Below, in pieces: positions 1 to 64,000 of a DNA stretch of 64,000 nucleotides (the first letter of the stretch is position 1; every line of letters begins with the position of its first letter). This DNA is from Phlyctochytrium arcticum. Taxonomy: Eukaryota; Chytridiomycota; Chytridiomycetes; Chytridiales; Chytridiaceae. The stretch covers positions 38,969-102,968 of the forward strand of contig JAHLKI010000050.1 in NCBI GenBank assembly GCA_025602905.1, written 5' to 3'. A program made the position numbers and the translations under genes. Under the pieces are notes generated by a model that was given only the letters and a program-made list of their open reading frames with translations, was not told the DNA's origin and searched no databases.

Positions 1-1399
1 CGAAAATCCATCAGTGCCTTCCGCCTGGTCATCAACTTTAGTCCCGCCTCTGATCCTCAAATAAATACTGTTGGTACTGACCTGATACGAGTCCCACATG
101 CGTATTGTATTCCGAAGAGAGAGCTCGCGCATAAGCAAGCAGTTCATCCATCGGAAAGCAAATTGGATAAACTCTACTCCTTGCGCTTGGAAATGAGTAT
201 ATAATCGGGCTAAAGTTGAGAGTGAGACAACCAGACAAAAACATTCATAATGATACGTTAACCATACCGTCGATGCGATTTATCAGTTCCTTCAAACGCG
301 ATATTTGCCGCTGTATGCCGGGTTGGGCATGTGTATAGTTGTCCTAATTGCCATGAAAAAGAGACTATCAGCTGTTGGTGGCCGGGACGTAAGTCTTGAC
401 ATATCTTACTTGTATACCGTCCAGTAATTTCGTCAGACACCAAAAGCTATCAGCCTCCACTTCCGTCAGTGACGCATTTGATATATCGTCCACGTTTGTT
501 GTCTCCACTTCTCCCTCTAGACACGGAAAGTCAATAAAGTTGCCACTCCTTCCAAAAAACCAAACCTATCACTTACTGACGTACGACTGTAAATACACGT
601 GAAAGAACGGGGTCACCAAATCGTTGATTCCTTGCACATATCCACTGGCAGGATGTCTGATTGCCCAGCAATAAAGAATCCGTTCCAATGCCTGTTGATA
701 TAACTGTGAGCACGAGATGTCATGACAAGCAGAAGCGGCTACTACCTCTTGTATTCTTGAATTACGATATATTGGTATATTAGCGTGCGTCCGTTGCACA
801 TCGATATGGATTTGATGATATAAACTCTGATCCAATGCTGATTTGCCCTTACCAAAGGACTGAGATACATATTCGTCAAATTCTTTTCGTTTCCGGGTGA
901 GCGTCGCGTCACGTCGGTCCGAGCTCGATGGCAAATATCCCTAATGATCTCACTACATTAATGGACAAGTTTGGAATCGTTGTTTGAGAGGCAGCAAATA
1001 CCATCAGCAATTTCCACACGGTTGACCGAATCTCTTCAGGAACGCCCGACCAACTCAATTTCCTCAACTGCTCTATATCATCAGTAGCGTCAGTCTCGTG
1101 TCAGTACTCTTTGATGATGGCACGTCATACCCAGGTCAATAACAGGCATATCCAGCAAAGTCTTGAACTTTGTAAAGCGGATGGACATGCTATTTAATTT
1201 CGCGATATCCGCCATCATGGCCGCCTCGGCATTCTTTGCCTTTTCTTCCGCCTCATTCTTGATGGTTGACTTGCGCGGTAAAGTACTGGCTGACTCGGTA
1301 GATTTTCGTATTATGTTCATTTCGGCGTTACGAGCTTCCTCGCGGGCCTCTGCGGCTTTCACCTCACTTTCGGTAGTGGCTTCAATTGGAAGCGCGTAT
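1..1399 (-). CDS. TBC1D22-type Rab GTPase-activating protein, 3' end outside window
   Basis: Predicted RabGAP that stimulates GTP hydrolysis on a Rab protein in Golgi/endosomal traffic (family knowledge). Exons read on the minus strand: 1399-1131, 1072-1002, 940-577, 516-410, 343-268, 209-82 and 24-1 continuing out of the window; all joins use GT-AG sites and keep the frame. Diagnostic stretches are DLEQLRKLSWSGVPEEIRS, then WKLLMGYLPSSSDRR, WAIRHPASGYVQGINDLVTP, EADSFWCLTKLLDGIQ|DNYTHAQPGIQ and FIQFAFRWMNCLLMREL, in the order and wording typical of TBC1D22A/B. The first exon listed is rich in Ala/Glu/Lys and may form a coiled coil before the TBC domain. Exons upstream of 1399 are not resolved; 1500-1700 on the same strand has a plausible exon ending before a GTAGGACC donor. 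The arginine and glutamine finger regions fall in the seen exons. Confidence 0.93.
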
Positions 1400-1449
1400 C
1401 TGTGATTTTGGAAAATAATTGCATGAGCTTCGTAATCAAGACAATACAT

Positions 1450-2251
1450 TCCAATCCACCAATCCCAAAGGTAGGTCCTACCTTCCGCCTAGAATCCCTG
1501 CACCAAGTCCGATATTTAGATGTGAAACGCTACCAGGAGTCGGGACAGCTACAGGTAAAATCCTATCCTTTCACCAAATCAAAGACAGATCAGAACGGAT
1601 TCCTCCAATGTCGCATACGCGTATGGCCGCACCTCCCCGGCAAATATGCACAATGTGTCTTCCACTGAGATCGTCCCCCGGATTCTTGTATGCCACTATG
1701 AGCGAGCGGGACGGTTAGTACTTTAATCTCATGCGCGTGCGCCGCGAGCAGTATCGTCTCCACCTACCTTAGTTGTCTTGGGAGTTGTTTCAGCCGGTCG
1801 TCTGTTAACCAGCCGAAAGGAGGAGGAGGAGGTCAGTCTTTACAGTTTGGGAAAGCAGACGCATCACTGGCATTGGGCCCAAGATGCAGGACACCTACCG
1901 TGACTTGCCATTCAGCTCATTCAGCGGGATGTGACGCTCGCCCTATGCTTCTAGGCGCGGAGCGAGCGATCGGAAAGAGACGGAAATGTTGCGGTTGCGG
2001 CGGAATTCTTTGCGTTTGTCACCAGCGGATTTTGGCGACGCTTCTGTCGCGTCGTTGCCCTCTCGCCAGGCATAAATAAATTGATCACCGCGACGAACAT
2101 CAAACACACGATCTTATTGCATGGGAATATGGGTATCATGGGGAATGGGAACCAGATGATTTTTGCCTGCACATGGGGTATTTATCTTCTAATTTGCGCT
2201 CTATGTACATGTTTGATGTGGGGAAGCAGTAGTAGATGGGATGCGTGGAGA
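1450..2251. other. Unresolved upstream region of the TBC1D22 gene
   Basis: No convincing independent gene. Minus-strand 5' exons of the TBC1D22 gene may lie at roughly 1480-1700. A GGA-rich stretch sits near 1817-1835. Open frames here on both strands are short and lack domain signal. Confidence 0.4.
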
Positions 2252-4786
2252 TTATGTCGTGAAGGATTCATTAATGTAAGCCAAAAGATATGCGGTCCGG
2301 CCGCGAAGACGTTCTGAGCACTCCAGATTCGTTGTAACTTGGGTATCGTCGAATTTTGTCCAAACTTCCCGTTCTTCATTATAGACATCCGTAACGTAGT
2401 GGCCTGATCATCGTCATCGTATGTAAGCCATTAACCTAGAGAGCATGCTAGGGAGACTGCTTACCACTCAACAGTTGGGACCCAAGATGCGAAACAATGC
2501 TGGAGATGTCGTTAGAACAATCAAGCGATGGCATAAAATCATCCTACCTGCGCAAGCTGAATCTTGGAGATGTGACCGACCCAGCTTTGTCTATTCTGCT
2601 GTTAGTCCTTGAACACCTTTGCCTCGAGATGTCATTTACCTTCGCATGTGGATGATTTATTCCCGTCGAGCGAAGTTAGAAAGGGATTTTCGTCGATTTG
2701 CGGTGTTTGGTCATTGGTATCAAGTGGTTTAAAAACCTCTCTACGATGCGTAGTCTCATGAGCGATCATAGCAATGTATAGCATGCTACTTGAAGTACCT
2801 TGAATCACGCCCGTTCACCTGCCATGGCTCTGTGTAAGAGAGTAAGAATGTTTGTCAGATCGTAAATGTACAGAGAGAGCGCGGATTGCCATACCCATGT
2901 TGAGCCGAAGTGGAACGTCAACAAGATCTTCCCGCTTCCTGATCCTACTAGTAGCAGTGTCCAGTTGAAATCGTTTCAAATGTATTATCATGACACGGGG
3001 AAGGGTTTCGATTCGTGACAAGGTCTTTGCCTTTGTGCATCCACATTTCTCACACGTTCGATCGACAAGTTCCTCCTGCAAGTTTTCACGTCAGTCGTAA
3101 TGCGAGGGAAAGCGGACCAACTCGCAGTCATTACCTTGAAAAAGTTTGCCACAAGACTGTGCAGCCCATGCCGCTGTCTGGCTCTAGGACTGGGACTGAC
3201 GCCAGGATCAGTCATACCCGGTGGCCGCTCACCAAAGTCAAGGGGCAGCGTGGAGTATGTTTCCGTTGTTGAAGACTGACTTGGACATTGTTCGCACATA
3301 AAAGTTTTCTGTAAAGAAAAAGATCAGAATGGAAAGCGATAGAGAGCTGGCGGACGTGCCCACCTTCACCGACCACATAAATGTGGAGTCAACTGGTGTG
3401 GGTGCTTTTAACGACGAGCCCAATATGCATTCCCGATTAACCTCGCTTAACAACTCGCTTAGAAACTCTTGCGCATCCTGCCGTTACATTAGATCTAGTC
3501 ATGTAAGGGAAAGATCCCAAGTGGTCCAAACCTCTTGATGATCATCCGCGAATCTTGGCGCTACCGCTCCCAGTTGCTTTTTCAGTGCGTCGATACTAAC
3601 AAGTTTATGCTGGTCTCGAGTACGGAAAATTTTACACAATGCCGTTATAATTGGAGGTTTTCCATTTTCACTCATCGGGAAGAGTTTTTGCATTGAGTCT
3701 AGAACAATGTCTTTACGGTCAGATGGGCGTTACTCCTTCATTTTTTAAAGAATGGATCTCACCTTTGAATGGGCAGAAGTACAACATTTGTAAAACCGAG
3801 CCCATGTAGCACGTTTGCCCGGCATTCCTGATCCCATCCTGCCTTACCGGGGTCGGGCTGGTCATACCAAGGCGGCCATTGTCCAATCTGGGAAACTTTC
3901 GGGGACTTTCCGGGCTGGGCAAGGACGGCAGATTACGCTTGACGCTACCACCATAGAAGGTGTCGGGCCGCCAGGGAGAAGGGGATACGGGAGTGGGGAT
4001 GGTCTTTCTTGGTGTATCAGGTTGGACGGGTGGACGCGTTGTGGGGGAGATTGTGAGTGGCTTGCGGACCAGATCTTCGAGGGGTTTTGGGAGTTGCTTT
4101 GTGCTCTATGGGCGTTTTAGGACAAAATCTTTCTTTTGAGGCAAACATTGAATTCGAACCTGTATAAATCGATTGACCTTATCTTGAATAGTATCTATTG
4201 GTAGTTTATCGAGACGGGGTGAGGGTTTGGGACTGGTTGTGAATGTAGCGGCGACATCGTCATTGGAGACGGGCTTGGCTGCTTTTGTGATTATAAGTTT
4301 TGGGAGCTTGATGTAACATGATGCTCTAATGCTGGCATACCAGCTGCAGATTTGAGTTTTTTACAGAAATTGTAGAACTCGTCCTCGGCATTCTCCGCAC
4401 TGGTGAATCTGATACAGACACGCTTTGGATCCCGTAATATCAACGTAAATGTCCCCGAGCCAGTCAATGTTTTCGTGTTGGTGCATGGGTACTCGGTCTT
4501 GGTGCGATCATGCGCAATCGTCAAGAACTTTTCATCTCCATCTGAAAATTCAATCAATCGTTAATGAGTGCATACTAATGGTATGTGCATAGGGAATACC
4601 TATTATAAAGAAGGCGGTAGCGTTTTCGATTCGTTTCTTCTTCTTAGCCCCGCTAAACTCCAGAATAACAACGCCCGAATACTCCGGACCTATCCCCTTC
4701 GGCCCAGATCCCTCGTCCTTTTCTTTTTCCTCGCTGTCCATTGCCTGGTCCAGTGCGGGGTGGTGGGAATATTGCGGAAATCCCAC
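2252..4786 (-). CDS. USP37-like ubiquitin-specific protease
   Basis: Cysteine deubiquitinase of the USP family, multi-exon on the minus strand. The N-terminal exons (4786-4600 joined to 4541 onward) encode a PH-like domain rich in Lys and beta-strand pattern, as in USP26/29/37. A Pro/Ser-rich linker follows (about 4110-3860). The Cys box GIRNAGQTCYMGSVLQML lies at about 3840-3770. The next exons carry an LKKQLG...F..DHQE segment, the LLSEVNRE helix, a zinc ribbon (CEQC near 3295 and CEKCGC near 3050), the box LPRVMIIHLKRFQLD near 2980, SIVSHLGSQLLSG near 2490 and, after an intron ending GATCAG, GHYVTDVYN with the catalytic His near 2400. It ends ...FTT-stop at 2252. The usual Asn of the GNTC box is Gln here. 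Some internal exon borders are only approximate. It shares a short promoter region with gamma-tubulin. Confidence 0.85.
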
Positions 4787-4901
4787 CGTCGGAGTTTTGA
4801 GGAATAGTCATGACATTCGGTTGTCCGAAAGAGCGGACGCGTTTTGAACCTTTTGGCGTTTTTGCGATTCTCTGCCAAGATCTACGCGAGAAGACGGAAC
4901 A
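4787..4901. promoter_or_regulatory. Short divergent promoter between USP37-like gene and gamma-tubulin
   Basis: Only 115 bp separate the two start codons (4786 on minus, 4902 on plus), so both 5' control regions must overlap here or lie in the neighbouring genes. I see no clear TATA box. Confidence 0.6.
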
Positions 4902-6714
4902 ATGCCGCGAGAAATCATTACCCTCCAGGCTGGCCAATGTGGAAATCAAAGTATGTTTGTCTTTTGGCTTTGTCAATGCGATTGCCGGACTGAGAAAACT
5001 TTTGTTTATTGACAGTTGGGCAAGAGTTTTGGAGTCAGTTGTGTGCGGAGCACGGCATTAGTCCCGATGGAACGTTGGAGGAGTTTGCTACAGAGGGAGG
5101 CGACCGAAAAGATGTCTTTTTCTACCAGGTAACCAAACGCAACATCCTTGGGACATGTATGACGCGGTTGTCTGATTGGATTGACCAAAGGCGGACGATG
5201 AACATTACATCCCACGAGCACTCTTGCTGGATTTGGAGCCTCGTGTAAGTTCAAGTGAACACTATAAAGATTCGCAAACTGATTTTCGCAAAGGTCATAA
5301 ACAACATTCTGGCGTCTCGGTACGCCAACTTGTATAACCCGGAGAACATCTTTCAATCTGTGGACGGAGGAGGCGCGGGAAACAACTGGGCAGCTGGTTA
5401 TGGACGGGGAACCAAAGTTGCTGATGACATTTTGGAGATGATTGACCGGGAGGCGGACAACAGTGACAGTTTGGAGGTTTGCCTTGCTATTCATTGCCTT
5501 TCCGTGACAAGCATTAAACCGTGTATGCTGCGTTAGGGATTCAGTTTACTTCACTCAATTGCCGGCGGAACGGGTTCTGGACTTGGCTCTTATCTGCTAG
5601 AGATGCTGAACGACCGATACCCAAAAAAGCTTATTCAAACGTATTCAGTGTTCCCCAACAGTCAAGAAACGAGTGATGTCGTTGTACAGCCTTACAATTC
5701 CATGTTGAGTTTGAAACGACTGACCCTAAATGCGGACTCGGTCGTTGTTCTGGATAATGCCGCCCTCAACCGCATCGCTGCAGATACACTTCACATTCAA
5801 AATCCCACTTTTGCTCAGACCAATCAATTGGTAATATATATGTGGTTACAGCTCACCCACTGGTGTACTGAAACTCAATGATTCTCTGACAGGTCTCCAC
5901 CGTCATGAGCGCCAGCACCACCACTCTTCGATATCCTGGATACATGAATAATGACCTGGTCGGCATTGTCGCGTCCCTCATTCCAACCCCCCGATGCCAC
6001 TTCTTGATGACCAGTTATACGCCATTTACGGGTGAGCAAGTCGATAAGGTACGTCAATGAAAAGAGTTTAAGCCGGTGACCAAGACCTCATTTCCTATAA
6101 AGGCAAAAAGCGTCCGTAAGACTACGGTCCTTGATGTGATGCGCCGGCTGCTGCAGCCCAAAAACAAGATGGTCTGGACGAACCCTTCCAAGAAATCCTG
6201 CTACATCTCCATCCTCAACATCATCCAAGGCGAAGCAGATCCCACGGAAGTACACAAATCCCTGATGCGTATTCGAGAGCGACGCTTGGCGCAGTTTATT
6301 CCTTGGGGACCCGCGAGTATACAAGTAGCTTTGTCAAGGAAGAGCCCTTACGTTCAGACGCCACATCGGGTGTCGGGATTAATGTTGGCCAACCATACTA
6401 GTATTGGATCGGTAAGGGCTCCGTCTTACAAACTTTACTATACCAGACACTTACTCATATCTTTTAGTTATTCAAACGGGTGTGCGATCAATATGATCGA
6501 CTGAGGAAACGAAATGCATTTTTGGAACAATACCGGCGCGAGAGCACCTTTGCCGACAGTCTAGAGGAGTTTGATGATTCACGAGAGGTTGTTCAAGATT
6601 TAATCGCAGAGTATGAGGCCTGCGAAAGTCCAGATTACGTGAACTGGGTAAGTTTGTATCACCAGCCCAATTTGTATCGTTGTGTTCACACGTATTTAGG
6701 GAGGACCTCAATGA
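4902..6714 (+). CDS. tubG: Gamma-tubulin
   Basis: GTP-binding tubulin that nucleates microtubules at spindle poles and basal bodies within the gamma-tubulin complex. Nine exons: 4902-4950, 5016-5128, 5191-5244, 5294-5476, 5537-5830, 5893-6048, 6103-6411, 6468-6647 and 6700-6714, giving exactly 450 residues, the normal family length. The start [16 protein letters not shown] is canonical. The tubulin signature GGTGSG is in exon 5 after FSLLHSIA, and the stretches [52 protein letters not shown] and [19 protein letters not shown] are diagnostic for gamma rather than alpha or beta tubulin. The last exon is only 15 nt and codes GGPQ-stop. All introns are GT-AG and 46-66 nt long. No break is seen; the gene looks functional. 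Confidence 0.98.
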
Positions 6715-6826
6715 TTGTCGGTCTCATACTGTTGCGGAGAAAGGTTATGTTGTATATTTACTGTACAGGTGTGCCAATATCACACGAAAATAAATAATTA
6801 ATGTGTATCAGAAGTGAAAGTGCGGT

Positions 6827-8280
6827 TTACGAGGATTCTTGTGGTGGAGGCTGGGTCAGAAACGAGACATTATCGAGAGCTGCCTGGGCACTCTCGCGGT
6901 GGATGACAAAATGTCCTTGTAGCTGGGCTGGGCTAACCGAGCGCCCGCTGGCTTTGATGGCTTGCACAAATTTATCCGCCATCTCCTCTTGACCTTCGAA
7001 GAAGCGCAAGAATAGTTGACGGGTTTGGCTTTCGGTAGCATTATCCAAAAGGACTTTCAGATCGACACGGCCAGGTCGGATTAATGCTGGGTCTAATCGG
7101 CCAATATGGTTTGTGGTCATGAAGATGATGCGTTCTTCCGAGGATGTGACACCGTCGAGTGCGTTTAACAGCCCGCTGAACGTCACACTCGATTGGAATC
7201 CCTGTTTGTCGGTTTGTGATCGGTTGATGAATGCAGCATCAACATCTTCCAGAAGGATGATGCTTCGAGGAGGTGCATGATTTAGGAGATGACTGAGCCG
7301 ATCGTCAGTCATTCCGCGCTCGCTCAAGTTCATCACGCAAATGTTGTACTCGAGCTCGCCCGCGAGCGATTGGATATAGCTTGTCTTGCCACTACCGGGT
7401 GGTCCATAAAGGAGGTATCCTCTTCTGTAAGGGATGCCTGTCCACCAACAATCTGAGCATGTGCCCTTCAAATAAACAAAACGTTCCTTGTCTTACCTCG
7501 ATCATAGTACCATTTACCACCGGTCATGAAGGACTTGACATCGTGAGAAATTGTCTGGGATATGTCACCATCCAGAATGACTGAGGTGATGGGTCGACGC
7601 TTCCGTGGGGCTCCGAACGGCCTCCACTCTGGTCCGTAACTGGTATAAACAACAGTTTTCCCCTCTTCCTTTTCCAATGCCTTCTTTTTGGCCTCTTCCA
7701 GCATCTTTGCGAGCAGGGAGCGATCTCGACTCAGCGTTGTGAGAGTAATGGTCTCCCATGGGGTTCCACTCTTCAAATCAATCATATTGCGTTCCCGCTG
7801 CCTCTCCACCTGAATATAAACAAATTCAGCCCCTGTTACAACTTTCTCGCGCATGAGAGTCGCGCCTCACCTGGAACCATGCTCCCTCATACTTGAGGAA
7901 ATGCTTGCCTGGCCCAGGGACCAAGGAAAAGTTACTAGTCACACTGCCATTCTCTCTCCGCACAAAGGTAGTTTCAACGGCAAGTTGGTGGGCATTCCGG
8001 CGAGCTCCATTGACGCTCATCCACTGCAGGAACCATTGATAGCTCTGATCTTTGCTCGGGATCTCCAAAGTAACTAGAAGGCGTCTCCGGGCAAGCGTTA
8101 CCCCATGTATAGCGCCCTGGCGAAAGACTGCGAGGGAAGCCGTCACTCCAATGAGGCCGAACCTAACAAGAGATGGAGTTAGCTTATGGCGGCCAGGAAG
8201 ATGCAGTGACTAGCAACTTGCCCAGCGGAGAAATAAGGATTGGTAGAGAAGGCATCTAGTAATGAGCTGCTGCTTGCCAT
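6827..8280 (-). CDS. bcs1: BCS1-type mitochondrial AAA ATPase
   Basis: Inner-membrane AAA chaperone that moves the folded Rieske iron-sulphur protein into respiratory complex III. Exons 8280-8222, 8162-7871, 7809-7497 and 7437-6827 give 424 residues, the usual BCS1 length. N-terminal residues contain NPYFSAGFGLIGV, the single membrane segment and internal targeting region, followed by the BCS1_N domain with [15 protein letters not shown] and [13 protein letters not shown]. The AAA module has Walker A GPPGSGKT, Walker B IILLEDVD, and [19 protein letters not shown] carrying sensor 1 and the arginine finger region. The first intron begins GCAAGT, a GC-AG intron; only this choice keeps the frame and gives the conserved AGFGL junction. 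It diverges from the mL50 gene over 177 bp. Confidence 0.95.
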
Positions 8281-8457
8281 GACTTTTGACTTTGCCAAAT
8301 GACCAACCTTTGAAACCCCGACACAATAATAGAGATCCAGGCCGTTGCTATGGCAGCTGCGGGAAATACCAGCCACCAGCCGACGATTTCAAGAGCTTCG
8401 ACAGAAATTGTCGAGTTTTGCCAAATCCGCATCCTTCGACTTTCAAGGCCCAGAAAT
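8281..8457. promoter_or_regulatory. Bidirectional promoter between BCS1 and mL50 genes
   Basis: The 177 bp between the two divergent start codons separate two nuclear genes for mitochondrial proteins, which suggests joint expression. No specific binding motif is claimed. Confidence 0.5.
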
Positions 8458-9289
8458 ATGCGATTTATACGAACCTCGATACATCTTTCGGCCCGTGCTG
8501 CCCGCCGTGCCAAGCCGCAGGCTGGCCGAGCTTCTGTCCCTGCGTTTGCGGCATCCGCGGCTCCTTCGCAGCGGCTGCTCGCTAGTCTCAGCCGCCAAGC
8601 TGCTGCCGGTCTACACACGACAGCATCCGCCAGTGCTGGACTCCTCGATCCGCTCAAGACTGAAACGGATTTGGCCGAGGGGACTCTTGGCCTCGGCGTG
8701 GTCACTGCGGAAGATACGGAAGAATCCGAAGAATCAAATAGATTACACCTCTCCCGTATAAAGCCGCCTATACCAGCCGAACAGATCGACCCAACTGTTC
8801 AGAGTATCGTGGAAGATGTAGTTGATTGCAGCTCAGGGGACAACATTTGGAGTACCGTGTCGTTAGCATCTCCATCACTCAAGTTCAAGGTACTATATAC
8901 GTGGAAGTCTTTCTAAGCGGCAGTGGATATTGATATGCTTTTAGATTGTGTCTCGCAGCATGACTGCCTGTGGCCGGCCCCTGTCCAACGTCGAGCTTAC
9001 CAACATTCTGACTGTTAAAGACCTACTCACCATCCTCCACAAAAACAAACCCGTGTCAGGCAATCCATACAGCAATGTGGACACGGTGCAAGAGATGTTT
9101 GAAACCCGCTCACAAGACTTCCCCGCCAATGTCTACTTTCTCCCACCTGTCACCCGAGGAAACAAGGTCCGTCTCTCCAAGGAACGGATTCAGGAAAAGA
9201 TCGATGCCCGCGGAAGGGGCAAAGTTCACCAGAAGAATGAGCTCAAGGAATTCAAAGCTAGATTGAAGGTTTACCGAAGCGGAGCTTAA
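8458..9289 (+). CDS. Mitochondrial large ribosomal subunit protein mL50 (probable)
   Basis: Two exons, 8458-8889 and 8945-9289, encode 258 residues. I chose the start MRFIRTSIHLSARAARR because it opens an Arg/Ala/Ser-rich, acid-free segment running to about residue 60 with RQAAAGLHTTASAS, a typical mitochondrial presequence; an in-frame ATG at 8350 would put 36 unrelated residues in front. The C-terminal half contains GRPLSNVELTNILTVKDLLTIL, an acyl-carrier-protein-like helix pattern typical of mL50, a member of the 54S/39S large subunit. The tail is strongly basic (KERIQEKIDARGRGK), as in ribosomal proteins. Family assignment rests on pattern memory, so another mitoribosomal or inner-membrane protein is possible, but mitochondrial location is well supported. 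Confidence 0.72.
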
Positions 9290-9438
9290 ATGTCCTTCCC
9301 CATCATATCATCTCTCCTACCGACCTGTTTCCAACAACCTGCACTTTGTCATATTTTTTTTGTATTTATGTTTTGCTTTTTTAATTCAATGCTCACCCAC
9401 TTTTACATTTCACGTATCCGGCAGTATGTCAGAATATC

Positions 9439-9499
9439 CTACATTCACAACCATGTCAATAGCTTTGATTCCCTACATTCACAACCATGTCAATAGCTT
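9439..9499. repeat. Two 27-bp direct repeats downstream of mL50
   Basis: The sequence beginning CTACATTCACAACCATGTCA is present at 9439-9465 and 9473-9499 with a 34-bp period. It lies in 9290-9835, where I see no gene. Confidence 0.9.
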
Positions 9500-9835
9500 G
9501 GCAGATCTCAATCATGGGACGATCGATGGTATATTTGGCCGGGACTGGCACAAGCAGGAAAGCACATATCACTGCGAAGTCGCACGGCTGAAGATTGTAA
9601 ACGGCTACTCTGTTCCTCTGATCCCAAGAAGGATGTCCCGTTTTTGGCTACATTCGCCTTGTCCGAGATCGAGGAAACGCTGCTAATCGCTGATTGCTGC
9701 TAAAGTTTCTCAAGAGACTAGAAACATGAGCTTGCTCCAGATGTACGCCGCACTTGTTGAAGTAACTCAACAAGTGGATGGGCCAGGCATTGTACTAAAT
9801 CAATGCAAAGGGTATACAAGTCTTACTCAAAAGAC

Positions 9836-11414
9836 CTATTTCGATTCGGGGGTTGCAGTCGTGCCAGGGATTGGGGGGAGGTACACGCTGATCAGGCCGC
9901 AAATGACTAAGAACCCGGTCGAAACCCAAAGACACAGCCAAATCCCGTAATACTGATAAAGCCATCCAGAGAGGACAGTGCCCACAAGCCTGCCAATGGC
10001 ATTGGCGCAGTCTAAAGCAGCAAGAGTGTCGTTAATGGAGTGATACATAGGAGGCGCCGTAGAGGTAAGCTGCTTACAATAAAATCCCACATTGATCGCA
10101 ACCTTGTCCTTCCCAGCGTAGGCGACGATAAGGTATGAGTGAATTGAAGAGTTGACGGCGAAAAAGATGGCGAAAACCACTAGTCCGATAATGAGAGCAA
10201 TGAGCATGCCGACAGATCCTGACCCATCCGTCACGTCGCGGACAGTGGTTTGGTAGGCGGCTAGTCCGATCGTGACCAGGACGAGAACAAACGTCCATGG
10301 AACGAGTATGCGACCTCTACAACGTAAGAGTAATTAGCCATGAAGGAAAGATTGACGCATTTGAAACTATTTGCAAGACAAACCTTTTGATTGGATAGCA
10401 CTTCAACGGTCGCAGAATATATTGAGGTGTCACGGTCTGCACGGCGCCATATATGATAATCCAGACGGCCATGAATGATCCCGAAGCAGTGAACGACCAA
10501 CCAAACATGGCGCGCAGATAGATGGGGAGAACCACCTCAAACCACAGATCGCGGGACCCAAACAAGAAAATTCTAGCTAGAGACAGCATGTTGACTGCAA
10601 ATCCCTTGTCGAAAATCTCTCGTATTGTCAATGGTCGGGTTGATTTGGAAGCCCCAAGATTTCGATCAATGCGGAGACATTGTGGGATGACCAGCAGACA
10701 TAGTATGGCCAGCACCAGCAACGATGGCCACAGACCGGTAAAGTTGAGCAATGTGGCACCCATGAAGAAACCAAGTCCCTTGACAGAATTCTTGGCTCCA
10801 GTCACCCACGCAACGATCCGAAAGAGGGGTGAATTGACCGCATCGTCGTCTTTGGCCACCAGCTTTGTGACAGACTTGCCCGCCAACTTGACCAAATCTT
10901 TTGCGACGCCGGCAAAAGCTTGGGCAAAGACAACATATCCAATGACGGCAGATTTTGCCCAACTCTCTGAAGTCAGCAGGACAAAGAGCAAAGAGATTCC
11001 GATCAATTGAAACATCAGACCAGCAAGAATACATGGTCGCAAACCCCAGCGAGAGCCCATGATTCCTCCAAATAGATTGGTTACGACGCCCAATGCCTCG
11101 TAAGATGTAAACATTAACGCAATTTCTAATGGCTAAAATACAGGCAGACGTTAGAGCTATCCAAGATGGTATTCTTAGAAGCCATTCCTCACCTTATAAT
11201 GTCTCTGGTAAAGTTCAAATAGCACAATCATGCGCAGGGCCGCATCGGTGAAAGTATAGACGATGTAAGCGCTGGCAATGATATAAAAGTTGGTCATGGA
11301 TGCCCTAGGGGGTTCGTATGATTCAACTCTAAAGGTCTCGGATGGGGGTAACGGATCGGTGCTTTGGTGAGGAGTCTCTTGGATGCCATTTGATTCAGAG
11401 ATTGTGCCTGACAT
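9836..11414 (-). CDS. ArsJ-like MFS permease (putative organoarsenical efflux)
   Basis: Major facilitator protein with about 11-12 hydrophobic segments. Exons 11414-11193, 11132-10384, 10316-10078 and 10011-9836 give 461 residues. Features shared with the bacterial ArsJ family are the first membrane segment with FTDAALRMIVLF, PLEIALMFTSYEALGVVTNL, the segment AKDLVKLAGKSVTKLV, VTGAKNSVKGLGFFMGA, ARIFLFGSRDLWFEVVLPIY, VNSSIHSYLIVAYAGKDKVA and, across the last intron, VGFYYCANAIGRLVGT. ArsJ exports the unstable 1-arseno-3-phosphoglycerate made by a partner GAPDH in bacteria; no GAPDH gene is visible here. The N-terminal 40 residues are polar and probably cytosolic. Substrate is an inference from family likeness only. 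Confidence 0.78.
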
Positions 11415-11635
11415 CCTTGCGAGGTATCAAAGTAAGCAAGATGTTGTCCGGACTGTGGCATAAAATGGTCAAGGAGCTTCATGGTTGGGGTATTTTGGGA
11501 CGAGGGAGAAAAGACGGCGGCCGTGGTAGAGCCTGTCAGCAGCAACGCACGCTGATTGGCGGCGGGCTCACGCAAATTTGGCGCTGGCCAATCAGCGCGC
11601 ATTGCTGATGACGATCCACCCGGGGACGGCCGGCG

Positions 11636-11642
11636 AAAAAAA
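11636..11642 (-). terminator. Pol III terminator T-run
   Basis: A run of seven T on the minus strand starts 8 nt after the 3' end of tRNA-Val, the usual RNA polymerase III stop signal. Confidence 0.75.
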
Positions 11643-11650
11643 GAAAGACT

Positions 11651-11723
11651 GCTCTCGTCCAGGTTCGAACTGGAGACCTTCTGCGTGTTAAGCAGATGTG
11701 ATAACCAACTACACCACGAGAGC
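11651..11723 (-). tRNA. tRNA-Val (anticodon AAC)
   Basis: The minus strand folds into a full cloverleaf of 73 nt. The acceptor stem is GCTCTCG/CGAGAGC, the D arm contains the A-box TGGTGTAGTTGG, the anticodon stem TCTGC/GCAGA holds loop TTAACAC with anticodon AAC, and the T arm TCCAG/CTGGA holds the B-box TTCGAAC. No intron is present. CCA is not encoded. Confidence 0.97.
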
Positions 11724-14700
11724 TGCGATGAAGAATAGACTCGGTTCTAGTGCCACAAACGTGCGCCCAGGCTGCCGCTTTGCAAGGAAACGGTCTGTTT
11801 GAGCGGTGGGAAGGAGTGGTTGTCAGCAAGCATTAGAAGTGTGAGCATGTACAGTCAGGGTCAAGGTTTTAAATAATGGAGGGTGAGTACGCCGGGATAG
11901 TTACGGAGTACGTTGGGAGTACAAGTCACGACACGAGCGTTTTCAGGTTTTCTGCGAGCCTTTCTAAAACATTGGCATTGCCAAAAGCGCTGGAACGCCG
12001 TTATTTGCAGCAGACCATACCGGAGAACAACTGTGGATCGCATCAGCATCCAAGGCGATACCGTCGACACCGATAAAAAACCAGGAATTGCTTTCCGAGA
12101 AGGCAGCGCCGGCAGTTGATTGGCGAACAGCTGGAGCGACCACATACTTGGAGACCAGTGGCCTGCACGGGAAGGTAATTAAAGTCATTCATGTTCACCG
12201 TTGTCGGTCTGCTGTTGAGAAAAGTTGCATTGTCTGGACAATGGTTTATGCGGATCGCGACTTCGGTCGCGACCCAGGTTCAGATTTGCCACATATATAT
12301 TATGTAGCCCAACCATATTTTCCCTTTGCGATGACTATATAGTAAAACATCGGTTTCCGGTAACATGCAATGGAGAAGAAAATGATTACCGACGGGTGGC
12401 TTATTGACAAGGAATTTCAAGCCAACTCTTCGTGCAGCTGGCCATGGCCAATGATCATCTGGCAATCTTATCTCGGGCCCTTCCCGGCTCTTGTTCTGTT
12501 CCTCAAGATAGTCATGGCATAGGCAACACCAACGGGGAATTAATTAATGTCTTCGGATTACAAGCACTGTTCATTTAATCCTGTTCAAATATTACTGCAG
12601 AATATGAGAATGACTTTGCTGAATGACAAAGTTTGCATTTTTACACGTTAAAATATGGTAGGTACATATGTGGCATAACAACACGGAAGCTGAAGTTGGT
12701 CGCAGAAATCGTCTCAGCCTCGAGAGTGTGTTAAAAATCCTCAGCAGCATTAAATCTGGACTTTCACTGTAAAATGGAAACTGTGGGAAAATGTTTGTTG
12801 GCATCCATATTGTTGAAAACTCTCGGGTATATTTAATCACGCGCACTACGGTAGAGCCCTTGGGAACGTTTGGATGGTGGTCCCTTTCAATCTGTTGATC
12901 ACCCCTATCTTTCTGTTCCTCAATGATATGGAAGCTGTAATTCTATTTTTCATGAGGCGGGTTGCCACATTCCTCCAAGTTTTTCATCGACTATTCCATT
13001 CGCATAGTAAGAAACGAATGTTGTTGACGGCTCCTATAGGGACAATCTCCGCTATCCATTCCGGTACCCACTGCGTAGAGTTCATCCTACTAAGACACAC
13101 ATTCTCCGTCAGGCAAAGAGGGTAAGGTTGCTTCTTTTGTGGGAATCTTTATGAGTGGCAGCAACGACCATTTTTTGGGGTATCCTCTCCAATGATAATG
13201 TACGCGTTTAGGAGCAACTGCGCGACATCGTCCCTTTAGGATATGAGAGAGTTGGCATGACATCGCTTGCGGCTGTCAGGCTCGTAAGCGCAGTATCTCC
13301 TCCCCGATGAACAGAGCCGTGATGCCAGGTCCAGCACTGACAAGAACAATCCTAGTTTTGGAGGGGAATGTGGCTAGTAGATTCTCACATATTCATGGCT
13401 TACCTCCGTCATGCCCGTCGTTCATATGAAATTTCAGGACTTATTGGTATATTGATTGCTGAGCGATGCACTTTGTACACCTCCGCCTGGAGCGCATTCA
13501 GGAATTCTGGAGTCACCTTAGTCGGTGTAATCCTGTATTAGAAATTTCCGAAGATGATTTCGTAAATCTAACCTGGACAATTGTTAAGTGATAATGAATT
13601 GGCAGCCCGGCAACTGGTCGAAGAGCCGTTACCAGCAGACCTTTCTCGAATTGTTTTTGGTTTTAGTGTTTTTTCCTGTGCTGGGTAGAATGATAGTGAA
13701 GGGCCGAACGTGGGAAACATTTGTAAATCGCGTTCAGGTCAGAACCTGGAGACCAAATGAATGTACCGTACAATACATGGCTCCAGAAACATGGTATGCA
13801 CTTTCGAGCTTTTCTGACTTCAGTGGTATTTGATGGCATATTATACTCCTTTTCCGCGGGCTCATTTCCCAGACTTTTTTATCAGATCAGAACCAGATGG
13901 ATGATGATATTATCTTGGATCAAAAATCCAGAGGGCACTTTCGCGCTTTCGCAGACTAACTATTCGTGCGAATGAGGAAGTCCCCGACTGACCCATCGGC
14001 GCGCCGTTAAGTTACGCCTGAAGACCCTGGTTCGTAGCTATTCACGAAAGTAGATTCACAAAAGTAGCGTGCATTAGGAACGAGGGCTCATCAATCAGGG
14101 AATCCCGATTATACGGTTTTGGAATATGAAGTACACTACTATCTGGGAACAGAAGTGTCCAGGGTTAAGTTCCGGCAGTGAGCGACCTTGATAAGCAACA
14201 AACATCCGCGGGAACAAGTATTGATTCTCATTTCCCAGGCGATGCAGTGACCGCTTTGATGAATATTGCGAAAGACGCTGTTCAGTCGAAACATTTCCGC
14301 GGACCGTGATGTTGGGGACACACCACTATTGCTTAGATATGCAGTAACGGCCGCGACTCCTAGAATCAGAGAAAACGTCACGATATGATATATCGGAAAA
14401 TGGGAACACTAATATTCTGCTGCGCAGTGAATCTGCGCGGAACCTGGAACTCGCGGATCTGAGATGCTACGAGCTAGAGCGGAAAGGACTTCAGGCCTGC
14501 TACGCCATGGTCGCTGTATGACATGAACACAATATCGGCCAGGAAATTCTAATGGAAATAAGCGTACAGCCCGTGGGACTGAAACGTTTTTTGGCGACGG
14601 CATGTTTTGCCGGGGCCCTTCCTTTTTTTGCCAACAGTGATTCGCGACAGAATATCACTGTGTTGAAAAGGTCGCATGCCTGTACAATGTCACATATGGT

Positions 14701-15656
14701 ACATTACGTACTATCTGGCACCGTCTTGCCATCGATTAGCCTGGAGTCGCAGGCGAAAACGCGTGAGATTTGGAGAGCTGGTCCACAAACGGAAGAGCTC
14801 GGCTTTGGATGCCCACAATTTGCGTCCAGCTCGTTCACTGGGATGAGGAGGCGATGTGTGAATCCCAACGGCCTTACGGCGGGAGGGTATCAATCGAACG
14901 CAAGATTCAGTGTGGACGGTTGAGTGTACTTTCTCAAGTGCGCCACTTAATATATCAGGTGGATCGTTTCGAGCATTGAATTTTGTTGGCAAGCGGAAAC
15001 GAATATTGTAGCTGGTCGTTTCCTACGGTCCTCTGACAGCTTCAAGACCGTTCCGCAACACTCGGTGGAGATGTGAGTTCATAATCTGGACGACCCGACG
15101 GGAAAGTATCCGATGTTCAAAAGTGAGAAATATCTCATGTATACGCCGCACGGTTGCGCGCGTCCATTGAAAAAGTGAAGAGCCCACAGAGAACCCTTCA
15201 GCGAGCAATCCCGTTCCTTGATAACAATCAGATGATTTTCACGAGATCCTTGAGAGTATGCGAATCTTACAAGAAGAAGGACCGCGGGAAAAACATATGA
15301 AAGTGACCGATATTCAACTATCCGTGAGCGCGGGGGTCGAGCACGTATGCAGGTGAATTCTATGGACGGTAAACATTCTCACGGGAATAGTTCTTCGGAC
15401 AAAACATTGGTAGGATCAAAAGATAGTATCAAAAACTGCATTCCTCACAGCCCGCCCCATCGGCAGCACACCCTTCCACAGCGGCAAGCAGTCGCCCGGC
15501 GCGTTATTACCAAGTGAGCCGGGTGATTTATACCGATTGACATGTACGGTACGAGCGGCTCGCTTCGCCATCAAGAACCCGGAAGCCCATTGGTGTTCCG
15601 CAACGTGGCGGGGGATTGAAGTTGAATCTACATTGGTTGATGATTCACGCAAGCAG
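11724..15656. other. Gene-poor stretch, nothing recognised
   Basis: Open frames of 60-120 codons occur on both strands but none carries a recognisable motif, good start context or codon pattern. I see no RNA gene here. Confidence 0.5.
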
Positions 15657-15729
15657 TGTCACAGTGCAGTACGCGCGCGAGAGTCATTCTGACTCAGAAT
15701 GACTCTCGCGCGCGTACTGCACTGTGACA
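15657..15729. repeat. Perfect palindrome, 36-bp arms
   Basis: 15657-15692 is the exact reverse complement of 15694-15729 around a single C. The arms begin TGTCACAGTGCAGTACGCGC and include an alternating CG tract. The inner part, AGAATGACT, recurs in the tandem array just downstream. Confidence 0.97.
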
Positions 15730-15780
15730 GCCATTCCTGGATAGTAACACCTACCATTCTTACCGTAGGAATGAGGCATC

Positions 15781-15968
15781 TAATTAGTGCAGAATGACTG
15801 ACGCCAGCCTCATTCTTAGCCATTCTTGCATTTTAATTAGTACGGAATGACTGGCGCCCCTTGTCCCATCATTCTTAGCCATAATTGCAGTCTAATTAGT
15901 CCGGAATGACTGGCGCCCCATTCTTAGCCATAATTGCAACGTACTATGTCCGGAATGACTGGCCCCCC
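15781..15968. repeat. Imperfect tandem array, four units
   Basis: Units of about 50-60 bp start near 15781, 15834, 15893 and 15940. Each has a TAATTAGT-like start followed by CGGAATGACTGGCGCCCC, and most have CATTCTTAGCCATAATTGCA. Units vary in length by small deletions. Confidence 0.85.
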
Positions 15969-16220
15969 TTATGCTCACTAAACGTCCCAATTTCCGCGCT
16001 CTAATTGTTAACCGCTTAAGTTTTCAAACCGTTCACTTCCCCGACATCCATCACTGTAACCAACCCGTTGGCTGGACCTGGTTTCTTTGGTTTCTTTCTT
16101 CGCTTCCTTTGGTTTCTTTTTTGTTATCGATAAACTCACTCCCCCAAGCGCAGCCCAAGCGCCCTCACAGCACCTCACACTGTGAGCAACCCGTCTTCCA
16201 CAACGAACGCCGCAAAGACC

Positions 16221-16448
16221 ACGGGCCGCGAGGCACAAGACGCTGTCTATTCTGTACACATTACTGACCACGGGCAGGCAACCACAACCTTGCATCTTGT
16301 CCAAGTTCCTATCTTTGCAACTTCACGTCGAAGCTCCTCACGTGACCAGTCGGCACGAAAACGGGGGCAAAGACTTGCAACATCACTTGTCAGCATTCAC
16401 TCCACATACGGGCCGCGAGGCACAAGACGCTATCTATTCTGTCCACAT
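16221..16448. repeat. Two 41-bp direct repeats
   Basis: The sequence starting ACGGGCCGCGAGGCACAAGA is at 16221-16261 and again at 16408-16448 with two mismatches. Confidence 0.9.
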
Positions 16449-16520
16449 ACGGGCCGGGATATCGGTCTTAGTTACTACTGAGTTACTACAAAGTTACGTC
16501 TCCAAGTTGCATCTCAAAAA

Positions 16521-16587
16521 GTATCCTTGTGCTCACCACTTCAGGTTTACTATTATAGTAGACCCCCTCTGGTGAGCACAAGGATAC
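16521..16587. repeat. Short inverted repeat, 18-bp arms
   Basis: GTATCCTTGTGCTCACCA at 16521-16538 is matched exactly in reverse complement at 16570-16587. The 31-bp centre contains TATTATAGTA. It could be a small fold-back element. Confidence 0.9.
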
Positions 16588-16947
16588 CTTTGGTTGAATC
16601 TTTTTCGAAGCTCACCACCGACATCCAGGCCTTCCTCGTCGTCTCTACTTTGTAGCCTCTTTGCAATTGAGACTGTCTTCGAGACTCCGAAGCTCCCATC
16701 CACGTGACCTGTTGGCAAACGCCCAAGACTCTAGCCTTTCCCAGCATCCATCTTCAGAAGTCCACAAATTGCAGGTCAATGCGACAGTTCCCATCAAACG
16801 ACAGATTCGACCCGCTCCACGTTAGCGTGAACGTATGTGATCCTGCTGTAAGTCCCGACGTTATGAAATCGAATGGTAAGCGGGATGTGCCAACAGTTGT
16901 TGCTACTGGCAAACGCGCACTTTAAAATACTGGAAACCAGATGCACA

Positions 16948-17322
16948 ATGGCCACAGAACAACGCAAACACGTCCACCTTCTAGGCAATGACGTCTTCAA
17001 TGCAACGACGGCTGTTAGCGACGCTGCTTCCCTTGCAAAGGTCTGCCAATGGATTCATGATGGCGACGGTCATCGTTATGCAGTGGTTTTCGTGAACGAC
17101 CAGAACAAGGATCTGTTCCGACACTTGAGTTCCATTTGCTCCGGCTTTCAATTACCCCAGTTTAAGCACCAAAGGCGCCTATTCCTGACGCCAAAAAGTG
17201 GCTATATATGTATAGGCCGAGGTGAGATGTCTCTGTCCGCTGCGCGGATTCCAGGCTTTGCCTGGTCAATCCGTGGGCATAACTGTTACGACCGCTTGGA
17301 GATTGCAATGATTCCAGGCTAA
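16948..17322 (+). CDS. Hypothetical protein carrying a double-hairpin insert
   Basis: An open frame of 124 codons begins MATEQRKHVHLLGNDVF. The first 90 residues have a mixed alpha/beta look (a LAKVCQWIHDGDGHRYAVVF stretch). I do not recognise the family. The 34-bp double hairpin at 17235-17268 lies inside the frame and supplies residues near the end, so the frame may be extended or altered by that insertion. Coding status is uncertain. Confidence 0.35.
   Translation: MATEQRKHVHLLGNDVFNATTAVSDAASLAKVCQWIHDGDGHRYAVVFVNDQNKDLFRHLSSICSGFQLPQFKHQRRLFLTPKSGYICIGRGEMSLSAARIPGFAWSIRGHNCYDRLEIAMIPG
17235..17268. repeat. 34-bp double-hairpin element, copy 1
   Basis: The sequence forms two adjacent hairpins: CCGC-TGC-GCGG, then ATT, then CCAGGC-TTT-GCCTGG. 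An identical 34-bp copy is at 17759-17792. The flanks of the two copies differ. Confidence 0.9.
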
Positions 17323-17445
17323 GCCACTTGGCAAGCGCTCAACCCACGTTCACAAAGAAAGCAACATACATGGCAGAAACATCAAGGCATCCAAATGCGT
17401 ACGACTGTTTCAGAATATCTTCTGTTCCTAGTAACATACAACGCA

Positions 17446-17928
17446 ATGCCACCACACAACGCCACAGACTTAGAAACCGGGTGGTCTCAGTGGTCCGACT
17501 CGGACTCAGACGCACAGACCGGGTGGTCTGACTCAGACGCAAGTGATGCAAGTGATGCAAGTGATGCAACTACTTTAGCCAACTGGAGGACCGAGGCAAT
17601 TGTAGATACCTTTCTTTCACTACTAGTTGAAGACGCGGAGCTCTTGAATGACTTCTGCCATTTCTACTTAAAGGTATGGGTTGAGGGAGAATTAGGAGAG
17701 GAACATAGTCCTGCTTGTCGGAGCAAATTGAGACAAATTTTAGATCAGTATGATCACGGTCCGCTGCGCGGATTCCAGGCTTTGCCTGGTCATTTCCCGT
17801 TGAGCAAAGAAGTAGAGGATCTTGTCCGGTACAGCCGACAGCAGTCGAACTGTTTGTATGACGGGACGATAGATGCTCTCAACATGTTCGCCACTTTGCA
17901 AGAACGTTCAGTCGGTATCAGTAGCTGA
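17446..17928 (+). CDS. Hypothetical protein with Ser-Asp repeats
   Basis: An open frame of 160 codons starting MPPHNATDLETGWSQW. Residues 16-43 repeat GWSDSD and then ASD three times, encoded by tandem 9-bp units GCAAGTGAT. The remainder is acidic and helical with no known motif. The second double hairpin (17759-17792) is inside the frame and codes for LRGFQALPGH. It lies 123 bp after the previous frame; whether the two are one broken gene cannot be decided. Confidence 0.35.
   Translation: MPPHNATDLETGWSQWSDSDSDAQTGWSDSDASDASDASDATTLANWRTEAIVDTFLSLLVEDAELLNDFCHFYLKVWVEGELGEEHSPACRSKLRQILDQYDHGPLRGFQALPGHFPLSKEVEDLVRYSRQQSNCLYDGTIDALNMFATLQERSVGISS
17759..17792. repeat. 34-bp double-hairpin element, copy 2
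   Basis: Exact match to 17235-17268, in the same orientation but read in a different frame of the surrounding open frame. Confidence 0.9.
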
Positions 17929-18300
17929 AACTGTTATCCGTTTCTTCTTTGCTCGCTTCACTTTTAAGCTGCCCTTATATTTTTCCTTCAGCAACTCCAG
18001 TGCAGCTTGGGACATTGCCGTGGTTTGTACCATCTTTATTGGCACAAACTGCGACATCACAGATTTCTATATCCTGATCTCGAGTAAAGCGCACTTGGAA
18101 ACGACGGAGAAGTTTCTTGAACGTGATAAACGAACCAAGCCATTGCGGGATTTGGCTGTTACTCACATTGTGCGTGTATTTGATGTATATAATCATCCCC
18201 TTTTGCAACACTGTAAATCGGTTAGCGTCAATATCTTGCTGATGCAACGAATGATTCTCCTAGGGAAACGTTATTTTAAGCAGTCATGTACCGAAGGTTT

Positions 18301-18570
18301 TCATGTCGTCTTTACCGATTCGACCATCTTGGGGGACAATACATATGCGCGAAAGTGTCTTCCACGCTGGCCGTCCTCCTGAATGGCCACCCGCATCGGC
18401 TGTTCGGAAAGGTAGACCCATTTAGAAGCTGGCGATCCGTCGTCGTTGGGATACAGCCGTGAGTACTTGTCAATTATGAACGTATGTGCGCTGGCCATTT
18501 CGAACTTGCGAGCTCTCAAAAATGCCGCCAGAGATGCCGGTGATGCATGCAGTCGTGTATCTCGCAACAA
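18301..18570 (-). pseudogene. Possible CRAL-TRIO (Sec14) N-terminal fragment
   Basis: A minus-strand frame of about 89 codons contains LAAFLRARKFEMASAHTFI, which resembles the CRAL-TRIO N helix pattern of FLRARKFD followed by a repeated aliphatic heptad. It ends at 18301 without the lipid-binding domain. The rest of the gene is not found nearby. Weak call based on one motif. Confidence 0.3.
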
Positions 18571-18832
18571 CTCAACGCCACAGGTTTTGACAAGCTGTCA
18601 AAAATCACTTGTCAATGGACGTTTTGTCAAATCTCCCCTCTCGTTCTTTCGCTCAGACGTCCGCAACCCCACTCATAATCATGACCCTACTAGCCGCCCG
18701 CAGGATCTTGCCGTGAATGGCCAATTGAAAAGCATGTGGAGTGCCCACCGCGATCAAAACCACAATCAGGACTGCTGATCCCACCACCAACTTCAGCCAA
18801 CAAGTGGCATTCACAAGGCCATTTACAAGGCC

Positions 18833-19047
18833 AAGCAATCTGAACTGAATGGCCGCACTCCCCTTGAGACCTTGGTCTCCAAGTTCGAAGAGAACGGGCA
18901 ATAGCCAAGCAAGCTGAACTGAATGGCCGCACTCCCCTTGAGATCTTGGTCATCAAGTTCGAAGAGAACGGGCAATAGCCAAGCAAGCTGAACTGAATGG
19001 CCGCACTCCCCTTGAGACCTTGGTCTCCAAGTTCGAAGAGAACGGGC
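18833..19047. repeat. Three tandem 74-bp units
   Basis: Units at 18833-18906, 18907-18980 and 18981-19047 (partial). Each begins AAGCAAGCTGAACTGAATGG. Copies 1 and 3 differ from each other by one base; copy 2 has a few changes. Confidence 0.95.
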
Positions 19048-19071
19048 TTTGGTGATGGTGAGGACTGAGTC

Positions 19072-19808
19072 AGGCTTGAAAAGGACTTCCAACTCCTCAT
19101 AGCGGCCAAGACTCAAGCCATTTTTGAGAGCGAGTGGACCCAATTTGTAGAAACATGGGAGGAGGACCACCCATGCGTAGTTTCGTACATCCACGATGAA
19201 TGGACTGGTCCGTACAGGGAGATGTTTGTTACGGTGTAGACAGATCAGTTCAGGCATCTTGAGGCAGTTCAGACGTCCCGTGTCGAAGGGGCGCATCGTA
19301 TGCTGAAGAGCTACATTGAGTGCTCTACCAAAAATTCGCTCGATGCAGTGCGAACCATGGAGCGATGCGCCATCAACCGTGAGGAGGAGCTGCACATCTC
19401 GCGTGCTGCACAACCTGGATCGTGGAATATTAGAATGCTACCCAGTGGATGATTACAATGATCTATTGCCAACTCTCTGCAATCTGTGCCCATAAATCTC
19501 TTTTTCGGAGTGTCAGCCACACCTACCCGGGGACAAATCATCAATTCATCGATGGGGTCCAAGGAAAAGTTTCCTCATTCGCCCTCCACTTGGCCGCGGA
19601 AGGACTAGTGGATCTGTTGATGCCAACTAAAGAACAGCCGGGAGACGCGTGCAGTGGAAGAATGTTTTCATCCAGGGGCATTCCATGTCAGCACAAAATT
19701 GGCGAGCGTTTAGCCGATGGTGGAGTGCTGGACGTGGACCACTTCTGTGAGCACTGTAGACTAGGGGGCAAACCAATCCAGGAGGAGAGGCCAGAGCAAG
19801 GACAATAA
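19072..19808 (+). pseudogene. MULE/FAR1-type transposase remnant with SWIM zinc finger
   Basis: The plus strand encodes the C-terminal part of a Mutator-like transposase: a W-x-W-like helix with SYIHDEWTGPYREMF, then QTSRVEGAHRMLKSYIECS, the usual TS-x-VE-x-H-x-LK motif after the catalytic domain. Further on, at about 19648-19770, CSGRMFSSRGIPCQHKIGER is a SWIM zinc finger (CxC..CxH type). A TAG stop interrupts the frame at 19237-19239, where related proteins have Trp, and the SWIM part is in another frame. The DDE catalytic domain upstream is missing. The copy is dead. Confidence 0.8.
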
Positions 19809-19818
19809 CGATGCCTTC

Positions 19819-20275
19819 ATGTTACCGATGCAGGCGTTTGCAACAATATGCCATGAGTTTCAACATCTTATCAACGCAAAGTACAAACTCTCCTCCCCTA
19901 TCCATCCATGCATGGTATTGAGGGACACAGAAAAAACAGATGAAGAGAACGCTGAGGGAGGTGCGGCATGGGAAGTGAGGAATCTGGGCGGAATACCATG
20001 TGCTGCTATGGAGAACGAAGACTCCTTTGTCGTGAGTGATGTGACATATGTACTCATATACCGTAAAAAGTTGCTTTGCTGAACATTTGCTTACAGGCCC
20101 TGGAACTCCATTTGATCACTCTCGATATGCCGACATTTTCCAGTGACGATGGCTTCCTACACTATGAGTTACAAGTACTCCTGAAAGGTAATGTGTTTTC
20201 AGTGCGGATGCTTGTCCATCTTCCGCGTCGTAATGATTACATCAATTCAACTACACCAAATACAAAAATACAATA
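19819..20275 (+). CDS. Hypothetical two-exon fragment with HEFQH motif
   Basis: A frame starting near 19819 contains FATICHEFQHLINAKYKL, a HExxH pattern like that of zinc metallopeptidases. It may splice from a donor at about 20050 (TAT|GTACTC) to an acceptor at 20096 (TTACAG), adding LELHLITLDMPTFSSDD. No third zinc ligand or signal peptide is clear, and the frame follows the MULE remnant directly. It could be chance. Confidence 0.25.
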
Positions 20276-20385
20276 AACGGGGTATAATTCCTGACTAAAA
20301 CAAGCGGTAGTCGATTGCCAAACTGATCTGAACATGTTCCACGACAGGAAGAGTGCGGCAATCGAGAAAACTGCTTACTTTGAGC

Positions 20386-21966
20386 TTAGCGGAGCAACCA
20401 ATTGAGACAGTGGCGAACTGTCCTTTCCAATGGGACAGGCGTGCTCAGCCCATTGATTTCGTCGTTTGCACGTCGCTGGACCTCTTTCTGAACTTTTAGC
20501 TCCTGATAGATAGTGGCCAGCAGCTCGGCCACACCCATCGCAGCACCAGCATTGTCCCACGAGGTTGGTAGCACCGTACTGCGCAGCTCCACCACGTCCC
20601 AGTGCGTGCCGTCAGGGGCCAAGCCCACCCGGGACAACGTCACAACATTCCGAACGAGTTGGAAAGTGTATACGGCACGCTTCTTGATTGTGTAGAAATC
20701 CGCGTCTTTATGTTTGCTCATAAATTCCTTCATGGCGAAGCACGCGCTCTCTATCAGCTTGACGTTGTCGTCCATGTTATGCTCTACATTCTCACGGAGC
20801 AAGCCACCGCTGGATTCCAGAAATATGATTTCAGCGCCGTTCGCCCTCTCCAGGGCCAATCCGTCAGCAAAGCGGCCAGCCTCCGCAGCCTTCGCCATTT
20901 TTTTGGCTGTGAGACCAAACTCACACCATTTCCAGGACACTGTTCCCAAAAGGCGCAAGGGCCCCAGCCATGGAATCACCAGGTCCACTGTAGCGGTTCT
21001 CTCGTGATTGTCCACATGAGATGCGGCGATCGGTGCTAGGACCCCATGCATGGCAACGAGCCCGTACCGCAGTGTTCGCCAGAAGTGACCCTCTTCGGGT
21101 CCCAAGGACATCGGGCTTAGTTGGTATGCCAAGTCGTCCCACCGATCCCAATCATCTAATTGGCGGAGCATATGGCGTAGGTGAGCCGACACCGCCGGGT
21201 ATTTGGCGAGAGCTTGGCGCTGCCGCCCGGCCTCCTTGCAGGCTTGAAATTCTTCAACAAGCCGCCTGGGAAGGGCATCTTGGTGGCTACCGGTGATGGC
21301 AAACGATGTGGCAATGTTTGCATTCTTCCCTAGCATCTCGAGATGCGGCAAAGCGAGTTTCGGCTTACAGGGAGTTAACCCTGCAACCTTGCATGTGGGA
21401 ATTGTAAATGATTGCCGCTTGTTCTTCACATTAATGTCTTCTGCAATCTGATCATTTGCAGCCTTTGGGTGGAAGACATTGGTATACAGATCCGGAGACA
21501 AATTCAGGCAACATGCAGTGCAGGGGCCAGTACATACCTCTTCCTCCTCTTCTCGGTCCTTTCTTTTCAACACGGTTTGAGAAAGCGTGTTGTTGTTACC
21601 GATTTGAACTTGATCGGCAATGATGACGGCCCCTGACGCTCCTTGCTTCGAGGCCTTCAGCTGCTCGAAAGCAGTTGAGATCTTCGGGAAGATATTCTTC
21701 TTGGGCTCTCCCAGAAGATATTTGCGCTTTGACCTCTTCGCAGCGTTCTGATAAGCCGTAACGACATCCCCATGAGTTACATCATTAAATGTGACATGCT
21801 CCTGAACGAGGTTGGGAACATCATTGACGAGGAAATCAAATAAGCTGGGCTTCTGCGCGCTTTTTATATAATCCAGCGCTTCAGAATTGTTTTGATAGTC
21901 AGAAAGGACGAGTGTTGCGTATCGTTTAGTACAGTAATTACCTCTCTGTTCGAGCACCTTGATCAT
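20386..21966 (-). CDS. Orphan 526-residue protein, function unknown
   Basis: A single long exon on the minus strand. I chose the ATG at 21966 (MIKVLEQRGNYCTKRYATLV) because it follows a CT-rich leader typical of fungal mRNAs; the open frame continues 87 codons further but with low-complexity Ser/Phe/Leu content. Residues 1-100 are mixed, 130-200 contain a Cys cluster VCTGPCTACCLN that may bind metal, and 250-520 form a helical, conserved-looking domain with WDRWDDLAYQLSP, VIPWLGPLRLLGTVSWKW, IFLESSGGLLREN and YTIKKRAVYTFQLVRNVVTL. No transposase, kinase or nuclease motif is recognised. Intact and long, so probably a real gene of a lineage-restricted family. Confidence 0.65.
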   Translation of the reverse strand: MIKVLEQRGNYCTKRYATLVLSDYQNNSEALDYIKSAQKPSLFDFLVNDVPNLVQEHVTFNDVTHGDVVTAYQNAAKRSKRKYLLGEPKKNIFPKISTAFEQLKASKQGASGAVIIADQVQIGNNNTLSQTVLKRKDREEEEEVCTGPCTACCLNLSPDLYTNVFHPKAANDQIAEDINVKNKRQSFTIPTCKVAGLTPCKPKLALPHLEMLGKNANIATSFAITGSHQDALPRRLVEEFQACKEAGRQRQALAKYPAVSAHLRHMLRQLDDWDRWDDLAYQLSPMSLGPEEGHFWRTLRYGLVAMHGVLAPIAASHVDNHERTATVDLVIPWLGPLRLLGTVSWKWCEFGLTAKKMAKAAEAGRFADGLALERANGAEIIFLESSGGLLRENVEHNMDDNVKLIESACFAMKEFMSKHKDADFYTIKKRAVYTFQLVRNVVTLSRVGLAPDGTHWDVVELRSTVLPTSWDNAGAAMGVAELLATIYQELKVQKEVQRRANDEINGLSTPVPLERTVRHCLNWLLR

Positions 21967-23774
21967 GGCTGTTGTTCTCAGGGGAGAGCAAAGAGAGAAC
22001 AATAAAAGATGAGAGAGGGAGAAAGGGAGCGAGGATGAGGGAAGAAAGAATGAGCGTAAGAGAGTTACAAAAGTCGAAATGGACTTTGAACGACTTTGAA
22101 AGTTCGAATGCTCACGACGCGACGGACACGTATACGTTACGCGTAAGCTTAGCCCATCCTGTGCCCTAACACACGGACAACCTTCGGAGTCGGACATTTC
22201 TAAAACGCGATAGTTTTCGCGAGACATCTCAAGATTCTCAACGCCTTTCCTTGCACAACTGGCATCGGAAAACGCCTAGCCATAAATTTGGTGAGTATCA
22301 CCTGTACTCTTGGAAACGGTGCGCCGCAACACGCCCGTGTTGCGCTGCGGAGAGGTTTGGGCACAGCTGAGATGGCATCCCGAACTGTGCAAAGGCCTCT
22401 CCGGTTGTCTCCTCCGCTCCGAACCTTGGTATTGACCTGCTCAGGGCAGCGCGTGCGGCCGGGTGCATGGATGTTGCCCAGTCTCTGGGCATGTATCCCT
22501 CAGCCTACCGCGCTGCTTCTTCCCTCTGGGGAGAAACTCGATCAGGGTGGTACTAAAGTGTTTGGGTACAGCCTACCGAGCGACCACCCAATGGGCTACT
22601 TCTTCATGAGCTATGTCTGCGCTACTCCTCCCAAAAAACTACAGTGTTTGCTATTGAATGGTTTCTCTTTTTATCCTTTCTGCAGGCATCCACATCTTCA
22701 GCAAATGGCCAAAGTCGGGACGTACAATCGCTCCCAAATTATCAAGTAGCCCGGGGAGAGCTGCGGTGTGGGGCTAATGGACCGCTGATACATCCCAACC
22801 TGCATAACTGCAATCACAGAACCCAGAGGGCCAGGGGGACCCTTGACAGCATGGATCGATACATGTAAAGTTTGGACAGTGCACTTATCGGTAATTGGTC
22901 TGTCGATGAAATTGCAGTACGGATCAGAACATCTAATGTTTTTAACAGTACACTTACTGGTTCCTGTAACTGGTCCTTCAAACACCGGTATTACAATTGG
23001 CATATTCCTGACTACTGGCTTGGTAAGATTTGCATAGACGGTATCAAACATCTGGACGAGTTTCTAATCCTCCTAACCAGGTACTGTCTGGAAACATATC
23101 TATTGAGCGAATGGGATCTAGCTGAATTGATGATGCGATCAAGTACGTCTGGCTTCATTGGTAAATTGCGCAGGAAATACGATACTTACCGGGCCATGAA
23201 CAGCTTGGGCTTTACGGTGACAAAGTCGTACAATGTGAAGATAATAGTGACTGAAAATACCCTGCAAGAGACGTGTGATGCCTTTTTTTGTCAATATGTC
23301 GATTCAGTTGTGGTCTCACAGAAAAGCAATGCGGTCGACCGACTTCTTCGAACTTTTGGGTCGTAGAGGCGATGTTCTTACCAGACAATTGAGTGTGCAT
23401 ATTCCGAAGGACGATAAAAAACCCTCTTGATGCTGCTTTAGATAGATTTACAAAATTGATCGTCGCCAGCTTCTTTTACCACAAAGGTCTAAAAATCAGA
23501 TTTATATGTTTCAGATATGATGGCCGAAACTAGCCTTCTTCTTTGGTCGCTTGGCCATCTCCTTCAGGGTATTGATGCCAAGTAATGGCCAATGTGTCTG
23601 ATGACTGGTGGCACTCTAGTTCTAGTTTTGCAAACAGCTCAAAGGTAACGCGTCATTTGAAATGCCCGGGTACCATTCGCTAGCCCAAGAAACTCCTTCG
23701 AAGTCGACCGTACCACTATCGTTGTCATCATTTAATGCTTATCCTTAGAAAAAAAAAGATCATTATCGGGAACG
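21967..23774. other. No recognised gene; one 164-codon open frame
   Basis: A 164-codon plus-strand frame lies at 22872-23366. Its last 100 residues, with LLSEWDLAELMM and IVTENTLQETCDAFF, look protein-like but match nothing I know. A small perfect inverted repeat CGCAACACG-CC-CGTGTTGCG is at 22325-22344. The rest shows nothing. Confidence 0.35.
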
Positions 23775-24176
23775 TTAATACCCGTATATGTCTTTAAATT
23801 GAACCGTGTACGTTTTGGGGTCGGCAATGTCTGACTCAAAACCTCCGTCAGTACTTGCATCACTTTCGTACAGAGGCTGAACCTTTTCAGCTTCGAACGT
23901 TTTTGCTCTTGCCTTTGCCGTCGGTTTTGCCTTCGGTTTTGGTTTTTCCTTTGGCTTTGGCTTCTTGGCTAGTGATGCAAGCTGTTTCTCTTCCCTCAGT
24001 TTTCGTTTTTCTTCCCGAGACCGTTTTAGTAAAGCTTTTGCTTCTTCAAGCTTCAGCTTTTCCTCCTGGACGTTTCGCTGTTCGGCCATCTTCCTCAGAT
24101 TCTCTGCTCGCTTCTGGGTTGCTTTCTTCTGGGCCTCTATCTGTTTCGGCGTTCGAGATGCACGTGGCTTGGTAGC
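23775..24176 (-). pseudogene. Basic coiled-coil gene, 3' part, split by copia insertion
   Basis: This is the 3' piece of a frame whose 5' piece is at 29156-29263. Removing the copia element and one AACCT target copy restores a single frame of about 165 codons. This part encodes ATKPRASRTPKQIEAQKKA, a long Lys/Glu coiled coil, several Lys-Pro repeats (KPKPKEKPKPKAK) and an acidic tail ending FKDIYGY-stop at 23775. The charged SxKQIEAxKKA style resembles small proteins of Polinton-like or large-DNA-virus elements, but also many nuclear proteins; the origin is open. Confidence 0.55.
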
Positions 24177-24181
24177 AACCT

Positions 24182-24345
24182 TGTTAAAGCTGGTATCCTA
24201 TATCGGGACTAGTAGCTTATTGAATTAGATACAGCAGTACGTAGGTCATATGTCGTCCAACTATAAATAGGATTCTACCGCTAAACTATGCTGCAATATG
24301 ACCGCTATCCACTAAATGGGAAGGATGAGTCATGACGTCTCAACA
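24182..24345 (-). repeat. 3' LTR of copia element
   Basis: 164 bp, direct repeat of 28992-29155 with a single C/A difference near 24211. Confidence 0.95.
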
Positions 24346-24496
24346 CCACCCCTTCATCTGAACTCATTTGGATAGATGACCGAAGATCTGGTTGTTATGG
24401 AATCCGATCAGATGAGGATGATGCTGACGTATGTTGCTATTTTCTTTGATGTTGCTTTCGGGCATAAAGTCGCTTCAGAGCAGATGATGAGGTCCT

Positions 24497-27400
24497 TCAA
24501 CTTTCTCGCCTTTGCGCATCGGAGACTGGGACGACAAGGTCCTTCGGCTTTCTGGCGTTCGTAGGCTTCTGAGTTGGGACAGGAGGTATGACGTTCAAGC
24601 GTCGAAATATTGATGAGAACTGATCAAATGGTAGAGCTTTCGTAAGAGCATCGGCAAGCATATCAGCGGTGGGCATGTACTCGAAACGAACGTCGCCGGC
24701 AGCTACACGTTCGCGGACGTAGTGGTGCTGGATGTCGATGTGCTTCATCCGTGCGTGGCCAACCGGGTTGTTGATAGTCTTGATAGTCGACTGGTTGTCT
24801 TCGAAGATAAGTATAGGTTCAGAAGAGTACTGGGTAATGGTTAACTCCTTGAGCAGATTCTTCAACCACATCGCTTCCTTCGTTGATTGCGTTGCTGCCA
24901 TATATTCTGCCTCGGTAGTGGAAAGCGCGATGGTTACTTGAAGTTTCGAGACCCAACTGACAAGAGATCCGTGGAGCAAGAAAACGTAGGCTGTTCGAGA
25001 ATGTCGACTTGTTTGATCACCACCCCAATCGGCATCAGAAAACCCAATAAGACCATCATGTGGAAGAATAGCAGGGTGAGTTGGAACAATCGCTTTCTTC
25101 GGAAACCAGAGACCAACATCAGGCTGACCTCGCAAGTAGTGTAGGATGCGAAGTACTTTCTTCTTGTCGGACTGCTTGGGAGTAGACATCTTGGAGGCGA
25201 CCATAGACACGGCAAATGCAATGTCGGGCCGAGTTGCGACCATTGCATACATAAGACTGCCAACAATCTGTCGATACGGGAATGTCGGTTCAAGAGATAG
25301 ATCGTTGTCAGTATCCGTGATGGTAGCCTTTGTTGAACTTGCCGGAGTGCGTCGCTTCTTCAAAGGTGTTGGATCAACCGACTCGTACTTTGCAAGCATC
25401 TCCTTGATATACTGTCCTTGGTGCAAGTGCCATCCGTCGTTGTATCGCTCAAGCTTGATTCCGAGTATCCAGTCGAGTGTTCCCAAGTCTGTCATCTCGA
25501 AATTGGCGCTAAGTTCACGTTTCACCCCCTCGAGGGCATCGTCGTTGCTGGTGGCTATGATGATGTCATCGACATAAACAGCGACAACAACCAGATCAGG
25601 AGCACGACGGAAGAACAAAGACGGATCGCCCGAGCAAGCCGTAAAACCGAGAGAAAGCATGAAGGTTTTGAGAACAGAGTACCATTCGCGGGGGGACTGT
25701 TTGAGGCCATAGAGAGTCTTCATGAGCTCCAAATAGTCGTCAGGATCACCAAGAGGGTAGCCGGGAGGTTGCCGCATCCAGACGCGTTCACTGAGTTTAC
25801 CATTGAGGAACGCCGTTTTCACATCCATGTGCCAGAGTTGAAGATGATGGTGAAGGGCAAGAGCGAGGAGAAGACGAATAGTTTGAATTTTCACCACGGG
25901 AGCAAATGTTTCGTTGTAGTCGATCCCAAACTTCTGCGAGTATCCAAGAGCCACAAGACGCGCTTTGTATCGAACAACGACACCCTTGGCATTGCGTTTG
26001 CGTTTCAAGACCCAACGACACCCAATAGCGACACGTTTGCGACCAGTCTCGTTGTCAATCGGAAGTGGACGTACACGCCCGGTGCCATGACGGTCGAGGG
26101 AGGCCAGTTCATCCTTGATTGCAGCATCCCAGAGAGGCCAGTCTGGGCGACGGCGGGCTTCGTCAACAGTGTTGGGCTCCGTCTCAGCACCGGGAAAGTC
26201 TATAGGAATGTTGCTAACCGCAAAGCCGGGGAAGATTTCGACGTGATTGGCATGGTCGACGGTGGTCTCGGTGTTGGGAGTGCTGGGCGCAAGTGAGAGT
26301 GTAACGGGACGCTCGATGAAGCGGACAGCATCACGGCTGATGAAGCGTTCGTTGGTTGAAATTTGCAAAAATTTGTCGCCTTTCGTGGTATGACAACGTC
26401 CGAGATAGTGGCATTCTGTGGCACGATGTTCGACTTTTCCGCGGCGATGTTCCTTGGCGGTGTGAACCCAAACTTTGCAACCAAAGACACGAAGATGGCC
26501 AACATCCGGGGGACGACCCCAGAGCAATTGGAACGGCGAGAGTTGCTGAGGGGCAGTGAGACGTGGGCGGATGTTGTACAGGTCCACAGCATGAAGAGCA
26601 GCGTCACCCCAGTAGACGAGAGGAAGACCAGAGTGATGAAGAATGCAACGAAGAATGGTGCAGATTGTGCGATTTATCCGTTCCGCAACCCCATTGGATT
26701 GTGACGTATAAGACTGAGTCGTTTCATGACGGCTTATCAACTCGAACAGAAACTGTTGCATCTCGGCATTACAGAACTCTTTCCCATTGTCCGTGCGATA
26801 TGTGCCAACCAGTGGTCCTGTTGGATTTTTGCGCATCACCACATCACGTAGATAACACCGAAGAGCTTGGATGATTGAGCCGGCACTTTTGTCCAGGAGT
26901 AGCGCGACGTAGGTATACGAAGTGTGGAGATCTGTGAAGAGGACGAAGTATTGATAGCCTTCTTCAGTAGGTGTATCCAGAAAGACGACGAGATCAGCAG
27001 CTACGACTTCAAATGGTCGACTAGTTTTACGTTCCGAATGGGGAAAAGAAGCCCGATGTGCCTTGCCAGTGTAGCACGCTGGGCAGGGTTCGAAGTCGTC
27101 GGTGGAAAGCGTTGTGGGAAAGTTCTTGCACTTCTTGGACATGAGTTGCAAGACGCGATTGCGAGGATGGCCGGTGCGAAGGTGCCAGAGACGACGATCA
27201 TCCTTTTTCTTGAATGGTGATGGAGGTGATGCTGTAGCGGAAACATCACCAGGAATCAAGGTGTCGGTTGCAAAAGCGGTGCCTATGTTTCCGTTTTCGC
27301 CTGGAAGAGCAGGAAGCAAATCCCTATTTGTATCCATAGTTGAAGCCGAATACGCGGTTCCGACCCCCCGAAACTGACCCGGACGAGCAAGAGTAACATC

Positions 27401-27778
27401 AATATCCCACATCAATGTTGTTGGCGACACGTTCAAAATCTCCTTTGTGAGCTCATGCTGGAGTTTGACCGAGTCCTTGGCAAAAGTGGTGATAATATCT
27501 GCATCCGCAAGACCCCGAACGCTCATCAAGTTGGTAGAAATTTCTGGGACATGAAGAGCGGGAACTTCAATAGTGGCCGAAGTCGGGGTGGTCATCTGGA
27601 TTGTTCCCTCCCCAGTTGCTGGAATGATCACCGAGTTTGCCACCTTTACCCGTCGCTGTGTAGGACCATAGCAAGTAAACAACGACCGGTCCTTGGTTAT
27701 CGTTGTTGTTGCCCCACTGTCAAGGAGCCACCGCACACGTTTCTGTCGTGGGCCGGTAGTGCCGATGGCTCCAACCCT
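24497..27778 (-). CDS. Copia pol: protease, integrase, RT, RNase H
   Basis: This frame follows gag in the same phase after one UGA codon. The protease has RWLLDSGATTTITKD near the start. The GAG-pre-integrase zinc motif is WHLRTGHP ... CPACYTGKAH. Integrase carries the DD35E residues in VAADLV, RTDNGKEF and NGVAERINR. Reverse transcriptase has HMDVKTAFLNGKL, LYGLKQSPREWY and the catalytic YVDDIII. RNase H shows FSDADWGGD, TEAEYMA and DNQSTI. Order and length are those of an autonomous Ty1/copia element. No stop or frameshift interrupts pol, so the protein is probably functional if gag-pol readthrough occurs. Confidence 0.95.
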   Translation of the reverse strand, partial: RVGAIGTTGPRQKRVRWLLDSGATTTITKDRSLFTCYGPTQRRVKVANSVIIPATGEGTIQMTTPTSATIEVPALHVPEISTNLMSVRGLADADIITTFAKDSVKLQHELTKEILNVSPTTLMWDIDVTLARPGQFRGVGTAYSASTMDTNRDLLPALPGENGNIGTAFATDTLIPGDVSATASPPSPFKKKDDRRLWHLRTGHPRNRVLQLMSKKCKNFPTTLSTDDFEPCPACYTGKAHRASFPHSERKTSRPFEVVAADLVVFLDTPTEEGYQYFVLFTDLHTSYTYVALLLDKSAGSIIQALRCYLRDVVMRKNPTGPLVGTYRTDNGKEFCNAEMQQFLFELISRHETTQSYTSQSNGVAERINRTICTILRCILHHSGLPLVYWGDAALHAVDLYNIRPRLTAPQQLSPFQLLWGRPPDVGHLRVFGCKVWVHTAKEHRRGKVEHRATECHYLGRCHTTKGDKFLQISTNERFISRDAVRFIERPVTLSLAPSTPNTETTVDHANHVEIFPGFAVSNIPIDFPGAETEPNTVDEARRRPDWPLWDAAIKDELASLDRHGTGRVRPLPIDNETGRKRVAIGCRWVLKRKRNAKGVVVRYKARLVALGYSQKFGIDYNETFAPVVKIQTIRLLLALALHHHLQLWHMDVKTAFLNGKLSERVWMRQPPGYPLGDPDDYLELMKTLYGLKQSPREWYSVLKTFMLSLGFTACSGDPSLFFRRAPDLVVVAVYVDDIIIATSNDDALEGVKRELSANFEMTDLGTLDWILGIKLERYNDGWHLHQGQYIKEMLAKYESVDPTPLKKRRTPASSTKATITDTDNDLSLEPTFPYRQIVGSLMYAMVATRPDIAFAVSMVASKMSTPKQSDKKKVLRILHYLRGQPDVGLWFPKKAIVPTHPAILPHDGLIGFSDADWGGDQTSRHSRTAYVFLLHGSLVSWVSKLQVTIALSTTEAEYMAATQSTKEAMWLKNLLKELTITQYSSEPILIFEDNQSTIKTINNPVGHARMKHIDIQHHYVRERVAAGDVRFEYMPTADMLADALTKALPFDQFSSIFRRLNVIPPVPTQKPTNARKPKDLVVPVSDAQRRES

Positions 27779-28807
27779 TCAATCGCTGTCAGAAGAGTAG
27801 AGATCTTGTGTTGGCACCAGTGATGGAACAATAGTGTCGACTTCGTGAGCCGAGTCAGGTCGCTTGCGTTTCTGTGCCGCAACGTTGGATCGGACCATTG
27901 ACAGCTTGGGACACTCGTGGGCACGATGGTCCGTTTGATCACAGATGGGACAGGGATAGGAACGACGGGGTTTGCCATCTCGTTGCTGAACTTGGTAGAC
28001 TTCAGTTGGTGGTAACGTAGGAGTCGCCGAAACATCGCCTTTGTCGGAAGACCTGAAGAATGTTTGAGCCTCGGCCTTGAGGTCCACAAGTTCGCGAATA
28101 CTGCCGTGAAGCATTTCCGTGTTGAGGTACTGGCGAGCAGCCGAATCCCGAATGCCTTGGATGTACAGTGTAGCGGTGACGAAGAACGGGAAGCCTTCAG
28201 GGAGTTGGGGAACCAGTTCGTCAAAGTCAGCGTTGTAGGCAGTCAGGGATCCCTTCTGTTTCAATTTCTGCAATCGAGCAAAGACTTCTGCGGGCAAGTT
28301 TGCTCGGTGATACTTCTTGATAAGAAACGCGCGAAGTGTTGCCCAAGTGTCGAAAACCGGGGTGTGACGTTCAATCTCAGTGTCGGCACTTCCGACAAAT
28401 TTCGACAAAATGATCATAAACGATTGCTTGGGAGACACCACCGAAGCCTCAAGATACAGTTCAACTTTACGAAGGAATTGGGTCAACAAAGCGGGCTTGT
28501 CCATTTCGCCGGAGAACTTGGGAATGGCCTTCTCGAGTCGTTCCGCAAAGCGAGATTCTTGAATTTCTGGGACACGGGCGGCACGCGCAACAAGCAATTC
28601 AGCACGTAGTTTTTGGCATTCCAATTCGTTCTTCAATCGCTGGATTTCCAAGGCAGCGGCAAAGGCTTGAGCTGGATCATGAGCAGTGAAGAGCGGGTTG
28701 GTGCCTTGAGTCTGACCACCTTGAGCGTGACCTTGACCGTTGTTTTCGTTGTTTTCAGTCGGGTCACCTTGGATAGCGCCTTCAGCATTGTTTTCGGTGG
28801 CAGACAT
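27779..28807 (-). CDS. Copia gag
   Basis: 342 residues from MSATENNAEG to SSDSD-UGA. The N-terminus is Asn/Gln/Gly-rich, then a coiled coil, then the retrotransposon capsid region (PKFSGEMDKPALLTQFLRKV, FARLQKLKQKGSLTAYNADF) and a zinc knuckle CPICDQTDHRAHEC (C-x2-C-x4-H-x4-C). The stop is TGA followed by A, and the next codons continue in frame into protease. Confidence 0.93.
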   Translation of the reverse strand: MSATENNAEGAIQGDPTENNENNGQGHAQGGQTQGTNPLFTAHDPAQAFAAALEIQRLKNELECQKLRAELLVARAARVPEIQESRFAERLEKAIPKFSGEMDKPALLTQFLRKVELYLEASVVSPKQSFMIILSKFVGSADTEIERHTPVFDTWATLRAFLIKKYHRANLPAEVFARLQKLKQKGSLTAYNADFDELVPQLPEGFPFFVTATLYIQGIRDSAARQYLNTEMLHGSIRELVDLKAEAQTFFRSSDKGDVSATPTLPPTEVYQVQQRDGKPRRSYPCPICDQTDHRAHECPKLSMVRSNVAAQKRKRPDSAHEVDTIVPSLVPTQDLYSSDSD

Positions 28808-28977
28808 ATTCTTGAGCTAAGTGTTGATTGACGATTCTTGGGTGTTTTCGATGTTTCACTGACAGTTTTCTTGATAGAGAAGTGGGCAGAGTTAGCACAT
28901 TCGTCTCTTTTATTTATACTGCCAGAGCCTTTGACCCAAGGTTCTCTTCGTTCACACTTAACTTTATTTTTAGTCCT

Positions 28978-28991
28978 CAGGGCTCATAACC
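28978..28991 (-). promoter_or_regulatory. Primer binding site for initiator tRNA-Met half molecule
   Basis: Directly after the 5' LTR the minus strand reads GGTTATGAGCCCTG. This is complementary to CAGGGCTCATAACC, the 5' side of the anticodon stem-loop of eukaryotic initiator tRNA-Met, not to the tRNA 3' end. Drosophila copia and yeast Ty5 use such cleaved half-tRNA primers. Confidence 0.82.
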
Positions 28992-29155
28992 TGTTAAAGC
29001 TGGTATCCTATATCGGGAATAGTAGCTTATTGAATTAGATACAGCAGTACGTAGGTCATATGTCGTCCAACTATAAATAGGATTCTACCGCTAAACTATG
29101 CTGCAATATGACCGCTATCCACTAAATGGGAAGGATGAGTCATGACGTCTCAACA
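28992..29155 (-). repeat. 5' LTR of copia element
   Basis: 164 bp, in minus orientation starting TGTTGAGACG and ending TTTAACA. It contains CTATTTATAGTTGG, a likely TATA region. Confidence 0.95.
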
Positions 29156-29263
29156 AACCTCGACATCAACCTTGGCAACATCAACATCAGGTTGGCTTTC
29201 CGGTTCCGTATTTGGCTCCGTGACAAGTTCGTCTGGCTCTGCAATGGTACTGTGGGGGTCCAT
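29156..29263 (-). pseudogene. Basic coiled-coil gene, 5' part
   Basis: Starts MDPHSTIAEPDELVTEP at 29263 and is acidic up to the copia insertion point after DVEV. It joins in frame to 23775-24176. Only about 63 bp separate its start codon from the gypsy LTR, so its original promoter has probably been displaced as well. Confidence 0.55.
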
Positions 29264-29325
29264 AACGTACGATCTCTGTCTTATGCTGAACCAAAAAAAA
29301 AGTACATCTTGAACGAAGCAACATT

Positions 29326-29517
29326 TGTGAACGGTTGCTGCGCAGTTGGTTTCTTTTTGGTGTCTTTGGTTTCTTTTGGTTGCTTGAGATGGAGCTATAG
29401 TCAGGATGAGTAGTATATATTGTCTAGAGTACAAGAGAGTGCTGGGGTGAGGCTTCAAGAGGTAGGGACGTGGCGTAGGTATGGCGCAGGGCCAAGAGCC
29501 AAGCCACATCCAGGACA
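29326..29517 (-). repeat. LTR of truncated Ty3/gypsy element
   Basis: On the minus strand a polypurine tract AGGGGGGGGCA precedes TGTCCTGGATGTGG. The segment ends ...GTTCACA, giving about 192 bp. It contains ATATATACTACTC as a possible TATA. The downstream end is placed by TG...CA logic only. Confidence 0.6.
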
Positions 29518-29590
29518 TGCCCCCCCCTACAGATAGAAAGGCGGGAAGAATACGACACGCCAAAGCAAAGGAATACTAAAGGAGAATATG

Positions 29591-29815
29591 TCACGCAGAG
29601 GTCGGTTCCGGGTCTTCTGTCTTCGGCCGATATACCCAGGGGACTTGACCCCGGAGGAGTCGCTGTAACTCACCATCGGCAAGATTGGCACGACGGAGCT
29701 GATTGACGTGATATTGTGCCTTGACGGGTTTGCCGGAAAGGTCTTGAAGTACGTAAGAGTCAGGGAAAGTGCCGGAACCGGTGACGACGAGAGGGCCATA
29801 GCGCTTGACTTGAAA
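29591..29815 (-). pseudogene. Ty3/gypsy integrase C-terminus, truncated
   Basis: The minus-strand frame encodes FQVKRYGPLVVTGSGTF, then YVLQDLSGKPVKAQYHVNQLRR, the C-terminal SH3-like fold typical of gypsy integrases with H-x2-QLR, then a stop at 29591. Everything upstream of it (rest of pol, gag, other LTR) is missing because the sequence breaks off into telomeric repeats at 29816. Confidence 0.85.
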
Positions 29816-29827
29816 TTTAGGGTTAGG
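29816..29827. repeat. Interstitial telomeric repeat at left edge of the inverted repeat
   Basis: TTTAGGGTTAGG joins the broken gypsy integrase to the 3' end of LINE-A. The G-rich strand runs rightward, as at a right chromosome end whose interior is on the left. Confidence 0.85.
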
Positions 29828-30954
29828 AATAACGGTTCTTATTAGGCTGGAGGCAATGTAGATACATCAGGTACTATCTAAATGACTAAAGTAATCAAGC
29901 TACATAGAGAAATGTCCAAAAAAAAGTGAAAACAAGTAAAAATGGTCGAAAAAGTAGCATAAATACGCCGTGAAACACGCCAAAGCATGGCCAGGATATG
30001 TCCAGTAACTCCAAAGAATAGTGTGGGAACTTGCAAATTCTCATGGAATGGGCAATTTTTGGGAGGAAACTTGAAATTTGAGAGAAAAGTTGAAATGGTG
30101 ATAAAGGAAGTGAGGACCAGAGTTGTTAGGAGAGTTAACAGGCGTGCGCAGAGTAGTGCTGAGTTGAAATCAAGGGGCAGCAGGCTTGCTTTCTGAAAAA
30201 ACTTTGTGGTAAGGTGGGAAAATGTGGAAAAAATGTCAACTTCATGCCTTGGGCATGATGAGAGAGCTTGAAAATGGTGTGTGCGGGGATTGCCATAGTC
30301 TACAAATGGTGTTACGGGAAGCTGTGCCGAGTTTGAGGTCATTTGAGTGATTTTTGATGGAGTTGGAAAAAATGAGGTATTGATAGTGTTTTCCCATATT
30401 TTGCAGAAGTCATATTAGAATGAACAAATACGGCAGGAGGATGATGAGATTTCGCCCACAGTTGCCGGCATGGGTGGTGTATGGGGTGGTGGGGTCATAC
30501 TGGCTGGATGGGCGCATTTCAGGGAGCGCAGTATGAGGGAAGAGGTGTTTTTTGTGGATGTCTGGTCTTGAAGAGCTGAAGGCAGGGAGAGATGATGGGC
30601 CTCACTAGTACATGTAGTAGTCGGAGCCAGGGCGGCTGTTGTTCATTGAGAGCCCAGATCGACTTAGAGACAGGAGACCACAGCAGGAGGAGAGAAGCGT
30701 GGGAAAAAAACGAAACTGGGTGATGTCGAGTCAACAACCGGCCAGAGACGGTCGACGCACATGCCCCATGGGCTGGCAAGCGGGGACGTGGATGAGTTGA
30801 CTTAAGAGCATACCGCATTAGCACCAAAAGTGAGGCCAGGAGGGGAAATCGGGTGTTTTGCCGAAATAGTAGATTGCAAGACTTGAGGTATTGAATTCCA
30901 GTCAAAATGAGGCAAACTGATACTAGGGTATTCCATTTGGGTACCATTTCGAGG

Positions 30955-30971
30955 CTGGGACGAAGTCCCAG
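30955..30971 (-). other. 3'-region stem-loop of LINE-A, left copy
   Basis: Sense strand CTGGGACTTCGTCCCAG, a 7-bp stem with a 3-nt loop; mirror of 48314-48330. Confidence 0.7.
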
Positions 30972-32992
30972 AACGAGAAATGCATTTTGGAATTTGATGG
31001 GTTTTATTGTTGGTGGGTGGAGATGAATGCCAAGAGGATAAAGAGATTTTTGATGGGGGGGTAGTTGGAGACACAAGAGTAGGCAGGGTCTTGTTGGACA
31101 CAGTGTTCTAGTGTTAGGTGGTGTTGTTGGCCATCTTGTGGATGTTTTTTGTGAGGATGTCTATGAGGCAGGTGTGCTGAGGGTGGTACATGGTGTAAAT
31201 TGGCCTTGGGAACTCGGGGTGGTGGGAGTGGGACCATAGACACAGTTTTTCCAATGAGGTGGTAGAGTAGGTGACCAGAGGCGCCCAGTATGTTCCATAT
31301 GGATCATGGAAAGTTGAGTTCCAGAGTGTGGGAGAAAAGTCGCGATTTTTCAGACAGAAACTCTTGCTACTAGAATAAGACACTACCAAAGTAGCATCAA
31401 GAGCACCGTAGCGTGTGGGGGGATGATTGGCCCTTAGCGCCCGACTCCGTAGATCCATAAATGGACAAGATGGCATGAGAAATACCGCCAAACAGCACAA
31501 ACCCGGCCCTGGCAAGGAAAGTGATAATGGGCAGTGGGTTCTGGCACAGGGGGTGGTAGGGGGTACATAGACGGTGGTTTGGGGCCAGTTGTAGGTCATC
31601 CAGGTCGAGACTCAGGGGACAGGTGGCCAGGGATAAAAATTCCAAAAATTTCGGGCTGTCCTCCAGACTAGGTAAACTTGATGAGGACTGAAAGGGACAT
31701 GCTGAAAGTGGTACCAGAGCTGGAACCGGGTACGGGGCGAGGGCGGGTATAGTCAAAAGTCTGTTGTCTTGATGCTCCTGCCTGATTCCAGGTGGTATGC
31801 ATGGGGCTGGGTTGACATGGAAAAAGTTGATGAAAAAGGCTTGAGAGGGTGGCATATGCCGTATATGCGGATGGGGAAGGTATAGACGGTTCTTTAGGTG
31901 ACGTGCAAGCGTGTCCAAGTGCAAAGCTGTGGGTAAGGTGTCCAATCACAGGAAATACTAAAAATTCCCGCCATCCTCCAGACTAGGTAAAGTTCCTGTT
32001 GAGGTGTGATAAAGGGCCCATGATTGCACAGAAGTTGCAGGTGGGTATGGTGGGACATTTGTTGCTGTTGATTGGCGGTTTGCATGCCCCGTTTTTGATT
32101 TGGGGGTTGGTGCGGGTGGTGTTGAGGGTGGGTAGATGATAATGATGAAAACCACTGGACAGGGTGCCATATGTCACAGTGTTTGATAGAGGGGGTGTTG
32201 AAGGTGGTGTGGGTGAGATTTGGGTCCAATTGGAGCAAAATAAGTGGTAAAAAGTGCTGGAGATTGCGAAAGTCATAAATGCTCGGTTTTTGAGAAATAT
32301 TTCTAAGTCCCAATACCCAGAAGCGTGATTGGCATGTACTTCATGGCAATGGGGTCCCATAAGCCCAATTCTTCAGAGATACTGGAGAGCACCATTTCCG
32401 ACTATAGGGTGGAGCTTGGGAGTGTTGTTATAGGGTAATTCTCGAGGTTGTCATAGGTGCTGCTGTCTTGATAAACAAAGCTGCCAAATTTGAGACATGT
32501 GCATTCCAAAATTGCAAATTTTCAACATGAGCCTAGCCGTTCTGGGAGTTGAAGTGATGGATGTAGGGCATTTTGGAGGTCATACGTTTGCTCCTTGAGG
32601 TGGGGTTTGGTTGGATATTAACAAACTTTACCCAAGGGAAGCCGTTTTATCGGCGATCAGTGCAAACTAGTGGTACAGGCACTCCCCTGATTCAAATGGA
32701 GCATGAGTTGCAGAAACCTGACTTTGAAGGGTCGAGAAAAGATAATTTGATGGTGTGGGGGTGGTGGGAGGAAAAAGGCAATCATCAAATTTGGGTACCA
32801 AATGCCAATAATGGGAGTGAGATTGTGAATGATTGTAGCAAGGAGTTGATAAGGGAGAGTCCAGAGCAGTAAGTAGCTGAAGACTAGCAGTTTGATGGAT
32901 TGTTGGTGAGAGGAAGTTGTGGTGTTCTTGGAGGTGAGGTGATGCCAATTGTAATTGGGATAGTCTGAAGTTGATTGAAGCGGAGATCTGGA

Positions 32993-35900
32993 TTACATAA
33001 TCACTCCGATGGCCGCTGGAAAGTGAAAGGCGGTATTGGGGGGAGAAGCGGGTGACAGGGCAGATGAAAAGGGGGCCGCCGAAGGGATCACACGACCTGC
33101 CGGTGGGCGTAGTGCTTCTTGTTCCAAAGGGTCACCCCATTCCTCGTCCATCAACTGTCGGTATACAATTTGAAGCAAGACCGCAAATAAATATCCGTCG
33201 GCATGGTTTACCACGCAATCCAATGCACTGTACAGTTCCGTATCCAGTTTCTTGTCCAAGAGCCGTTGTCGATCCTTTAATAACCATTCCGAAATCCGCG
33301 GCCATTCTGCATGAGTCTCAAAGAACGGGAGCGCACATTCAATCATACAGCGGCGATTCACCCAACGGCGGCAGATATCACACTTCTTCCTTGACATAAG
33401 GACGTTTTCCCGCCACTTGATGGCCCATGGTCGGAGGACTGGAGGTTGCAGATAGAAGACGGAGTCAACATAACTCTGGGGGCGCCGGTACAGAATGTAG
33501 TTTGCCAGTGGGGAGCCTGCCGGTCCTGAATCAAAACGTCGGTACAGTAACTGGTCCAAATTTGATTTTCGAACATAGGACCGCCAGCTAATTGGATTTT
33601 CTTCTGGTGGTGAGGCCGCAACAACAGCACGCCAAGCGATCACGTCAGTAGGTGGTAGCAAACATCGAGGAAGAACTGCATCGATAGATAGTAATGGCGT
33701 GACGGGGGCCGCAATGGATGGCAAAGAGAACAAAGGATTGGATTGTGGCATCTTTTCCAAATGCAAAAAGTAGGAGCCCACCATATCAACAGCCCGATGG
33801 CTCCACTGTCCTAGCGCACTCATGCTCTCATGTAACTGTTGCGGTGCGAGTCGGCCAAATATCCAATCGAGGGCCTCGCAATGAAGCTTCTCTAATCCCG
33901 TACGCAACGGCAATCGACGGGGATCAGCACCAGACCATATCCAGAAGGGAGGAAGACCGAAGTCTGTATGTGACCGAACGAAAGTTTTGTACAGGGTAAG
34001 TCGCACCACCACTGGCCAGAGATTTCCGCTAATCATCAGAGCTTTAAGCATTCGAGTAGCCTTGCCAAGACGGATATCCAGATGATCTTTCCACATAATT
34101 CCTTTTGCCCCCGTCGGAAATCCAAGGTATTTGTAATTTTCAACCTTGGGTACAGACTTGCTGGCTAATAGAAGAGTAGGCGGGCCGGAAGCATCCCACT
34201 TGTCCTTCCAAACCACGCCGCACTTGCTATTATTGAACTCCATCCCGTTTTCCGCTGCCCATATGGTACAAACATCCAGAAAGAGTTGTGCTTCCCTGAT
34301 ATCAATTGGCTGGAGTTTGATATCATCGGCATAGGCAAGAGATGGGGGGAATTTGCGGATGGTCAAATCTGTCATAGTATCCATTGTCAATAGCAAAGTG
34401 TCAATGAAAACATTGAATAACAGTGGTGAGACGAGTGACCCTTGAAACAGTCCACATTCACGCGAAACAGATGGCGTGAGTTCACCGTTGACAACGAAAC
34501 GAGAGGATGGCTCGCGGCACATTAAACTATAGACAAGTGCAACCGCCCACACTGATGCTCCTGCTTCTTTCACCCGCTCAAGTAAACGAGAATGCGGGAC
34601 TCTATCATACGCGGCCTTTAGGTCCAAGTAAATAGAGATGTCAGAGCCCAGACGAATACTTTCACTCCCAATGAGCGCTTGGGTAATAGCCGAATGCCGT
34701 GAGCGAAAGCCGCCCTGTCCAGGATGGACTTTGGCCCAATCTTCACCATGCCACACAGTCAATACTCTTTTCTCGAAAAGCCGACGCAGGACACAAGTAT
34801 TGGCAATAGGCCGAGTGTCGGCAGGTCCAACGAGATCACCATCCACTTTGGCTGTCAAGGTCACATTTGCAGAGTTCCAACATTTGGGCGTCGTTCCCAA
34901 GCAGACACAAAGATAAAAAAACAAACTGATGTGACTGGCAAAGACTTCACTTGCACACAGTGCCTTAAGCAGAATGGGAGGAACATTGTCCGGGCCAGAG
35001 CTTTTCGTGACAGGATACCCTCTTATCACCTTTTCTATACCTGCCCAATCTCCCACCACGGCAGCCATGGCACGCGCTACAACATCGCCAGCCGCAGGTA
35101 TCTCAAAAGCAAGAGGTGGTGGGTTGGCTACCGGATTCTTGAAGATTTCAGCAAAATGCTCCACGACAGAATCCACTGCCGATACAGTACTCCCTTCAAC
35201 ACCAATGACCGGCTGTTTTCCCCGCAAGCTTCGTTTGAAAAGACGAGTGGCTGAACTTGCATCTTGAGCTCCACGCAATGCATCCTGAAGGTGGTCCGGC
35301 CGCATTTGCGCTACTGATGGGACATATGCTCCCAGCACCTGTTCACCAACAAAAAATATCCAATCCGATAGTAACTGTCCTATAAAATCAATCATCGCTT
35401 CACGATCCGCAAGTGACAGCGACATCCCTTCATTCTTGAGGAACTGAAGAAGAGTATTGATATCCCAACTATCGCGGTCATATTCGGAGCAAATTCGTTC
35501 CTTGACTAGTGACTCCGAGAGGTACTTTACAAATAGCCGGCGCGTGGGATTAGATCGGACATCAGGAGGAGGTGATGAGACCAATGGCCGAGAAGGTGGT
35601 GTCCAGTCAATCTTCATAATGCCATGATCGCTACTAATTGGGGCCGTTTCATAGGACCATGACAAGGTAGTGGATGAGGTCAGGATATGGTCTAGTCTTG
35701 AGAGGCCAGAGACTGCCGGAAGAAGGTTCAAATGGTGTCGAGAAGCAGTAGTCCAGAATGAGTGAGCACGTGGGGCGGGATCATTTAAGCGCCGTGGGTT
35801 ATCCCCAGTGCGGCTACCCAAACGGACATTGACATCCCCAATAATAGCAACCGGCTTAGAGGTCATTTTTGGATTCAGAATTTCTTGGACAACATTCTCT

Positions 35901-36244
35901 TCGAGAGATGGCGGCAGATAGACAAAGAGGAAATGTTGATTATGAATAGCCAGGGAGAGGGAGTACTCAGTTTTGGCCATATAGTTGATGAAGGGATGGA
36001 GACGAGGCGGGACTAGCGCCAGAAGGCCTCCGTTTTGATGGCCGTGAGTTCTGGGTTGAGATGGATATGAGGACCAGAACTGGGAGTATGGGTGAGTTTT
36101 TATATAATTCCAGGATGTAAACCAGGTTTCTGAAATGATGATGAGGTCGTAGACGTTGTTGTTGATGAGATCGATAAGAATATCCAGCTTCAAGGGTGTT
36201 AATCCTCGCGCGTTGATGTATCCGATGATGAGTTTACTATTCAT
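32993..36244 (-). CDS. LINE-A ORF2 (APE endonuclease, RT), left copy
   Basis: Same 1083-residue protein as the right copy at 43041-46292, with Lys instead of Arg in the LE(K/R)MPQ segment (33753). Open throughout. Confidence 0.95.
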   Translation of the reverse strand: MNSKLIIGYINARGLTPLKLDILIDLINNNVYDLIIISETWFTSWNYIKTHPYSQFWSSYPSQPRTHGHQNGGLLALVPPRLHPFINYMAKTEYSLSLAIHNQHFLFVYLPPSLEENVVQEILNPKMTSKPVAIIGDVNVRLGSRTGDNPRRLNDPAPRAHSFWTTASRHHLNLLPAVSGLSRLDHILTSSTTLSWSYETAPISSDHGIMKIDWTPPSRPLVSSPPPDVRSNPTRRLFVKYLSESLVKERICSEYDRDSWDINTLLQFLKNEGMSLSLADREAMIDFIGQLLSDWIFFVGEQVLGAYVPSVAQMRPDHLQDALRGAQDASSATRLFKRSLRGKQPVIGVEGSTVSAVDSVVEHFAEIFKNPVANPPPLAFEIPAAGDVVARAMAAVVGDWAGIEKVIRGYPVTKSSGPDNVPPILLKALCASEVFASHISLFFYLCVCLGTTPKCWNSANVTLTAKVDGDLVGPADTRPIANTCVLRRLFEKRVLTVWHGEDWAKVHPGQGGFRSRHSAITQALIGSESIRLGSDISIYLDLKAAYDRVPHSRLLERVKEAGASVWAVALVYSLMCREPSSRFVVNGELTPSVSRECGLFQGSLVSPLLFNVFIDTLLLTMDTMTDLTIRKFPPSLAYADDIKLQPIDIREAQLFLDVCTIWAAENGMEFNNSKCGVVWKDKWDASGPPTLLLASKSVPKVENYKYLGFPTGAKGIMWKDHLDIRLGKATRMLKALMISGNLWPVVVRLTLYKTFVRSHTDFGLPPFWIWSGADPRRLPLRTGLEKLHCEALDWIFGRLAPQQLHESMSALGQWSHRAVDMVGSYFLHLEKMPQSNPLFSLPSIAAPVTPLLSIDAVLPRCLLPPTDVIAWRAVVAASPPEENPISWRSYVRKSNLDQLLYRRFDSGPAGSPLANYILYRRPQSYVDSVFYLQPPVLRPWAIKWRENVLMSRKKCDICRRWVNRRCMIECALPFFETHAEWPRISEWLLKDRQRLLDKKLDTELYSALDCVVNHADGYLFAVLLQIVYRQLMDEEWGDPLEQEALRPPAGRVIPSAAPFSSALSPASPPNTAFHFPAAIGVIM

Positions 36245-36866
36245 GTTCAGATGGAGCAGGGGACCCAATACGGACAATGCCATCATCGGGGCCAGTCTGC
36301 GCGGCATCAGATGAGGAAATGGCCGGTGTCGAACTCATAGCAGTATCGGCAGTAAGGGTGGGATGTCTGGCCTTGATAGTGCAAACCCATGCACTAAACA
36401 GCTCCTTTACACCTTCATGCCGCGTCGTTTCTACAACGCCTTCTACACGCCGCAAGTTCAATGCCAATACTTCTGGGGCACGGGGCGCGTTTGGATTATT
36501 GGTGGGATTGCGAGGAACGGCCGGGTTGAATAAGACATCAATATCCAAATTGCAGCGGCGCGCCTGTGCCCGGAATGACTGGTAGTAGTCTTCGTCAAGG
36601 GTGATCTCAAGAGTGGTCCCAATCCAAGAGAAGTTGCGGATCTTGGTCAGCATAAAATGCAACTTGTAGAAGACACTTTTCAACTCTTTGAATGACATCC
36701 TGGGCAGACTAGTCATGTAGACAATACGGAGACCGAGGTCAACCGCAGCCTTTTCAACGGGGGTGCGAATGTCTGGCCTTTCCTCAATAACAGGGCGGCG
36801 GCTATCTACACGGCGGACATTGCGAGCCTTCTGAATAAGCCTGAGACCTTCGCGGATATCCTTCAT
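36237..36866 (-). CDS. LINE-A ORF1, left copy
   Basis: Mirror of 42419-43048; 209 residues from MKDIREGLRLIQKARNV. See the right copy. Confidence 0.75.
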   Translation of the reverse strand: MKDIREGLRLIQKARNVRRVDSRRPVIEERPDIRTPVEKAAVDLGLRIVYMTSLPRMSFKELKSVFYKLHFMLTKIRNFSWIGTTLEITLDEDYYQSFRAQARRCNLDIDVLFNPAVPRNPTNNPNAPRAPEVLALNLRRVEGVVETTRHEGVKELFSAWVCTIKARHPTLTADTAMSSTPAISSSDAAQTGPDDGIVRIGSPAPSEHE

Positions 36867-36905
36867 CTTTTCTTTATTATCATCATCTTGTGGAAACCGC
36901 TGCAC

Positions 36906-36920
36906 AGGGTTAGGGTTAGG
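36906..36920. repeat. Telomeric repeat between LINE-A and LINE-B, left arm
   Basis: AGGGTTAGGGTTAGG separates the 5' end of LINE-A from the 3' end of LINE-B. Confidence 0.93.
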
Positions 36921-38671
36921 ATGTGAGGAGAGTGTTATTTGAGAGCATGCACATATACAGAACATATCTATCTATAAGACTAACTAGAAAAAACGAGAAA
37001 AAGGAGCAAAAAATGATAAAACTACGAAAAAAGGCGATTTCAGACTGGAGCCCGGCAGTGGGGAGGAACGGTGAGTGAGGGGGAGTAATCCAGAAAGATG
37101 CGCACGGCAAAGAGCGTTAAGATGTCCTAAGACACCTTATGTGCAAGGGTGGGTGAATGGGTCGAGAAAACGCGAAAAATGGTGGTAAGAAGGGACTTGG
37201 GGTTTGGAGGGCATTTCAGCCTGAGAGACGCGTGGCCCGTGCTTGGGAAGATGTGGTGGATGAGGTAGAGCAGCGGGGCAGAGGTGGAGGCCGAGGTGGT
37301 GGTGAGGGAGGTGATGTAGCGGTGATGGCAACAATTCCAGAGCTGGGACGAAGTCCCAGAGTAGAAGACGGTGGTGGTAACAATTCCAGAGCTGGGACGA
37401 AGTCCCAGAGTAAAAAAGGATGGTCGGGGAGAGTGTTGCGTGGTCTGGGGGAGGTCGAAGGCCGGGTGGTATTAATGATGGGGATGGCCAGGACGTGGGG
37501 TAGCGGGGGTTGCACACAGCGGTGATTTTGGTGAAGGGCCCGATGGAATTAGTGATGGGGATGGCCAGGAGGTAATGGGGATGAGAAATGCGTGGGAGGG
37601 GTGAATGCAGGCTGCGCGGTGCCGATGGTAACGGCATACGCCGGGAGATGATGTGGGGAGAGTTGTCGGTGGGAGAGAAGGCGTGGAGGGTTGCTGTGTC
37701 CTTATCCAATGCCGGTGATGGGAAGGCCGATGTATTTGGTGGAGGGGAAGGTCGCGGCCGTGTGGTTGTTGTGATGGCGAGGGTGGTGGGGATATGGGTG
37801 AAAGCGCGGGGAGGTCGTGGCGGTGATGCAGCGGGCGAGGGGACGCGCGCGGGCTTCAGTGGAGGCATCATGCGGTGGTGGGAAGGAGGGAAGGACGGAG
37901 GGCCTTTCTTGAGGAGCTGGGGCCGTGACCGTGGTGGGGATGGGTGGTTGGAGTTGGTAGGATGCGCGACGAGACCCGTGAGGGCGTCGGTAGCGGTAGC
38001 GGTGATGTTGGGTGGGATGGGAAGGTTGTTGTGGTGGTAGCGGCAAGTGGGGGAGCGGTGGGCGTGATGGGGGCGCGGTCCGGGGTGAGGAGGATGCGGT
38101 GTGTGCGGGGGTATTATCAGAAGCCGTGGGGAGTGCTGGGGTATCTTGGGAAGAGCCTGTGTTGCTGGGGGTATCGGGTATGTTGCGGGGAGGGGAATCA
38201 TCTACACTACTTACTATTCTACTACTAGGGGGAGGGGGGGATGGCGGTGCTTGGTCTTGGATGTCGAGGTTGGCAGAGGTCCAGGATTGCATGGTCGTGT
38301 AGAGGAGAGTGAAGTTGTCGTAGTCTTTGTGGTTGAGCGTCTCGTCGAGGATGTTGTAGTGGGGGGCGTGGTAGCCGCGTTCGCGGAGCTTCTTGCGTTG
38401 GGCGAGCGTGTTGGTGAGGTGGGTGATGATGGCGGGGGTGGTGATGTCGCGGAAAGGGTTGCAATCGACGATATGCCCGCGGGTAAGGCGTTGGCGGCAG
38501 ATGGGACATTGGAGATGGGGGTTGAGGTTGTTGAGGCGCCAGCGAACAATCTGGCGGGCGAGGGAAGGAGGGCGTTGGAATATGCCAGTATCGGCGCCGA
38601 CACCGTGGCCAGTCCTACAAGTGTTGCTGATGGAGTTGGCGAGGATAGACGGGTTGGCGAGAAACCCATTG
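36921..38671 (-). mobile_element. LINE-B, left copy, 5'-truncated
   Basis: Only the 3' 1.75 kb is present: C-terminal protein coding (38671-37702 on minus, with CPICRQRLTRGHIVDC) and a C-rich 3' region. It stops at 38671, where it meets the oppositely directed LINE-B. Confidence 0.9.
37343..37408 (-). other. Paired 3' stem-loops of LINE-B, left copy
   Basis: Two copies of sense CTGGGACTTCGTCCCAG at 37392-37408 and 37343-37359, mirror of 41877-41942. Confidence 0.75.
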
Positions 38672-41583
38672 TGTGTTCCACCGTTGATACCCTTGGTCTA
38701 GCTCTTCAAGATACCCTCCTCTCGGTTGCTCAACATACCCTCGGCTACTACAGCGTCTCCCGCGCCAAGTCCCGCCCCCAATCAACCGAAGTCATCCCCA
38801 TCTCCACCACCGACCTCCATGACCCCCTTACCACTACCGCCGCCATCCGTGCATTCAAACGCTCCCGCCGTGGCCTTCAACCCACACTCACCAGCGGTGA
38901 TGCCAACCTCACGCCCAATGACGCTACCACCGCCCGCTTTTCCACCACCTTCTCCACCTGCTCATCAACGCCTCCAGACGACCCAGGCGGCTCCCTCACC
39001 TACGAACTATCCCATGCCGAACGCCGCGCCTTCTCCCTCACCTCCATCTGTGATGCCATCCGTCGATACCCCAAGTGCCGTAGCGGAGGGCCCGACGGCC
39101 TCCATCAAACTCTCCTCACCACCCTTACCTACTCCACCACCTTCGAACAAGACATTACTGCCATCTTCCGTCACTTCCTCGCTGTGGGGGCAACCCCGCA
39201 ATGTTGGAATACCAGTAAACTTGTACTCATCCCCAAAACCACCACCGACTCTCGTATTTCTGCTTGTCGCCCCATCTCCCTCACTCAAATTCTCCGCCGT
39301 ATCTTTGAAGGACGTCTCCATCGCGCCTGGCGTGGCCGCCCGTGGGCCAAAGTTCATCCTTCTCAAGGCGGATTCCAGCGACGTCAAGGATCGACCCACC
39401 TAGCTCTCGCGTCCGACGCCTCGTGTAGACTAGGTGCCCAGCTTCAGGTCTTTCTCGACGTGGTGGGTGCGTACGATCATGTCCCACATCGACACCTGAT
39501 GCAAGTTCTGGCTGGGCGTGGCGCCCCTCGCCGCGACTTAAGTCTAGTGTTCGCGCTGTTCTGCCGCTTCATGTCCACCGTAGCGGTAGTCAATGGAACC
39601 CGCTGCGACCCCATCCCCATCATCCGCGGACTCTTCCAAGGATCGGTTCTCTCCCCTCTCCTCTTCAACCTGTTTATAGACCCGCTCGCCGTTATCCTTG
39701 CGCCCACCAACGACTTTCCCAACAACAACCTCCCCAACGCCCTTTTCTTTGCCGACGACATCAAACTCCAGGCCGCTACCCTCCCCACCATCCGCACCTC
39801 ACTCGCCCTCTGTGAGGCATGGGCCGATGCGAATTTTCTGAAGTTTGGACTGGCTAAATGTGGCATTATTGGCGCTCCACCCGATGCCGTTCTCCCCCTC
39901 CAAGATGGCTTCCTCCCCCACGTCTCCGAATACAAGTACCTAGGATACCCCCATACCCGTCGCGGCATTAACTGGCCCAAGTTCATTACCACCACCACCA
40001 CCAAAGCCGACCGCCTTCTCTCTTATACCATGATGCGTGGCCAGGCCTGGACCCCCGGCACCAAACTCACCATCTACCGCACATTCATCCAATCGCTCTG
40101 TACTTATGGTATGGAGGCCTTCGGCCTATGGCTGGATGGTCAACCGCCAGATGTTCAACGATCTCTCCTCACCCTCCTCACCACCAACCACCGCACCGCC
40201 CTGGAATGGATCTTCAACACCTCCTCCGCCACGTCCCTCGCAACAATGGAATCACTAACCTCTCTCACCAACCCCGTCCGCAAGATGACCGAGTTTGCTG
40301 CATCCTTCGCGTTCCGCCTCTCCTCCTACAACAACACCTTCTCCGCCACCTCCCCCTGGGCCGTAGTGAATGCCCGCTTTCCCGAGTGTGGCCCATGGTC
40401 CCTCGGTGAAATCATCCCTCGGCTCCGTCTCCAAACTCAACCACTCCTCGCCGCCTACAACAACATTGTCAATGCATACCCCCCCAGCTTCACCGGCCCC
40501 CGTCTTACTTGGAAGAAATTCCTTCGCCGTGACCGCATCCTCCAACACCGCGCGACCCTTTCCTCCAGCACCCACCCCCTCGACAACCGATCTATACCCG
40601 CCCGCTCCGTTCGCAATGGGTTTCTCGCCAACCCGTCTATCCTCGCCAACTCCATCAGCAACACTTGTAGGACTGGCCACGGTGTCGGCGCCGATACTGG
40701 CATATTCCAACGCCCTCCTTCCCTCGCCCGCCAGATTGTTCGCTGGCGCCTCAACAACCTCAACCCCCATCTCCAATGTCCCATCTGCCGCCAACGCCTT
40801 ACCCGCGGGCATATCGTCGATTGCAACCCTTTCCGCGACATCACCACCCCCGCCATCATCACCCACCTCACCAACACGCTCGCCCAACGCAAGAAGCTCC
40901 GCGAACGCGGCTACCACGCCCCCCACTACAACATCCTCGACGAGACGCTCAACCACAAAGACTACGACAACTTCACTCTCCTCTACACGACCATGCAATC
41001 CTGGACCTCTGCCAACCTCGACATCCAAGACCAAGCACCGCCATCCCCCCCTCCCCCTAGTAGTAGAATAGTAAGTAGTGTAGATGATTCCCCTCCCCGC
41101 AACATACCCGATACCCCCAGCAACACAGGCTCTTCCCAAGATACCCCAGCACTCCCCACGGCTTCTGATAATACCCCCGCACACACCGCATCCTCCTCAC
41201 CCCGGACCGCGCCCCCATCACGCCCACCGCTCCCCCACTTGCCGCTACCACCACAACAACCTTCCCATCCCACCCAACATCACCGCTACCGCTACCGACG
41301 CCCTCACGGGTCTCGTCGCGCATCCTACCAACTCCAACCACCCATCCCCACCACGGTCACGGCCCCAGCTCCTCAAGAAAGGCCCTCCGTCCTTCCCTCC
41401 TTCCCACCACCGCATGATGCCTCCACTGAAGCCCGCGCGCGTCCCCTCGCCCGCTGCATCACCGCCACGACCTCCCCGCGCTTTCACCCATATCCCCACC
41501 ACCCTCGCCATCACAACAACCACACGGCCGCGACCTTCCCCTCCACCAAATACATCGGCCTTCCCATCACCGGCATTGGATAA
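38672..41583 (+). pseudogene. LINE-B ORF2 fragment (RT and C-terminal zinc knuckle)
   Basis: The genuine LINE-B frame runs from the junction at 38672 to a TAA at 41581. RT motifs are RSGGPDGLHQTLL, PQCWNTSKLVLIPK, CRPISLTQILRRIFE, GGFQRRQGSTHLAL, FLDVVGAYDHVPHR, LFQGSVLSPLLFNLFIDP and the catalytic FFADDIKLQ. A C-x2-C-x7-H-x3-C knuckle (CPICRQRLTRGHIVDC) follows, then a Pro/Ser/His-rich tail of about 190 residues. The open frame happens to continue upstream to 38101 through the left arm, but those 190 codons are antisense LINE-B and not part of the protein. No endonuclease domain is present, so the copy cannot move alone. Confidence 0.9.
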
Positions 41584-41876
41584 GGACACAGCAACCCTCC
41601 ACGCCTTCTCTCCCACCGACAACTCTCCCCACATCATCTCCCGGCGTATGCCGTTACCATCGGCACCGCGCAGCCTGCATTCACCCCTCCCACGCATTTC
41701 TCATCCCCATTACCTCCTGGCCATCCCCATCACTAATTCCATCGGGCCCTTCACCAAAATCACCGCTGTGTGCAACCCCCGCTACCCCACGTCCTGGCCA
41801 TCCCCATCATTAATACCACCCGGCCTTCGACCTCCCCCAGACCACGCAACACTCTCCCCGACCATCCTTTTTTACT

Positions 41877-41942
41877 CTGGGACTTCGTCCCAGCTCTGGA
41901 ATTGTTACCACCACCGTCTTCTACTCTGGGACTTCGTCCCAG
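41877..41942 (+). other. Paired 3' stem-loops of LINE-B, right copy
   Basis: CTGGGACTTCGTCCCAG occurs at 41877-41893 and 41926-41942, inside a 49-bp unit repeated twice; each is followed by CTCTGGAATTGTT. Confidence 0.8.
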
Positions 41943-42364
41943 CTCTGGAATTGTTGCCATCACCGCTACATCACCTCCCTCACCACCACCTCGGCCTCCA
42001 CCTCTGCCCCGCTGCTCTACCTCATCCACCACATCTTCCCAAGCACGGGCCACGCGTCTCTCAGGCTGAAATGCCCTCCAAACCCCAAGTCCCTTCTTAC
42101 CACCATTTTTCGCGTTTTCTCGACCCATTCACCCACCCTTGCACATAAGGTGTCTTAGGACATCTTAACGCTCTTTGCCGTGCGCATCTTTCTGGATTAC
42201 TCCCCCTCACTCACCGTTCCTCCCCACTGCCGGGCTCCAGTCTGAAATCGCCTTTTTTCGTAGTTTTATCATTTTTTGCTCCTTTTTCTCGTTTTTTCTA
42301 GTTAGTCTTATAGATAGATATGTTCTGTATATGTGCATGCTCTCAAATAACACTCTCCTCACAT

Positions 42365-42379
42365 CCTAACCCTAACCCT
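42365..42379. repeat. Telomeric repeat between LINE-B and LINE-A, right arm
   Basis: CCTAACCCTAACCCT lies between the 3' end of LINE-B and the 5' end of LINE-A. Confidence 0.93.
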
Positions 42380-42418
42380 GTGCAGCGGTTTCCACAAGAT
42401 GATGATAATAAAGAAAAG

Positions 42419-43048
42419 ATGAAGGATATCCGCGAAGGTCTCAGGCTTATTCAGAAGGCTCGCAATGTCCGCCGTGTAGATAGCCGCCGCCCTGTTATTG
42501 AGGAAAGGCCAGACATTCGCACCCCCGTTGAAAAGGCTGCGGTTGACCTCGGTCTCCGTATTGTCTACATGACTAGTCTGCCCAGGATGTCATTCAAAGA
42601 GTTGAAAAGTGTCTTCTACAAGTTGCATTTTATGCTGACCAAGATCCGCAACTTCTCTTGGATTGGGACCACTCTTGAGATCACCCTTGACGAAGACTAC
42701 TACCAGTCATTCCGGGCACAGGCGCGCCGCTGCAATTTGGATATTGATGTCTTATTCAACCCGGCCGTTCCTCGCAATCCCACCAATAATCCAAACGCGC
42801 CCCGTGCCCCAGAAGTATTGGCATTGAACTTGCGGCGTGTAGAAGGCGTTGTAGAAACGACGCGGCATGAAGGTGTAAAGGAGCTGTTTAGTGCATGGGT
42901 TTGCACTATCAAGGCCAGACATCCCACCCTTACTGCCGATACTGCTATGAGTTCGACACCGGCCATTTCCTCATCTGATGCCGCGCAGACTGGCCCCGAT
43001 GATGGCATTGTCCGTATTGGGTCCCCTGCTCCATCTGAACATGAATAG
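42419..43048 (+). CDS. LINE-A ORF1
   Basis: 209 residues from MKDIREGLRLIQKARNVRR. The frame stays open upstream through the telomeric repeat (coding HPNPNP), so 42419 is the first Met inside the element. The protein is basic at the N-terminus and has a possible RNA-binding fold around LRIVYMTSLPRMSFKELKSV and a Ser/Asp-rich tail. No CCHC knuckle is seen. The stop TAG lies inside ATGAATAG, the start of ORF2. The element may be 5'-truncated and ORF1 therefore incomplete. Confidence 0.75.
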   Translation: MKDIREGLRLIQKARNVRRVDSRRPVIEERPDIRTPVEKAAVDLGLRIVYMTSLPRMSFKELKSVFYKLHFMLTKIRNFSWIGTTLEITLDEDYYQSFRAQARRCNLDIDVLFNPAVPRNPTNNPNAPRAPEVLALNLRRVEGVVETTRHEGVKELFSAWVCTIKARHPTLTADTAMSSTPAISSSDAAQTGPDDGIVRIGSPAPSEHE

Positions 43049-46000
43049 TAAACTCATCATCGGATACATCAACGCGCGAGGATTAACACCCTTGAAGCTG
43101 GATATTCTTATCGATCTCATCAACAACAACGTCTACGACCTCATCATCATTTCAGAAACCTGGTTTACATCCTGGAATTATATAAAAACTCACCCATACT
43201 CCCAGTTCTGGTCCTCATATCCATCTCAACCCAGAACTCACGGCCATCAAAACGGAGGCCTTCTGGCGCTAGTCCCGCCTCGTCTCCATCCCTTCATCAA
43301 CTATATGGCCAAAACTGAGTACTCCCTCTCCCTGGCTATTCATAATCAACATTTCCTCTTTGTCTATCTGCCGCCATCTCTCGAAGAGAATGTTGTCCAA
43401 GAAATTCTGAATCCAAAAATGACCTCTAAGCCGGTTGCTATTATTGGGGATGTCAATGTCCGTTTGGGTAGCCGCACTGGGGATAACCCACGGCGCTTAA
43501 ATGATCCCGCCCCACGTGCTCACTCATTCTGGACTACTGCTTCTCGACACCATTTGAACCTTCTTCCGGCAGTCTCTGGCCTCTCAAGACTAGACCATAT
43601 CCTGACCTCATCCACTACCTTGTCATGGTCCTATGAAACGGCCCCAATTAGTAGCGATCATGGCATTATGAAGATTGACTGGACACCACCTTCTCGGCCA
43701 TTGGTCTCATCACCTCCTCCTGATGTCCGATCTAATCCCACGCGCCGGCTATTTGTAAAGTACCTCTCGGAGTCACTAGTCAAGGAACGAATTTGCTCCG
43801 AATATGACCGCGATAGTTGGGATATCAATACTCTTCTTCAGTTCCTCAAGAATGAAGGGATGTCGCTGTCACTTGCGGATCGTGAAGCGATGATTGATTT
43901 TATAGGACAGTTACTATCGGATTGGATATTTTTTGTTGGTGAACAGGTGCTGGGAGCATATGTCCCATCAGTAGCGCAAATGCGGCCGGACCACCTTCAG
44001 GATGCATTGCGTGGAGCTCAAGATGCAAGTTCAGCCACTCGTCTTTTCAAACGAAGCTTGCGGGGAAAACAGCCGGTCATTGGTGTTGAAGGGAGTACTG
44101 TATCGGCAGTGGATTCTGTCGTGGAGCATTTTGCTGAAATCTTCAAGAATCCGGTAGCCAACCCACCACCTCTTGCTTTTGAGATACCTGCGGCTGGCGA
44201 TGTTGTAGCGCGTGCCATGGCTGCCGTGGTGGGAGATTGGGCAGGTATAGAAAAGGTGATAAGAGGGTATCCTGTCACGAAAAGCTCTGGCCCGGACAAT
44301 GTTCCTCCCATTCTGCTTAAGGCACTGTGTGCAAGTGAAGTCTTTGCCAGTCACATCAGTTTGTTTTTTTATCTTTGTGTCTGCTTGGGAACGACGCCCA
44401 AATGTTGGAACTCTGCAAATGTGACCTTGACAGCCAAAGTGGATGGTGATCTCGTTGGACCTGCCGACACTCGGCCTATTGCCAATACTTGTGTCCTGCG
44501 TCGGCTTTTCGAGAAAAGAGTATTGACTGTGTGGCATGGTGAAGATTGGGCCAAAGTCCATCCTGGACAGGGCGGCTTTCGCTCACGGCATTCGGCTATT
44601 ACCCAAGCGCTCATTGGGAGTGAAAGTATTCGTCTGGGCTCTGACATCTCTATTTACTTGGACCTAAAGGCCGCGTATGATAGAGTCCCGCATTCTCGTT
44701 TACTTGAGCGGGTGAAAGAAGCAGGAGCATCAGTGTGGGCGGTTGCACTTGTCTATAGTTTAATGTGCCGCGAGCCATCCTCTCGTTTCGTTGTCAACGG
44801 TGAACTCACGCCATCTGTTTCGCGTGAATGTGGACTGTTTCAAGGGTCACTCGTCTCACCACTGTTATTCAATGTTTTCATTGACACTTTGCTATTGACA
44901 ATGGATACTATGACAGATTTGACCATCCGCAAATTCCCCCCATCTCTTGCCTATGCCGATGATATCAAACTCCAGCCAATTGATATCAGGGAAGCACAAC
45001 TCTTTCTGGATGTTTGTACCATATGGGCAGCGGAAAACGGGATGGAGTTCAATAATAGCAAGTGCGGCGTGGTTTGGAAGGACAAGTGGGATGCTTCCGG
45101 CCCGCCTACTCTTCTATTAGCCAGCAAGTCTGTACCCAAGGTTGAAAATTACAAATACCTTGGATTTCCGACGGGGGCAAAAGGAATTATGTGGAAAGAT
45201 CATCTGGATATCCGTCTTGGCAAGGCTACTCGAATGCTTAAAGCTCTGATGATTAGCGGAAATCTCTGGCCAGTGGTGGTGCGACTTACCCTGTACAAAA
45301 CTTTCGTTCGGTCACATACAGACTTCGGTCTTCCTCCCTTCTGGATATGGTCTGGTGCTGATCCCCGTCGATTGCCGTTGCGTACGGGATTAGAGAAGCT
45401 TCATTGCGAGGCCCTCGATTGGATATTTGGCCGACTCGCACCGCAACAGTTACATGAGAGCATGAGTGCGCTAGGACAGTGGAGCCATCGGGCTGTTGAT
45501 ATGGTGGGCTCCTACTTTTTGCATTTGGAAAGGATGCCACAATCCAATCCTTTGTTCTCTTTGCCATCCATTGCGGCCCCCGTCACGCCATTACTATCTA
45601 TCGATGCAGTTCTTCCTCGATGTTTGCTACCACCTACTGACGTGATCGCTTGGCGTGCTGTTGTTGCGGCCTCACCACCAGAAGAAAATCCAATTAGCTG
45701 GCGGTCCTATGTTCGAAAATCAAATTTGGACCAGTTACTGTACCGACGTTTTGATTCAGGACCGGCAGGCTCCCCACTGGCAAACTACATTCTGTACCGG
45801 CGCCCCCAGAGTTATGTTGACTCCGTCTTCTATCTGCAACCTCCAGTCCTCCGACCATGGGCCATCAAGTGGCGGGAAAACGTCCTTATGTCAAGGAAGA
45901 AGTGTGATATCTGCCGCCGTTGGGTGAATCGCCGCTGTATGATTGAATGTGCGCTCCCGTTCTTTGAGACTCATGCAGAATGGCCGCGGATTTCGGAATG

Positions 46001-46292
46001 GTTATTAAAGGATCGACAACGGCTCTTGGACAAGAAACTGGATACGGAACTGTACAGTGCATTGGATTGCGTGGTAAACCATGCCGACGGATATTTATTT
46101 GCGGTCTTGCTTCAAATTGTATACCGACAGTTGATGGACGAGGAATGGGGTGACCCTTTGGAACAAGAAGCACTACGCCCACCGGCAGGTCGTGTGATCC
46201 CTTCGGCGGCCCCCTTTTCATCTGCCCTGTCACCCGCTTCTCCCCCCAATACCGCCTTTCACTTTCCAGCGGCCATCGGAGTGATTATGTAA
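43041..46292 (+). CDS. LINE-A ORF2: APE endonuclease and reverse transcriptase
   Basis: 1083 residues from MNSKLIIGYINARGLTPLKL. Residues 1-230 are an exonuclease-endonuclease-phosphatase domain: IGYINARGL, IIISETWF, AIIGDVNVRLG, SRLDHILT and SSDHGI. The RT domain has KSSGPDNVPPILLKALC, PKCWNSANVTLTAKV, GQGGFRSRHSAITQALIG, YLDLKAAYDRVPHSRL, LFQGSLVSPLLFNVFID and the catalytic LAYADDIKLQ. A C-terminal Cys motif CDICRRWVNRRCMIEC (C-x2-C-x7-C-x3-C) follows. The ATG overlaps the ORF1 stop by eight bases. No internal stop; probably active. The RT resembles that of LINE-B closely enough to place both in one clade. Confidence 0.95.
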   Translation: MNSKLIIGYINARGLTPLKLDILIDLINNNVYDLIIISETWFTSWNYIKTHPYSQFWSSYPSQPRTHGHQNGGLLALVPPRLHPFINYMAKTEYSLSLAIHNQHFLFVYLPPSLEENVVQEILNPKMTSKPVAIIGDVNVRLGSRTGDNPRRLNDPAPRAHSFWTTASRHHLNLLPAVSGLSRLDHILTSSTTLSWSYETAPISSDHGIMKIDWTPPSRPLVSSPPPDVRSNPTRRLFVKYLSESLVKERICSEYDRDSWDINTLLQFLKNEGMSLSLADREAMIDFIGQLLSDWIFFVGEQVLGAYVPSVAQMRPDHLQDALRGAQDASSATRLFKRSLRGKQPVIGVEGSTVSAVDSVVEHFAEIFKNPVANPPPLAFEIPAAGDVVARAMAAVVGDWAGIEKVIRGYPVTKSSGPDNVPPILLKALCASEVFASHISLFFYLCVCLGTTPKCWNSANVTLTAKVDGDLVGPADTRPIANTCVLRRLFEKRVLTVWHGEDWAKVHPGQGGFRSRHSAITQALIGSESIRLGSDISIYLDLKAAYDRVPHSRLLERVKEAGASVWAVALVYSLMCREPSSRFVVNGELTPSVSRECGLFQGSLVSPLLFNVFIDTLLLTMDTMTDLTIRKFPPSLAYADDIKLQPIDIREAQLFLDVCTIWAAENGMEFNNSKCGVVWKDKWDASGPPTLLLASKSVPKVENYKYLGFPTGAKGIMWKDHLDIRLGKATRMLKALMISGNLWPVVVRLTLYKTFVRSHTDFGLPPFWIWSGADPRRLPLRTGLEKLHCEALDWIFGRLAPQQLHESMSALGQWSHRAVDMVGSYFLHLERMPQSNPLFSLPSIAAPVTPLLSIDAVLPRCLLPPTDVIAWRAVVAASPPEENPISWRSYVRKSNLDQLLYRRFDSGPAGSPLANYILYRRPQSYVDSVFYLQPPVLRPWAIKWRENVLMSRKKCDICRRWVNRRCMIECALPFFETHAEWPRISEWLLKDRQRLLDKKLDTELYSALDCVVNHADGYLFAVLLQIVYRQLMDEEWGDPLEQEALRPPAGRVIPSAAPFSSALSPASPPNTAFHFPAAIGVIM

Positions 46293-49200
46293 TCCAGATC
46301 TCCGCTTCAATCAACTTCAGACTATCCCAATTACAATTGGCATCACCTCACCTCCAAGAACACCACAACTTCCTCTCACCAACAATCCATCAAACTGCTA
46401 GTCTTCAGCTACTTACTGCTCTGGACTCTCCCTTATCAACTCCTTGCTACAATCATTCACAATCTCACTCCCATTATTGGCATTTGGTACCCAAATTTGA
46501 TGATTGCCTTTTTCCTCCCACCACCCCCACACCATCAAATTATCTTTTCTCGACCCTTCAAAGTCAGGTTTCTGCAACTCATGCTCCATTTGAATCAGGG
46601 GAGTGCCTGTACCACTAGTTTGCACTGATCGCCGATAAAACGGCTTCCCTTGGGTAAAGTTTGTTAATATCCAACCAAACCCCACCTCAAGGAGCAAACG
46701 TATGACCTCCAAAATGCCCTACATCCATCACTTCAACTCCCAGAACGGCTAGGCTCATGTTGAAAATTTGCAATTTTGGAATGCACATGTCTCAAATTTG
46801 GCAGCTTTGTTTATCAAGACAGCAGCACCTATGACAACCTCGAGAATTACCCTATAACAACACTCCCAAGCTCCACCCTATAGTCGGAAATGGTGCTCTC
46901 CAGTATCTCTGAAGAATTGGGCTTATGGGACCCCATTGCCATGAAGTACATGCCAATCACGCTTCTGGGTATTGGGACTTAGAAATATTTCTCAAAAACC
47001 GAGCATTTATGACTTTCGCAATCTCCAGCACTTTTTACCACTTATTTTGCTCCAATTGGACCCAAATCTCACCCACACCACCTTCAACACCCCCTCTATC
47101 AAACACTGTGACATATGGCACCCTGTCCAGTGGTTTTCATCATTATCATCTACCCACCCTCAACACCACCCGCACCAACCCCCAAATCAAAAACGGGGCA
47201 TGCAAACCGCCAATCAACAGCAACAAATGTCCCACCATACCCACCTGCAACTTCTGTGCAATCATGGGCCCTTTATCACACCTCAACAGGAACTTTACCT
47301 AGTCTGGAGGATGGCGGGAATTTTTAGTATTTCCTGTGATTGGACACCTTACCCACAGCTTTGCACTTGGACACGCTTGCACGTCACCTAAAGAACCGTC
47401 TATACCTTCCCCATCCGTATATACGGCATATGCCACCCTCTCAAGCCTTTTTCATCAACTTTTTCCATGTCAACCCAGCCCCATGCATACCACCTGGAAT
47501 CAGGCAGGAGCATCAAGACAACAGACTTTTGACTATACCCGCCCTCGCCCCGTACCCGGTTCCAGCTCTGGTACCACTTTCAGCATGTCCCTTTCAGTCC
47601 TCATCAAGTTTACCTAGTCTGGAGGACAGCCCGAAATTTTTGGAATTTTTATCCCTGGCCACCTGTCCCCTGAGTCTCGACCTGGATGACCTACAACTGG
47701 CCCCAAACCACCGTCTATGTACCCCCTACCACCCCCTGTGCCAGAACCCACTGCCCATTATCACTTTCCTTGCCAGGGCCGGGTTTGTGCTGTTTGGCGG
47801 TATTTCTCATGCCATCTTGTCCATTTATGGATCTACGGAGTCGGGCGCTAAGGGCCAATCATCCCCCCACACGCTACGGTGCTCTTGATGCTACTTTGGT
47901 AGTGTCTTATTCTAGTAGCAAGAGTTTCTGTCTGAAAAATCGCGACTTTTCTCCCACACTCTGGAACTCAACTTTCCATGATCCATATGGAACATACTGG
48001 GCGCCTCTGGTCACCTACTCTACCACCTCATTGGAAAAACTGTGTCTATGGTCCCACTCCCACCACCCCGAGTTCCCAAGGCCAATTTACACCATGTACC
48101 ACCCTCAGCACACCTGCCTCATAGACATCCTCACAAAAAACATCCACAAGATGGCCAACAACACCACCTAACACTAGAACACTGTGTCCAACAAGACCCT
48201 GCCTACTCTTGTGTCTCCAACTACCCCCCCATCAAAAATCTCTTTATCCTCTTGGCATTCATCTCCACCCACCAACAATAAAACCCATCAAATTCCAAAA
48301 TGCATTTCTCGTTCTGGGACTTCGTCCCAGCCTCGAAATGGTACCCAAATGGAATACCCTAGTATCAGTTTGCCTCATTTTGACTGGAATTCAATACCTC
48401 AAGTCTTGCAATCTACTATTTCGGCAAAACACCCGATTTCCCCTCCTGGCCTCACTTTTGGTGCTAATGCGGTATGCTCTTAAGTCAACTCATCCACGTC
48501 CCCGCTTGCCAGCCCATGGGGCATGTGCGTCGACCGTCTCTGGCCGGTTGTTGACTCGACATCACCCAGTTTCGTTTTTTTCCCACGCTTCTCTCCTCCT
48601 GCTGTGGTCTCCTGTCTCTAAGTCGATCTGGGCTCTCAATGAACAACAGCCGCCCTGGCTCCGACTACTACATGTACTAGTGAGGCCCATCATCTCTCCC
48701 TGCCTTCAGCTCTTCAAGACCAGACATCCACAAAAAACACCTCTTCCCTCATACTGCGCTCCCTGAAATGCGCCCATCCAGCCAGTATGACCCCACCACC
48801 CCATACACCACCCATGCCGGCAACTGTGGGCGAAATCTCATCATCCTCCTGCCGTATTTGTTCATTCTAATATGACTTCTGCAAAATATGGGAAAACACT
48901 ATCAATACCTCATTTTTTCCAACTCCATCAAAAATCACTCAAATGACCTCAAACTCGGCACAGCTTCCCGTAACACCATTTGTAGACTATGGCAATCCCC
49001 GCACACACCATTTTCAAGCTCTCTCATCATGCCCAAGGCATGAAGTTGACATTTTTTCCACATTTTCCCACCTTACCACAAAGTTTTTTCAGAAAGCAAG
49101 CCTGCTGCCCCTTGATTTCAACTCAGCACTACTCTGCGCACGCCGGTTAACTCTCCTAACAACTCTGGTCCTCACTTCCTTTATCACCATTTCAACTTTT

Positions 49201-49459
49201 CTCTCAAATTTCAAGTTTCCTCCCAAAAATTGCCCATTCCATGAGAATTTGCAAGTTCCCACACTATTCTTTGGAGTTACTGGACATATCCTGGCCATGC
49301 TTTGGCGTGTTTCACGGCGTATTTATGCTACTTTTTCGACCATTTTTACTTGTTTTCACTTTTTTTTGGACATTTCTCTATGTAGCTTGATTACTTTAGT
49401 CATTTAGATAGTACCTGATGTATCTACATTGCCTCCAGCCTAATAAGAACCGTTATTCC
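46293..49459 (+). other. Long C-rich 3' region of LINE-A
   Basis: 3.2 kb without conserved coding, strongly C-rich and G-poor on the sense strand. It contains an 18-bp direct repeat TTTACCTAGTCTGGAGGA at 47294-47311 and 47609-47626, and the stem-loop at 48314. Overlapping open frames arise from the base bias and are not supported as genes. Confidence 0.7.
48314..48330 (+). other. 3' stem-loop of LINE-A shared with LINE-B
   Basis: CTGGGACTTCGTCCCAG followed by CCTCGAAATGGTACC, similar to the LINE-B stem-loop and its 3' flank. Confidence 0.75.
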
Positions 49460-49472
49460 TAAACCCTAACCC
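49458..49472. repeat. Interstitial telomeric repeat at right edge of the inverted repeat
   Basis: CCTAAACCCTAACCC joins the LINE-A tail to the truncated copia gag at 49473. The repeat phase differs from the left edge, so the two telomere junctions are independent. Confidence 0.88.
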
Positions 49473-50272
49473 GTGGACGTGGTCGAGGAGGTTACCGCGG
49501 TAGAAGAGGTCGCCGTGGTGGGACAAGCTACAGGCAATCAAGAGGTTGCTTTATCTGCTCTAAAGAAGATCACTATGCGCGGGATTGTCCGGAATTCAAG
49601 GCATTTCGAGAAGAGAAGGGTAAATCGAACTACAATGATGCGGAGGCAAATCATACCGAAGTGGAATCACATTTGACGCTTGCCACTCACCGGAAATCCT
49701 CTTATTCGATTGCAGTAGATTCAGCTTCAACATCCCATATTATGAAGGACAAATTTCTCATTGAGGATTTCAAGACGTTGCAGAACCCAATTCCAATCAC
49801 ATCAGGAAGAAATGGCAGCGAACCAGCAATGGCAGTCGGGATTGGATAGTTGACTGTTTATAATCCTGAGGGTGAACAGAAAAAAGTTACATTTGAGAAT
49901 GTACATTATGCGCCGGATTACCCGCAAAACATTGTCTCAACACAGCAACTTCCAAAAGGAGTTGCTTCAACTTTTGCCGGAAACAATTCTCCCCAATCTG
50001 GATTGTTTTTGACGAAAACAAAAGAAAAGCTGTTGGATGTAAAGGTTCATCAACATCTCCCGTTCCTTGTCGGATTTACGAAATTTGAGCCAGAGGCATA
50101 CGCGTCGGAAATCACAGAGGGAAGAATTAACAACGCCATGCAAAAGTCAACCGCCAAGGACTCGTCGGGAAACGAGAAGACCGAAATGTCGGAAAACTAC
50201 AAACATCCCATCTGCGATTTGGACACCCGGGTAGCAAAGCACTTGAAAAAGCGAATAAACTTTACGGCCTAG
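49473..50272 (+). pseudogene. Copia gag/protease remnant
   Basis: Starts in an RGR-rich gag tail followed by zinc knuckle CFICSKEDHYARDC, then the protease with VDSASTSHIM (DSA instead of DSG). A TAG interrupts at 49847-49849 and the frame ends at 50272 before the rest of pol, which is in another frame. The protein cannot be made intact. Confidence 0.85.
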
Positions 50273-50301
50273 GATTAGTAGTCAGGACAATTACTCAAGA
50301 T

Positions 50302-52794
50302 ATGGCATCTTGCATCGGATGTCATTATGGCAAAGGACATCGGTTACCATTCAACAATACAAATGGAAGACCGGCAAAGGGCGTACTGGACAGAATACAT
50401 ACAGATGTATTGCAAGTGGACATTGAGTCACTTGGAGGACACTTTTATATCTTGACATTCATTGATGAGTGGTCAAGGTATCCAACGATTTACACAATCA
50501 CGACAAAAGATGAAACAACAAAAAAATGGAAAAGTTACAAAGCCAAGATGGAACGGCGTCACAACAAGAAAATCAAGGAACTTCGTTGCGATAATGGAGG
50601 CGAATATATGAACAAGGAATTACTTGAAGAAGCGGAAAATGAAGGCATGCAGGTCATTCCTACCCAACCTTACTCTCCTCAGCAAAATGCGATTGCGGAA
50701 AAGTACAACCACACTTTGCTAAATCAAACAAGGGCTATAATTCATCATCATGGGATACCGATGAAATTATGGGGGGAGATTGCGACAACAGTGAATTATT
50801 TGAGGAGAAGGACACCTAGCAGAGTAATTGGCTACCAAACACCGTACGAGAGATTCTTCGAAAGGAAACCTATAGTCGCCCATTTACGAGTACTATGGAG
50901 CGAATGTTTCGTTCACGTCCCTAAAGCTCATCGAACTAGGCCAAAGAAATCAGCGAAACGATCAGACGGACCCTTCAGATTGGTTGGTTATGCAGAGACA
51001 AAAGATCGTTCGTACAGGCTGTACGATGAAGAGAGTGAAGAGATATTTGAATCAAGAGACGTCAAGTTTAACAAAGCTGAGCATATCACCAAAGCAGAGG
51101 ATGGAGAAGATTGTGAAGTTGATTATATTCTCGCGAAGCGCCTTGAGAAAGATGGATCAGCAAGTTACTTTGTGAAATGGGTTGCTGACGATGAACCTAC
51201 TTGGGAGCCGTACGAGAGTTTAGCTCATTTGGACGCACTGAAGGAATTTGAAGAGGCATATGCTTCAGAGGTGGTTCAGGATGTAGATGAGCCAAAATCC
51301 TATGCAGCAGCGATGAAATCGAGACACCAACCAGAGTGGCAACGATCAATGGAAAAGGAACTTAACTCGCATGAAAAGAATGGCACTTGGACTTTCATTG
51401 AGCCTAACCAGATACCACCCGGAAGTTATATTGTTGATTCCAAATGGGTTTATCGCGTGAAGAGGAATCCGGACGGAACGATAAAGAAGTGCAAGTCCCG
51501 AATCGTGGCAAGGGGCTTTAGTCAGAGACCTGGAATTGATTATGATCAAACGCATGCACCAGTCGTCAAATTCACATCAATGAGAATAATGCTTGCGGTG
51601 GCGGCATATTTGGATTTGGAAATCCTTCAAATGGACGTGGTGACCGCGTTTTTGAACAGTGACCTCGATACCGAGATCTTCATGACTATTGTCATCGATG
51701 GATTGTTGAGATATGTTCGGCTGAACAAGTGCATTTATGGACTGAAGCAATCTCCAAGATTGTGGAACAAGACTATCGACGAATTCCTGCGATCTCTGGG
51801 TTTCACCCCCTCTCCTTATGATTCGGCATTCTACCTGCGACTGGATAAGCATGGCAAGCTTACCGGTATGATTTCATTGTATGTGGATGATCTTACAATT
51901 TGCACTCGGACTCTGGATGAATTGAAGTTTGTCAAGAAAGGCTTGGCGGAGAGGTTCGAAATCGAAGACATGGGAGAGCTGTCGTATATTCTGGGTATTC
52001 AAATCAAAAGAGATCTACAAAAGAGGACAATATCTTTGAGTCAAGAGAAGTATATCAACGATATCATCAAGCGCTTCGACCTGCAAGGTACATACGGAAT
52101 TACCACGCCAATGGACCATAAAGTAGCACTATTTGAAAACGAATTGGAGGCACCCGTTGATGTTAAGGAATATCAGTCTATGGTGGGCAGCTTGATGTAT
52201 TTGGTTATGGCAACGAGGCCATATCTCGCCTACCCCGTATCAAAGGTCTCCCAATTCTTGGTCAAACCGCGCAAGTCCCATCTTGATGCAGTGATCCGCA
52301 TTCTCCGATACGTGAAACATACGCAAGACTTGAAGTTGACTTTCGGTACATCAAACAGCATGGAGTTGCTAGGTTTGTCAGACGCAGACTACGCAAAATG
52401 TACCGACACGAGAAGGAGCATGAGCGGTTACGTCTTTTTGATGAATGGGGGAGCAATTTCATGGAAGTCACAACGACAACAAACGACGGCACAATCGACA
52501 GCAGAGGCTGAGTACGTGGGCCTTGCAGTGGCATCAAAGGAAGCTTTATGGCTGCGAAACTTCGTTGCATCTATTCTCATTCCAAAGGACCCCATTCCAC
52601 CGCCCATTACCGTTTATGAGGACAACAAGGCAGCAATAGCGATGGCACATAACCCTGTTGATCACCAAAAGACAAAGCATATTGATATTAGATATCATTT
52701 CACGAGAGAGTGCATCGAAAACGGTAAAATCAGTGTCAAGTACTGCCCAACAGAGAAGATGGTAGCTGACTCGTTAACGAAACCATTCCCATAG
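50302..52794 (+). CDS. Copia integrase, chromodomain-like segment, RT, RNase H
   Basis: 830 open codons. Integrase: RIHTDVLQVDIESLGGHF, LRCDNGGEYMN and IAEKYNHTL hold the DD35E residues. At residues about 272-318 a chromodomain-like segment follows: EVDYILAKRLEKDGSASYF, VKWVADDEPTWEPYESL. Reverse transcriptase then shows DSKWVYRVKRNPDGTIKK, QMDVVTAFLNSDLDTEIF, CIYGLKQSPRLWN and the catalytic LYVDDLTIC. RNase H has LSDADYAKCTD, STAEAEYVG and EDNKAAIAM, ending DSLTKPFP-stop. A short deletion is likely after EIFM. The 5' half of pol is broken, so this is a remnant although the remaining frame is clean. Confidence 0.88.
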   Translation: MASCIGCHYGKGHRLPFNNTNGRPAKGVLDRIHTDVLQVDIESLGGHFYILTFIDEWSRYPTIYTITTKDETTKKWKSYKAKMERRHNKKIKELRCDNGGEYMNKELLEEAENEGMQVIPTQPYSPQQNAIAEKYNHTLLNQTRAIIHHHGIPMKLWGEIATTVNYLRRRTPSRVIGYQTPYERFFERKPIVAHLRVLWSECFVHVPKAHRTRPKKSAKRSDGPFRLVGYAETKDRSYRLYDEESEEIFESRDVKFNKAEHITKAEDGEDCEVDYILAKRLEKDGSASYFVKWVADDEPTWEPYESLAHLDALKEFEEAYASEVVQDVDEPKSYAAAMKSRHQPEWQRSMEKELNSHEKNGTWTFIEPNQIPPGSYIVDSKWVYRVKRNPDGTIKKCKSRIVARGFSQRPGIDYDQTHAPVVKFTSMRIMLAVAAYLDLEILQMDVVTAFLNSDLDTEIFMTIVIDGLLRYVRLNKCIYGLKQSPRLWNKTIDEFLRSLGFTPSPYDSAFYLRLDKHGKLTGMISLYVDDLTICTRTLDELKFVKKGLAERFEIEDMGELSYILGIQIKRDLQKRTISLSQEKYINDIIKRFDLQGTYGITTPMDHKVALFENELEAPVDVKEYQSMVGSLMYLVMATRPYLAYPVSKVSQFLVKPRKSHLDAVIRILRYVKHTQDLKLTFGTSNSMELLGLSDADYAKCTDTRRSMSGYVFLMNGGAISWKSQRQQTTAQSTAEAEYVGLAVASKEALWLRNFVASILIPKDPIPPPITVYEDNKAAIAMAHNPVDHQKTKHIDIRYHFTRECIENGKISVKYCPTEKMVADSLTKPFP

Positions 52795-52850
52795 CGCGAA
52801 ACGACTTTTTGCGAATCTTGTTCGGCCTGTGTGCAGCTTAGGGGGAGTAA

Positions 52851-53000
52851 TGTGTATAAGCAGCCAGAAAATGACTTGTCACGCGCAGTAGAGCTTAGCA
52901 TAGTTACACCAGATGCGCATATAGTCCTGCCTCAGACCTTGTATTGTAACCTTGGGCTTCTAATACACTACTTGTGACAGACTCTGTGTGAACGAGCGAC
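52851..53000 (+). repeat. Probable 3' LTR of the right copia element
   Basis: Begins TGTGTATAAGCAGCC directly after the purine tract. No second copy exists in the window to fix its end. Confidence 0.55.
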
Positions 53001-53012
53001 GTGAGGTGCTAT

Positions 53013-53037
53013 CTATCCATCCATCCATCCATCCATC
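53013..53037. repeat. (ATCC)n microsatellite
   Basis: About six ATCC units. Confidence 0.95.
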
Positions 53038-53070
53038 GGATTCAATATCACGTTAGAGGGGGGGTGGGAT

Positions 53071-53417
53071 CGTCTTGGGCGAGGTATAATTTTGGTTGGA
53101 ACTGCCCCCAAGATGACTGTGCCTTGCATCTGACAGGCCTCGCAAGTCAAAAACGAAAATTGCCACAGTCCAGCAGCGGGATTTTGATTTTCTGAATAAA
53201 ACCCCTTGCCCTTTACACCAAAGTGCAGATGTGAGGCCACAGACAGGTTGCCAATGCATATGGGCGAAACATTTTTTAAGGCCAAACTTCATTCTGAAGG
53301 TGGTCAACTAGTGCTTTGTTGGGATACAAATCGGTTTTTACGGGACTTAGAAATTCTGCTGAAGCACAACTTTTCCTAATTGGTGGTTGGAACTAAAATT
53401 ATACCTCGCCCAAGACG
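53071..53417. mobile_element. MITE-like element 1
   Basis: 347 bp with terminal inverted repeats of about 27 bp, starting CGTCTTGGGCGAGGTATAAT and ending in its reverse complement with one mismatch. It lies between G-runs on both sides (53057-53064 and 53421-53435). No transposase frame is inside. Confidence 0.75.
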
Positions 53418-53776
53418 CTCGGGGGGGGGGGGGGGTAACTGGAGCCAGGTATTTACAGTGAGGGTAGCCATTGGCTTACTGTATGATTAATTTTTTATGA
53501 CACCTGTCTTGCTTGGGTCCACAAGAAATTCAATAAATTCTCAGAGAAAACTCTTGAGCGTCCATCTTACGTCCTAACAAAATAAGGGCAATGGATCCGG
53601 ATTCCTGGTGTTGAGGAGTATAGCTGGACAGAGGGTTTTTTGTTCCTCATCCCGAAAATCTATTTTTTGTGGCACGGTATAGTATGTTTACTAATGGCCA
53701 GCGCTTACCCATCAACCTGACGTCAACTCATGCTCAACAGTGACAAGACCCTTTAAATAGTCCAATCCCCCTGTTA

Positions 53777-54141
53777 GGGGGTTCCAAAGTTGAATTTGCG
53801 CCAAATGAAACAGAAGTTTTGAAATTTGCATTTTGCCTTGCCGGTTGGTCATATAAACGCTTTCAAAGCTGACTCCCTCAGGTTTATTTCAGAGTTCTGT
53901 TCTCTTTTATTTCGCTCAGATCCAGCTCATATCGCCTCGGCTCAAAGTTCCACAAATGCACATTCTGGTAGTGCAAGCGCAACTGTGCGAGGGCACCAGT
54001 GGCACAGCAAAACTTTTATTTCAGCCAAATAACAAGCCCCAGGAGGTTGTTATTTGGCAAAATAAAGGTTTTGATTTTGGACCCCAAATACAACTTTTAT
54101 TTTGCCCAAATAAAAGTCAAAAATTCAACTTTGAAACCCCC
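53777..54141. mobile_element. MITE-like element 2
   Basis: 365 bp bounded by GGGGGTTCCAAAGTTGAATT and its near-exact inverted copy ending ...AAACCCCC. TA dinucleotides flank both ends (53775-53776 and 54142-54143), as for Tc1/mariner-type insertions. The inside repeats CCAAATAAAAG-like motifs in both orientations. Confidence 0.75.
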
Positions 54142-54360
54142 TATTATTTCATATGATACATGTAAGCACAAGTTCGGATTAGACTGCCAAAAAAAAGCGC
54201 AAAAAGCTTCAAAATCTCCAACAACTTGATCTATTATATAATAAGATACAATTGCCGTCACAAAAGCTTGAAAGTGGCACAGTTTTTTTTCAAGGGAGGA
54301 GGCAAAGTCATCGCGACTAATCCATAAGAAGGGGCACAGTTGTTGGGCCTTGCAAAGGAT

Positions 54361-55628
54361 TCTCCTTAAATGCTTTGACAAGCATCTTGAAAGATATTTG
54401 CGCAAGGTTTCAAAGGAAAAATGTCATGGCTCAAGGTGGGCCAAGTGGGCAACCACCACATGTAAAAGACCAATGGGGAGACTTGGGGTACCGTGACCCT
54501 CTTCAGTTCGAAAATAGAGAACGGCATGATTTCCACTCCTACAAATCTGAACGGCATGAACGCCATCATAACTTTTGTATACCGGGACATCAACACGATG
54601 TCTTCACAATCTTTTACCGGCCGGGCTATCCTTGCACCCAAAAACAAAACGGTTGCGATGCTGAACAAAATCATCCTTGACCGACACCATGGGGAACAGC
54701 ACGTCTACTTCAGCGAAGACAAACTAGACACCATCACTGCCAACAAAGTTACTCCTCACAAACTTCGCCTGAAACTTGGTATACCTATTATCTTGTTGGT
54801 GAACCTTAACCCGGCCAAGGGACTTTGCAAGGGCACGTGTCTTATTATTTGGCGACTGCCGAGACAAGGACAGAGAATTGAAGCACAGTTGATATCTGGG
54901 ACAAATGTTGGGTCAATCGTTTACATACTCCGCATTATGCACACTACCTCTCGAACAGGTGATTATTAGCAGTAATTCGTATCAACGATCACGTATTCAT
55001 ATCTCATATTTTTATCATTTGAAAAGGTTCTAATGGAGAGAACTTCCAATTCCAAAGTCGTCAATTTCCCGTTTGGGTCGCATATGCAATGACATTGCAC
55101 CAGGTTCAAGGACAAAGGATGGAGATGGTCGGGGTCTATTTGCCAGATATGACTACTCCCCATTGTCAGCTGTACAAAGCTGCCTCACAAGTTCCATCAA
55201 GTAGTGACATAAAAAGTTTTATTGAGAATTCAAGGTATGTACATTTGGATTGCTCCATTCCGTAATACGCAGATCCTGATATTGTCTTCAGTCATCAAGA
55301 AGGCTGATCTTATAAGTTTTTGTTCCAGCTGTACTTATTCGATATGTTTGTCTTTGTGCTATCTATTGAACATTTCTTTCAACTTTTAATACACTATCTC
55401 TTCCTTCCATATGATACCCATTTTCTTTTTATTTGGTGGCATGCATACAACATAAATTGTACCAGAGTAAAGCAAGATGCCAAGGGCAAATCCCCGCGAC
55501 CATTTAATCAAAGAGAGGGGGCTTAGGGATCCTCAAATGCTTTGACGACCCTCGGAAGGATAACTGTCATCGCCCACGGTGGGCCAAGTGGGAAAACAAA
55601 GAAAAAAAATGTAAAAGAAAATGGGGAG
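54361..55628. repeat. Diverged direct repeats flanking the Helitron helicase piece
   Basis: 54361-54480 and 55531-55628 share AATGCTTTGACRA, GGTGGGCCAAGTGGG, ATGTAAAAGA and AATGGGGAG in the same order. They lie about 1.17 kb apart on either side of the helicase remnant. Confidence 0.75.
54499..55240 (+). pseudogene. Helitron PIF1-like helicase C-terminal remnant
   Basis: The plus strand encodes FTGRAILAPKNKTVAMLNKI, then KLRLKLGIPIILLVNLNP, GLCKGTCLIIWRL and, after a break, AYAMTLHQVQGQRMEMVGVY (helicase motif VI region). These are the last motifs of Helitron helicases. Walker A and B are missing and the frame changes near 54969-55050. It is a dead 3' fragment. Confidence 0.85.
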
Positions 55629-55738
55629 TATAAGGAGGAACCATCCTCGGCATATTAGATGCAGCAAATCCGCCATGTTTTTAAAAAAACCCGTTATCGC
55701 CACATCAAGAAGTTCCCACGTTAAGTCCATTTAAACCA

Positions 55739-57490
55739 ATGGCCGAAGCTAAAGAAGAAACCGCACAACAAAGAAGGAATCGACTCGCCCGAGAAAGATA
55801 TGCCGGTAATAAACTGACCAAAGCTCTCGGCCCAGTTGCACCATTAGCCAATTCGTTAATTGCATTATCTTTTGAAGAGCGCCAAGGTTAGATCCACCAA
55901 ACTACTATTATGACATCGTAATACTTTTTCTGTTTTCAGATCCGGAGACCACAAAGCAGCGTCGATCCCGACTGGCAAGGGAAAAATATGCCCAAAAAAG
56001 GCCGTTTGGGAACAACAACGACATTGACTATAAATGAAAGCGATGAAGCTAATTCTGGAAACCGAGGTAAGCTGAGGCGTATTGTGATAGAAATCACGTT
56101 CCTGGCTGACTTCCTCCAGCAGAAGGCTCTCCTGGGGTACGACGGGAAGACGGACAAACTGACAGCAATCGAGATAACAGAGACCTACAGGAAGAAAATA
56201 CAGATACTCAACAGGATCAGGAAATTTTAGGTGAGTGTCAATGTATTCATAGCTAGTCGACCTTCTACTTATGTTTCTGAACCGTCATCTTACGGGATGA
56301 CGTTCCCGCTGCGGCTGCCGCTGCCATTGCTTGCCCCCAATTCAGAAATCTCTTGGGATTCAAGTCACCCTCTTCCATACAACGATGGGCGCCGAATATT
56401 CGTGATCAGGTATGCTCCCGTTGCGGGGCAAAGATGTGGATGGAAGAAAGGAAACCTGGATCGACTCAAATCAATCCCGTATTCATGCTATGTTGCGGCA
56501 ACGGCCAGGTCGTGTTGCCGTTGTTGCGACCTGCCCCAGACCCACTAAGAATGTATCTGGAAGCATTACAATTCTGCGCTTGCCTTTGCCTCCGTGGGAG
56601 TCAAATTGGGCGAAAAGGTGACGGGAACGGCGGGCATGTGGACATATTGCATCCACGGATCTCTCACCCACATAATGGGCGCCATTCTCCCAGAAGTGGT
56701 TGAAACGCAAGATGGTCAATCGAATCGCGCAAAGCCACAGTATGCCCAAGTCTGTATCTTTGATTGTAGCAAGGAGTTAGCAAACTGCATGCCCAACACC
56801 CCACACGTGAAGGAGGATCTGATGCAGTCGCTTCAAGAAATGATACACGAGTATAATCCGTACGCCCAGGCATTTGTGAACGCCCGAAATTTCATGCAAG
56901 AGAATGGGGATCAGGTCAACGATCTAAAACTGCGCATTGTGTCACACCGCAACAAAGACCCCAGACGCTATAACCAGCCGGTTGCCGATGAGGTAGCGGA
57001 TGTGATTGTAGGAGATGGCTCTGAAGCCGTGGAGAAGCGCGATGTTGTCCTTCAGACAAAGGCGGGTCCCTTTATGCGCATCAGCGATTACCATCCGACA
57101 TATATGCCAACCGGTATGTACATCACAATATTTTGCTGCAACAAAAGCTAACTACCTGTTTGTGTAGCGTTTCCCCTGCTATTCCCTTATGGTGAGGATG
57201 GGTGGAACGTCAACATCCCACTTGGTGCTCGTCCTTTTCGTGCGGAAAATGAGGATGCGGAGGAAGATGAGGGCATGAACGCAGGAAACAATGACAGTGA
57301 CCTCCCTGTTGGTCAAAACAAATCTACGAGGGTAACCGGCTTGCAATACTACGCCTTTCGACTGCAGACACGGGCTGATGAAGGGAAGACATTGCTCTCA
57401 GGAGGACGTTTGTTCCAACAGTATTGTGTAGATGCATTTGCGGCTGTCGAGCAAAATCGGTTGAATTTCATTCGCACCCCTCAGCGCAAC
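55739..57490 (+). pseudogene. Helitron Rep N-terminal remnant
   Basis: Begins MAEAKEETAQQRRNRLARERY, repeated after an intron as KQRRSRLAREKYAQ. The Helitron N-terminal domain follows: CSRCGAKMWMEERK, FMLCCGNGQVVLPLL, then after a frame break SALAFASVGVKLGEKVTG, YCIHGSLTHIMGAILP, DPRRYNQPVADEVADVIV, DYHPTYMPT, an intron, FPLLFPYGEDGWN, and LQYYAFRLQTRADEG with SGGRLFQQYCVDAFAAVEQNRLNFI split over this span. It stops near 57490 before the HUH nuclease domain. The frame shift near 56570 and the missing catalytic part make it non-functional. It is on the same strand as the helicase piece but lies after it, the reverse of the normal order. Confidence 0.87.
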
Positions 57491-57852
57491 CCGGGTTTTA
57501 CTATGGGGAGGCACAGTCATTGTAGCATTAAGTACGCAGATCCGACCTGGTCGTTTTCCTGTACATTTTTGCAAAACGTTCGTTCACCATCTGTCCATTT
57601 CCACGCGATCTTTTCAGCTACACACCTCAACTAAACTCTTGAAACTCACCTCAACCGGTATGGGAAGGAGCCTCTGTGACTTTATCCCAACCTTTTCTGA
57701 CCGGTTCTTTAGAATTTCGACGCGCAAGCAACTGTATGCCGCCCAAGAAGAAGGTGAGATGGGCATCTTCATGATCTCAAAGACATGCCTTTTTCCTTCC
57801 GTAGTTGTCAGCCCACTTATTCTTTCACTTCTTCTTGTTACTACCATTATAG

Positions 57853-60648
57853 CGCCAGGTCGCCAGCGGCCTTGTCTGGTACCACGAGGTACCCGGGAAA
57901 AAGGGCAACAAACAAGTCTATTGTCCTGGATGTATTAGTTGTGGGAATAAATGTGCTAGTAGATTTCACAAACTGCTCTTTGCGGAACTTGATAGTCTTA
58001 AGCAGCATGGTGTAAAGCCCCTCCTTGGCCGCGGAATTGACGCTCCGTGGGCTTGTGAGGCCTGCCGCGCCCGATGGTACAGAGCGGGCCTGATTCGAGC
58101 ACCCATTGTACCCATCCAAGACGCAGATGCAGATGCTGCACCAAACGAGGGCCTCAATGGTGATGGAGATGGGAGTGACACCGGCAATGTCAATATCATC
58201 GCCGACCTCGATGCAAATGAAAATGCAGGTGCAGCTGTTACCCCAACCCCAGAAACCACTCAGGCGCCAAATGTGGATCCCAACTCGGATGCTGAGTATG
58301 AGGAGGCTCTTCGTGAGTTGGTTGACCATCCCTTTGATGGCAACCCGTTACTCGATATTGATGGTTTCGCACAAAAGTATCGAGCATATGCCGTGAAGGC
58401 GCGCATGATCGGGTTCCGTGAGCAATACTCTCCCATCTACAATGACCGCATGAAAAGAGAGGTTGTTTTTTCTGTTTGTTACAACGGAAGCGTACGGGAC
58501 CAGAAATGTGACTACATTAAACGATTCTTTGGCCACGAATTCATCACCGCGTCCTACACTGATCAGCGATTCATGTCTAGCATGAATCTGTGTTATCATC
58601 CTTCCAAGTCAATTACTCGCCAGAATGACTTGATTGTTTCAGCACAAGAACGCGTAGTGAATGACATCCTAGTGAACAATCCCCTCTTAGTCATTACAAT
58701 CGATGACTTTCACTGGTGTCAGATTCGGCCTGTCCCAGATGCGGCGAATGCCCCTGGAAAATTCACCAGCGCGAAAACCACTGCAAATTACGCAGTAAAG
58801 CATCATCGGGAAATGCCACCCCTCCCGCCTAACATAGGCGATGTTATGACTTCCATTCTCCAGGACTCTTCATGGATGCCCGTATCTCTTGGCGCTCCAC
58901 AAAGAGAGACGTATGCTGAGGTCCGCAACGGTGAAATCTTGTCGAAAAAGATGTACGCCTATAGTATGGCTACGAAGGCCGGATCGCAAGAGAACTTCCA
59001 TATCATCGGCAGCGATGAGAATCCTTTGAAGAGCGCCCTCGATTTGCAGCCGTGTCTGAATAACATCCAGACATTTTTAGCCAAAGTTGATTATCCAGGC
59101 CAAGACAATACTTTCAGCAAGTCCGTCATTCTGGCAGGTGATTTCCACGTGTGGATGTATGCTAGCAAGCTGCTACGGTCGCCCACATATGGAGATCTCA
59201 GGCCTCACGTCTTGCCCGTACCAGACAACATGCATACGGCGCTGAATGTACAGGAGGCGGTCCTCGTTCATGGTTGGACCATAATCCATCCCCTCTGGAT
59301 CGCTGGGTATCCGGACGTGGAGAATACAGCGCCCATCAACATGAGACCGAAGCGCAGAACGGCAATGCTGGCCCTTTCTATGACAGCTTGGCAGGAATGC
59401 CGTCAGGAACTCCTGAGTGCTTATAAGCTGGGCATAGCTATTAATCCCAAGGCAACCCCGGTCCGCAAGGCGATGGTCGAGTCAATTCTGTCCCTTTTTG
59501 AAGACCACATTCCCCTGGCAGTGGATTGTCCTTACCTGTTATCAAGTGGGGACCTTTTGCAGGTCAAAATGTGCCTTAAGCGTCTCTTCCCTTTGTTCGC
59601 TCTCTTAGGGAAAAAAAACTATGTTAACATTGTTCTTTTCCAGCTTGGTCTTCTCGAAAGGCTTCCTTCCCACCTTCCGGAGGGTATTGTTATGGCTTTT
59701 CTTTTCTCCACATTCTCTAGTGAGGACTTAGAAGTCTTTCACTCCATTCTCCGGGCTGCTATACGCTTCCAAGACACAAATGCGCAAGTAGCCAGGAAAG
59801 CTATGCTGATCACAGCCATGAGGGGGGAGTCGGCATTGATGCAGCTTGCTGCTATGACCGAGCGGGAGTTAGCGATACGAGGGCGGCCAGTGGCTCCGAT
59901 TGAGGGAGAGTCAGTGATCAAGAAAGAGCCGGGGACCTCTGGAGAGGCCCGTAGTTCCGCCCCAACCCCTCTGGAGAAGGCTGCCGATGATGTGGTCCCC
60001 AGAATGGTTGCTTACCTCAAAGAGCTTTTTTCCAGCCTCTTTGCTTTCTCTTTCGATGTTGTTGGCCAAACTGACAAGCTTCCTTATGCTGCTGCTTTGC
60101 CGCATTATAACCTTGTTCTCAGGCCGCCTCGTTCACGTCCCATGCCATCAACGCCATTACTTTCAACTGAGACGGTCGTGAACAATTCGGGCCCGTCCAG
60201 TAGAAACAGGAATGCTGTCACAACTCCTGTCCCCTCTGGCGACAAAGAGAACCCCGCGGTCAACCCTCCCTCACCCAGCGGCGATTCAATCCCCACGGTG
60301 GTACTGGCCACTATCAGGGAGTCGCTAGTGCCTTTGCCCCTGCGCCGACAACCATATATCAATCTGGGAAACCACATTGATATTGAAGGTTTTCAGAGTG
60401 TTTCGATGCCGGCGGAGAGGAGCCCCCTAACGGACGTTACAAATGGACAATCATCCACCAAGGCCAAGAAAATCAAAGTCCGAGAGTTCCAGAAAACCGA
60501 TTGTTTGAACTACGATCTGACAGCTTGTGGGTGCAAGGTTTTCAACTGCCAATGTGCAGCTATGTACCAATGGATTGCTACCAAGTCTATCGAACACTTC
60601 TCTGAGAACATCGACAAGAGCCCCGTCCGCGGTGATGAAGGTAAATAA
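57853..60648 (+). CDS. Large transposase-like protein, possibly DUF6589 family
   Basis: An open exon of 931 codons follows the acceptor TTATAG at 57852; the 5' exons (perhaps 57640-57745) are not settled. The N-terminus has a zinc-binding cluster CPGCISCGNKC ... CEACRARWYRAG, then an Asp/Asn/Ala-rich linker. The core contains NPLLVITIDDFHWCQIRPVP, KSVILAGDFHVWMYASKLL and ALSMTAWQECRQELLSAY, a layout I associate with DUF6589 proteins of fungi, thought to be mobile-element derived. A Ser/Pro linker with KKEPG and NKEN-like motifs precedes a final CGCKVFNCQCAAMYQW cluster. No break is seen. Family name is tentative; Helitron debris directly upstream suggests a transposon-rich setting. Confidence 0.6.
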   Translation, partial: RQVASGLVWYHEVPGKKGNKQVYCPGCISCGNKCASRFHKLLFAELDSLKQHGVKPLLGRGIDAPWACEACRARWYRAGLIRAPIVPIQDADADAAPNEGLNGDGDGSDTGNVNIIADLDANENAGAAVTPTPETTQAPNVDPNSDAEYEEALRELVDHPFDGNPLLDIDGFAQKYRAYAVKARMIGFREQYSPIYNDRMKREVVFSVCYNGSVRDQKCDYIKRFFGHEFITASYTDQRFMSSMNLCYHPSKSITRQNDLIVSAQERVVNDILVNNPLLVITIDDFHWCQIRPVPDAANAPGKFTSAKTTANYAVKHHREMPPLPPNIGDVMTSILQDSSWMPVSLGAPQRETYAEVRNGEILSKKMYAYSMATKAGSQENFHIIGSDENPLKSALDLQPCLNNIQTFLAKVDYPGQDNTFSKSVILAGDFHVWMYASKLLRSPTYGDLRPHVLPVPDNMHTALNVQEAVLVHGWTIIHPLWIAGYPDVENTAPINMRPKRRTAMLALSMTAWQECRQELLSAYKLGIAINPKATPVRKAMVESILSLFEDHIPLAVDCPYLLSSGDLLQVKMCLKRLFPLFALLGKKNYVNIVLFQLGLLERLPSHLPEGIVMAFLFSTFSSEDLEVFHSILRAAIRFQDTNAQVARKAMLITAMRGESALMQLAAMTERELAIRGRPVAPIEGESVIKKEPGTSGEARSSAPTPLEKAADDVVPRMVAYLKELFSSLFAFSFDVVGQTDKLPYAAALPHYNLVLRPPRSRPMPSTPLLSTETVVNNSGPSSRNRNAVTTPVPSGDKENPAVNPPSPSGDSIPTVVLATIRESLVPLPLRRQPYINLGNHIDIEGFQSVSMPAERSPLTDVTNGQSSTKAKKIKVREFQKTDCLNYDLTACGCKVFNCQCAAMYQWIATKSIEHFSENIDKSPVRGDEGK

Positions 60649-61974
60649 GCCAGAGGTGTCGCATCAGTGCCTTGCGAGCTGTGCGCTTTTTCCTTCCAAG
60701 AACGATCACTCACCTTCTTCCAAATACTTTGTAGAATCTTCAGTTTCAACCCCAGCTTGACTGCTCGAGTGTATGTTCATCAGTTTGCCGTTTATGTCCC
60801 CCCCGGAATTTCCTTCACGCGTTTTCGACGTCGGTTTTCGAGCCATCACATCTCTTCTTACATAGTCTCAGGTAGCGGACAGCACTCCTATAAAGTCTTA
60901 GATATGTTTCCATCATTTTCAATACTCAGTTGTGTTATTTTCATATAAGGTTTGGGGCATTTTCAGGTACCCTCTCATTCTTGCGGAACGCGTTTGGACT
61001 GTCGGACATTGCTTACGTAAATTTTTCCCGCCAAAAACCCGGGTTGCGCTGAGGAATGCCGTCAGATGCAACGATTTTTTTATGTGCCTATCGAGTGGAA
61101 TGACTCCATGGAAAATAATGCCCAACTCTTCATCGAGTAATTATCGAGCGACCGTTTTTTTGTCCCTTTTCGGATTATGTTGGGATTATTTTTTGCGCAC
61201 CAACCAATGGAGTGCGATAGAAAATAATACGTTTGATACTTGAAAATCATCGAGTGTTATGAAGAGCGTCTCTCCATGATTTCAAAAAATTTCAAAATTT
61301 TACAAAACTGAATTCATGGAGCAAGCCAGCGAAAAACGGTCATTCTAAATGTGCCAAAATGCAAAAGTGTGAAAAAGGGGTGTTTTTAGGTGATAAACAC
61401 CTGTTTTATATTCAGAATTCGCTGAATCAACATAAAACATGACAAAATCGGACAAAACCATGCTAAAATCGATGCAAAACGCTACTTTTTCGGCTTTTTG
61501 AATCACTAATAATCCTACCCGCAGTTTTTCACCAGGAATTCCTAGTTTGCCGCATAATTCTAAATCACTCAACTTTACCGAGTAACAACTCCACGCTATC
61601 GAGTCGACCAAACTCCTTGAATACTGCTAAAATCACCCGCAATCCTACCCGCAGTTTCTCCCGACTTGTGTTTGGTTTGTCACATACATTCTCCTTTCTA
61701 GAAATTTGCCTTTTCCCCGCTCCAGTATCTCGAAAGAACCCTCCAAAGCCTACGAAGACTTCGTCAGGCGGGACGAAACCCGCAATTTTCCCACATAAGT
61801 GCCTCACTTGCTACATTTTCATCAAAACAAGTACGAACATTCCTTATATGCGACGGACTTGTCGAGTACGGGAACGAATTAACCGAGAGCACCTTTCATT
61901 TTCCCGTATCCCACTGAGCAAATACATCCTTCTTCTAATGAAACAAACTTGCAGAAAATATAACGACAGGCTTA
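60649..61974. other. AT-rich intergenic stretch
   Basis: No gene recognised. AATCCTACCCGCAGTTT occurs twice (about 61512 and 61641). Several ATCGAG-rich words recur between 61090 and 61260. Confidence 0.5.
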
Positions 61975-63813
61975 CTATTGGACAGGGAGTTCCAAAACAT
62001 ATTGCTCCAATCCAGGGATTTCGTTCACATCATCATTGCCCTTTTTTGCTTTGAAAGGCTGTTTCTTCTTGAAGGCAGCAAACCGATGGGGAGGAACAAC
62101 GAAGTACAGTTTCGGTGTACTGTCACCGTACAAGTTGCACAACTTTTGTAAAATTTGAACCCCGCGAATTGGATGCTCGGCTGCTACTGTGAATTGGAAC
62201 ATTCCCTGAGCACTGAGGGAATCAATTGCCGGAAAATTATCGTCGTCTGTTGGTTCGTAGTATTTGCCCTCAAGGTTGTCTATAGTAGGGATGGTAAGTG
62301 TTCCAAACGTGGTTCGTTCGCCTTGCAAAGCATCCAACAAAAATTCGGATTCGGGACCACTTTCGGTACCACATTCCAAGCGTCTGCATTTGAGAGTTCG
62401 CCCTCCAACAGAAAATACCCTATGTCCATATATCTCAAACAAATGTCTTGAAATCTCGTTGGGGCTACCGCCGAACATAATCCGCAGATTGGTAAGCATT
62501 TGAGCAGAATGATATATCCACAATTGGTCCCCAATATACTTTGACGCCACCTGATAGTCGGCAAACTTGTAAGCATTCCCATCCTCTTCCTTTCCCACCA
62601 GTATGTGCATAAGCAAATGTGTCACTGGGAAGACACTTGTTGTCTGCCCGATAAATCTGACCCCGCCAACAGCATCAGAGTCATTCAAAGCAGTGTTTAT
62701 TTTCCCTTTAACGTCATCAACAGAAATTGTGACAAATATAAAGCGGGCAACTCCACCACAGATGCAATAATTTTCTTGAACCGATTCAATGGGCACTTCC
62801 GGATAGCAGTGGCGCTGACAAGTCTGTAACTCGTCCAGAGTCCAAATCGGCAAGTACCATTCCTTGGCCCCCGTCTGCTTCACGTAATCCCTGATCGCGG
62901 CAGCACGGGGGGATGAAATGTGCAACGTAACACAATTCGAGCCGGCCGGCCCGAGCGGTCCATCAGCAACGTAGAATGTATCTGGTTTCCAAACCAACAA
63001 TTTCACATCATGCTGCTCAATGTTGTAAACGCGTAGTTGCTGCAAGTCGAAGCAAAAGTACGTGGTAGGCGCGTTCAAGGAGGACATTTGATAAACGATC
63101 CGCTTCGGTTTGTAACCCAGATTTATCGGGAGAGGGCCATTCATCAAGCGGTACAAGATGTAGATAAAGAATAGTGACTTTCCGATGCCGGGTGTCCCAG
63201 ATATTGCAAAATTCCGCGGGTCTGAACCAATGGATTCCAAGAGCAAATCAAAAACCTTCGGGTAGCACTCCCTGACGTAAAGTTTTTTGATAGGGACTCG
63301 AGGGTATGGGAGCAGGTTGTGGTCTTCAGATTGAATACATCCTTCAACCAACTGAGCGTTTGCAAATGACGTCAGTCGGGCTGTCAAGTCACTGATTTCG
63401 TCTGGGGCCATTCAAGCAGAAGCGAAAGTTAGAAAATGGTGAATTGTAACATCCAATCGAATCGCTCCCTTACCAACTGTTGTACCACTCGTTGTCGCCT
63501 GAACTCGATCCGGCACCACAATGAGGATCGGGTGGTCGTCATCCGTGTCTCCTAGCGTATCCACCTTCTTGCCCGGCTTTAGCCCGGTCAGAGTTTTGTT
63601 TGCGGCAATATCATCGTCTAGTTCACTCTTGCTGGCGTAGACGAGGAGTTGGTTTGCGTCAACCTTCTCCAAGTCGTTGGCGCACTCCTTCTTCACTTCC
63701 TTTCGCAGGTCCGCAACGTCGCTGTTGGCGTTTGGAAGCGAGACTTTGTCTGGGGTGGTTCGACAATATGACTCTCCGCTTGCATTGACTAGTTGGTACC
63801 AGATTGTCGCCAT
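61975..63813 (-). CDS. Crinkler (CRN) family protein with P-loop NTPase
   Basis: Two exons, 63813-63474 and 63401-61975, give 588 residues. I chose the Met starting MATIWYQLVNASGESYC, the usual position for the CRN N-terminal ubiquitin-like header; that domain runs to about residue 105 and ends in DHPILIVVPDRV. After the intron comes the linker DEISDLTARLTSFANAQLVE and a P-loop domain with FAISGTPGIGKSLFFIYILY (Walker A). The C-terminal 250 residues contain WYLPIWTLDELQTC and VFPVTHLLMHILVG, typical of the CRN NTPase/nuclease-type tail, and end with a basic patch (KKKQPFKAKKG). No secretion signal is seen. CRN proteins act as host-directed or intercellular effectors in pathogens and symbionts; the role here is not known. 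The frame is intact. Confidence 0.85.
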
Positions 63814-64000
63814 GGTTGTTTCTTGAAATTTGCCTGCCGTATCTCGGCTTCGGTCAGTCAACAACTGCAGGCGCCCCGCAGGTGGCTTATGTCAGTGGCA
63901 CAGATATCAAAAAGCAGGGCGTGGGCGGCGTGAAAACATCGGTTCTGTGCAGAGGGCAGGAGTGTACTAGAGGCAGCACTAGATGCTGCACTAGAACCAG
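63814..64000. promoter_or_regulatory. Upstream region of the CRN gene
   Basis: 187 bp upstream of the CRN start to the window edge. No clear core promoter motif is seen. Confidence 0.3.

Follow-up and report, generated by a model that had tools for sequence, protein, structure and literature searches.

Head-to-head LINE arrays with telomere-motif tails in the Phlyctochytrium arcticum assembly: candidate joints between LINE-capped chromosome ends

The genome assembly of Phlyctochytrium arcticum, a chytrid fungus (Chytridiomycota, Chytridiales), comprises 91 contigs and 31.48 Mb. The window, which is the whole 64-kb stretch of DNA analysed here (C50:38969-102968), runs to the end of contig C50 and contains a palindrome in which two arrays of LINE retrotransposons face each other (Table 1). 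From each outer edge inward, the order is a telomere-motif tail, LINE-A with its 3' end outward, a second tail, and LINE-B with its 3' end outward, just as the original prediction had described it. At the palindrome centre, a long and a short truncated LINE-B copy meet 5' to 5'; including 11 nt of tail, these copies measure 3704 bp and 1762 bp. The left LINE-B alone is cut back, to 38671, and the joint at 38671/38672 has about 1 nt (G) of shared microhomology. The 1942-bp spacer between the arms (38672-40613), initially regarded as a separate sequence, is coding sequence from the reverse transcriptase (RVT_1) part of the right LINE-B and is in frame with the right arm.

Table 1. Features of the palindrome and its flanks, in window coordinates.
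Feature	Position	Strand	Evidence or related copies
Gypsy-like fragment, ends at LINE tail	29156..29816	-	99-100% copies on C18, C81, C56
Telomere-motif tail of left LINE-A, 11 nt, CCTAACCCTAA on - strand	29817..29827	-	Sequence
Left LINE-A, 5'-truncated	29828..36905	-	Pfam Exo_endo_phos and RVT_1; fuller copy C27:24663-33345
Left LINE-A ORF2, endonuclease and reverse transcriptase	32993-36334	-	Pfam
Left LINE-A ORF1, C-terminal part	36237-36905	-	
Telomere-motif tail of left LINE-B, 15 nt, adjoins truncated LINE-A	36906..36920	-	
Left LINE-B, short, 5'-truncated at joint	36921..38671	-	
Head-to-head joint	38671..38672	.	Same joint at C27:36974-37133 and C8:1100-1259
Right LINE-B, long, 5'-truncated	38672..42364	+	RVT_1; missing 5' part seen in fuller copy C27:16996-24655
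Telomere-motif tail of right LINE-B, 15 nt	42365..42379	+	
Right LINE-A, 5'-truncated at left copy's base	42380..49457	+	ORF2 42951-46292
Telomere-motif tail of right LINE-A, 14 nt and extra A	49458..49472	+	
Copia element without 5' part, cut in gag at LINE tail; chromodomain in pol	49473..52794	+	RVT_2, rve, Chromo

The two inverted arms (29817-38671 and 40614-49469) are nearly identical, as had been noticed from the start: they align over 8856 columns with 99.955% identity, three mismatches, and one gap. All three substitutions (33753/45532, 31867/47418, and 30140/49145) lie within LINE-A, and the single gap is an extra A at 49461 in the outer tail. Private mismatches and unlike tails show that the arms are distinct sequences rather than a single copy reproduced in duplicate. 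The original prediction took their near-identity as a sign of copying between ends. Near-identity alone is no proof of this, because five LINE-A stretches elsewhere in the assembly are 99.6-100% identical to the window LINE-A; the copying itself is upheld by the truncated junction that the arms share, which is proof of it. In both arms, LINE-A is 5'-truncated at the same base (about 36905 in the left arm) and is followed by the same 15-nt LINE-B tail. A genome search in which all 35 of 35 candidates were scored, with counts that are lower bounds, found the complete LINE-A/LINE-B junction in the two C50 arms only, so the LINE-A/LINE-B stretch was copied between them.

The outer flanks are unrelated, in agreement with the predicted contrast of gypsy and copia. 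On the left, a fragment that we take from its translation to be gypsy-like adjoins an LTR copia element; the copia element on the right is a different one. The gypsy copies on C18, C81, and C56 cease to match at window position 29818, two bases into the tail. The right copia element has only one 100% copy and six relatives at 69-71%, whose alignments start at 49474 (four relatives) or 49496 (two relatives). Both outer edges look like broken elements that were sealed by LINE-A. The flanks are two different broken elements, and an origin in which the palindrome was inserted as a unit at a single site was ruled out on that ground. The unlike flanks had further been held to exclude an artefact. 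This is correct for a plain fold-back read, which was ruled out as a full account by the differences between the arms in flanks, tails, and mismatches; misassembly is nevertheless compatible with unlike flanks, since the precise end of a LINE is where an assembler could pass from one near-identical copy to another.

In a profile scan of families A, B, D, and A2, RVT_1 is present in all four. Exo_endo_phos scores above the cut-off in A and D and below it in A2 (23.5 versus 24.5 bits), and Exo_endo_phos_2 scores above the cut-off in B; the predicted apurinic-type endonuclease precedes the reverse transcriptase in these LINEs. The fuller copies of LINE-A and LINE-B on C27 each have a longer or additional first ORF. 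At least 43 relatives of the LINE-A protein have E <= 0.001 among 8000 scored candidates, and the best relative among the matches scored has 28% identity over 32% of the query.

The telomeric repeats originally described in the palindrome are no more than tails of 11-15 nt; TTAGGGTTAGGG is absent from the 64 kb, and there is no telomere array there. Chance does not account for the window tails: the expected number of occurrences of an 11-mer in 64 kb is about 0.03, and the tails are placed exactly at LINE 3' ends. Among families A-D, 24 of the 25 distinct 3' junctions carry the telomere-motif tail CCTAACCCTAACCCT, cut to 9-15 nt; the remaining junction, at the right palindrome edge, has one extra A. 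The count was made with exact 3'-end keys of families A-D, which located 38 places within the window and 44 of the 71 loci retrieved; another scan of the loci yielded the identical 25 junctions. Non-telomeric DNA lies directly beyond the tail at these junctions, and a third telomere unit is found at none of the 25. Diverged copies and a fifth family fall outside the count. Diverged LINE-A relatives on C63 and C41 have a 9-nt form of the motif at the 3' end, and the fifth family (LINE A2-like, on C3, C6, C46, and C57; 57-59% protein identity to LINE-A) ends in a longer degenerate motif stretch, of which the longest is about 48 nt with about three units in a row. As judged from the sequences, the telomere motif behaves as a short element tail and the LINEs are not set in telomere tracts; of the two possible sources, a tail borne on the RNA would account for the tail data better, and insertion into a telomere less well.

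Across all contigs, the exact 12-mer (TTAGGG)2 occurs 19 times, as compared to 21 times for a reversed control; the LINE arrays of C3, C6, C27, C46, and C75 account for at least 8 of these 19 sites. The longer (TTAGGG)4 is absent assembly-wide; with up to 3 mismatches allowed, it still has no occurrence, versus two for the control. Long telomere tracts between LINEs were found neither in the assembly nor at the junctions read. No contig is tied to a true chromosome end, because no telomere tract was found anywhere in the assembly. A Telomerase_RBD match lies in three pieces at C19:314085-314640, with no match in 14 control genomes; one piece has two internal stops, which is what an intron would give. 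The predicted telomerase gene rules out a HeT-A-type loss of telomerase in which LINEs replace the enzyme. Published work on P. arcticum telomeres is absent from the best literature matches.

The joint is not confined to the window, for the same breakpoint is present on two other contigs: the 160 bp spanning 38671/38672 have a full match at C50, C27, and C8. On C27, LINE-A leads into the long LINE-B via a junction that C46 has as well, and a different LINE, A2, comes after the short copy. On C8, the flank is known on one side only, and the contig starts inside the short copy. The flanks that bear the joint differ among C50, C27, and the one known side of C8. A second palindrome, formed by LINE-D on C17, has arms of 8374 bp each (117210-125583 and 125655-134028) with three mismatches and a 71-bp spacer, and is flanked by LINE-A and LINE-B. 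A genome search found no second copy of its centre, and it is independent of the C50 joint. Nested insertion into one element was ruled out for C17; the flanking LINE-A and LINE-B are without their other halves across the 20 kb read. On C75, two truncated LINE-D copies with two mismatches over the shared 2613 bp face each other across ACCCTAACCCTAAAA, which is reminiscent of a fusion that retains a remnant of telomere. Each of the three distinct joints lies within one family (B/B, D/D, and D/D) and consists of a long and a short truncated copy. Such same-family joints hint at a role for homology or for a LINE particle in common, although three is a small number. The arrangement expected of a fusion site, a pair of head-to-head arrays whose outer flanks are unrelated, is found on C50, C27, C17, and C75, which are all four loci with both sides known.

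Arm mismatches are displaced outward. On C50 their distances from the centre, in units of arm length, are 0.56, 0.77, and 0.96, and the 11 arm mismatches pooled from four loci have a mean position of 0.73, versus 0.5 for a uniform distribution (p = 0.003, in a test chosen after looking). The short arm of C8, which meets the contig edge and has several gaps there, is excluded from this test. The outward mismatches fit an inner part copied from end to end, or a fold-back with later outer exchange, and they also fit a blurring of the consensus near the palindrome centre.

Arrays reach nine contig ends. Seven of the nine (the right ends of C3, C46, and C57, and the left ends of C28, C47, C65, and C66) have LINEs with the 5' end outward and telomere-motif junctions, with orientation counted relative to contig ends rather than proven chromosome ends. 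The two exceptions lie in or beside a joint; C8 starts inside the inverted short LINE-B, and the left end of C75 shows the 3' side of the left arm, with a LINE 3' end rather than a 5' end facing the contig edge. Array blocks have been copied between places, because six of the 25 junctions are found on more than one contig.

Telomeric LINE arrays are already known in fungi. The MoTeR elements of Magnaporthe/Pyricularia oryzae form terminal LINE arrays with the 5' end outward, internal telomere motifs, and exchange between ends (excerpts of PMC7367193 and PMC8381367), and an internal MoTeR relic cluster has been read as a possible ancestral chromosome fusion (excerpt of PMC8381367). To the extent of these excerpts, LINE arrays with telomere motifs and exchange between places are common to both systems, and the 5'-outward orientation may be shared as well, as judged from seven of nine contig ends. 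In contrast to the MoTeR, which are restriction-like endonuclease elements (excerpt of PMC12857005) set in telomere tracts, the P. arcticum LINEs have the Exo_endo_phos (apurinic) type of endonuclease and no tract is seen. The FoTeR elements of Fusarium oxysporum are telomeric LINEs with the 5' end outward and are mostly truncated; they differ in having a restriction-like endonuclease, telomere repeats at junctions, and, in the excerpted text, no non-telomeric copies (PMC12857005). The restriction-like endonuclease after the reverse transcriptase that characterises the MoTeR/FoTeR (CRE) kind appears to be lacking from the P. arcticum LINEs, as judged from the apurinic-type endonuclease before the reverse transcriptase. 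The term "head-to-head" is absent from the main text of PMC7367193 (MoTeR) and PMC12857005 (FoTeR), and the excerpted MoTeR/FoTeR literature contains no head-to-head LINE arrays of such kind in a fungus.

The SART/TRAS elements of Bombyx mori are L1-like LINEs with two ORFs and an endonuclease by which the telomere motif is recognised (excerpt of PMC4700185). Families A, B, and D share with them an apurinic-type endonuclease and a LINE reverse transcriptase (the A2 endonuclease scores below the cut-off). As excerpted, SART/TRAS interrupt telomere repeats, whereas the truncated LINEs of P. arcticum form stacks in which a tail adjoins the 5' end of the neighbouring element, and no array is present. 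Insertion within a telomere repeat tract is not seen: none of the 25 A-D junctions has three telomere units, and the longest tail of the fifth family has about three in a row. The HeT-A, TART, and TAHRE elements of Drosophila, which is without telomerase, are LINEs added to chromosome ends with the 3' end inward, stacked and often truncated; P. arcticum differs in its predicted telomerase gene. Zepp of Chlorella/Coccomyxa forms nested LINE clusters at termini and inside chromosomes, and the excerpted account mentions neither a telomere-motif tail nor head-to-head joints (PMC3446292). In human cells, ends eroded to unequal extents are joined in inverted orientation at short microhomologies (excerpt of PMC4864465), and L1 bridging in a head-to-head orientation is found (excerpt of PMC7058536). 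As far as excerpted, these are events of cultured or tumour cells that involve subtelomeres or single L1 insertions, rather than joined LINE arrays in a reference genome.

The original prediction that two LINE-capped ends had fused agrees with arrays that meet head to head between unlike flanks and with 5' ends outward at seven contig ends; its placing of the LINEs in telomere tracts is not sustained. We put at about even the chances that LINEs with telomere-motif tails capped broken ends and that the ends were then joined head to head. Several related P. arcticum LINE families would make RNAs ending in the C-strand telomere motif, with about two units in four families, and the transcript end under such a model would be CCUAACCCUAAC. 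Where a chromosome end is exposed or broken, this tail could prime on its 3' G-strand, and successive LINEs, often 5'-truncated, would be stacked there tail-inward and 5'-outward. The window would then hold two former ends, the break lying in a gypsy element in one and in a copia element in the other, and both would have received a LINE-A cap. The distal part, consisting of truncated LINE-A, tail, and LINE-B, would have been copied across between these ends, which, after erosion to unequal depth in LINE-B, would have been joined 5' to 5'. The C50 joint may have a single origin, with exchange in near-identical LINE-B carrying it to C27 and C8, and with C17 and C75 as separate joins of a like kind, provided that the joints exist in the organism as assembled. 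Four or more recent end joins would be a drastic change for a genome of 31.5 Mb, which counts against this reading.

The main rival, which we regard as somewhat unlikely, is a misassembly in which separate LINE-capped ends were joined in silico via near-identical LINE-B (and LINE-D); perhaps one real or chimeric inverted LINE-B dimer was reused in several contigs. Near-identical LINE copies at many places, contigs C3, C46, and C57 that stop within arrays, the lack of any assembled telomere, and the identical joint in three contigs all point this way, and a repeated identical joint is also expected from reuse of one graph path. The presence of three different joints argues against a misassembly, as do the private mismatches and tails of the arms and the unique LINE-A/B junction in both C50 arms. 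Nearly identical LINE arrays could in any case fuse contigs in silico, and caution is due. It is quite unlikely that the LINE itself was the bridge, with both sides of a break (or two ends held together) priming LINE RNA from the same particle and the two cDNAs being linked through their 5' ends. In favour of such capture, each of the three distinct joints is a same-family pair of a long and a short truncated copy with their own tails and unlike flanks, and L1-bridged, head-to-head sister chromatids have been reported from tumours (excerpt of PMC7058536); however, the copied LINE-A/B part on C50 is left unexplained, the repeated joint needs later exchange, and same-family joins may be chance if few families are active.

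Very unlikely, in our estimate, is a fold-back in which an eroded end fused with its sister chromatid, unequal erosion left a loop, and the outer parts were later exchanged with other ends. The asymmetry of long and short copies predominates in human sister telomere fusions (excerpt of PMC4864465), and the outward mismatches and the A/B junction common to both C50 arms are in keeping with such an origin, but the flanks differ at all four loci with both flanks known, where no case of equal flanks is found; in C17, C27, and C75 they differ right at the LINE's own tail. Least credible is that the arrays are centromere-like clusters internal to chromosomes in which contigs break, as for Zepp, which clusters once per Coccomyxa chromosome, probably at the centromere (excerpt of PMC3446292). 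A broken head-to-head cluster would also give 5' ends outward at contig ends, but this reading sits poorly with the telomere-motif tails, the two clusters about 285 kb apart on C6, the stacking of elements tail to truncated 5' end, and the C17 neighbours, which are not halves of one split element.

If LINE-capped ends were indeed joined, these loci would be a LINE counterpart of a telomere-telomere fusion site, nearly undamaged and at several places, in an early-branching fungus with a telomerase gene. They would make it possible to follow capped ends through copying, erosion, and joining, and would offer a clear test of whether breaks can be healed by LINEs with short telomere-motif tails. 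It is unlikely that telomere-tailed LINEs both cap and weld broken ends, with two cDNAs begun on two ends and joined 5' to 5'; were it so, head-to-head LINE dimers would be the footprint of a retrotransposon-made route of end-joining and chromosome reshuffling beside telomerase.

The distribution of the LINEs is not strictly terminal. Internal copies in which no head-to-head partner was seen are present on C6 (in two places), C4, C12, C41, and C63; stops interrupt a number of the copies on C4, C41, and C63. Tandem repetition is also found, with a unit of about 7.0 kb on C3 and C6 and of about 8.0 kb on C66.

LINE units are arranged head to tail on three other contigs of the assembly (C3, C6 and C66), and identical junctions between them recur on several contigs. 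Because of these repeats and shared junctions, the sequence indicates that the units have been amplified and shared between places. The fifth LINE family has a longer 3' tail than the other four families, whose tails measure 9-15 nt: it is a degenerate, telomere-like sequence reaching about 48 nt. On C8, one of the contigs carrying the head-to-head LINE-B joint, the contig start falls within an inverted, short LINE-B (C8:1-1179), which differs from other copies by several small gaps; the C8 joint may continue in another contig.

Coordinates of features in the window and on other contigs
Feature	Location	Strand	Evidence
LINE units head to tail, 7.0-kb repeat	C3:1722613-1730393; C6:421031-428812
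LINE units head to tail, 8.0-kb repeat	C66:5195-21815
Fifth LINE family	C3, C6, C46, C57; loci L008, L010-L013, L015, L023-L025, L064, L065
Open frame	window 20386-22275	-	protein matches in P. arcticum
LTR element, copia-type pol	window 24177-29155	-	repeats and Pfam domains
Copia polyprotein with chromodomain	window 50131-52794	+	Pfam PF00385
Pif1 2B domain and long open frames	window 54466-60648	+	Pfam match for Pif1 2B
Two open frames	window 61975-63891	-	resemblance to Crinkler-like NTPase gene

Chromodomains are usual for gypsy chromoviruses and unusual for copia elements; that of the copia polyprotein right of the palindrome lies between an SH3-like domain and the reverse transcriptase. 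The LTR element on the left has terminal repeats of 169 bp each (98.8% alike), and its gag part matches Retrotrans_gag, with a Ty3_capsid match below the Pfam cut-off.

Elsewhere in the window, the Pif1 2B domain and the long open frames at that place resemble a decayed Helitron. The two minus-strand frames are similar to a Crinkler-like NTPase gene; a Pfam scan of both returned no match. The remaining open frame had three protein matches among 8000 scored candidates, all from P. arcticum: its own protein and two relatives (42 and 55% identity).
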